Shown here in pieces: positions 1 to 32,602 of a stretch of 32,602 bases of DNA (positions are counted from its first letter, which is position 1; each line of letters begins with the position of its first letter). Origin of the DNA: an uncultured Oscillospiraceae bacterium (GTDB taxonomy: Bacteria > Bacillota > Clostridia > Oscillospirales > Oscillospiraceae); the NCBI GenBank assembly GCA_947626845.1, contig CANQTW010000029.1, positions 1 through 32,602 on the forward strand. The letters are read 5' to 3'. The position numbers and the translations under genes are program-made. The notes under the pieces were generated by a model, which saw only the letters and a list, made by a program, of their open reading frames with translations, was not told the DNA's origin and searched no databases.

Positions 1-82
1 TCCCTTTGCCTGCTGGTTTTTCGGAGTGAATGGCAGATAACACTTACAAAATTCCTGTCAAATCTTATTATACGAGGAGGTA

Positions 83-190
83 ATGTCTATGAAAATCATC
101 TTGCGGATCACCGGCAGGGGGACGAAAAAGTTCCTCATGTGGCTTGCGCAGAAGCTGGAGGGAGGGAAAGGTCATGCCCGCAGACGTTGA
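83..190 (+). CDS. Short basic ORF leading the recombination operon (hypothetical, 35 aa)
   Basis: A 35-codon reading frame starts at ATG 83 with a strong Shine-Dalgarno (GAGGAGG, 74-80) just upstream. A second in-frame ATG lies at 89. It ends at TGA 188-190, overlapping the DUF932 start by 17 nt. The product is basic (start MSMKIILRITGRG, end HARRR) with no recognised domain. The ribosome-binding site is as good as those of the genes behind it, so translation is plausible. It could be a small protein, a leader peptide coupling translation to the next gene, or the remnant of a longer gene. I do not recognise a family. Confidence 0.35.
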   Translation: MSMKIILRITGRGTKKFLMWLAQKLEGGKGHARRR

Positions 191-1109
191 ATCCATGTTC
201 TATGTCCGGGAAAAGCCCTGGCATGGACTGGGGACGATGGTGGAGAGTGCGCCTTCCTCCATCGACGCCCTCACGCTGGCTGGACTTGACTGGAGCGTTA
301 TCCAGAAGGACGTACTCACCCAGGACGGAGATCCCATCCCCGGCTTCAAGGTCAATCTCCGGGACGGCGACGGCGCGGTCCTGGGCATCGTGTCCGACAG
401 GTACAGAGTAGTGCAGAATACAGACGCTTTCCGTTTTACCGACGATCTGTTAGGCGAGGGCGTGACGTATGAGACTGCCGGGGCGTTGCAGGGTGGCAGA
501 AAGGTCTGGATGCTGGCCCGGATGCCCCAGAGGTATTTCATCGCCGGGGACGAGATCGCGCCGTATCTGATGGTGATGAACTCCCACGACGGAAGCTCCG
601 GGATCAAGGTGGCCATGACGCCCATCCGGGTGGTGTGTCAGAACACCCTCAACCTGGCTCTCGGAACGGCACGGCGCACCTGGGCGGCGAAGCACACGGA
701 GAATGTCCTGTACCGGGTGCATGAGGCCAGGGAGACGCTGGAGCTTGCGGACACCTACATGAAGGAGCTGCGGCGCGGCATTGAGGAATTATCGCTAATC
801 AGGCTCTCAGACCGCAAGGCCCTGGAGCTCATGCGTGAATTCTTCCCCGTCACAAAGGATCTCTCCGATGTGCAGCGAAAGAACAACATCCGACTCTTAG
901 GGGACCTGAAGCACAGATATTGGGACGCACCGGACCTTGCCTATGTGGAGAATAACGGGTATCGGTTTGTCAACGCCGTGAGTGATTTTGCCACCCACGC
1001 GGAGCCCATCCGCAGGACAAAGAACTACAGCGAGAACCTTTTCCTGCGCACTGTTGAGGGCAACCCCATGATTGACAGGGCGTATAAGATGGTCCTGGCC
1101 GCGGCGTAA
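174..1109 (+). CDS. DUF932 domain phage/plasmid-like protein
   Basis: The 311-aa product matches the DUF932 family (phage/plasmid-like protein, TIGR03299 type). These proteins are common on phages, plasmids and conjugative elements; their biochemical role is not established. Recognisable stretches are the N-terminal PWHGLG segment, the central VMNSHDGSSG segment and the following RVVCQNTLNLAL segment. I chose ATG 174 because a purine-rich RBS (GGAGGGAAAGG) lies just before it; an upstream TTG at 144 lacks one. The gene is followed 9 nt later by the YqaJ exonuclease gene, so the two are almost certainly co-transcribed. DUF932 genes often sit beside recombination functions on mobile elements, which fits a role in element DNA maintenance (inference). 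Confidence 0.85.
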   Translation: MPADVESMFYVREKPWHGLGTMVESAPSSIDALTLAGLDWSVIQKDVLTQDGDPIPGFKVNLRDGDGAVLGIVSDRYRVVQNTDAFRFTDDLLGEGVTYETAGALQGGRKVWMLARMPQRYFIAGDEIAPYLMVMNSHDGSSGIKVAMTPIRVVCQNTLNLALGTARRTWAAKHTENVLYRVHEARETLELADTYMKELRRGIEELSLIRLSDRKALELMREFFPVTKDLSDVQRKNNIRLLGDLKHRYWDAPDLAYVENNGYRFVNAVSDFATHAEPIRRTKNYSENLFLRTVEGNPMIDRAYKMVLAAA

Positions 1110-1118
1110 GGAGGCAGT

Positions 1119-2063
1119 ATGTCATTTAAAATTTTGACCTCCACAAATAATCTTCCCTACGAGGATTGGCTGGAGTACCGCAAGCTCGGCATCGGCGGCT
1201 CGGACGCCTCCGTAGTCTGCGGGATCAGTAGATACAAGTCCCCGGTGGAGCTGTGGATGGAGAAGACAAACCAGATTCAAGGTCAGGAAGCAGGTGAAGC
1301 CGCCTATTGGGGCACGATTCTCGAATCCATTGTCAGAAATGAATTTACAAAGCGCACCGGCATGGAGGTAAAGCAGCTGGGACAGATTTTGCAAAGCGTA
1401 GAGCATCCCTTCATGCTGGCAAATCTGGACGGCGTATGCGAACACCCGGACTATGGCCCGTGTATTTTCGAGGCAAAGACGGCCTCAGCGTACAAGGCTG
1501 GCGAGTGGGACGACGCTATTCCTGATGAATACCTCTTGCAGATCCAGCACTACATGGCCGTCACGGGGTACAGAGGCACCTATATTGCCGTTCTCATCGG
1601 CGGGAACACGTTTAAGTGGAGGTTTGTCGAGCGCGATGAGGAGTTGATCTCCATGCTCATCAATCTGGAGGCTGATTTCTGGGAGCACGTTCAGAATATG
1701 ACGCCCCCGCCCCTGGACGGCTCTGATGCATCAGCAAAATTTCTGGCGGAGAGATTTCCCAACAGTGTTCCCGCGTCAAAGATTGAGCTGCCTCCCACAG
1801 CGGATAGCATACTTGCCCAGTATGAGAATGCCTGTGAGCAGCTTGAAGCCGTCACCGAGCGCAAGCAGGAGGCGGAGAACCGTTTGAAGGAAATGCTGGG
1901 CGACAACGAGGTCGGCACAGCCAACGGCAGGATCGTCACCTGGAAAAGCATCGTGCAAGACCGTCTGGACAGCAAAACATTGAAAGCGGAACATCCGACG
2001 ATCTACAAAAAATACATAAATAAAATATCCTACCGCCGTTTCTCCGTGAGAGCGGCGGTATAA
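1119..2063 (+). CDS. YqaJ-type viral recombinase / lambda exonuclease-family nuclease
   Basis: The 314-aa product belongs to the YqaJ/lambda exonuclease (PD-(D/E)XK) family, which resects dsDNA 5' ends to leave 3' ssDNA for annealing-based recombination. Visible signatures are GIGGSDAS near residues 24-31, D104 in the LANLDG segment, the E118-A-K120 catalytic motif and the QIQHYMAVTG segment (141-150). The C-terminal third (about 225-265) is charged and probably coiled-coil. ATG 1119 has an ideal AAGGAGG RBS. It lies between DUF932 and a four-cysteine protein, spaced as one operon. Such exonucleases normally work with an ssDNA-annealing partner. No RecT or Erf homologue is seen here, so the next gene is the natural partner candidate. 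Confidence 0.9.
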   Translation: MSFKILTSTNNLPYEDWLEYRKLGIGGSDASVVCGISRYKSPVELWMEKTNQIQGQEAGEAAYWGTILESIVRNEFTKRTGMEVKQLGQILQSVEHPFMLANLDGVCEHPDYGPCIFEAKTASAYKAGEWDDAIPDEYLLQIQHYMAVTGYRGTYIAVLIGGNTFKWRFVERDEELISMLINLEADFWEHVQNMTPPPLDGSDASAKFLAERFPNSVPASKIELPPTADSILAQYENACEQLEAVTERKQEAENRLKEMLGDNEVGTANGRIVTWKSIVQDRLDSKTLKAEHPTIYKKYINKISYRRFSVRAAV

Positions 2064-2077
2064 TTTTGGAGGTAAAT

Positions 2078-2836
2078 ATGGATACAACAAAGCTCAAGGA
2101 CCGTTTGGAGAACAAGGCGCGGGGACTGCAGAATCCCGTTGAGAACGTGGCTCTGACGCCCTCTGAATCCGGCTATCTGGCCCTGAACAACAATGCCCTG
2201 GATGTGATCCGGGCCAATTTGAAGAATCAGCCCCTATCCGTTGACCTTTTTGACATCGTGAAGTCTCCCTCCGGCGGCTCCACGGTGTTTGCTGTTCCCG
2301 GTCTGGCCGGAGATGAGGCGGAGAAGGAGCTCACCGGGATCATCCTGGACTACACCACGCCCCGTGCCTATTGGGACACCCCTGACCCGGTGGAGGGTAC
2401 GCCGCCGGTGTGTCTCAGCCAGAACAGCATCATCTCCCACGACGGCAAATCCTGCGCCCACTGCCCGTACAACGACTTCGGCTCCAAGGACGGGGAGAGC
2501 GCCGCCAAAGCGTGCAAGGAATCTGTTCTGATCTTCCTGCTCAGGCCCAACAGCATCATTCCGGTGCTCGTCCGTGTCCCCGTGACCAGCAAGGCAAGGT
2601 TTCTCAAATATTCCACAAGGCTTCTGAGCACCCTGACGCCCATCAGCTCCGTGGTCACAAAAATCACCCTGGAGAAGGCCACCAGTAAGGCTGGGAAGCC
2701 CTACGCACTTTTTAACTTTGAGGCCACAAGCGTTCTCAGTGCCTCCGACGCCGCCAACGCAAAGGAGTATGCCCGCCAGTTCATGGAGCTTGTAAGCTCC
2801 GCCGACATGATCCCGGACCTTGCCGAGGCGAGCTGA
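2078..2836 (+). CDS. Four-cysteine protein, candidate ssDNA-binding/annealing partner of YqaJ (function unproven)
   Basis: This 252-aa protein has no domain I can name with certainty. Four cysteines (C112, C126, C129, C146) form a C-x13-C-x2-C-x16-C pattern, with CAHCP and KACKE at its core, typical of a structural zinc or Fe-S site. The rest alternates short hydrophobic strands with charged turns, compatible with an OB-like fold, and the last residues are mildly acidic (PDLAEAS). ATG 2078 is preceded by GGAGG at 2068-2072; a TTG at 2066 lies upstream of that site. It is the gene directly after the exonuclease, the position of a Red-beta/RecT or ssDNA-binding protein in recombination operons. 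That placement is the main argument for the suggested role. Confidence 0.7.
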   Translation: MDTTKLKDRLENKARGLQNPVENVALTPSESGYLALNNNALDVIRANLKNQPLSVDLFDIVKSPSGGSTVFAVPGLAGDEAEKELTGIILDYTTPRAYWDTPDPVEGTPPVCLSQNSIISHDGKSCAHCPYNDFGSKDGESAAKACKESVLIFLLRPNSIIPVLVRVPVTSKARFLKYSTRLLSTLTPISSVVTKITLEKATSKAGKPYALFNFEATSVLSASDAANAKEYARQFMELVSSADMIPDLAEAS

Positions 2837-2847
2837 AAGAGGTCAAA

Positions 2848-3108
2848 ATGGAACCTGATGAAGAAAACCTGGACTTCCTGAATTGGCTTGCCGAAAGCCG
2901 GCAGGATCACCTGTCCCAGATTGGCATCCTCTCCTCGGAGGAATACATGACGGAGGACCTGACTGCCCTTCTGGGCCACGAGCCAACTCCTGATGAAAAA
3001 GCAGATCTGGCGATCTTCCTGGACAAGGTAATGAAGGAGCGCCAGACCATTTACATTGAGGGCGTCCGCGACGGGATACGGATGGCGAAGGAGGTCCGCA
3101 AGGCGTAA
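2848..3108 (+). CDS. Small acidic hypothetical protein (86 aa)
   Basis: An 86-aa acidic, mostly helical protein starts at ATG 2848, 11 nt after the preceding stop, with an AAAGAGG RBS. The N-terminus (MEPDEENLDFLNWLAE) and the ELTALLGHEPT-like middle suggest a soluble helical bundle; no catalytic motif is visible. It is the last gene of the operon before a hairpin at 3111-3148. Genes of this size often end recombination modules of mobile elements. I do not recognise the family. Confidence 0.65.
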   Translation: MEPDEENLDFLNWLAESRQDHLSQIGILSSEEYMTEDLTALLGHEPTPDEKADLAIFLDKVMKERQTIYIEGVRDGIRMAKEVRKA

Positions 3109-3110
3109 AG

Positions 3111-3148
3111 AATTCCCCCACGGCGCGCAATGACGCTGTGGGGGAATT
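3111..3148 (+). terminator. Strong hairpin ending the recombination operon
   Basis: A 15-bp stem (arms 3111-3125 and 3134-3148, one G-U pair) with an 8-nt loop begins 2 nt after the preceding stop codon. There is no clear T-run after it, so it may be a terminator, an mRNA-stabilising hairpin or both. Confidence 0.55.
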
Positions 3149-3177
3149 GATGTGTTACAAAAGAAACGAGCCTCAGG

Positions 3178-3257
3178 TTTGATATTCGTATTTTTAATTT
3201 TTCGCTCAACAAACCTATTAACTTTGATACAAAGCCGTGACAGGTCAGATTTGATAC
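3178..3257. repeat. Three TTTGATA-type repeats upstream of the recombinase
   Basis: TTTGATAT at 3178-3185 and TTTGATAC at 3223-3230 and 3250-3257 lie in the leader of the serine recombinase gene. Small serine resolvases usually act at a res site next to their own gene, so these could be binding half-sites. The spacing is not diagnostic and the repeats are short. Confidence 0.25.
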
Positions 3258-3270
3258 CGGGAGGTTTCGC

Positions 3271-3834
3271 ATGGGAACGGTTTATGGATATGTGCGGGTG
3301 AGCACGCCTAAACAGCATATGGAACGGCAGATCCGGAACATCCGGGCGCTTTTCCCGTCGGCTGTGATCCTTCAGGATGAGTACACAGGGACGAGGATGG
3401 AACGCCCAAGCTGGATGAGGCTGTATAAGAGGGCCGCCAAGGGAGATGTCATTGTCTTTGACAGTGTCTCCCGCATGAGCAGAAACGCCGAGGAGGGCTT
3501 TGCCATCTACGAGGAGCTTTTTCAGCGGGGCGTCTCCCTGATGTTCTTAAAGGAGCCTTATATCGATACGGAAGTCTACCGCAAGGCCATAACAAGCGGC
3601 ATCCCCCTCACAGGGACGAATGTGGATTATATCCTCGCCGGGGTCAACCAATATCTTCTGGCTCTGGCAAAGGAGCAGATCCGTCTTGCCTTTGAGCAGG
3701 CGGAAAAAGAGGTCGCGGACCTCCATCAACGCACAAGGGAGGGCATAGAGACGGCGCGTCTGAATGGAAAGCAAATCGGCTTGAAGTCCGGGACAAAGCT
3801 CACCACAAAAAATCCATTGAGGCCAAGAAGCTGA
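3271..3834 (+). CDS. Small serine recombinase (resolvase/invertase family), C-terminus frameshifted
   Basis: The 187-aa frame is a serine resolvase. It has the N-terminal YGYVRVST motif with catalytic Ser11 and Arg9, the DSVSRMSR motif (D64-R71) equivalent to the family DRLSR, and a long E-helix region (about 120-160). ATG 3271 has a GGGAGG RBS. The frame departs from expectation at a run of six A (3807-3812) and stops at 3834. Moving into the -1 frame restores 48 more residues up to TAA 3957-3959 that look like the usual C-terminal DNA-binding region. The intact protein would be about 229 aa. The gene is therefore a recent frameshift mutant, a sequencing artefact or a programmed frameshift. 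Likely roles are multimer resolution or inversion of the host element. Confidence 0.85.
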   Translation: MGTVYGYVRVSTPKQHMERQIRNIRALFPSAVILQDEYTGTRMERPSWMRLYKRAAKGDVIVFDSVSRMSRNAEEGFAIYEELFQRGVSLMFLKEPYIDTEVYRKAITSGIPLTGTNVDYILAGVNQYLLALAKEQIRLAFEQAEKEVADLHQRTREGIETARLNGKQIGLKSGTKLTTKNPLRPRS

Positions 3835-3959
3835 TACGCAAGTACAGCAAGGACTTCAACGGATCATTGAGCGACAAGGATTGTATTCGACTGGTCGGCT
3901 GCGCCAGGGGGAGCTATTATAAGTATAAACGGGAGATTCGTGAAGAAAAGGATGAGTAA
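3813..3959 (+). other. Out-of-frame C-terminal DNA-binding tail of the serine recombinase
   Basis: Read from TCC 3813 in the -1 frame, this segment encodes 48 residues without a stop. The core KDFNGSLSDKDCIRLVGCAR followed by GSYYKYKREI resembles the helix-turn-helix that closes small serine recombinases. It has no start codon or RBS of its own, so it would be expressed only by -1 slippage at 3807-3813 or if the A-run really has seven bases. Confidence 0.7.
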
Positions 3960-4185
3960 AAAAATATTCTTCTCGGAACTTTAATGTAAAGAATCAAGTG
4001 ATGCACAAAAACTACACTTGTACAACAGGTGTTATTTTATGAATCTATCAAAAACAAAATATACTATCTATAAATATAAACATTATATATACTATAATTA
4101 ATTTATATATTATATATATATATATAAATAAAGATATATTTAATAGAACATATATATGTTATATATATGAAATGAGGTTATGTAA
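3960..4185. other. Very AT-rich intergenic block, possible origin or DNA-unwinding element
   Basis: No gene is seen in these 226 nt. From about 4055 to 4180 the DNA is nearly pure A/T, with long TATATA runs and the palindrome AACATATATATGTT. At 4014-4032 an imperfect dyad (ACACTTGT / ACAGGTGT, 3-nt spacer) precedes it. The block directly precedes a gene resembling replication initiators. It may be an origin with an easily melted segment, or simply an AT-rich promoter; the sequence alone does not decide. Confidence 0.4.
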
Positions 4186-5112
4186 TTGGATACAATTGTT
4201 CTTTGCAATTATTCTACATATCAACAGAATTCCTGTAAAGAGAAACCTGTTCGAGAAGATGATATGCCCCAAAATTGTGAAGGAATAAAATATTGGGCTA
4301 AAGAAATTGATCCTGCGAAAGCCCCATGTATCTGGATAAAAATAAACTGTCACATGTTTACGAAGCACATAAATGTGACATTTGAAGACATTGCTGAAAT
4401 CAAAAGTACAGTGGAAACCCAGCTTGAACAAATGGATATGACTCTGGACGATTTTCATATAAGCCGCATCGATTACGACTATAATTTCCGGCTGGATCCT
4501 CAAAGGCGAGAGGCGCTGGTTGAGACTATGAGAGGACTTCCCAGACGGATAGGATGTATGAATAAGTCGCCGCTTTACCACAGCATTTACTTTTTCTGTA
4601 CGTCGAGACATATCCAGCTTTACGACAAGGTCCACGAGAGGGTTGAGAAAAAGAAGAAAATCATGCCATGGGAAGCGGAGGTTTGCAGGCAGGAAATTCA
4701 ATGTTTTCCAGGACATATAGCTTATGTTCGCCAATATTATGACCTGCAGCCCACTTGGGAGAATTGGGTAAATATTGACAGGCAGGCTGATTACCTGTTG
4801 AGAGCCCGTCCAATTTTCCTCAGAGGCGATTTCTACCCGCTGGGCCACGCCGTTGAGCTTGTCCAGGAAAGCAAATTATCACCAACCATGAGGGAAAGAC
4901 TTTGCGATGACCTACGACGCATTTCGAGCGGCGGTCTTGCCGTGCTGAAAACAAAATACAGCTACAACACCTACAAAGAGCATTTGGTTTGCTTTGCTGA
5001 TTTAAATATCAGTCCCCTGACACTTCCCCAAAAATATGAATATCTCGGAAAAATAGAAAATCCTTTCTTTAGTGACCGGCTTTGTCCGGCCTTTTGTTTT
5101 TGTGACGAATAG
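4186..5112 (+). CDS. Possible replication-initiation (Rep_trans/phage-Rep-like) protein
   Basis: This 308-aa protein is tentatively assigned to the replication-initiation families of rolling-circle plasmids and small phages. Supporting segments are SRIDYDYNFRLD (about 98-109), like the RID motif of Rep_trans proteins, and IQLYDKVHER followed by a charged W-E-x-E-V-C-R-Q-E-I stretch, like the family's YDK...R-x-E signature. The tyrosine-rich HIAYVRQYYDL segment could supply a catalytic tyrosine. The start is TTG 4186, with GAGGTT 8 nt upstream; ATG 4264 is an alternative with a poor RBS. The AT-rich block just upstream suits an initiator. No HUH metal motif is evident, so the assignment is only moderate. 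Confidence 0.6.
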   Translation: MDTIVLCNYSTYQQNSCKEKPVREDDMPQNCEGIKYWAKEIDPAKAPCIWIKINCHMFTKHINVTFEDIAEIKSTVETQLEQMDMTLDDFHISRIDYDYNFRLDPQRREALVETMRGLPRRIGCMNKSPLYHSIYFFCTSRHIQLYDKVHERVEKKKKIMPWEAEVCRQEIQCFPGHIAYVRQYYDLQPTWENWVNIDRQADYLLRARPIFLRGDFYPLGHAVELVQESKLSPTMRERLCDDLRRISSGGLAVLKTKYSYNTYKEHLVCFADLNISPLTLPQKYEYLGKIENPFFSDRLCPAFCFCDE

Positions 5113-5170
5113 TCATGATCTTCCAGGCAGCCTCATACCATTCATTAAGCAGAACCGAGGTGGTCCCACA

Positions 5171-5356
5171 ATGAAAAGCCGGAAGTTGAATTATCGGATC
5201 CATGATCCAAATCCTCCCGAAGTCCTGGCAAATTATCTGATTGGGCTTTTCGTGGAGGTCAACACGCCAAAAATAGAAGCGGCCATGATTGCCGCTGAAA
5301 GTCAACCAAATAGAGATGACAATAATGATGAGAGCCATCCCGCCAAAGCGGGGTGA
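5171..5356 (+). CDS. Small hypothetical protein (61 aa) of the mobile module
   Basis: A 61-aa frame starts at ATG 5171 with a GAGGTGG RBS about 8 nt upstream and ends at TGA 5354-5356. The segment KLNYRIHDPNPPEVLANYL followed by a short amphipathic helix looks like a family of very small proteins I associate with Clostridia integrative elements, often near recombinase or replication genes; its function is unknown. The frame is open further upstream to about 5072, but only the ATG with the RBS is credible. The stop codon lies inside the stem of the following terminator. Confidence 0.55.
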   Translation: MKSRKLNYRIHDPNPPEVLANYLIGLFVEVNTPKIEAAMIAAESQPNRDDNNDESHPAKAG

Positions 5357-5367
5357 CTCTTTTTTTA
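5336..5367 (+). terminator. Intrinsic terminator
   Basis: An 8-bp GC-rich stem (5336-5343 / 5348-5355, loop CAAA, one G-T pair) is followed by CTCTTTTTTTAT. It ends the Rep-like/61-aa transcript and insulates the next gene, which has its own promoter. Confidence 0.8.
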
Positions 5368-5400
5368 TAATAGATAAATTGACATAGTGTTCAAATGGAC

Positions 5401-5429
5401 TTGTTTTTTTCTTATGTATGGGATATAAT
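5401..5429 (+). promoter_or_regulatory. Sigma-A-type promoter for the AAA_14 ATPase gene
   Basis: TTGTTT (5401-5406), a 17-nt spacer and a perfect TATAAT (5424-5429) lie 55 nt before the ATPase start codon and just after the preceding terminator. Confidence 0.55.
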
Positions 5430-5484
5430 GATATAAAAGTGTGAATATAATTGTGCAATATCCCTATAAAAATGTGAGGTGCCT

Positions 5485-6831
5485 ATGGAACGGCTTATTA
5501 TGAACGATCTCCTGAGATGGAAGAACTCCAAACACCGCAAGCCTCTGATTTTGAAGGGCGTGCGGCAGGTGGGAAAGACATGGGTGCTGCGGGAGTTCGG
5601 GAGGCGGTACTATGAGAATACCGCCTACTTCAACTTCGATGAGAACGAGGATTACCGGCAGTTCTTTGAGACGACCAAGGACGTGGACCGCATCCTGCAG
5701 AACCTGATGCTGGCAAGTGGGCAGAAGATATTGCCCGAAAAGACGCTCATCATCTTCGACGAGGTTCAAGACTGTCCCAACGTCATCAATTCCATGAAGT
5801 ATTTCTGCGAGAACGCGCCCCAATACCACATTGCCTGTGCCGGGTCGCTGCTGGGCATCGCTCTTGCCAAGCCCTCGTCCTTCCCGGTGGGCAAGGTCAA
5901 CTTCATGCAGTTGGACCCCATGACCTTCACGGAGTTCCTGATGGCCAACGGCGACAAAAATCTGGCGGAATATCAGGGGAGCATCGACAAAATCGAGCCC
6001 ATCCCGGATGCCTTTTTCAATCCGCTGATGGAAAAACTCAAGATGTACTACGTCACCGGCGGGATGCCGGAGCCGGTGCTGATGTGGACGGAGGAGCGGG
6101 ACGTTGTCGCCATGCAGGAGGCTCTTTCCGGCATCATCGGCGCCTACGAGCGGGACTTTGCCAAGCATCCCAGCATCAGCGAGTTTCCGAAGATTTCGAT
6201 GATTTGGAAGTCCATCCCCTCGCAACTTGCGCGGGAAAATAAGAAGTTTATCTATAAAGTGGTGAAAGAGGGGGCACGGGCCAGGGAGTACGAGGACGCC
6301 CTGCAGTGGCTTGTAGACGCCCGGCTCGTGCATAAGGTCTACCGCAGCTCCGCGCCGCGTCTGCCCATAGCGGCCTACGATGATTTGTCGGCGTTCAAGA
6401 TTTACCTTGTGGACGTGGGCCTGCTCCGCCGTCTGGCACAGCTGTCCCCCACGGCCTTTGGAGAGGGCAATCGGCTTTTCACGGAGTTCAAGGGGGCGCT
6501 GACAGAAAACTATGTACTCCAATCCCTGATCCCTCAATTTGAGGTCATGCCCCGCTACTGGAGCCAGGTGAACCCGCCCTACGAGGTGGACTTCCTCATC
6601 CAGCGCGAGAACGACATCTTCCCCGTGGAGGTCAAATCCGAGTCCAACACCACCAGCCGCAGCCTGCGAAAGTTCAAGGAGATATTCCCGGACGAAGTCA
6701 AGCTCCGCATCCGCTTCTCTCTGGACAACCTGAAGTTGGACGGGGACGTGCTGAATATCCCCCTCTTCCTGGCGGATGAGGCAGACAGATTGATTGGCAT
6801 GGCACTGGAGCTTCTTGGGCAGGATCATTGA
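5485..6831 (+). CDS. AAA_14 / DUF4143 ATP-binding protein
   Basis: The 448-aa protein is a typical AAA_14-DUF4143 ATPase. The Walker A motif GVRQVGKT is at residues 25-32 and Walker B with D92-E93 in LIIFDEVQ; a sensor-like CAGSLLGIAL segment follows. The C-terminal DUF4143 domain contains YLVDVGLLRRL and a PD-(D/E)XK-like motif (EVDFLIQ...VEVKSE). The family is widespread in gut Firmicutes and Bacteroidetes; its cellular role is undefined, though it often lies in variable or defence regions. ATG 5485 is preceded by GAGG at 5476-5479; GTG 5479 is too close to that site. It sits alone between a terminator/promoter pair and the next operon's promoter, so it is probably monocistronic. Length is normal and no defects are seen. 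Confidence 0.9.
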   Translation: MERLIMNDLLRWKNSKHRKPLILKGVRQVGKTWVLREFGRRYYENTAYFNFDENEDYRQFFETTKDVDRILQNLMLASGQKILPEKTLIIFDEVQDCPNVINSMKYFCENAPQYHIACAGSLLGIALAKPSSFPVGKVNFMQLDPMTFTEFLMANGDKNLAEYQGSIDKIEPIPDAFFNPLMEKLKMYYVTGGMPEPVLMWTEERDVVAMQEALSGIIGAYERDFAKHPSISEFPKISMIWKSIPSQLARENKKFIYKVVKEGARAREYEDALQWLVDARLVHKVYRSSAPRLPIAAYDDLSAFKIYLVDVGLLRRLAQLSPTAFGEGNRLFTEFKGALTENYVLQSLIPQFEVMPRYWSQVNPPYEVDFLIQRENDIFPVEVKSESNTTSRSLRKFKEIFPDEVKLRIRFSLDNLKLDGDVLNIPLFLADEADRLIGMALELLGQDH

Positions 6832-6856
6832 TGTTTTTGCAATAATGTGTTATAAT
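6828..6856 (+). promoter_or_regulatory. Promoter of the type III restriction-modification operon
   Basis: TTGATG (6828-6833), a 17-nt spacer and a perfect TATAAT (6851-6856) overlap the 3' end of the ATPase gene. They are correctly placed for the membrane protein-Mod-106 aa-Res operon. No other good promoter is seen before Mod. Confidence 0.6.
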
Positions 6857-6911
6857 TCTTCGAGAAGCAAGAAAACAGATGTTGATTGTGAGAGCAGGAG
6901 TATACAGAAGA

Positions 6912-7742
6912 ATGGAGAGAATTATAAACTGGATTTTGAAGCATAGGGTTTTGACGTTCCTGATCGTAGTTGGTATCTTTGCTTTGCCTCTTTTAGCTAT
7001 TCATTTTCTGTTCTTTTTTGATGCTAAATATGATTGGCTTGCTGCAAGCTGGGACTCGGGGGACGTTCTTGGCTATGTGGCTGGGTTTGAGGCATTCTTT
7101 GGTACTGTTTTTCTTGGCCTTGCTGCATTTCGGCAGAACCAACAGATTCACAACCAACACATTGACAGTCTGGAGCCTAACCTGAGTATGCGTCTCATTG
7201 AGGACCAGTACTGCATATACTTGTTAGTTGAAAATACAGGAGAAAGCCCAGCAAAGCAAATCAGAATAGATGTTGAGGAAATAAACAATAACGGAAACGA
7301 GAACTTATCGCTTGATAATCTTTTTAAAACTGATTTTGAACTGTATCCTCACGAAATTGTGCAAGGTCGTATCGCAATGAGTGGGAGAAATATTGTTACA
7401 CGTATTTTCCCTAAAATAACTGTACATGTCTCTTATGTACGTGCCGATATCGATCGCAAGCGGGAATACACACGTACAGTAGTATATGACGGAGGATATT
7501 CCAGAAAAGTAATTGCAGATGTAAATATGGACAATCACACATTGGAATCCGACGTTGACTGTATAGCGAGAGCTTCTGTCCGAGTAGCAAATTATCTTGA
7601 TGGACACTCCGTAGCTAAATTTGATCAATTAGATATTTTATCAGGACGATCTCTGCAAAACGATTTAGTTTCTGCTATTGTTAAGAAAAGAAAAAGTCAG
7701 ATTGTCAGCCGAGAAGACACCATTAAGAAGCGCAAGCGGTAA
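6912..7742 (+). CDS. Two-helix membrane protein leading the type III R-M operon (unknown)
   Basis: This 276-aa protein has two predicted membrane helices near the N-terminus (about residues 12-36 and 53-73) and a soluble C-terminal region of about 200 residues rich in beta-strand-like segments. The end is strongly basic (KKRKR). I do not recognise a named domain. I prefer ATG 6912 because AGGAG lies at 6896-6900; ATG 6879, 11 codons upstream, is also open but has a weak RBS. The Mod gene begins 22 nt after its stop and the operon promoter lies directly upstream. It is thus transcribed with the restriction system and may be a membrane accessory or a separate effector (inference). Confidence 0.75.
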   Translation: MERIINWILKHRVLTFLIVVGIFALPLLAIHFLFFFDAKYDWLAASWDSGDVLGYVAGFEAFFGTVFLGLAAFRQNQQIHNQHIDSLEPNLSMRLIEDQYCIYLLVENTGESPAKQIRIDVEEINNNGNENLSLDNLFKTDFELYPHEIVQGRIAMSGRNIVTRIFPKITVHVSYVRADIDRKREYTRTVVYDGGYSRKVIADVNMDNHTLESDVDCIARASVRVANYLDGHSVAKFDQLDILSGRSLQNDLVSAIVKKRKSQIVSREDTIKKRKR

Positions 7743-7764
7743 AGGAAAATGGGGGAAAGAAAAC

Positions 7765-9600
7765 ATGATAGAAAAGTTAGACGGCCTCACCATGGATATA
7801 GAATCCGAGAACAAAGCAAGGCTATGCGCTGTATTCCCTGAATGCTTCACAGAGGGACGGCTTGATATTGACAAGCTGCTTTCCATGTGTGGAGAGTACA
7901 TCACCGATGACTTTGAAAAGTATGAATTCAAGTGGAAAGGCAAGAGCCAGTGCCTTCGTATGGCCCAAAAACGCAGCACAGCAACTCTTCGTCCGTGCCC
8001 GGAGGAGAGCGTCAACTTTGACACAACGCAGAACCTCTATATCGAGGGAGACAACCTTGAGGTGTTGAAACTCCTGCAAAAGTCCTATTATCGCAAGGTC
8101 AAGATGATTTACATAGATCCCCCTTATAACACAGGAAATGATTTTGTATACGAGGATGACTTTGCCGATCCGCTTGCGCGGTACAAGGAAGTGACCCAGC
8201 AGACTACAAAAAGTAATCCCGAAACCATGGGACGGTATCACACGAATTGGCTGAATATGATGTATCCCCGTTTGAGGCTGGCAGCTAATTTGTTGCGGGA
8301 TGATGGGGTTATATTCATTTCAATTGATGATAATGAAATAACAAACCTGAAAAAAATATGTGATGAAGTATTTGGCGAAGAGAATTTTGTGGGACTATTC
8401 TGCAGGAAAACAAAAAGCGGTGGAGGAAGTGCATCCGGGTCGTGCGCTGTAGAACATGATTATGTCCTTTGCTTTGCTAAAGCGCTTGGCGAAATGAGGC
8501 CACTTCTTGAGAAATTTGGAAGTAGTTATCTAGAAAGATATAAAGAATGTGATGATATAGGCCCTTTCTTTTGGGACACGATGGAACGTTCTTCAACGAA
8601 AACAAGGCCCTATATTATTACTGCTCCTGATGGAACACAGTTATCTGGAAAGTGGTTTAGAAGCGAGGAGACGTTCAAAAAAGATTTACAAACCGGTGAA
8701 GTCAGATTCCTAAAAAAGCCTGATGGTTGGAGTGTACAGTTTAAACAGCGGTTGGCTGATGGTAAGAAGTTAAGAACAATCCTTGAAGAAAGTGACCTTA
8801 CCGATAAAAAGTACAGATCATTGAGCGAAGAACTTGAAATAATTGTTGGTTGTTCTCTTGAACATCCGCCCAAACCGATTTCTTTAATGGAAACATTAGT
8901 ATATTCAGGCTCAACGAGGGATTCTGAGGATATTGTTCTCGACTTTTTCTCCGGATCAGCTACCACCGCTCATGCCGTTATGCAGCTAAACTTTGAGGAT
9001 GGAGGAAATCGTCGCTTTATCATGGTACAGCTTCCGGAGCTTTGCAACGAGAAGAGCGAGGCATTTAAAGCGGGATATAAGAACATATGTGAAATCGGCA
9101 AAGAGCGTATCCGCCGTGCAGGGAAACAAATCCTCGACGCTGATGACGGACAGACGACACTTGATGGGGACAAGCCGGCTGTAGATGTTGGCTTTAAGGT
9201 GTTCAAGCTCGACAGCTCCAATTTGAAGGTCTGGGACGACACGCCGATTCCTGACGGTGATGTTGAGGCCCTTATGGGAAGGCTTGCGGACCATATTGAC
9301 GGACTGAAGCACGACCGAAGCGAGATCGATTTTGTTTATGAAATCCTTCTCAAGATGGGCTACCCTCTCACAGCGGATATCACTGCGTATGATGCAGACG
9401 GGATAATCGTTTATTCTGTAGACGAAAACTCCATGCTCATCTGCCTCCACCCCGGCGTTACGGCAGAATTGATAGAGAGGCTGGCTGAGTTTGCCCCCCA
9501 GAAAATTGTAGTCACAGAGAATTGCTTTGCCAATAACTCGGATATGTCAAATGCGCATTATCTGTTGGAAAACAGGAATATTGAGCTAAAAATCATATGA
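7765..9600 (+). CDS. mod: Type III restriction-modification DNA methyltransferase subunit (Mod)
   Basis: The 611-aa product is a beta-class N6-adenine/N4-cytosine methyltransferase of a type III system. Mod recognises the asymmetric target, methylates one strand and is needed by Res for cleavage. Motif IV is DPPYNTG (DPPY at 118-121), followed by the FVYEDDF segment typical of Mod. Motif I is DFFSGSATTAHA (393-404); the order IV before I defines the beta class. The variable target-recognition domain lies between (about 180-380). ATG 7765 has a GGGGGAAAG RBS; the frame is open upstream but overlaps the preceding gene. Length and motifs are complete. The middle third (8.3-8.95 kb) is more AT-rich than the flanks, as expected for an exchanged recognition domain. 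Confidence 0.95.
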   Translation: MIEKLDGLTMDIESENKARLCAVFPECFTEGRLDIDKLLSMCGEYITDDFEKYEFKWKGKSQCLRMAQKRSTATLRPCPEESVNFDTTQNLYIEGDNLEVLKLLQKSYYRKVKMIYIDPPYNTGNDFVYEDDFADPLARYKEVTQQTTKSNPETMGRYHTNWLNMMYPRLRLAANLLRDDGVIFISIDDNEITNLKKICDEVFGEENFVGLFCRKTKSGGGSASGSCAVEHDYVLCFAKALGEMRPLLEKFGSSYLERYKECDDIGPFFWDTMERSSTKTRPYIITAPDGTQLSGKWFRSEETFKKDLQTGEVRFLKKPDGWSVQFKQRLADGKKLRTILEESDLTDKKYRSLSEELEIIVGCSLEHPPKPISLMETLVYSGSTRDSEDIVLDFFSGSATTAHAVMQLNFEDGGNRRFIMVQLPELCNEKSEAFKAGYKNICEIGKERIRRAGKQILDADDGQTTLDGDKPAVDVGFKVFKLDSSNLKVWDDTPIPDGDVEALMGRLADHIDGLKHDRSEIDFVYEILLKMGYPLTADITAYDADGIIVYSVDENSMLICLHPGVTAELIERLAEFAPQKIVVTENCFANNSDMSNAHYLLENRNIELKII

Positions 9601-9620
9601 CTTGATAAGGAGCACACAGA

Positions 9621-9941
9621 TTGAAACCAAGTGATTTTATGGATGTGGTTGATAAGGTTTGCGAGGTACACAATGCCTATCTTGACAACTTACGGCAGCA
9701 AATAACGGACGAAATCAATTGGGTTTATCAGAACGAAAACGAGCCAATCGAATTACGAAGATATGCTTTTAAGATATATGACCGTAATTTGGTGCCATTT
9801 CTTACTGACGAACAGGTACATTCACTTATTGAAATTCGCGTTAACGAGTTATACGATCATCTTTGCGGAATAAATAACGGAAAGACTAATACATTGCCAA
9901 TCAAGGCAATAGTGCAGGAGCTTAAACTATTTGGCCGGTAA
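9621..9941 (+). CDS. Uncharacterised 106-aa protein between mod and res
   Basis: A 106-aa, mainly helical protein starts at TTG 9621, preceded by AAGGAG (9607-9612), 20 nt after mod. It is rich in charged residues and tyrosines (QQITDEINWVYQNENEP, then RRYAFKIYDRNL), with no catalytic motif. I do not recognise a family. Its place inside the operon, 26 nt before res, suggests it modulates or assembles the Mod-Res complex, protects the host during establishment, or is a passenger. Canonical type III systems such as EcoP1I and EcoP15I have only mod and res. Confidence 0.65.
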   Translation: MKPSDFMDVVDKVCEVHNAYLDNLRQQITDEINWVYQNENEPIELRRYAFKIYDRNLVPFLTDEQVHSLIEIRVNELYDHLCGINNGKTNTLPIKAIVQELKLFGR

Positions 9942-9967
9942 TCAGGCAGACATTGGGGATGATGTAG

Positions 9968-12900
9968 TTGAAACTTAAATTCAAACAGCAGGATTTCCAA
10001 ACCGATGCTGTCAACGCCGTCTGTGGGCTTTTTGAGGGGCAGAAGCGCCAATCCTCTACTTTTAGCATGGAGCTTGGCAGTGGACAGACAAGCTTGGATC
10101 AGGAACTTGGAATCTCAAATGGGCTGTACATAACCGATGAACAGATGATTGCCAATATGCAAAATGTTCAACGGAAAAACAGTCTGCCGTTGACCGCTGA
10201 CCTGTGTGGCCGTCAGTTCTCTATCGAGATGGAGACGGGCACCGGCAAGACGTATGTTTATACGAAAACGATTTACGAGTTGAACCGTTTATACGGATTC
10301 ACCAAGTTTATCATTGTTGTCCCCGGAGTTCCTATCCGCGAAGGTGTAAATAAATCCCTTGAGATGACATCGGATCATTTCGCGGCAATATACGATAATG
10401 TCCCCTCCAGATTCTTTATTTACAGCAGTGCAAAGCTGTCCGATGTTCGCGCGTTTGCCACAAGCGCCAATATTGAGATAATGATCATCAACATTGACGC
10501 ATTCCGTAAGGCTGAAAACGTTATTAACCAGGAGCATGACAAGCTGAGCGGTGATACAGCTATTGGCTATATCCGTGGAACAAACCCGATCGTCATTATT
10601 GATGAACCCCAGAGCGTGGACAACACCCAAAAGGCGAAAGATGCAATCGCTTCACTAAATCCTCTGTGCGTTTTGCGATATTCAGCGACCCACAGGGAGC
10701 GGGTCAATTTGCTCTATCGCCTTACCCCAGTAGACGCTTTTCAAATGGGACTCGTCAAGCAAATCTGTGTTTCCAGCAACCAGGTCGCTGTGGGGTTTAA
10801 TAAACCTTATATCAAACTGCTTAGCGTTTCCCATGAGAACGGCTTTAAGGCCCGCATCGAACTTGATGTTGAGAACAAGACTGGAAAAGTGAGCCGAAAG
10901 GTAAAAACCATAACGCCGGGAGCAGATTTATTCCGGCTGTCGGGAAATCGTGGATTATATAACGGCTATGTTCTTTCGGGTATTGACTGTACAAACGGCC
11001 ACGAGCAAATCGAATTTGCAAATACCGAGGTGGTTCATCTTCATGAAGCTATTGGCGACGTGGATGAAACTCTCATTAAACGTATCCAGATTCGGCGCAC
11101 GATAGAAGCTCATTTTGATAAAGAACTTCGATATACAGATAAGGGAATCAAAGTCCTCTCTCTGTTTTTCATTGACGAGGTCAGGAAATACCGTGGGTCA
11201 GAGGGAGAAAAAGGCATCTATGCACAGATATTTGAGGAAGAATACACCAGACTTCTAAGCCTGAAAAAGTACGAAAGGTTGAAGACGTTATTCCCCGCTG
11301 ATGTTACAGCTGTCCACAACGGCTATTTTTCTCAGGATAAAAAAGGACATTTCAAAGATACCAACGGTGACACTCAGGCCGACTACAACACATACAACAC
11401 CATTATGCGCGACAAAGAGTGGCTCCTTAGCTTTGACTGCCCGTTGCGCTTCATATTCTCACATTCGGCCTTGAAAGAGGGCTGGGATAACCCCAATGTG
11501 TTCCAAGTCTGTACTTTGATAGAGCAGAAGAGCGTCCTGACCGCCAGACAGAAGGTGGGACGCGGGCTTCGCCTGTGCGTTGATCAGAACGGAGACCGTG
11601 TTGATGACAGGGATATAAACATCCTGCACGTTATGGCAAACGAGAGCTTTGCTGAGTTTGCGGACAGTTTGCAACACGAAATTGAGGCTGAGACAGGCAT
11701 CAAGTTTGGTTCGATACAACTTGATTTGTTCAGTGGAATTACTTTTGAAGATACTCATATTGAGGATGTCCCTTTGACACAGGCGCAAACCGCAGCACTT
11801 CTTGACCATCTGGCCGGAGAAGGGTTTATTAAAACCGATGCCAAGTTGCCAGAGAGGACAGAGCTTCCAAAGGAATTGGAGCCCGCGAAGGTAAAAGCCG
11901 TAGAACATATAGCGCGTGAAGGCGGCATTTCTCAGTCTGTCATTGCTGGCCTCTCCGTAAGAAAAGAGATTATAGAGACGAAAACCATTTCCCACGACGG
12001 TGCCCAGAACCTGGTGAATCACTTCCGTGATAAAGGGTATATTTCGCAAAGCGGGGCTATTCGAGATAGTTTGAAGACCGCTTTACAGGATGGTACACTT
12101 GATTTGCCTCCTCAGTTAGAAAAAGCAAGAGCGCAAATCGTCTCCGTAATTAGGAAGAGCGCTGTTAAACTGCCAATACGCAATCATTCAAATGAGGTAC
12201 AGGTGCGCCTAAAGAAAGAGGTTGCAACTTCTCCGGAGTTTGAGGAGTTGTGGAGCAGAATCAGGCAAAAAACAGTGTACCGTGTAAGGATAGACGAAGA
12301 AAAGCTTGTCCTTCAGAGCGCGTATAAAATCCATGATATGGACCAAATCCCAAAGGCGCGAGTCATTACTCAGACAGCAGATATTCATATTGCACACCCA
12401 GGTGTTGAGTATGTCGAGCGAGGGATCAAAACAGCGGATATTACCGAAAGCTATACCTCACTCCCAAATGTTTTGCAAAATATTGGTTCACAGGTACAGG
12501 TAAAAAGATCTACTGTTTTTGATATTTTGACGCAGAGCGGTAGACTTGGAGATTTTCTGAATAACCCTCAGTTGTTCATTGAAAAAACCGTAGAGATAAT
12601 ACGAGAGGTTCGTCAGGAACTTGCCGTCTCTGGTGTCAGCTATAAGAAAGTCGATGGAGAAGAATATTATTGGCAGGAGATTTTTGATGCACAAGAGCTG
12701 ATTGCCTACCTCGATAAAAATGCTCTGCCGGTTGAAAACAGTATTTATGACCATATCATCTACGACAGTCCGACTGTTGAGCGTCCCTTTGCGGAAGCAC
12801 TTGACGAGGATCCGGATGTAAAGCTGTTTCTCAAGCTTCCGACTAAATTCAAGATAGACACGCCTATTGGAACCTACAATCCAGACTGGGCCGTCTATGT

Positions 12901-13090
12901 AGACAAGGACGGAGAAAAGAAGCTGTACTTTGTTATAGAAACAAAAGGAACCACCCAAACGAGTTTTCTCAGTGGTTCCGAGGAAGGAAAAATTTTCTGC
13001 GGCAAAAAGCACTTTGAGGCACTTGATAACGGTATCCGGTTTTTTGGGCCGGTGAATGACTGGATAGAGTTTAAAGTAAAAAGATTATAA
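9968..13090 (+). CDS. res: Type III restriction enzyme subunit (Res)
   Basis: The 1040-aa protein is the ATP-dependent translocase/nuclease subunit of a type III system. The N-terminal SF2 helicase domain has Walker A GTGKT at 91-95 and a DEPQ box at 212-215. Further helicase motifs are SATHRER and, in the second RecA domain, SALKEGWDNPNV and QKVGRGLRL. The C-terminal endonuclease has PD at 972-973 and E991-T-K993, the PD-(D/E)XK pattern of Res. The start is TTG 9968; GGGGATG upstream is an acceptable RBS and no ATG fits better before the conserved QDFQTDAV segment. All motifs and the full length are present, so with Mod the system should be active. The stop is followed by an intergenic region without an obvious hairpin. 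Confidence 0.95.
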   Translation: MKLKFKQQDFQTDAVNAVCGLFEGQKRQSSTFSMELGSGQTSLDQELGISNGLYITDEQMIANMQNVQRKNSLPLTADLCGRQFSIEMETGTGKTYVYTKTIYELNRLYGFTKFIIVVPGVPIREGVNKSLEMTSDHFAAIYDNVPSRFFIYSSAKLSDVRAFATSANIEIMIINIDAFRKAENVINQEHDKLSGDTAIGYIRGTNPIVIIDEPQSVDNTQKAKDAIASLNPLCVLRYSATHRERVNLLYRLTPVDAFQMGLVKQICVSSNQVAVGFNKPYIKLLSVSHENGFKARIELDVENKTGKVSRKVKTITPGADLFRLSGNRGLYNGYVLSGIDCTNGHEQIEFANTEVVHLHEAIGDVDETLIKRIQIRRTIEAHFDKELRYTDKGIKVLSLFFIDEVRKYRGSEGEKGIYAQIFEEEYTRLLSLKKYERLKTLFPADVTAVHNGYFSQDKKGHFKDTNGDTQADYNTYNTIMRDKEWLLSFDCPLRFIFSHSALKEGWDNPNVFQVCTLIEQKSVLTARQKVGRGLRLCVDQNGDRVDDRDINILHVMANESFAEFADSLQHEIEAETGIKFGSIQLDLFSGITFEDTHIEDVPLTQAQTAALLDHLAGEGFIKTDAKLPERTELPKELEPAKVKAVEHIAREGGISQSVIAGLSVRKEIIETKTISHDGAQNLVNHFRDKGYISQSGAIRDSLKTALQDGTLDLPPQLEKARAQIVSVIRKSAVKLPIRNHSNEVQVRLKKEVATSPEFEELWSRIRQKTVYRVRIDEEKLVLQSAYKIHDMDQIPKARVITQTADIHIAHPGVEYVERGIKTADITESYTSLPNVLQNIGSQVQVKRSTVFDILTQSGRLGDFLNNPQLFIEKTVEIIREVRQELAVSGVSYKKVDGEEYYWQEIFDAQELIAYLDKNALPVENSIYDHIIYDSPTVERPFAEALDEDPDVKLFLKLPTKFKIDTPIGTYNPDWAVYVDKDGEKKLYFVIETKGTTQTSFLSGSEEGKIFCGKKHFEALDNGIRFFGPVNDWIEFKVKRL

Positions 13091-13183
13091 CTCAGAAATT
13101 GCCATTCATTCGAAGAAGATCAGGCTATATAACTATTCGAAGTCAATATTAATAAGATACGATCTTTAAAAAATATGAATATG

Positions 13184-13199
13184 AACTCAATTCTGAGTT
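13184..13199. promoter_or_regulatory. Small dyad upstream of the helicase/DUF2290 operon
   Basis: AACTCA (13184-13189) and TGAGTT (13194-13199) form a perfect 6-bp inverted repeat with a 4-nt spacer, 23 nt upstream of the -35 box of the next operon. It could be an operator; no regulator gene is linked. The remaining Res-helicase gap is AT-rich with no other feature. Confidence 0.25.
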
Positions 13200-13221
13200 G
13201 ACATGTTTTTTTCTAACGGCA

Positions 13222-13250
13222 TTGAGAACTATTATGAGTTTTGGTATACT
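13222..13250 (+). promoter_or_regulatory. Promoter of the helicase-DUF2290 operon
   Basis: TTGAGA (13222-13227), a 17-nt spacer and TATACT (13245-13250) lie about 70 nt before the helicase start. This gives the operon its own transcription unit, separate from the restriction system. Confidence 0.55.
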
Positions 13251-13318
13251 TAAAGAAAGATTGACAAACCTTACCGAAAGATGAGCAAATACTTATATAT
13301 GTGGAGGTAGTTAAACTG

Positions 13319-15445
13319 ATGGAACTAATGATTTTTGATTTTGACTACTATAACAAGGATCTTGCGGCACAAAGATTAGCAGAGTATTTAAAGCCAATTT
13401 GTGCTGAACTGGATGGGCTCTGGTTATATAGAGAGCCGGATTTTAGAACCGAAGGTAATGAGCTACCTACATTCACCATTATTGGCCCAGAAATTGGGAT
13501 ATACTTTATTAAAATATTTTCAGAAACACACGAAACGCTTTCTGCTGTAGCAGATCGGTTTTGGATCGTTAATGATGTAAAGGTAAAGAGCGGCATTATG
13601 AAATTTCGCAATTATGCCCATAAAATCAAGTCGAAACTCGAAGATCCAATGCTTGATTTGCAGGATGATATTCCCATCAATACATTATATTATTTTCCGT
13701 ATTTGGAACAATCTATGTTCAAAAGCGTTAAACTGAAACGCGAGGAAATCATATTTACCAGTGATAATTCATCTGAAATTACAATTCAAAAGCGATCGAA
13801 GATCGATGATTTAAGCTATGATATTTTAAAAAGTGTAATCCAAAATGCGAGCATAATAAATAAATCATCTAATTTATATGTAGATGAACCAGCAAAAAAC
13901 ATGCTTGAGGCCATTGAATTAAACAATAAGAAAATTGCGCAATTTGATTATGAACAAATGGCTGCAAGTCTTACTATAACTGAAAAACCTGAGCGTATAA
14001 GAGGACTTGCAGGAAGTGGAAAAACGGTGTTGCTTGCTATGAAAGCAGCCAGATTGCATATGCGTTTTCCAAAGAAGAAAATCGCATTTGTATTTTATAC
14101 AAAAAGCCTATATAATCAAGCAACTGGTTTGATAAGAAAATATTATAATCAGATTGCGGATGATGAACCGAATTGGGATTACTTAAAGGTATTACATTCC
14201 TGGGGAGGCACAACAACTGGTGAGGGATTTTACTCCTACGTATGCAAAGAACATGGCATAATTCCTAAAACGTTACGGCAAGGAGATTTGGCAACACATT
14301 GCAGGGAGTTGTTGGCGCTTGATAACTTGCATGGTATTTTTGATTGTGTTTTAATTGACGAAGCGCAAGATTTCCCTCTTGATTTTTTCTTGCTTGTTGA
14401 GAAAATAACTAATTCTCCAAAGAAAATAGTTATTGCTTATGACGAGTTACAGACTACAAATGATATTCATATTCCAGAGTTTGAGCGGCTTTTTGGCGAG
14501 ACAAAAGGAGAGCCAAACATACGTCTTGAACCACAGCATGATTATATTTTAAAAAAATCTTATCGTAATACATTAGAGGTACTTGTTACTGCGTTCTCTT
14601 TTGGATTTGGTTTTTATAATAACATTACACAAATTATTCGGGACAAAACAACTTGGGATGCCCTTGGATTTGAATGCAATTCTCCTATGTTGCCTGGAGA
14701 AGAAGTGGTTATTCACAGGCCAGCGGGAAATAGTCCTAACTCCATCACGCAATTTTACCCCTCTCAAGAGCCGGTATCTTACAACACATATACTTCTCAG
14801 GAACAGCAAACAGATGAAATAGCATCAAAAATAAAAGAGTTAATTACTGTTCAAAATGTTCGACCGACAGATATTTTAGTTATTGATATTTGTATGAATA
14901 AAAATAAAGTACTCAATGAGCTTCAATATAAATTATACAATCTGGGGATAAGTTCTCATATTCCTGGAATAGTTTCTGATGCTCGAGACTTTTTTGTGGA
15001 TAAGAACGTTACACTTACATCTCCGAGAAACGCAAAAGGAAATGAAGTTCCTGTTGTTTTTGTGGTAGGTTGTGAAGATATCTATGCTAAAATCAGCGCA
15101 AGTCAGCAGAGACAGGCCCGAAATTTCATGTTTATATCAATAACACGATCAAAGGGATGGGTCCATTTGTCTGCCGTTGGGCGAATTAAAGGCGTGTTTA
15201 CCAATGAGATGAAACAGATACAAAAAAACATGCCCAATATGATATTTACCTTTCCTTCAGAAGCAAAACTACATGAAATCGCCAAAATCGATTATCTGAC
15301 AAATAATCCTAAAGCTAAAAATCTTGACCAAAATATGGAGAGCTTAAAAAGAGAAATTGCCTCTGGAAATGAGGAAATCGTTAAGCAGCTTTTTGATCTG
15401 GATCCTGACCTAAAAGCCTCATTAATAAAAATACTTTCGGAGTGA
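13319..15445 (+). CDS. UvrD-like SF1 helicase of a two-gene antiphage system (helicase + DUF2290)
   Basis: The 708-aa protein is a superfamily 1 helicase related to UvrD/Rep. The N-terminal 200 residues are a non-helicase region. They are followed by Walker A GLAGSGKT (229-236), Walker B LIDEAQD (D347-E348) with AYDELQTTN just after, and C-terminal motifs including ITLTSPRNAKGNEVPVVFV-like and FISITRSKGW. ATG 13319 is the start, with GGAGGT 11 nt upstream; GTG 13301 overlaps that site. Its last codons overlap the region of the DUF2290 start, so the two are co-translated. A helicase adjacent to DUF2290 is, to my knowledge, the combination catalogued in DefenseFinder as Rst_HelicaseDUF2290, an anti-phage system of unknown mechanism. 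The lower GC than the core genome fits horizontal acquisition. Confidence 0.85.
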   Translation: MELMIFDFDYYNKDLAAQRLAEYLKPICAELDGLWLYREPDFRTEGNELPTFTIIGPEIGIYFIKIFSETHETLSAVADRFWIVNDVKVKSGIMKFRNYAHKIKSKLEDPMLDLQDDIPINTLYYFPYLEQSMFKSVKLKREEIIFTSDNSSEITIQKRSKIDDLSYDILKSVIQNASIINKSSNLYVDEPAKNMLEAIELNNKKIAQFDYEQMAASLTITEKPERIRGLAGSGKTVLLAMKAARLHMRFPKKKIAFVFYTKSLYNQATGLIRKYYNQIADDEPNWDYLKVLHSWGGTTTGEGFYSYVCKEHGIIPKTLRQGDLATHCRELLALDNLHGIFDCVLIDEAQDFPLDFFLLVEKITNSPKKIVIAYDELQTTNDIHIPEFERLFGETKGEPNIRLEPQHDYILKKSYRNTLEVLVTAFSFGFGFYNNITQIIRDKTTWDALGFECNSPMLPGEEVVIHRPAGNSPNSITQFYPSQEPVSYNTYTSQEQQTDEIASKIKELITVQNVRPTDILVIDICMNKNKVLNELQYKLYNLGISSHIPGIVSDARDFFVDKNVTLTSPRNAKGNEVPVVFVVGCEDIYAKISASQQRQARNFMFISITRSKGWVHLSAVGRIKGVFTNEMKQIQKNMPNMIFTFPSEAKLHEIAKIDYLTNNPKAKNLDQNMESLKREIASGNEEIVKQLFDLDPDLKASLIKILSE

Positions 15446-15450
15446 TTTCC

Positions 15451-16077
15451 GTGAACGCTAGAGAAATAGTTCAAAATGATATTGTTTCATGTATTCATAA
15501 GGCCTTGAAGTGTAAAATACTTATTAATCCAAAAATTTCTGGTGGTTTTTTTGACGACAAAAGCAGAATAACAAGTAAATACACCCGTTTTTCTGATGAA
15601 GAAGATTATTTAGAAAAATATTACGAAAAATATGAGGGAGGCGAATACCTTGCTGCTTTTCCAGATGGGGCATTCTTTCAAATAAATTATGAATTCAATA
15701 TGCCCACAAAATACAGGTCCTATCTTATAAAAGCGAATCTTTGCTACCTTCCGCCTGTATCTGAAGATGGAATAAAGAATGAATACATTCGTTTTGATTA
15801 TAATAATTCATCAGATAATTCCTTCTTTCATGCGTTTGCCCACATTCATATTGGTTTCCAAAATGATTTGAGAATTCCCGCCAGTGAGATTCCACTGTTT
15901 TCTGAGTTCTTTGAAATGATACTGTATTTTTTCTATCCGAATGATTATAGAACATTCTTCAATAATGGCAAAAGAATCAATAGTACTGTAGACAGTCAAC
16001 CGGGTAGACTTACAAAAAGCAAAGTACTTATTAAAGAACTTGAAAAATGCTTTTATTTGAAGATTGCATCTGTTTAA
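15451..16077 (+). CDS. DUF2290 domain protein, partner of the helicase
   Basis: This 208-aa protein matches what I know of the DUF2290 family: a GAFFQINYEF segment followed by YLIKANLCYLPP, then the signature AHIHIGFQNDLRIP, then a phenylalanine/tyrosine-rich FSEFFEMILYFFYP helix. The family is uncharacterised; the invariant H-x-H-x-G and R-I-P positions look like an active or binding site but this is unproven. GTG 15451 is the preferred start because GGAG (15439-15442) is 8 nt upstream; GTG 15442 overlaps the helicase stop as GTGA. Either start means tight translational coupling, typical of subunits made in fixed ratio. A hairpin at 16141 probably ends the operon. Confidence 0.8.
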   Translation: MNAREIVQNDIVSCIHKALKCKILINPKISGGFFDDKSRITSKYTRFSDEEDYLEKYYEKYEGGEYLAAFPDGAFFQINYEFNMPTKYRSYLIKANLCYLPPVSEDGIKNEYIRFDYNNSSDNSFFHAFAHIHIGFQNDLRIPASEIPLFSEFFEMILYFFYPNDYRTFFNNGKRINSTVDSQPGRLTKSKVLIKELEKCFYLKIASV

Positions 16078-16140
16078 GCGGCAGATGGATTTTATTGGTA
16101 GCAAGAAAGGGCCTGTGAAAAAAGTCCCGCATCATAAAAG

Positions 16141-16174
16141 AAGAGAGTTGTCAGCACTGGCTGGCAACTCTCTT
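16141..16174 (+). terminator. Hairpin terminator of the helicase-DUF2290 operon
   Basis: A 14-bp stem (16141-16154 / 16161-16174, one G-U pair, 6-nt loop) lies 63 nt after the DUF2290 stop. It is A-rich upstream and only weakly T-rich downstream. Confidence 0.6.
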
Positions 16175-16179
16175 CCGTT

Positions 16180-16434
16180 TGCGGCATATGAACCCCCGGC
16201 TATGCCGGGGGGCAAAATAGGCTTTAGCTAAAAGCATCGAGCGAAGCGAGCCGCTATAAAGCCAGACTACGAATACCGACACGTTGCAAACAAGCGGATA
16301 TACCCGTTTACGGGTCGTAGGGCAAGTGATGCAAGTGACGGATATTCGGTGCGTCTTGAGACGCTTGCCGGTAAAAGGCCCTTATAGGGCCTAATCAAGC
16401 CTCCGGCTTAGCCGGAGGTTGTGACTGCGGCATA
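16180..16434. mobile_element. Palindrome-rich element, possible PATE/IS200-IS605-derived or structured RNA
   Basis: There is no gene here. Two 9-bp direct repeats TGCGGCATA (16180-16188, 16426-16434) bracket a 237-bp segment. Each end carries an 8-bp GC hairpin with a 3-nt loop (16193-16211 loop TAT; 16400-16418 loop TTA). Internal helices include 16220-16226/16257-16263, 16268-16273/16315-16320 enclosing 16302-16306/16311-16315, 16351-16355/16360-16364, and 16376-16381/16387-16392. End hairpins of this kind are typical of non-autonomous IS200/IS605 relatives. The dense internal pairing equally suggests a folded RNA. A 9-bp duplication is not expected for IS200/IS605, so the repeats argue for another mechanism or coincidence. 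Confidence 0.5.
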
Positions 16435-16450
16435 GTTTAATTGATGAAAA

Positions 16451-16473
16451 ACTATACTGACACACAGTATAGT
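16451..16473 (-). terminator. AT-rich terminator-like dyad
   Basis: A perfect 9-bp inverted repeat (16451-16459 / 16465-16473, 5-nt loop) is followed on the minus strand by TTTTTC. It could be a weak terminator for minus-strand transcription coming from spoIIID, or a protein-binding dyad at the island end. Confidence 0.4.
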
Positions 16474-16562
16474 CCGTTGCGGGGAAGATTCTTAGCGCTT
16501 TTAGAGGTAGGAATCAATAAGCTAAATCGGCAAAGATTTTATTACAAATGCATTACTAAACA

Positions 16563-16603
16563 AACAATCGGGCAGCTTCCATTCACGGAGCTGCCCGATT
16601 GTT
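16563..16603 (-). terminator. Intrinsic terminator behind truncated spoIIID
   Basis: A perfect 15-bp stem (16563-16577 / 16589-16603) with an 11-nt loop is followed on the minus strand by TTTGTTTA. It lies 28 nt after the stop of the truncated spoIIID frame. Confidence 0.7.
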
Positions 16604-16630
16604 ATCTTACGCACCATATAAACCGTTCTA

Positions 16631-16759
16631 TTAACCCACATCCATATGTACCGTGCTTTTGGATATGCCGAAGTGTTTTGCCGCGGCACGGACAGTGGCG
16701 CGGTTGTCTACGATGTATCTTGCCAGGCTCACGGCCCTCTCCTCGATGTTGGTCCTCAA
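16631..16759 (-). pseudogene. spoIIID: Truncated spoIIID (stage III sporulation regulator), 5' half only
   Basis: The minus strand from TTG 16759 encodes 42 residues matching the N-terminus of SpoIIID, the mother-cell DNA-binding regulator of sporulation. These are IEERAVSLARYIV, then NRATVRAAAKHFGISKSTVH, compare KKTVRVIAKEFGVSKSTVHKDL in B. subtilis as I recall it. Similarity continues through D40-V41, then a glycine and TAA follow. The family is normally about 80-95 aa, so the C-terminal half (TERLP... and the basic tail needed for DNA binding) is missing. GGGAG precedes the TTG and a sigma-E-like promoter lies upstream, so the 5' side is intact. The break coincides with the edge of the AT-rich island. 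The missing half is not elsewhere in the window. Confidence 0.8.
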
Positions 16760-16791
16760 TATCACCACTCCCGATTGATCGTGAACGGTAA

Positions 16792-16820
16792 AATCTATGT
16801 GGCCGCGGCGCGGAATATGT
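16792..16820 (-). promoter_or_regulatory. Sigma-E-type sporulation promoter of spoIIID
   Basis: On the minus strand, ACATATT (16820-16814), a 14-nt spacer and CATAGATT (16799-16792) closely fit the B. subtilis sigma-E consensus (ATATT, 13-14 nt, CATAnnnT). The position, about 33 nt upstream of the TTG start, suits spoIIID, a known sigma-E regulon member. Confidence 0.6.
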
Positions 16821-16977
16821 GCGGTTCGGTACGGCGGCGGGGTACGCGCCGGAAATCGGACAGGCGCCTCTCCCGCCGTCTCAACGTGTGTAAAATAATA
16901 CTCACTTTCTCTGATAGGATAATCAGGGAGATTTTTGTATAAATCACCACTTTAAATCGGCAAGCAGGGGTGGTATA

Positions 16978-19173
16978 ATGAATGAAATAAGCAAACATGC
17001 TATCGAGGGGGGCGGCGGCGTGGCGGATCTTCTCGCGGGACTGAACGAGGCCCAGCTGGAGGCCGTGACAAGCACGGAGGGATTCGTGCGGGTCATCGCC
17101 GGAGCCGGCGCGGGCAAGACCAGGGCGCTGACGCACCGCTTTGCCTACCTTGTCACGGAGCTTGGCATCCTGCCGGGGAACATCCTGTGCGTGACCTTCA
17201 CCAACAAGGCCGCCGCGGAGATGCGCCAGCGCATCCACAATCTGACGGGGGATAACGACACCGGCCACATCTGCACTTTCCACAGCTTCTGCGTCACCGT
17301 CCTGCAGGAGGACATCAGCGCGGTACAGTACCCCAAGAGCTTCCTGGTGCTGGACAACTCCGACATCAACGAGATGCTGAGGATCATCTACGAGGAGCGT
17401 GGGCTGACGCTCCGGGATATGACCTTCGCCAACGCCAGGGACATGATCGAGATACAAAAGCTCTTCGAGCGGCCTGACTACTACCTTGACCTGATCGGGA
17501 TGTCCATCGACCAGCTTCGGGAAAAATACCTCTCCGCCGTGACGCCGAAGGATATCATCTTCTACGGCTATCTTTATCAGGAAAAAAAGTGTTTTGGCCT
17601 CGACTATAACGATCTTCTCAAATTCGCCCTCTATATCTTTGAAAAAAACGCGGACATTCGCCGTAAATGGCAGGAGCGCCTGGAGTACATCATGATCGAC
17701 GAGTTCCAGGACATCGACTCCATCCAGTACGAGCTGATTGAGGTCCTGGCGGGATACCACAGGAACCTGTTCGTCATCGGCGACCCGGATCAGGTCATTT
17801 ACACCTGGCGCGGCGCGGACGTGAAATATCTTCTGGAATTTGACAAGAAATTTCCCGGCACACAGACCGTCCTGATGACGGAGAATTACCGCTCCACACC
17901 GGAGATCCTGGCGGTGGCCAACTCCCTCATCGGCAAGAATTTCTTCCGCATGAAAAAGGACCTGACCCCTACCCTGCCCTCCGGGCCGCGGGTAGTATGC
18001 CACGAGGCAAAGACCTCGGAGGCCGAGGCCGCCTTCATCGCTGGGGAGATAGAACGCCTCCACGGCCTGGGTGTGACGTACCGGGATGTGACGGTCCTGT
18101 ACCGCTCCCATTTTGTGACACGCTCCCTGGAGGAGGTCTTCTTAAAAGAAAAGCTCCCCTATACCATTTACTCCGGCGTCCAGTTCTTTGACAGGCGCGA
18201 GATCAAGGACGCCCTCTCCTACCTGCGCATGGCCGCCTATCGGGACGATCTGGCGTTCACCCGCGTGGTCAATGTCCCCAAGCGCAACCTGGGCCAGCGG
18301 CGGATGGAGTATCTGCGCGCCTACGCCGTGGGACACGGCTGTTCCCTCTATGAGGCCCTTTGCAAATGCGTGGACGACGAGATCATGAGCGGCACAAAGG
18401 CCCGTCAGTTTATCTCCCTTATTGAGACCTACGGAGCCAATTACGCTGGCCGCCCCGTCTCTGAGGTGCTCTCCGCCATCCTGAACGACTCCGGCTATGA
18501 GCGGATGCTGCGCACCGAGGGGGCCCAGGAACGACTGGACAATCTGGCGGAGCTGAAGCAGTCGGTGTACGACTTTGAGGTGAGCTGCGGCGAGGAGTGT
18601 ACCCTGGAGCATTACCTTGCCCATGTGGCGCTGTTCACCAATCAGGATGCCGGGGACGCCGGCGACAAGGTAAAGCTGATGACCGTCCACGCCGCCAAAG
18701 GGCTGGAATTTCCCTATGTATTCCTCTGCTCCATGAACGAGGGCGTATTCCCCTCTAAAAAGACCAACACCAGGCCCAAAATGGAGGAGGAACGGCGTCT
18801 TGCCTTTGTGGCTGTGACGCGGGCGGAGAAGGCGCTCTATCTCACCGGCGCCCAGGGCCGCAATCTGGACGGTTCGCCCCGCTACCCCTCCCGCTTCGTG
18901 CTGGACATCGACCCCGCGCTTCTAAATTTCACCGAGCCGCTGCGGGAGGGGCTGATACGCGAGGCCAGGGCGTATATCGAGGCCAGCGACGCGCGCCTCT
19001 CCTCCGGAGAGGATCGCGGCGCGTTCTCGGTGGGAGACAAGGTGCTCCACACGGTCTTTGGGCCGGGAGAGATCCTTGGCCTGGACCAGGAGAAGGCCGC
19101 CTATATTATCAAATTTGACGGAATCGGCACCCCCAGAGCCATCGCTTTTCGGGCAAAACTGGAAAAGCTGTAA
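16978..19173 (+). CDS. pcrA: ATP-dependent DNA helicase UvrD/PcrA
   Basis: The 731-aa product is a housekeeping SF1 3'-5' DNA helicase used in repair and fork maintenance. Motifs are Walker A AGAGAGKT (41-48), FTNKAAAEMRQRI (Ia), IDEFQDID (241 onward), VIGDPDQVIYTWRGAD (III), LMTENYRST, LMTVHAAKGLEF (V) and FVAVTRAEKALYL (VI). The C-terminal end (GDKVLHTVFGPGEILGLDQ) is the Tudor-like RNA-polymerase-interaction domain of PcrA/UvrD. Motif III has P where many homologues have D (GDPDQ, not GDDDQ), within family range. ATG 16978 has a GGGGTGG sequence close upstream. High GC and codon use mark it as core chromosome, in contrast to the UvrD-like defence helicase at 13.3 kb. It is transcribed divergently from the spoIIID remnant. 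Confidence 0.93.
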   Translation: MNEISKHAIEGGGGVADLLAGLNEAQLEAVTSTEGFVRVIAGAGAGKTRALTHRFAYLVTELGILPGNILCVTFTNKAAAEMRQRIHNLTGDNDTGHICTFHSFCVTVLQEDISAVQYPKSFLVLDNSDINEMLRIIYEERGLTLRDMTFANARDMIEIQKLFERPDYYLDLIGMSIDQLREKYLSAVTPKDIIFYGYLYQEKKCFGLDYNDLLKFALYIFEKNADIRRKWQERLEYIMIDEFQDIDSIQYELIEVLAGYHRNLFVIGDPDQVIYTWRGADVKYLLEFDKKFPGTQTVLMTENYRSTPEILAVANSLIGKNFFRMKKDLTPTLPSGPRVVCHEAKTSEAEAAFIAGEIERLHGLGVTYRDVTVLYRSHFVTRSLEEVFLKEKLPYTIYSGVQFFDRREIKDALSYLRMAAYRDDLAFTRVVNVPKRNLGQRRMEYLRAYAVGHGCSLYEALCKCVDDEIMSGTKARQFISLIETYGANYAGRPVSEVLSAILNDSGYERMLRTEGAQERLDNLAELKQSVYDFEVSCGEECTLEHYLAHVALFTNQDAGDAGDKVKLMTVHAAKGLEFPYVFLCSMNEGVFPSKKTNTRPKMEEERRLAFVAVTRAEKALYLTGAQGRNLDGSPRYPSRFVLDIDPALLNFTEPLREGLIREARAYIEASDARLSSGEDRGAFSVGDKVLHTVFGPGEILGLDQEKAAYIIKFDGIGTPRAIAFRAKLEKL

Positions 19174-19277
19174 AATTTCATGAAAACACTGGATTTTTTG
19201 TGAAACACGAGTATAATATTTATTTGGAACATGGATTAATTCATTAAAGTATAATCTTATTTCGAGGTGGGTTACAT

Positions 19278-20306
19278 ATGATCACATCCGACTTGTACGG
19301 AAAGCTCTCAGACGGGCGTGAGGTGCGCAGGTTCACCATCGCCAACAAGAAGGGCGAGTATGTGCAGATCCTTGAGTACGGCGCCATCATTCACTCCGTT
19401 GTGGTGCTGGATCGGAACGGCAGCCTGGGCGACGTGGTGCTGGGCTGTGAATCAGGCGAGCGCATCGAGGGCTTTGGCCGGGCTGGCCGCGTCATTGGAC
19501 GGGTCGCCAACCGCATCAAGCGCGGCAAATTCACCATCAACGGCGTCAAATACAAGCTCAAGTGCAACGAGGGGAAGAATTTCCTTCACGGCGCCGACGA
19601 TGACTACGGCAAGAAGCTCTGGACGGGCCGCATCGAGGGCGAGAGCGTGGTACTCACCTACTTCGACAACGACACCGTGGGCTTTAAGTGCGGCGTCGCC
19701 GCCCAGGTCAGATACCGCTTTGACGACATGAGCCGTCTCACCATTGAGTACGACTTCACCGCCCAGGGCGACACGGTGATCAACCCCACCAACCACGCCT
19801 ATTTTGACCTGTCCGGCACCGGCGATGTGCGGGATCACGACCTGTGGATCGGTGCCACATACCGCGTCCACAAAGACGAAGAGGGCCTTCCCGACGGCGG
19901 TCTCATCCCCGTCAAGGGCACGGCGGCGGACTTCACCTATCTGCGGTGTGTCCGCGAGGCCATGAAGTACGGCGGGGACTATTTCGGCAGCGGCCCCGTC
20001 AGCTATGACGAGTTCTACCTTCTGGACAAACAGGAATCCGGCAAGCCTGTGGCGGACCTGTACAGCTACAACGTGGGCCGCGGCATGAGGACATACACCG
20101 ATATGCCCGCCATGGTGCTGTACACCGACCCCGGCGCCAAGCGCGAGACCGGCAAGAACGGCAAGGAGCTGGGCGCGTACTGCGGCATCTGCCTGGAGAC
20201 AGGCTTTGTCCCCAACGCCGTCAATCTCCCCGAATTTGACTCCCCCGTGGTCAAGCAGGGGGCATCCCTGAGGTCCACCACGGTGTACGAGTTCTACACG
20301 CGGTAA
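19278..20306 (+). CDS. galM: Aldose 1-epimerase (mutarotase)
   Basis: The 342-aa protein interconverts alpha and beta anomers of hexoses such as galactose and glucose in the cytosol. Family residues are present: H104 in NFLHGADD, the catalytic-acid H173 in TNHAYFDLSG, and the catalytic-base E307 in CLETGFVPNAVNLPEF. R98-type context (GRVANRIKRGKF) also matches GalM. ATG 19278 has a GAGGTGG RBS. Two TATAAT-like sequences in the 104-nt upstream gap suggest its own promoter, but no convincing -35 box accompanies them. It ends at a strong intrinsic terminator, so it is probably monocistronic. Confidence 0.93.
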   Translation: MITSDLYGKLSDGREVRRFTIANKKGEYVQILEYGAIIHSVVVLDRNGSLGDVVLGCESGERIEGFGRAGRVIGRVANRIKRGKFTINGVKYKLKCNEGKNFLHGADDDYGKKLWTGRIEGESVVLTYFDNDTVGFKCGVAAQVRYRFDDMSRLTIEYDFTAQGDTVINPTNHAYFDLSGTGDVRDHDLWIGATYRVHKDEEGLPDGGLIPVKGTAADFTYLRCVREAMKYGGDYFGSGPVSYDEFYLLDKQESGKPVADLYSYNVGRGMRTYTDMPAMVLYTDPGAKRETGKNGKELGAYCGICLETGFVPNAVNLPEFDSPVVKQGASLRSTTVYEFYTR

Positions 20307-20321
20307 TCTATTCGCACAGAG

Positions 20322-20359
20322 AAGGCACGCGGAGCCAAACAGCTCTGCGTGCCTTTTTG
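20322..20359 (+). terminator. Intrinsic terminator of galM
   Basis: A near-perfect 13-14 bp stem (arms about 20322-20335 and 20342-20355, one G-U pair) ends in a TTTTT run at 20353-20358. Confidence 0.85.
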
Positions 20360-20433
20360 TCTGTCATCCGCCGCTTCTACCCTGTCCCGCTCCCACATAG
20401 ATTAAAACATACATAGGGTAAGGGGGGACGCGG

Positions 20434-21726
20434 GTGACGGAATGGCTTTGGGGCGCGCCCACGGCGGCGGCCATCGCCGCGGCGGCGGTGTTTGTCTCGG
20501 TAAAGCTCCGGTTCGTCCAGATCAGGAGCTTTAAAACGGCGTTGAAAAGCTGTCTCTCCGGCATGGGAAAGAAGTCCGCCGGACACGGCACCTCCCCGCT
20601 GGAGGCTGTCTGTACCGCGCTGGCTGGGACCGTAGGGACCGGCAACATCGTGGGGGTGGCGGCGGCCCTGAGCATGGGCGGTCCGGGGGCGGTCTTCTGG
20701 ATGTGGGTGTCGGCGTTTTTAGGGATGGGCCTGAAATACGCCGAAATCAGCCTTGCCGTCCGCTACCGGGAAAAGCACGGGGAGGAGTATGCCGGCGGCC
20801 CCATGTACGCCATCAAAAACGGCCTTGGCCGAACGTTTTTACCGCTGGCGGCGGCCTTTTCCCTCTTCGGGATACTGGCCTCCTTCGGGACCGGCAACAT
20901 GCTGCAGGTGTCCTCCGTGCTGACGCTCTCCGCGGGTGGGCCGGTACCGGCTCCTCTTGTTGGCGCGGGACTGGCGGCGCTGGTGCTCCTGACCTGCCGG
21001 GGCGGGGCCAGGGGGCGCGGGCGGACGGCGGCGCTCCTGGTGCCGGTGATGGCCGCTGTGTATGTGCTGGCGTGTCTCGGCGTAATCGGCGTGAACATCC
21101 GGCGGCTTCCAAAAGCCGTTGCCTCCATATTCCGCGGCGCCTTCGGGCCCAGTGCTCTTCAGGGCGGCGCCGCCGGAGCGGCACTGTCCTGGGGCTTCCG
21201 GCGCGGCCTTTTCTCCAATGAGGCGGGCCTGGGCTCCTCCCCCATCGCCCACGCCTCCGCCGCGTCGGAAAGTCCGGAAAAGCAGGGCCTCTACGGGATC
21301 TTCGAGGTCTTTGCCGACACGGTGGTGCTCTGCACCCTGACGGCGCTGACGATCCTCACCGCGGGGGTCGATATCCCCTGCGGCACGCCCGCCGGGGCGG
21401 CGCTTGTATCCGCCGCCCTGAGCTCGGTCTACGGCGGGGCCGTCTCCGGCGCGTTCCTCTCGGTGTCCCTCACCCTGTTCGCCTTTTCCAGCGTCGTCAG
21501 CTGGTCGCTGTACGGGGAACGGTGCGTGGAGTACCTGGCGGGGCCGTCTCTCTGTCCCGTCTACCGGGTCTCCTACGCGGCGGCGGCGTTTCTGGCATCC
21601 CTGGCCAGCTTCCCCACCATTCTCGCCTTTTCCGACGCCTCCGCCTTTTTCATGCTGGCGACGAACCTGACGGCTGTGTGCCTCCTTACCGGGAAGGGCA
21701 AATGCGACAGCGGCGGACTGCGTTAA
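20434..21726 (+). CDS. AGCS-family sodium:alanine/glycine symporter
   Basis: The 430-aa integral membrane protein belongs to the alanine-or-glycine:cation symporter family, importing small amino acids with Na+ (or H+). The hallmark GTVGTGNIVGVA lies at 65-76. Other signatures are YAGGPMYAIKNGLG, FGTGNMLQ, and the SNEAGLGSSPIAHA segment in the second half. About ten hydrophobic helices can be counted. GTG 20434 is preceded by a G-rich RBS (GGGGGG, 20421-20426). The protein is slightly shorter than usual (about 450-490), mainly at the N-terminus. It stands alone between two hairpins. Which amino acid it carries cannot be read from the sequence. Confidence 0.9.
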   Translation: MTEWLWGAPTAAAIAAAAVFVSVKLRFVQIRSFKTALKSCLSGMGKKSAGHGTSPLEAVCTALAGTVGTGNIVGVAAALSMGGPGAVFWMWVSAFLGMGLKYAEISLAVRYREKHGEEYAGGPMYAIKNGLGRTFLPLAAAFSLFGILASFGTGNMLQVSSVLTLSAGGPVPAPLVGAGLAALVLLTCRGGARGRGRTAALLVPVMAAVYVLACLGVIGVNIRRLPKAVASIFRGAFGPSALQGGAAGAALSWGFRRGLFSNEAGLGSSPIAHASAASESPEKQGLYGIFEVFADTVVLCTLTALTILTAGVDIPCGTPAGAALVSAALSSVYGGAVSGAFLSVSLTLFAFSSVVSWSLYGERCVEYLAGPSLCPVYRVSYAAAAFLASLASFPTILAFSDASAFFMLATNLTAVCLLTGKGKCDSGGLR

Positions 21727-21739
21727 CGTATACGGATAA

Positions 21740-21761
21740 CGGGCCGGCATAAGCCGGCCCG
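21740..21761. terminator. GC hairpin between convergent genes
   Basis: A perfect 9-bp stem (21740-21748 / 21753-21761, loop ATAA) sits between the symporter and the convergent lipid-kinase gene. It is probably a shared terminator although no long T-run follows on either strand. Confidence 0.5.
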
Positions 21762-21788
21762 CAACACGCTGTATGGGAAAAACTCAGG

Positions 21789-22670
21789 TTATTTCATCAA
21801 CAGGCTCACCGCATGGGGGATCACTCTGATATCAGCGTTTCCGGGCCAATCCGCCCGCTCGCCGTCCAGCGTCCAGGGCTCCCTGTCGGTAGAGGTGATC
21901 TTCAGGCTGGGGACGGAGACGAAGGTCATGCCCTCGGCGGTGAGATCGGCGGTGCGCAGGGCGTGGATATAGCCGTGCAGCTGCATGGGGGTCTTCTCCT
22001 TCTCCACCAGCAAAAGCTCAAAGAGGCCGTCGGACAGACTCACCTTGTCCTCGCCAAGGGTGACGACGCCCCCCAGCTTACGGGAATTGCTGACAACGCA
22101 GGCCAGATACTCTCCCTCGTACACCTTGTCCCCCGCCTCGATTCTCAGGGGGATAGGGTGGACGGTGGGCATTTCACGAATCCCCTCCAGCACATAGGCA
22201 AGAAAGCCCAGGGTGTTTTTCATATCCTGGGGCGTCTCGTAGCAGGTGCGGGAGAAGATGCCCAGCAGGCCCACGTCCATAAAGATGCGCCCGTTGAAGC
22301 TGCCCACGTCGATGGAACGCGGCGCGCCGTTGAGAATGCCGTCCAGGGCCTCGCCGATATCCGAGGGGATGCCCAGGGACGCGGCAAAGTCGTTGGTGGA
22401 GCCCAGGGGGATATAGCCGATGGGCATGTTGAGGCCGGCGGCCATGACGCCGCTTATCACCTCGTTGAGGGTGCCGTCCCCGCCGGTGCAGATTAGCAGG
22501 TCGTACTCTCCCGCCTGGGCCGCCAGCTCAGTGGCGTGGCCCCGGTGCATGGTCAGGGCGACGGTGGGCGTATAGCCGGCGCTTGTCAATCTGTCCACAA
22601 TGGTAAAAAGCTCCGTCTGGATTCGCTGTTTTCCGGATTTTGGATTGGCGATCAGCAGCGTTTTTTTCAT
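21789..22670 (-). CDS. Diacylglycerol-kinase-like lipid kinase (YegS/DagK family)
   Basis: The 293-aa protein is a diacylglycerol kinase catalytic-domain (DAGK_cat) member, phosphorylating a membrane lipid such as diacylglycerol with ATP. Signatures are the N-terminal IANPKSGK, the nucleotide-binding GGDGTLNEVISG (63-74), PLGSTNDFAASLGI, and a C-terminal WTLDGE segment near the end. ATG 22670 has GGAGG nine nt upstream, within the last codons of the GNAT gene. Start and stop overlap as ATGA, so the two genes are translationally coupled. In Gram-positive bacteria such kinases commonly recycle diacylglycerol from lipoteichoic-acid synthesis; the substrate here is inferred. Confidence 0.9.
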   Translation of the reverse strand: MKKTLLIANPKSGKQRIQTELFTIVDRLTSAGYTPTVALTMHRGHATELAAQAGEYDLLICTGGDGTLNEVISGVMAAGLNMPIGYIPLGSTNDFAASLGIPSDIGEALDGILNGAPRSIDVGSFNGRIFMDVGLLGIFSRTCYETPQDMKNTLGFLAYVLEGIREMPTVHPIPLRIEAGDKVYEGEYLACVVSNSRKLGGVVTLGEDKVSLSDGLFELLLVEKEKTPMQLHGYIHALRTADLTAEGMTFVSVPSLKITSTDREPWTLDGERADWPGNADIRVIPHAVSLLMK

Positions 22671-23137
22671 AAGATGACCTCCATACCGTATTTGTAAGGT
22701 ACAAGCCCCATTTTCTCGTAAAACGCCCTGGCGCCGGGATTGCACTCCCACACGTTCAGGGTCACATTGTAGCACCCGGCGGACTTGGCCCAGGCCCGCA
22801 CATATTCATAGATGGCCCTGCCCACGCCCCGTCCGCGGGCGTGCTCAAAGACGCAGATATCGTCAATGTAGCAGGTCAGGATAGGCGTCATCACATTTTC
22901 GCCCCTGTGGTCCTCCAGGACACAGAAAGCGTAGCCCAGAACGCCGTCCGTCTCGTCGTCGTAGACGAATATGGGCCGTTTGTCGTCCTCAATGATCTCG
23001 GCCAGCTCCTCGTCATAGTATTTCCTGCCGCCGTTTTTAAATAGATCGGGCCTGCCCCTGTGGTGGACCAGCTCCACCTGCTCCAAGAGCTTCCCGATGG
23101 CGGGCATATCCCGCTTTTCCGCACGTCTGATGACCAT
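22667..23137 (-). CDS. GNAT-family N-acetyltransferase
   Basis: The 156-aa protein is a Gcn5-related acetyltransferase. The acetyl-CoA pyrophosphate loop RGRGVGRA lies at 101-108, after the beta-strand YIDDICVFE. The C-terminal NVWECNPGARAFYEKMGLVP is the typical motif B. ATG 23137 has a perfect GGAGG RBS. The substrate (small molecule or protein N-terminus) cannot be told. It is the first gene of a two-gene unit with the lipid kinase, joined by a 4-nt overlap. Confidence 0.92.
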   Translation of the reverse strand: MVIRRAEKRDMPAIGKLLEQVELVHHRGRPDLFKNGGRKYYDEELAEIIEDDKRPIFVYDDETDGVLGYAFCVLEDHRGENVMTPILTCYIDDICVFEHARGRGVGRAIYEYVRAWAKSAGCYNVTLNVWECNPGARAFYEKMGLVPYKYGMEVIL

Positions 23138-23202
23138 TGGCCGCCTCCAAACTCAGGGTATTTTCTGCAATTATAGCACCAACAGCTAAAAAAGGCAACA
23201 TA

Positions 23203-23234
23203 AATCACCGGAAGGCGTGCGCCTCCCGGTGATT
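23203..23234 (-). terminator. Terminator of the cytidylate-kinase-like gene
   Basis: A 9-bp outer stem (23203-23211 / 23226-23234) plus five inner pairs, followed on the minus strand by a T-rich stretch ending in TTTTTT, lies downstream of the minus-strand gene ending at 23330. Confidence 0.6.
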
Positions 23235-23329
23235 CATCTTGTCAAAAAACTATTATGCTCTTCGCGGCGGCATATGCGCCGAGAAAAGCCTCTTTGTTGA
23301 AAAAGTCCGTCAGGCCTTTTCCGGCGGTC

Positions 23330-23953
23330 TCAATCCAGCCTTCCCGCCGCCTTCAAAAACTCCATGATGATGTCCACCGCGCCTTCGGCGCCCACCCTGG
23401 AGACGTTGATGGAGAGGTCGTGGCCCTGGGCCTGGCCCCAATTCTCTCCGGTGAAGTTCTTGTAGTAGTTCTGGCGGCCCCTGTCCAGCTTGCGCAGCTG
23501 CTGTTCGGCGGCCTTGTCGTCCAGCTTGTACTCCTCCTTGCACTGGCGGAGCCTGTCGGCGTAGTCGGCATAGAGGAACACCTTGACGCAGTCCGGATCG
23601 TCCCGCAGAAGATAGTCCGAGCACCGGCCTATGATGACGGCGCTGCCCTTTTTGGCGATCTCCTGGATGACGTTGGCCTGGGCCGAAAAGGCGGTGTAGC
23701 TCATGGGGACATCGTAGTTGGTGTGAAAGCCGTGCATGTTATAGGAGCCGGCGGCCAGGTTGAAAAGAAACGAGCCGGTGATATTCTCCTCTAACTTTCC
23801 TATGTAGTCCGGAGAAAGGCCGCTCTTCTCCGAGGCCAGATCAATGATCTTCCTGTCAAACATGGGAATACCCAGATTCGCCGCCAGCTTATTCCCAATA
23901 ACGGTGCCGTGCGCCCCGTAGGCGCGGGAAATGGCGATGATGGTCTTTTTCAT
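23330..23953 (-). CDS. Cytidylate kinase-like family protein
   Basis: The 207-aa protein belongs to the cytidylate kinase-like family (Cytidylate_kin2). The N-terminus ISRAYGAHGTVIGNKLA is the family's modified P-loop, followed by FDRKIIDLA and the lid-like segment EIAKKGSAVIIGRCSDYLL, then KVFLYADYADRL. These are NMP-kinase-like folds distinct from the classical Cmk; the physiological substrate is unknown. ATG 23953 has an AGGAGGG RBS; an open upstream extension lacks one. It is transcribed divergently from DUF1015 and seems monocistronic with its own terminator. Confidence 0.88.
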   Translation of the reverse strand: MKKTIIAISRAYGAHGTVIGNKLAANLGIPMFDRKIIDLASEKSGLSPDYIGKLEENITGSFLFNLAAGSYNMHGFHTNYDVPMSYTAFSAQANVIQEIAKKGSAVIIGRCSDYLLRDDPDCVKVFLYADYADRLRQCKEEYKLDDKAAEQQLRKLDRGRQNYYKNFTGENWGQAQGHDLSINVSRVGAEGAVDIIMEFLKAAGRLD

Positions 23954-24090
23954 AGCCGACCCTCCTTGTGCGAATTTGCTAAAAAGCGAGAGCATGAGCC
24001 GCCGCTCTTTATATAAATATACCACATCTCACCTGATTTTGCAAGATTTTACCGCCCTTAAATTCAATTTAATTTTTGCGTCCATTAGAT

Positions 24091-24119
24091 TTGACTTTTC
24101 GGAGGAAAGCTGTTACACT
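24091..24119 (+). promoter_or_regulatory. Promoter of the DUF1015 gene
   Basis: TTGACT (24091-24096), a 17-nt spacer and TACACT (24114-24119) lie 40 nt before the ATG. Confidence 0.6.
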
Positions 24120-24159
24120 ATACGAACACCAAATTGCAACTTTGAAAGGATGTAACACA

Positions 24160-25377
24160 ATGTCAGCCCCTGCCTTCAAGCCAACGGATATCCTTCTGCC
24201 CGTCACCGGCGACATGACCGATTGGAGCGTCATCGCCTGTGACCAGTTCACCTCGGAGCGTGAATACTGGGACAGAGTGGAGAAACGTTGCGCGGACAAG
24301 CTTTCCACCTATCACATGATCCTGCCGGAGGCGTATCTGGGGACGGTCTCGCCCCTGGACATGGCCGAGCGGGCCAACGCCGCCATGCGGAGCTGTCTGG
24401 AGATGGACGTCTTTGAAACCCTCCCCTCCTCCTATGTCTACGTGGAGCGCCACGTCACCGGCGGGGTGCGCCGCGGGCTGGTGGGGGCGCTGGACCTGGA
24501 CGCCTATGATTACTCCCCCCGTTCCGCCTCCCCCGTGCGGGCCAGCGAGCGGACGGTGGCTGACCGTCTCCCGCCCCGGATGAAGATTCGGGAAAACGCC
24601 CCGCTGGAGCTGCCCCATATCATGGTTCTGATCGATGACCCGGAGCAGTCCGTGGTGGAGCCTCTTCACCCCCGTACCCACGCTCTCAGGAAGCTCTACG
24701 ACTTCGATCTGATGGAGGGCGGCGGTCACATCACCGGCTGGCAGGTCTCCGGCGAGGAGGCCGCGCGGGTGGACAGCGCCCTTGCCAGGCTTGCCGAAAA
24801 GGACGTGCAGATCGTCATCGGCGACGGCAACCACTCCCTGGCGGCGGCCAAGGAGCTGTGGAACCGGACAAAGGCCCACCTGTCGCCGGAGGAGGCGGCC
24901 TGCCACCCGGCTCGGTACGCCCTGGTGGAGCTGAACAACGTCTACGACCCCGGCATCGTCTTCGAGCCCATCCATCGGGTAGTCTTTGGGGTGGATACGG
25001 AAAAGCTTCTGGAGCTGATGCGCCAGAAGCTGGAGATCCCCGACGGGCGGGAGATCGAATACGTCATCGGCGGGGAAAAACGCGGCAGGCTCCGCCTCCG
25101 TGGCCGGAGCTTCGGCGGCATGATCGAGCTTTTGCAGAGCTTCATCGAGGAGTACTCCGCCATGGTGGGGACCGGAGAGGTGGACTACATCCACGACGAG
25201 GCGTCCCTCATCCGGCTCACCCAGGAGCCGGACACCATCGGCTTCCTGCTCCCCGCCATGGACAAAGCGGAGCTTTTCAAGACTGTCATCGCCGACGGCG
25301 TGTTCCCCAAAAAGAGCTTCTCCATCGGCCACGCCCGCGACAAGCGCTACTACCTGGAGTGCCGGAAAATCAAATAA
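24160..25377 (+). CDS. DUF1015 family protein
   Basis: The 405-aa cytosolic protein matches DUF1015, a conserved bacterial and archaeal family without established biochemistry. The central DGNHSLAAAKELW motif (D222-S226 core) is its best marker. The N-terminal start KPTDILLPVTGDMTDWSVIACDQFTSE and the C-terminal FPKKSFSIGHARDKRYYLE segment also fit the clostridial subfamily. ATG 24160 has AAAGGA about 11 nt upstream; an upstream in-frame ATG at 24076 would overlap the promoter. It ends at a strong terminator and is monocistronic. A long antisense frame across it reflects GC-rich codon use and is not a gene. Confidence 0.9.
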   Translation: MSAPAFKPTDILLPVTGDMTDWSVIACDQFTSEREYWDRVEKRCADKLSTYHMILPEAYLGTVSPLDMAERANAAMRSCLEMDVFETLPSSYVYVERHVTGGVRRGLVGALDLDAYDYSPRSASPVRASERTVADRLPPRMKIRENAPLELPHIMVLIDDPEQSVVEPLHPRTHALRKLYDFDLMEGGGHITGWQVSGEEAARVDSALARLAEKDVQIVIGDGNHSLAAAKELWNRTKAHLSPEEAACHPARYALVELNNVYDPGIVFEPIHRVVFGVDTEKLLELMRQKLEIPDGREIEYVIGGEKRGRLRLRGRSFGGMIELLQSFIEEYSAMVGTGEVDYIHDEASLIRLTQEPDTIGFLLPAMDKAELFKTVIADGVFPKKSFSIGHARDKRYYLECRKIK

Positions 25378-25384
25378 ACCGTCT

Positions 25385-25412
25385 ATCCCCCGGCCACTCC
25401 GGGGGATTTTTT
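25385..25412 (+). terminator. Intrinsic terminator of the DUF1015 gene
   Basis: A perfect 9-bp stem (25385-25393 / 25399-25407), 5-nt loop, is followed by TTTTTT to 25412. Confidence 0.9.
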
Positions 25413-25486
25413 CGTCCCCCGTATCCCCTGCCTGTCCCACACACCGCGGCCCACCGAATTTCCTGCATATTTCGCACACCGCGCCT

Positions 25487-25886
25487 GTAGGGGCCAGACC
25501 CGCTCGGCCCGCCGCATGGCGGCGAATGATTGAATCAGAAAGGGAACCCTGACGGTTCCCCTTCCAATCCCTTCCCTCCGAATATACGAATTCCTGATAT
25601 ATTACGCAAAATGCCCCCTGTAGGGGCCGATGACCACATCGGCCCACACACCGCATTATCGAATTACCTTATACGCCCCTCCGAATTTCCGAAAATCTAT
25701 TTAAAAATCGTAGGGGTGGCCGTCCTCGGCCACCCGTCCATCGAATTCCCGCATCGCCACCCCCAAAACGGTTGCGGCTCCGCCGCGTATTTGATTCACG
25801 GGCGGGTTTTTGAACCCGCCCCTACGGCGTCTAATAGAGATGTTTCGATAATGGCCGTACGAGCCGCCTCTCCAGGCGGCCCCTAC
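25487..25886. repeat. Array of five GTAGGGGC-type hairpin repeats
   Basis: This gene-free stretch holds five related units: GTAGGGG at 25487, 25620 and 25710, and the inverse CCCCTAC at 25819-25825 and about 25880-25886. Most carry a 7-9 bp hairpin, e.g. 25624-25632/25637-25645, 25714-25722/25727-25735 and 25800-25808/25813-25821. The stem sequences differ while the GTAGGGG edge is constant, a pattern I associate with intergenic repeats of Oscillospiraceae. They may act as bidirectional terminators between the convergent DUF1015 and SdpI genes. Confidence 0.6.
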
Positions 25887-25900
25887 AGCCATACGATCCT

Positions 25901-26281
25901 CTATTTTCGGTTGCCCTTTTCATCAAACGTCCTTTTGAGCGCGGCTTCCGTCATAAGGATCGTCAAAAGCATCGGAACGAGCTGAGCAAACATTACCAGC
26001 AATCCAACGAGCGCGACAGTGTCCGTATCCCTGTTCAGAAAAAACAGCAGCGGTATTCCTGAAACCGGCAGCATGACAAGCCCTGTTGAAAACCAGATTT
26101 TCCCGAAATACCTGTGGGCAAATTCCCAGGTGTCTTTGTTCTTCATGGACCTTTTGGTACGATAGCCAAAGACGTCGTTGATATCTTTCGGGCCGCCCCT
26201 CATGGACACCCTGCCGAATCCTATCATAGACAGCGGAATGACCAGTTCCATAAAAAACATTATGCTCCAAATCGCGGTCAT
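25901..26281 (-). CDS. SdpI-family membrane protein (second copy in cluster)
   Basis: The 126-aa membrane protein has three hydrophobic helices and the SdpI-family hallmark GYRTKRSMKNKDTWEFAHRYFG (first 20 residues from about 39), which lies between helix 1 and helix 2. SdpI of B. subtilis is the immunity/signal-transducing protein for the SdpC toxin; short proteins like this carry only the SdpI C-terminal module. ATG 26281 is preceded by GGGAG. It lies 97 nt after the anti-sigma gene on the same strand, so it may be the last gene of the sigma operon. No toxin gene is visible nearby. Confidence 0.8.
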   Translation of the reverse strand: MTAIWSIMFFMELVIPLSMIGFGRVSMRGGPKDINDVFGYRTKRSMKNKDTWEFAHRYFGKIWFSTGLVMLPVSGIPLLFFLNRDTDTVALVGLLVMFAQLVPMLLTILMTEAALKRTFDEKGNRK

Positions 26282-26378
26282 TTTTCATCGCTCCCTCAAG
26301 CCCAAATTTTCAAAATCCTGCTTCCCATTCATTTTATCCCTGTCCTCAAGCAGTCTCTCACGCTCTCCCTCGCTTCCA

Positions 26379-26993
26379 TCATCCCTCTATGATTGCCCCG
26401 CTCCAGTCGTAGGTGTCAAACCAGACCCGCTGTCCGACAAAGTGTACTCTTTCCGTTACCGTCCCCCGCTCCGCGTGTTCATACCGGATATCAAATTCCA
26501 GAAAGATCGTCCGGCCCTCCCACGAGGCCTCCTGGGTCCCCCGTACTGCGTCCGCGCTGATGATGCTCGCCTCGTCCATAGACCCGCTCACGAATTTCCG
26601 CGTAAGCTCCTGGCTGTACTTGTCAAAAATAAAGGTGGCATACCCGCCGCCGCAGGCGCCGGCGTCCCGCTCAACGGGCATATTGCGGACGTATAAAAAC
26701 CCGCCCGCCGCCAATAACAGTACCGCCAGGAGCACCGCCGCCGCGAGCGCCGCCCCTTTTCTGAAAGCTCTGCGCGTCCCTTTCTTCCACGCCTTGGACG
26801 CCGCGTTGGCCGCGTCTTCCTCCCCCGGCTGGGCGGGACGGACATGCAACCGCTCCTCCATCGTCCGCAGCTCACTCCTGCACGCCTCGCACTGTTCCAG
26901 ATGCTCCTCCACCAGCTGCCTGCTTTCGGCACTGCAAACCTCATCGTGGTAGAGCGGCAGCAGATCGCGGATCACTTTACAGGGTATCTTCAT
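26379..26993 (-). CDS. Zinc-finger anti-sigma factor with one membrane helix
   Basis: The 204-aa protein starts with a zf-HC2 domain (H31-x3-C35-x2-C38 in EEHLEQCEACRSEL), as in RsiW/RsrA-type anti-sigma factors that hold an ECF sigma factor inactive. A single membrane helix follows (about 80-102, AALAAAVLLAVLLLAAGGFL), then an extracytoplasmic domain of about 100 residues that could sense the signal. ATG 26993 overlaps the sigma gene by 17 nt and its AAGGAGG RBS lies inside the sigma frame, so translation is coupled. A TTG one codon upstream is less likely. Confidence 0.9.
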   Translation of the reverse strand: MKIPCKVIRDLLPLYHDEVCSAESRQLVEEHLEQCEACRSELRTMEERLHVRPAQPGEEDAANAASKAWKKGTRRAFRKGAALAAAVLLAVLLLAAGGFLYVRNMPVERDAGACGGGYATFIFDKYSQELTRKFVSGSMDEASIISADAVRGTQEASWEGRTIFLEFDIRYEHAERGTVTERVHFVGQRVWFDTYDWSGAIIEG

Positions 26994-27468
26994 CAAGACG
27001 CCTCCTTATTTCATTCTTCGCGCGATAAAAAATCAGTCTTGCCCAGCTGTCTGTCTTTCCAAACAGATCGCCGATTTGCGAAAAGGACAGCTCTCCGAAA
27101 ACGCGCAGGGAGAACACCTCCTTATACGGTTCCCGAAGCCGGTGCAGACGCTTGTGAAGCGCCCACGCCGCGTCCCTGTCAAAAACCTCATCTTCAAACC
27201 CCTGTTCAGGCCGCTCCGCAAAGTCCGCGCTGTCCTCCGAAACCGTGCGCTTTTGCTTTTTCGCGTAAGAATAAAACGTGTTTTTCGCTATCTGGCACAG
27301 CCACACATACAGCTTGCACCTGCCGTCAAACCGATCCATGTGCTCCATGGCCCTGTAAAACGCTTCCTGGGTGATCTCCTCGGCTGTGGACTCGTTTCCA
27401 CAGAGGGAAAAGACGTATTTGTAAACGCCGTCGTAGAATTTCGCGTAGATCGCTTCAAAATCCGCCAC
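26977..27468 (-). CDS. ECF-type RNA polymerase sigma factor
   Basis: The 163-aa protein is an extracytoplasmic-function sigma-70. Region 2 (about 5-70) contains FSLCGNESTAEEITQEAFYRAM followed by a WLCQIAKN-type segment; region 4 (about 105-155) contains YKEVFSLRVFGELSFSQIG and FYRAKNEIRRRL. GTG 27468 is the start with GAAGGTGAG upstream. It overlaps the anti-sigma gene, the standard sigma/anti-sigma arrangement. A TGAAAC-type sequence upstream suggests autoregulation. It lies 73 nt behind the SdpI gene on the same strand, so readthrough from the sdpR promoter is possible. Confidence 0.92.
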   Translation of the reverse strand: MADFEAIYAKFYDGVYKYVFSLCGNESTAEEITQEAFYRAMEHMDRFDGRCKLYVWLCQIAKNTFYSYAKKQKRTVSEDSADFAERPEQGFEDEVFDRDAAWALHKRLHRLREPYKEVFSLRVFGELSFSQIGDLFGKTDSWARLIFYRAKNEIRRRLDEDTL

Positions 27469-27490
27469 CGTCTCACCTTCTCAGCTATAA

Positions 27491-27516
27491 GACTCCCCAC
27501 ACCCCGATCCGTTTCA
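27491..27516 (-). promoter_or_regulatory. Possible autoregulated ECF promoter
   Basis: On the minus strand TGAAAC (27516-27511), a 17-nt spacer and GTC (27493-27491) resemble ECF promoters with the AAC -35 element. It lies 23 nt upstream of the sigma start codon. The match is short. Confidence 0.35.
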
Positions 27517-27541
27517 AAAAATTTTCTCCGTCAGGGCGTTT

Positions 27542-28192
27542 TCACTCCGTCTTCCCGTGCCGGCGGTAATAGAGATACGAGTACCCCACCGGCAAAAGCG
27601 CCATCAGCATCGTCAGCGTGAGATAGAACCAGATGAACGACCTGAGCGGGAAGAAGGAGCCAAGGATGATGAGCAGGCCCCCAACGACCCATACCTTTCC
27701 GGCAAACCGGTGGGTGGCGTTCCAGTTGGCCTCGTCCTCCAGGGCCCACATGACCTTGATGCCGATGGTGTAGTTGCGCTTGCATTTGGGCAAGTAGTTC
27801 CCCACGGCCACAAACAGCACCCCCGTGGCCGCGAAGATCACGGAGGCCACGTTGAGCTTGGCCCCCAGCGCCACGGCGTAGACCACCGCCCCCAACAGCA
27901 CAGACATGAAGGGACATATCCAGAAGACAAGGCCCAGCGCCTTTTTCGTCTGGTCCTTGGCCTTGGGGTCCAGGCTCGTGCACAGCACGCAGAAAAGATG
28001 CGCCGCCGCCATGATGCCCGGAACGGCGAACACGGCGAAAGCCTTGCCTGTCCAGCCGTCCAGCTCCCCCGCCGCGTTCCAGTGGATGGGCATTCGCTCC
28101 GGAAGCTTGCTCCAGAGGATCAGCCCCGCCAGCATGGGCAGCAGCGTCACAAGCGTCGTCAACAGTATGATCCACTTATTTTTCTTTATCAT
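27542..28192 (-). CDS. sdpI: SdpI-type membrane immunity/signalling protein
   Basis: The roughly 216-aa polytopic protein has an N-terminal DUF1648-like part (LPERMPIHWNAAGELDGW after the first helix), six hydrophobic helices in all, and a C-terminal SdpI module (GIKVMWALEDEANWNATHRF followed by AGKVWVVGG). In B. subtilis SdpI confers immunity to the SdpC toxin and sequesters the repressor SdpR at the membrane. ATG 28192 sits 9 nt after AAGGAG; ATG 28198 is also possible. It overlaps the sdpR-like gene by 17-23 nt, so the pair forms an sdpRI-like operon. No sdpABC toxin genes are present in the window. Confidence 0.88.
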   Translation of the reverse strand: MIKKNKWIILLTTLVTLLPMLAGLILWSKLPERMPIHWNAAGELDGWTGKAFAVFAVPGIMAAAHLFCVLCTSLDPKAKDQTKKALGLVFWICPFMSVLLGAVVYAVALGAKLNVASVIFAATGVLFVAVGNYLPKCKRNYTIGIKVMWALEDEANWNATHRFAGKVWVVGGLLIILGSFFPLRSFIWFYLTLTMLMALLPVGYSYLYYRRHGKTE

Positions 28193-28460
28193 TGTCATTC
28201 TCTCCTTTCAGCGCGGATATCCACAGCATGATCTCCTCCAATACCGAGGCGTTCAGGTCGTAATAGATATACTTCCCCTCCCGCGTGTCACGGATAAGCC
28301 CTGCGTCCTTCAATACCGACAGATGTCGGGAGATGCTGGCCGCCGTCACGGGAAACCGCTCCGCGATCTCCCCCGCCGAAAGCCGCCCGGACTTCAGCAT
28401 CTCCAAAATCTCCCGCCGGATAGGGTCCGCCAGGGCCCTCAACGTATTCTGCAAGCCCAA
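28176..28460 (-). CDS. sdpR: ArsR-family repressor, SdpR-like
   Basis: The 94-aa winged-helix protein is an ArsR-family regulator of the SdpR type. It starts LQNTLRALADPIRREILEML, has the recognition region AGEIAERFPVTAASISRHLS (about 29-48) and the wing EGKYIYYDL, and ends in a charged tail (ENDNDKEK). It lacks the cysteine metal site of arsenic sensors. I chose TTG 28460, 5 nt after GGGGAGG; the upstream in-frame region crosses the operator and promoter, so it is untranslated. It precedes and overlaps an sdpI-like gene, and a perfect dyad at its promoter makes autorepression very likely. By analogy with B. subtilis, SdpI may relieve repression by tethering SdpR. Confidence 0.85.
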   Translation of the reverse strand: MGLQNTLRALADPIRREILEMLKSGRLSAGEIAERFPVTAASISRHLSVLKDAGLIRDTREGKYIYYDLNASVLEEIMLWISALKGENDNDKEK

Positions 28461-28490
28461 CCGCTCCTCCCCTTTCCTTTCACAATTAAC
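28440..28490. repeat. 51-bp direct repeat, copy 1 (sdpR start and leader)
   Basis: This segment spans the first codons, RBS and leader of the SdpR-like gene. It recurs at 31594-31644 in the same orientation with a single mismatch. Confidence 0.9.
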
Positions 28491-28512
28491 ATTTAACCTA
28501 AATGTTAATTGT
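28482..28512. promoter_or_regulatory. SdpR operator: perfect 14-bp dyad
   Basis: A perfect inverted repeat of 14 bp (28482-28495 / 28499-28512) with a 3-nt spacer starts immediately downstream of the -10 box and covers the expected transcription start. ArsR-family repressors bind such A/T-rich dyads, so this is the likely autoregulatory operator. Confidence 0.75.
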
Positions 28513-28541
28513 ATGATACCACCTCCCCCCGCTCCTGTCAA
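28513..28541 (-). promoter_or_regulatory. Promoter of the sdpR-sdpI cluster
   Basis: On the minus strand a perfect TTGACA (28541-28536), a 17-nt spacer and TATCAT (28518-28513) precede the operator dyad. Confidence 0.75.
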
Positions 28542-28750
28542 GAGGGAAAATAACAAATCCCCCTTCGACTTTGTGCTCCCGCTTTGGACGAGAAAACTCG
28601 CCGGAGCGTTTTCTATTCCATATACACAGAGAATTAAGATAAAGATTTTGATAAGCTTGCCTGAAAAGTACTATATTTTTTCATATTTTTGTGCTGTAAT
28701 TATTATAGATTTTTATATTCAACAATATACTGGATGGTTTAGATAACAAA

Positions 28751-29131
28751 TATAGCTGACGGAAGTCGAACCCACGTCGGTTTTCGCCGGCTGATTTGCG
28801 CCAGTACTTTGTCAAAAGCCTTGACAATACGCAAGTATTCTCTGTGACTTTTTCCGCGTCCTGACGCAAATCAGCTCGCCGAAAACTGCGCAGCACTCCA
28901 CGGGTCGCCATTTTCGAGGGATTTTTGCCGCGAAGGAGGCAGCCTCTCAGGTCCCCAATGCGATTTTGATCGCATTGGGAAAGGAGGAGCGAACCGTGCG
29001 CCTGAGGGCGAATACCTGGAGCCCGAAGTTAAGCCGGTTCCGCGACGACGCGGCAAGGCGACGACGACAAGGTAAAAAGCGCCGGAAAGGGCCCGCGTGG
29101 AGCGACGTGGGTTCGACTCCCGTCAGCTATA
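28751..29131. mobile_element. 381-bp foldback element (MITE-like) with 29-bp terminal inverted repeats
   Basis: The ends 28751-28779 and 29103-29131 are inverted repeats of 29 bp with one mismatch. TA at each edge fits a TA target duplication of IS630/mariner-type transposition (inference). Inside are a second imperfect repeat of about 20 bp (28780-28800 / 28865-28886), a 7-bp hairpin with arms TTGTCAA and TTGACAA near 28811-28829, and a perfect 10-bp hairpin (28954-28963 / 28970-28979). No transposase or credible frame is present. The end sequence GTGGGTTCGACTCCC mimics a tRNA T-arm, but no tRNA body accompanies it. Confidence 0.75.
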
Positions 29132-29294
29132 CATGTGAATGGGGGCGGGATGTGATTGATATTTATACATGCACAACTTAAAGCAAAAGAATAATATAAC
29201 CACTATCAAAAAACAAGACGCAAAGGCAATAACACATAGACCGCAGCTTTTCACAAGGTTTGCCGTATGTCTTTTAAAAAAATTGAATCTTTTG

Positions 29295-29322
29295 TGCAAC
29301 GAAATCAAACGGTTTACGAGTA
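29295..29322 (+). promoter_or_regulatory. Possible ECF-type promoter of the second sigma operon
   Basis: TGCAAC (29295-29300), a 16-nt spacer and CGAGTA (29317-29322) resemble an AAC/CGT-type ECF promoter, 42 nt before the sigma start codon. The rest of the gap 29132-29364 shows nothing else. Confidence 0.35.
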
Positions 29323-29364
29323 GATAGGTGAAGAGCTCTTGAAAAAACGCAGAGGAGGTTACCG

Positions 29365-29922
29365 ATGGATGATAAAAGTATTGTTGAACTGTACTGGCAG
29401 AGATCAGAGCAGGCAATTACCGAAACTGCGGCAAAATATGAGAAGTATTGCTATTCGATAGCCCATAGTATTCTCAATAACAACGAAGATGCGGAAGAAA
29501 GTGTAAACGATACATACAATGAAGCATGGGATACCATTCCACCGCACCGTCCGTCCATTCTTTCAACCTTTCTCGGTAAAATTACTCGCCGTTTATCTAT
29601 TGATAAATTCAGACACCGTAATGCGGCAAAACGCGGTGGAGGCGAAATGCCGTTAGTTTTGGACGAATTGCAGGATTGCATAGCCAGTGATAAAAATATT
29701 GAGCAAGAGTATGAAAAAAAGCGATTGTCCGAAGTCGTAAATGCTTTTGTAATTTCATTGCCCGAAATAGAGCAAAAAGTTTTCCTGTGCCGATATTGGT
29801 ATATGGACTCAATTGAAGTCATTTGCAAGCAATTTGAATTTTCGGAAAGTAAAGTGAAATCTATGCTTTATAGGACAAGAGAGAAACTTCGCGATATGCT
29901 CGTAAAGGAGGGCTTTCAATGA
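29365..29922 (+). CDS. Sigma-70 family (ECF-like) RNA polymerase sigma factor
   Basis: The 185-aa protein has region 2 (about 10-75, with YSIAHSILNNNEDAEESVND and the FLGKITRRLSIDKFR helix) and region 4 (about 125-180, with PEIEQKVFLCRYWYMDSIEV and SESKVKSMLYRTREKLRDML). ATG 29365 has an ideal GAGGAGG RBS. Its stop overlaps the next start as ATGA, so it is coupled to a membrane protein, the probable anti-sigma factor. It is AT-rich, unlike the ECF gene at 27 kb, and belongs to a different subfamily. Confidence 0.92.
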   Translation: MDDKSIVELYWQRSEQAITETAAKYEKYCYSIAHSILNNNEDAEESVNDTYNEAWDTIPPHRPSILSTFLGKITRRLSIDKFRHRNAAKRGGGEMPLVLDELQDCIASDKNIEQEYEKKRLSEVVNAFVISLPEIEQKVFLCRYWYMDSIEVICKQFEFSESKVKSMLYRTREKLRDMLVKEGFQ

Positions 29923-30869
29923 CAAACTATGCTATTTTAGAAGCACTTAACAATGTAGACGATGAGTGCGTAAAAAATGCAAAAACAACTACGATAAAGA
30001 CGCCCGGAAAGTTTAAAACTTCTGGGTTGAGATGGGGGGCAATGGTTGCTTGTTTCTGTCTATTGCTTGTGGTATCTATTATGGCTGTATATCAAATCCA
30101 AAATGGGGCCGATCCGAATGGTCCCACCATTCCTCCTGTTACAAACAATACTTCCGACTCACAGCTTAGTGTCGAACAGGGAATATGCGTTGGCGGAAAA
30201 CTCTATATGCCTGATACAGAGCTGTCAGAAAAAGCGACAAAAGAAAATATTGGTGTTGTCGTGGGACCTGTATCATTTGATAACAAAACAACACTGGATG
30301 TATATGCTTATGAATATCTTCCGAATGATGGAAAAACAAGCAGGGTTATAGTTCCAGTAAAAGATTCATTTTATGTTTATTCATTTTACTCGTATATGCC
30401 AAATGACAATGAAAACTGGATCATTGATTTGCTGAGTCAAGCTGCCTATGTGGAAATCCGAGATGTAAATTATTATGGAACAGCTACGGTATATTCAAAA
30501 ATATCCGATAACGAATTGGATGCTATCATTGAATTTTTATCACTTCTCGGTGAACCGCACACACGAAACGAAAACGAATTGGATCAGTATTATTTCGATA
30601 AATTCAAAAATCAATTTAAGGAGGGAGAAATATGGATTAGCGAAGACGGAGGCATTTCCCTTGGTGGGAACCAAACTGTAATCAACAAATTTGACGATCT
30701 GGTCAATGGAGAATCCCGTATTATTGTTGTGGTAATGGAGGACAGCACCTATCTGACATATCACTATTTTGAAGGAGCCGGTGTTATTAGACTGGAAGAT
30801 TTCGGGTACGGGTATATACTGACAGAAGAGCAAATCGAGAAAATCAATCATTTAATTGATCTGATCTAA
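29919..30869 (+). CDS. Single-pass membrane protein coupled to the sigma factor (probable anti-sigma/sensor)
   Basis: The 316-aa protein has a short cytosolic N-terminus (ILEALNNVDDECVKNA), one membrane helix (about 38-60) and an extracytoplasmic domain of about 250 residues. The N-terminal pattern ALxxVDDxxVxxA is one I associate with proteins encoded directly after clostridial sigma-70 genes. No zf-HC2 motif is present, so an anti-sigma function is inferred from the ATGA overlap, topology and position. The outer domain ends with EEQIEKINHLIDLI and shows no enzyme motif. Confidence 0.75.
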   Translation: MTNYAILEALNNVDDECVKNAKTTTIKTPGKFKTSGLRWGAMVACFCLLLVVSIMAVYQIQNGADPNGPTIPPVTNNTSDSQLSVEQGICVGGKLYMPDTELSEKATKENIGVVVGPVSFDNKTTLDVYAYEYLPNDGKTSRVIVPVKDSFYVYSFYSYMPNDNENWIIDLLSQAAYVEIRDVNYYGTATVYSKISDNELDAIIEFLSLLGEPHTRNENELDQYYFDKFKNQFKEGEIWISEDGGISLGGNQTVINKFDDLVNGESRIIVVVMEDSTYLTYHYFEGAGVIRLEDFGYGYILTEEQIEKINHLIDLI

Positions 30870-30902
30870 GAAACAAAATTATTTTCGTGAAAGGAGACTC
30901 TT

Positions 30903-31643
30903 ATGAAGCTGAGGCCCAAAAAAATTCGCCTTTTCGCTGTTATTCTTAGTATGGTAATGCTTTTCTGCAGCATTCCTGGTGTAAGCACAAACGCTGCTGA
31001 ACAAGAATTGGCAGTTGATGAGCTGATTGCGGCACAGAAACAAGCAGTGGAGGCTAACGAAATTCTAATGCAATACTTTTTTGCAGAGGGATGGGTGCTT
31101 GAATATCCGGATTACTTTGGTGGATGTTATATTGAAGATAATATTCTTCACATAATCCTTGTTGAACCTACCACTGAGGAATTAAAAAATTTGGAGGCAA
31201 TTTTGTCCGATTATGAAAATGCGATTATCTTTGAATACGGAAGCTGCTCTCAAGCAAGTATTCAAGATTATGCGGATAGTACTGCGGCAGAACTAAAAGA
31301 ACTTGGGCTTAGAGTAACTCATTGGTATGTAGAGGTGGAAACTGGTAATGTAATCATTGGAGTTGTGTCTAATGATATCGATTCTGCAAATGTAAAAGTT
31401 GCAGAAATCCAGAACTATACATTTAGAAGTTCAACTCCTAAAATCGTCATCGAAGAAGGTGAATACACCTCGGCTGCAACTGATCCTGTTATTGGCGGTA
31501 GCGCGATTTTGATTGGCACTTCATCCCGATCTGCTGGTACATGTGGTTATTACGAAGGAAATAAGGCACTGGTTACATGTGGGCACGGAAACACAACGTA
31601 TTCTGCAAGCCCAACCGCTCCTCCCCTTTCCTTCCACAATTAA
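30903..31643 (+). pseudogene. Secreted chymotrypsin-like (S1) protease, truncated after the catalytic-histidine motif
   Basis: The frame encodes a signal peptide (hydrophobic 10-26, likely cleavage near TNA-A, about residue 31) and a pro-region of about 160 residues. It then enters what looks like the start of a streptogrisin-type serine protease: GGSAILIGTSSRSAGTCGYY and ALVTCGHGN with H228 as candidate catalytic histidine. From residue 231 the DNA becomes the 51-bp copy of the sdpR leader (31594-31644); the last 16 or so residues are encoded by that copy. The aspartate and serine of the triad are absent. ATG 30903 has AAAGGAG upstream. The gene lies 33 nt behind the sigma/membrane pair and was probably its operon partner. 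The protease assignment rests on short motifs. Confidence 0.65.
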
Positions 31644-31644
31644 C
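31594..31644. repeat. 51-bp direct repeat, copy 2 (truncating the protease gene)
   Basis: This is a copy of 28440-28490, identical except for one C/T difference. It includes the sdpR start region and RBS on the minus strand, but ends within the first operator half, where copy 1 continues into the full dyad. Confidence 0.9.
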
Positions 31645-31713
31645 CTTCATGGGCGGAAATTTTGTTAAAATATAATAAACCGCCTTAAAGGCCAGTAGAT
31701 TTCTTCACATTTG

Positions 31714-31733
31714 GGTGGTATCATGTTAATTGT
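31714..31733. other. Collapsed remnant of the sdpR promoter/operator, inverted
   Basis: GGTGGTATCAT joined directly to GTTAATTGT matches the minus-strand sdpR promoter region with the 22 nt between these pieces removed. It is inverted relative to the 51-bp copy 70 nt upstream. The flanking 31645-31800 holds no gene; one TATAAT near 31672 lacks a good -35 box. Confidence 0.45.
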
Positions 31734-31801
31734 CGAGTAGACAACTGTTCGGCAAATCGTAATATAAAGGTACAAATATTCCACAAGGGAGGATAAACCT
31801 A

Positions 31802-32185
31802 TTGGTATACAAGTTCAACGAAAAAGTGTCTGTAAAAGCATTGGCGGATTTGCGTGAATCTGTGGGTTGGAACAGGATGGAAAGAGAATATAAAAACCCT
31901 TTGATGACATCCTATTACCATATTGCAGTTTATGAAAATGAAAAACTGATCGGGTATATTGATTGTGTATCAAACGGAGTAACAGACGCTTATATTCAGG
32001 ATTTAATGGTTTGTCCGGATTACCAAGGCAAAGGGATCGGCACAGACCTGATGGATAAAATGATTGAATATCTGAAAGAAAAGCGTATCTACATGATTTC
32101 AGTGGTTTATGAAGAGCGCTTGAAGCCGTTTTATGAGCGATTTGGTTTCAATAATATGCTATGCGGGCAAATGGAAACATATTAG
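31802..32185 (+). CDS. GNAT-family N-acetyltransferase
   Basis: The 127-aa protein is a compact acetyltransferase. The acetyl-CoA loop QGKGIGTDLMDKMIEYL starts at 75, after the strand AYIQDLMVCPDY; the C-terminal LKPFYERFGF is motif B. The start is TTG 31802, preceded by AAGGGAGGAT about 9 nt upstream; no ATG fits the conserved N-terminal strand. The substrate is unknown. It is an AT-rich, single-gene unit ending before a strong terminator. Confidence 0.9.
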   Translation: MVYKFNEKVSVKALADLRESVGWNRMEREYKNPLMTSYYHIAVYENEKLIGYIDCVSNGVTDAYIQDLMVCPDYQGKGIGTDLMDKMIEYLKEKRIYMISVVYEERLKPFYERFGFNNMLCGQMETY

Positions 32186-32259
32186 GATACTGGGGAATCT
32201 GCTTTTTACCGTCCCCCTGCTACCATGTTTTAATGGCGCAGGGGCCTTTGCGATCATCA

Positions 32260-32290
32260 CCCGCCAGCAAATCTGCTGGCGGGATTTTTT
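32260..32290 (+). terminator. Intrinsic terminator
   Basis: A perfect 10-bp GC-rich stem (32260-32269 / 32274-32283, loop AATC) is followed by A and TTTTTT. It ends the GNAT transcript. Confidence 0.9.
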
Positions 32291-32367
32291 ACGCACACCG
32301 TTGGATAACTTTTCACCCCAGCCACGGCCCTTACCTCCGGGAACACAAAAGGGAATTGGGAAAATAA

Positions 32368-32413
32368 AAAGACCGCCTTTATCGCCGGCAGGCCGGCGAA
32401 AAAGGCGGTCTTT
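32368..32413. terminator. Long bidirectional terminator hairpin
   Basis: A 13-bp perfect outer stem (32368-32380 / 32401-32413) is stacked, across an A-A mismatch, on a 7-bp inner stem (32382-32388 / 32393-32399). The A-rich left and T-rich right edges let it work in both directions. Confidence 0.75.
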
Positions 32414-32529
32414 GTTCCTGAAAGGGGCTGAGAGGTCATCAGCGGAGGCTTATATTGATACCCATTTTATACTAATATCTAATTAAAATAATACATTTGC
32501 GCCGGCCTTTTTCGCGCCATGCTGCGTCA

Positions 32530-32564
32530 GCCGCCTTGGGAATACATACAGTATTCCCTGCGGC
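32530..32564. other. Hairpin near window end; no gene seen
   Basis: From 32414 to 32602 no gene is recognised. An 8-bp perfect stem (32538-32545 / 32551-32558) is flanked by a further 5-bp pairing (32530-32534 / 32560-32564). It may belong to a repeat or a feature continuing past the window. Confidence 0.3.
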
Positions 32565-32602
32565 ATCTTCCTTGCCTGACACGAAAAATCCTCGCCGCTC
32601 GG

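Follow-up and report, generated by a model that had tools for sequence, protein, structure and literature searches.

Intervening DNA elements are known to split the genes sigK, spsM, gerE, spoVFB, spoVR, kamA and yabG, as described in published reports (PMC5595907, PMC10747680, PMC6957869, PMC5025042). The skin element in sigK of B. subtilis and C. difficile resembles the element described here in that it interrupts a mother-cell regulator and depends on a large serine recombinase and a small directionality factor, for which we have a candidate; however, the target gene is another one, and excision of skin needs SpoIIID in both species, whereas here spoIIID itself is split (PMC5025042). In B. 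cereus, the gin element interrupts gerE, likewise a small mother-cell DNA-binding regulator; it carries a restriction system, requires no phage genes and has a recombinase and the small factor GirX, but it acts later, on genes controlled by sigma-K, and contains three recombinases (PMC5595907). SPbeta in spsM, whose excision rebuilds the gene (PMC4191935), and phi3T in kamA share with our element a recombination unit of integrase and factor, which is described as interchangeable; SPbeta differs in being a working phage, and neither spsM nor kamA is a regulator gene (PMC6957869). Vfbin in spoVFB, the element in spoVR and yin in yabG are comparable as recombinase-bearing elements in sporulation genes; however, yin is reported from one strain, whereas one recombinase family splits spoIIID in many genera (PMC10747680, PMC5025042). 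No spoIIID-splitting element was found in the literature searched, and supplementary tables of recombinase targets (e.g., PMC10083194) may already hold spoIIID; as far as this search shows, the target gene, its place in the cascade, the recombinase family, the small protein and the breadth of occurrence are new.

The DNA analysed here, called the window, is a stretch of 32,602 nucleotides from an uncultured Oscillospiraceae bacterium (contig CANQTW010000029.1 of assembly GCA_947626845.1; contig C29 of genome G000 in the following, where G, C and L numbers denote genomes, contigs and loci). We propose that an element encoding a serine recombinase splits spoIIID, that it has a small partner protein controlled by sigma-E, and that its excision in the mother cell rejoins the gene, a reading to which we assign a probability of about 0.8. 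In the mother-cell programme, SpoIIID directs the middle phase. The spoIIID elements share the sequence features of the skin kind of element, and skin-like control and excision are predicted for them.

The spoIIID gene in the window is split at the edge of a defence island

A previous reading of the window, made from the sequence alone, had placed a truncated spoIIID at 16441-16820 at the edge of a defence island and suggested a skin-like arrangement. The truncated gene is real and the coordinates are sound; the gene reads on the minus strand from TTG at 16759 to ...FGISKSTVHMDVG, with the stop at 16633-16631, and matches the SpoIIID family PF12116 above the cut-off (C29:16634-16750, minus strand, profile positions 3-41 of 82, E 7.6e-15; Table 1). 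The break point is located within the codons of the recognition helix. The sigma-E-type promoter that had been noted upstream of the gene was found as well and agrees with the sigma-E consensus at 13 of 15 positions. The described fall in GC content at the break is also present, the values being about 0.57 on the side of the helicase and 0.35-0.40 on that of the element. Neither the Rfam nor the tRNA scan of the window returned a match.

Table 1. Features of the window discussed in the text
Feature	Position	Strand	Remarks
Element, left-hand part	1..16644		reaches contig end
DUF932 protein and YqaJ-type recombinase	144..2063	plus	cargo
Resolvase-domain protein	3271..3834	plus	cargo
Small-protein sigma-E-like promoter	5113..5141	plus	TCATGAT-N14-CATACCAT, 12/15 positions
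61-residue small protein, candidate recombination directionality factor	5171..5356	plus	sole copy found in genome
AAA_14/DUF4143 ATPase, PADLOC PDC-S01	5479..6831	plus	cargo; PDC-S01 = candidate
Type III restriction-modification pair	7678..13090 (7678-9600, 9968-13090)	plus	cargo
Helicase and DUF2290 protein	13301..16077	plus	cargo; both with PADLOC models
Terminator-type hairpin	16563..16603	minus	sequence inspection
Stranded recombinase C-terminal tail	16602..16649	minus	TYGCGLIERFIWCVR and stop; joined to recombinase in phage contigs
Element-side attachment arm ending AGAACGGTT	16621..16644	minus	mirror of ACCGTTCTAATT on C6
spoIIID 5′ half	16631..16759	minus	42 codons, TTG start; last residues element-derived
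Recombination core TACATA	16645..16650	minus	common to C6:12084-12089
spoIIID sigma-E-like promoter	16792..16820	minus	ACATATT 16820-16814, N14, CATAGATT 16799-16792
UvrD helicase, host flank	16978..19173	plus	adjoins intact spoIIID in relatives

The 3′ half follows a large serine recombinase on a second contig

In the window genome (2.58 Mb, 68 contigs), PF12116 matched exactly two pieces, the one in the window and C6:12080-12217 (profile positions 35-80), and this search found no intact spoIIID in an assembly that is 90.9% complete, so that about 9% may be missing. A second, intact copy, which had been named as a finding that would speak against the skin-like arrangement, was ruled out for this assembly, as only these two complementary pieces matched. 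The C-terminal half and a large integrase had been predicted for the other end of the element, and both are present on contig C6: the 3′ half lies directly 3′ of a 511-residue recombinase (C6:10555-12090), whose Resolvase, Recombinase and zinc-ribbon domains mark it as a large serine recombinase and whose reading frame terminates inside the spoIIID 3′ half. Its nearest full-length solved relative is YokA of SPbeta, which we take to be SprA. A ParE-type toxin gene is located directly 5′ of the recombinase gene (L003:10123-10428).

Both joints contain the common sequence TACATA with mirrored arms. The window-side joint reads GGTACATA followed by TGGATGTGGGTTAATAGAACGGTT, and the joint on C6 consists of ACCGTTCTAATTGCAGATAACCA, TACATA and AGGATCTT. 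The window and C6 flanks align head to tail with the empty site, the intact spoIIID of the same-genus loci L020, L027 and L028, and overlap there by 5 bases, ACATA. Among 21 same-genus loci, which extend about 1.5 kb each way around spoIIID, the UvrD helicase adjoins the intact gene in 13, the ATPase found on C6 does so in 12 and both do in seven. Because the two halves are on separate contigs in G000, we infer the span of the element; window positions 1-16644 would join C6:1-12089 through unread DNA.

Recurrence of the split gene in relatives

Among the 60 genomes nearest to the window, its own included, 51 contain a SpoIIID match, and spoIIID is split in nine and intact in 42 of these. Both halves were found in G000, G010, G022, G032, G044 and G049, the 5′ half only in G016 and G053, and the 3′ half only in G052. 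The halves are 6.7 kb apart in the single-contig genome G044, and 12.6 kb and 19.5 kb apart on one contig in G032 and G049, respectively. A recombinase scoring above 1000 bits is present in five of the split genomes, which are the sources of the model, whereas the best score among the 42 intact genomes is 557 bits; in G010 and G022, the recombinase is interrupted by a contig end. The sequence-only reading had called for a comparison with relatives that lack the island. Those of the same genus hold the intact gene between the same flanks, whereas G053 loosely fits the opposite case of a truncated gene without an element: its 5′ half lies 2.4 kb from a contig end (L045, G053 C27:1-15000), and neither a recombinase of the window-element family nor the small protein described below nor a matching attachment arm was found in G053. 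Taken together, the skin-like reading of the split spoIIID is largely supported.

A scan of GTDB contigs with five of the recombinases returned 318 relatives, and among the best 80 of these 318 a spoIIID 3′ half is located at most 250 bases 3′ of the recombinase in 75. Two further contigs end 3 and about 80 bases past the recombinase (L048 and L126, respectively), L060 and L081 carry the same recombinase at sites other than spoIIID with both attachment arms recognisable, and in L053 the recombinase is followed neither by a spoIIID 3′ half nor by other-site arms. In 13 named loci, both halves are present with the recombinase between them; the SpoIIID profile behind the counts in named loci comprises 30 rows. 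Records of carriers include Blautia, Schaedlerella, Extibacter, Pseudoflavonifractor, Flavonifractor and Angelakisella, and cultured strains are among them, such as Schaedlerella arabinosiphila DSM 106076 (L064) and Extibacter muris DSM 28560 (L091). In a recombinase tree that leaves 37 of its 84 inner branches open, the two family labels, Lachnospiraceae and Oscillospiraceae, require 5-6 changes as compared with 16-19 in shuffles; the recombinase thus seems to be mostly kept within families, with some transfers.

The INPHARED record MT838016.1 (L167), labelled Bacteriophage sp., was considered as a free form of the element and rejected: its recombinase (57% identical) is followed by a spoIIID 3′ half, which makes the record a chromosomal fragment. 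The best plasmid match is a 32% relative. In L166 (G081 C1:584000-600000), an intact spoIIID is followed by two extra pieces of the 3′ part within 4 kb, which are perhaps scars of earlier insertions.

A small protein as candidate directionality factor

The small protein of the window belongs to a family with a median length of about 59 residues and the motif KLNYRFHNPNPxxxTADYILKILIEANxxKVExAI. It was found in seven of the nine split genomes (G000, G010, G016, G032, G044, G049 and G052) and in none of the 42 intact genomes of the same set of 60 (Fisher 3e-7); the model contains rows from five of the seven positive genomes, and when the G044 row was used as the sole query, it matched G000, G032 and G049 but gave no match in two intact genomes. 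All 16 complete elements with a window-type recombinase encode the small protein, 13 of them not being seeds and three being seed sources. Since its sole copy in G000 lies in the window, it ties the window contig to the recombinase on C6. In 71 other loci, all 72 matches are on the recombinase strand, 30 of them within 600 bases, whereas the protein is encoded opposite to the spoIIID strand in the window (5171-5356), in G010 (C9:41539-41664) and in G016 (C23:5279-5404). Neither a Pfam family nor a solved relative was found for the small protein, and the named ones among its database relatives are hypothetical proteins among the matches listed (120 of 412). A structure model predicts one helix (residues 16-44, mean pLDDT 78). 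Judged by its co-occurrence with the recombinase, the small protein is likely an excision or directionality factor.

The sigma-E consensus consists of KMATATT and CATACAHT at a spacing of 13-15. With this consensus and a threshold of at least 11 of 15 positions with CATA fixed, sigma-E-like sites precede the small protein in 50 of 67 loci (6.1% in shuffled sequences), the intact spoIIID in 25 of 30 genes of relatives (6.1%) and the split 5′ halves in 17 of 20 cases (5.7%), but the recombinase in only 6 of 81 (9.3%); the promoter sequences counted are related to each other and not independent. The recombinase of C. difficile skin is constitutive and the factor is controlled, and the promoter pattern found here matches this (PMC5025042, PMC5595907). 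In 35 of 65 small-protein promoters, GGACAA is located past the -10 region, compared with 2.4% of shuffles and 3 of 85 stretches before the recombinase. The small-protein promoter of the window contains no GGACAA and lacks the block common to most relatives, its consensus count being not lower. The sequence GGACAA(G) is presumably a SpoIIID site. In B. subtilis, many sigma-E genes are repressed by SpoIIID (PMC517825), and this repression, together with the GGACAA box, leads to the idea of a feedback.

Cargo of the elements

Among the scanned proteins of the 16.6 kb of the window and the 12 kb of C6, which are a subset of the frames at the ends of the element, DUF932, YqaJ and defence families are present, and no phage structural families were found. 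An AAA_14/DUF4143 ATPase is encoded in each known part of the element (window 5479-6831, L003:4134-5465). Other elements carry other genes: an AraC-type regulator, a family 2 glycosidase and parts of a sugar ABC transporter in G032, polysaccharide genes in G049, BioY and an HD-domain protein in G044, and an AAA ATPase with RloB in L054, similar pairs being recognised by eye in L064 and L074. The smallest complete element (L110, 4.1 kb) contains an oxidoreductase-like gene, the small protein, one further short frame and the recombinase.

A second frame is divided at the element borders

In 65 of 75 loci, the recombinase frame stops at a TAA to which the core and spoIIID both contribute. At the far side of the element, the frame continues as TYGxNKIERxIWxVx and then stops. 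The core was located by a script in 20 of 21 far-side sites; the tail is exactly 15 residues long in 11 of them (TYGCGLIERFIWCVR in the window), 13-20 in seven others, five in L064 and one in L045 of G053, and the tail of L035, which was missed by the script, has 15 residues by eye. In four IMG/VR contigs (L127-L130) with two distinct recombinases (69-70% identical), a 15-residue tail is joined to the recombinase and no spoIIID is present there; the core in these contigs has mirrored arms similar to those flanking the core of the window. With recombinase and tail in one piece, the free site is represented by these contigs, and upon integration the recombinase would be stripped of its tail. Conservation of the tail may partly be due to the DNA arm itself.

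Other recombinase lineages split spoIIID at the same codons

A survey of the class, into which every genome with a SpoIIID match was taken with its best places only, gave split-like scores in 8 of 184 matching genomes besides G000 (G053, G100, G110, G112, G177, G204, G256 and G269); G166 was rejected as a split case and proved to have a weak but nearly full-length match. A distant recombinase (602-609 bits) interrupts spoIIID in two genomes of one genus, the single-contig G177 and G110; it adjoins the 5′ half on the opposite strand in G177, where the halves are 64.7 kb apart, and is located 2.4 kb before the 3′ half in G110. In G100 (20.6 kb) and G112 (11 kb), the 3′ half is preceded by a third type of recombinase (about 350 bits), and no small protein of the kind described above was found in the elements of these two genomes. 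The branches of the two distant types in a joint tree correspond to 2 and 5.5 changes per site, and the break in spoIIID falls in the same few codons for all three recombinase lineages.

In G032 (C2:82408-106383), G177 (C1:498635-505944) and G110 (C5:7354-15104), a sigK-like gene is interrupted as well, its pieces being about 23, 6.6 and 7 kb apart, respectively. As spoIIID is split in all three genomes, they perhaps possess two DNA switches in one mother-cell cascade.

Proposed mechanism and alternative explanations

According to the proposed mechanism, the recombinase would be produced constitutively, and the small protein would be its directionality factor, switched on by sigma-E. Recombinase and factor would then excise the element in the mother cell only, thereby leaving the spore with the split gene and allowing the element to be inherited, and the rejoined spoIIID, transcribed from its own sigma-E promoter, would yield SpoIIID. 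Since excision of skin needs SpoIIID (PMC5025042), a switch in spoIIID would operate one level further up the cascade and would have to work without its own product.

An extended version of this mechanism is attractive, but we regard it as tentative and somewhat more doubtful than probable. It combines a mirror-image split of two genes with a one-shot, self-ending SpoIIID feedback switch at a point found independently by several recombinase lineages. Integration would cost spoIIID its end and the recombinase its conserved 15-residue tail, and excision would restore both, so that the protein sequence of the recombinase would record whether the element is in or out. Furthermore, the promoter of the factor, started by sigma-E and bearing the SpoIIID-like box, would allow the rebuilt SpoIIID to shut off the very factor that rebuilt it. 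Searches for the attP pattern, in which one arm type was modelled so that other forms may escape, gave no match in IMG/VR and, with up to two mismatches, none in 391 genomes of the class; neither the excised circle nor the rejoined gene was seen in these.

Alternatively, spoIIID could be a mere landing site, in which case SpoIIID would be off, sporulation would be poor or absent and excision would be rare and unregulated. Near-identical recombinases occur in records of different families and the cargo differs, which points to recent movement; the elements in L060 and L081 are at other sites, phage genes are present in L127 and L130, and phage contigs with related recombinases bear endolysin, tail-fibre and polymerase genes. 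The state of the two halves, however, argues against a mere landing site. A stop-tolerant search of the 80 named loci yielded 75 C-terminal and 13 N-terminal halves, none of which contains a stop, and 26 of 27 half matches from whole-genome searches are stop-free, the exception being a weak 5′ piece with three stops at a contig start in G269, which may be a decayed half and as such would suit a landing site. The median dN/dS is 0.267 for the C-terminal halves (339 pairs, 11.8% of them above 1; intact genes 0.168) and 0.259 for the N-terminal halves (53 pairs; intact genes 0.221). Both halves of spoIIID are under purifying selection. Sporulation genes are also retained: of 14 split genomes, 13 encode SpoIVA, with no match in G016, and the sigma-K model matches all 14, above the cut-off in one only. 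In view of this constraint, and of the conserved sigma-E-like promoter before the candidate factor and none before the recombinase, a mere landing site is an unlikely explanation.

It is far less probable that the two halves act as separate polypeptides and excision is needless: the 5′ half retains a promoter and a stop and the 3′ half of G000 contains an in-frame TTG codon, but the break lies inside the recognition helix and the 3′ half is at the very end of the recombinase frame. An origin of the fragments in an old duplication, or in faulty binning or assembly, which two halves on two of 68 contigs in the window genome might suggest, is hardly credible given that the flanks agree with the intact gene in relatives and overlap there by 5 bases, and is excluded for the relatives by the single contigs of G044, G032 and G049 and the 13 named loci with the recombinase between the halves.

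Implications

In the cases described in the cited reports, the elements interrupt sigK, gerE or genes that encode spore structure or enzymes (PMC5595907, PMC10747680, PMC6957869, PMC5025042). A family of elements that splits spoIIID would shift the irreversible DNA rearrangement one tier up in the cascade, and it would concern many anaerobes, with records of Lachnospiraceae and Oscillospiraceae, and not just a few strains. Such elements could also account for an apparent lack or truncation of spoIIID when genomes of this kind are surveyed automatically. The recombination unit, which is accompanied by defence, sugar uptake or polysaccharide genes, may be a cargo platform that may persist because the spore line needs both halves of spoIIID. 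Since three recombinase lineages break the gene within the same few codons, these elements offer a direct test of why regulators of terminal differentiation repeatedly become landing sites.
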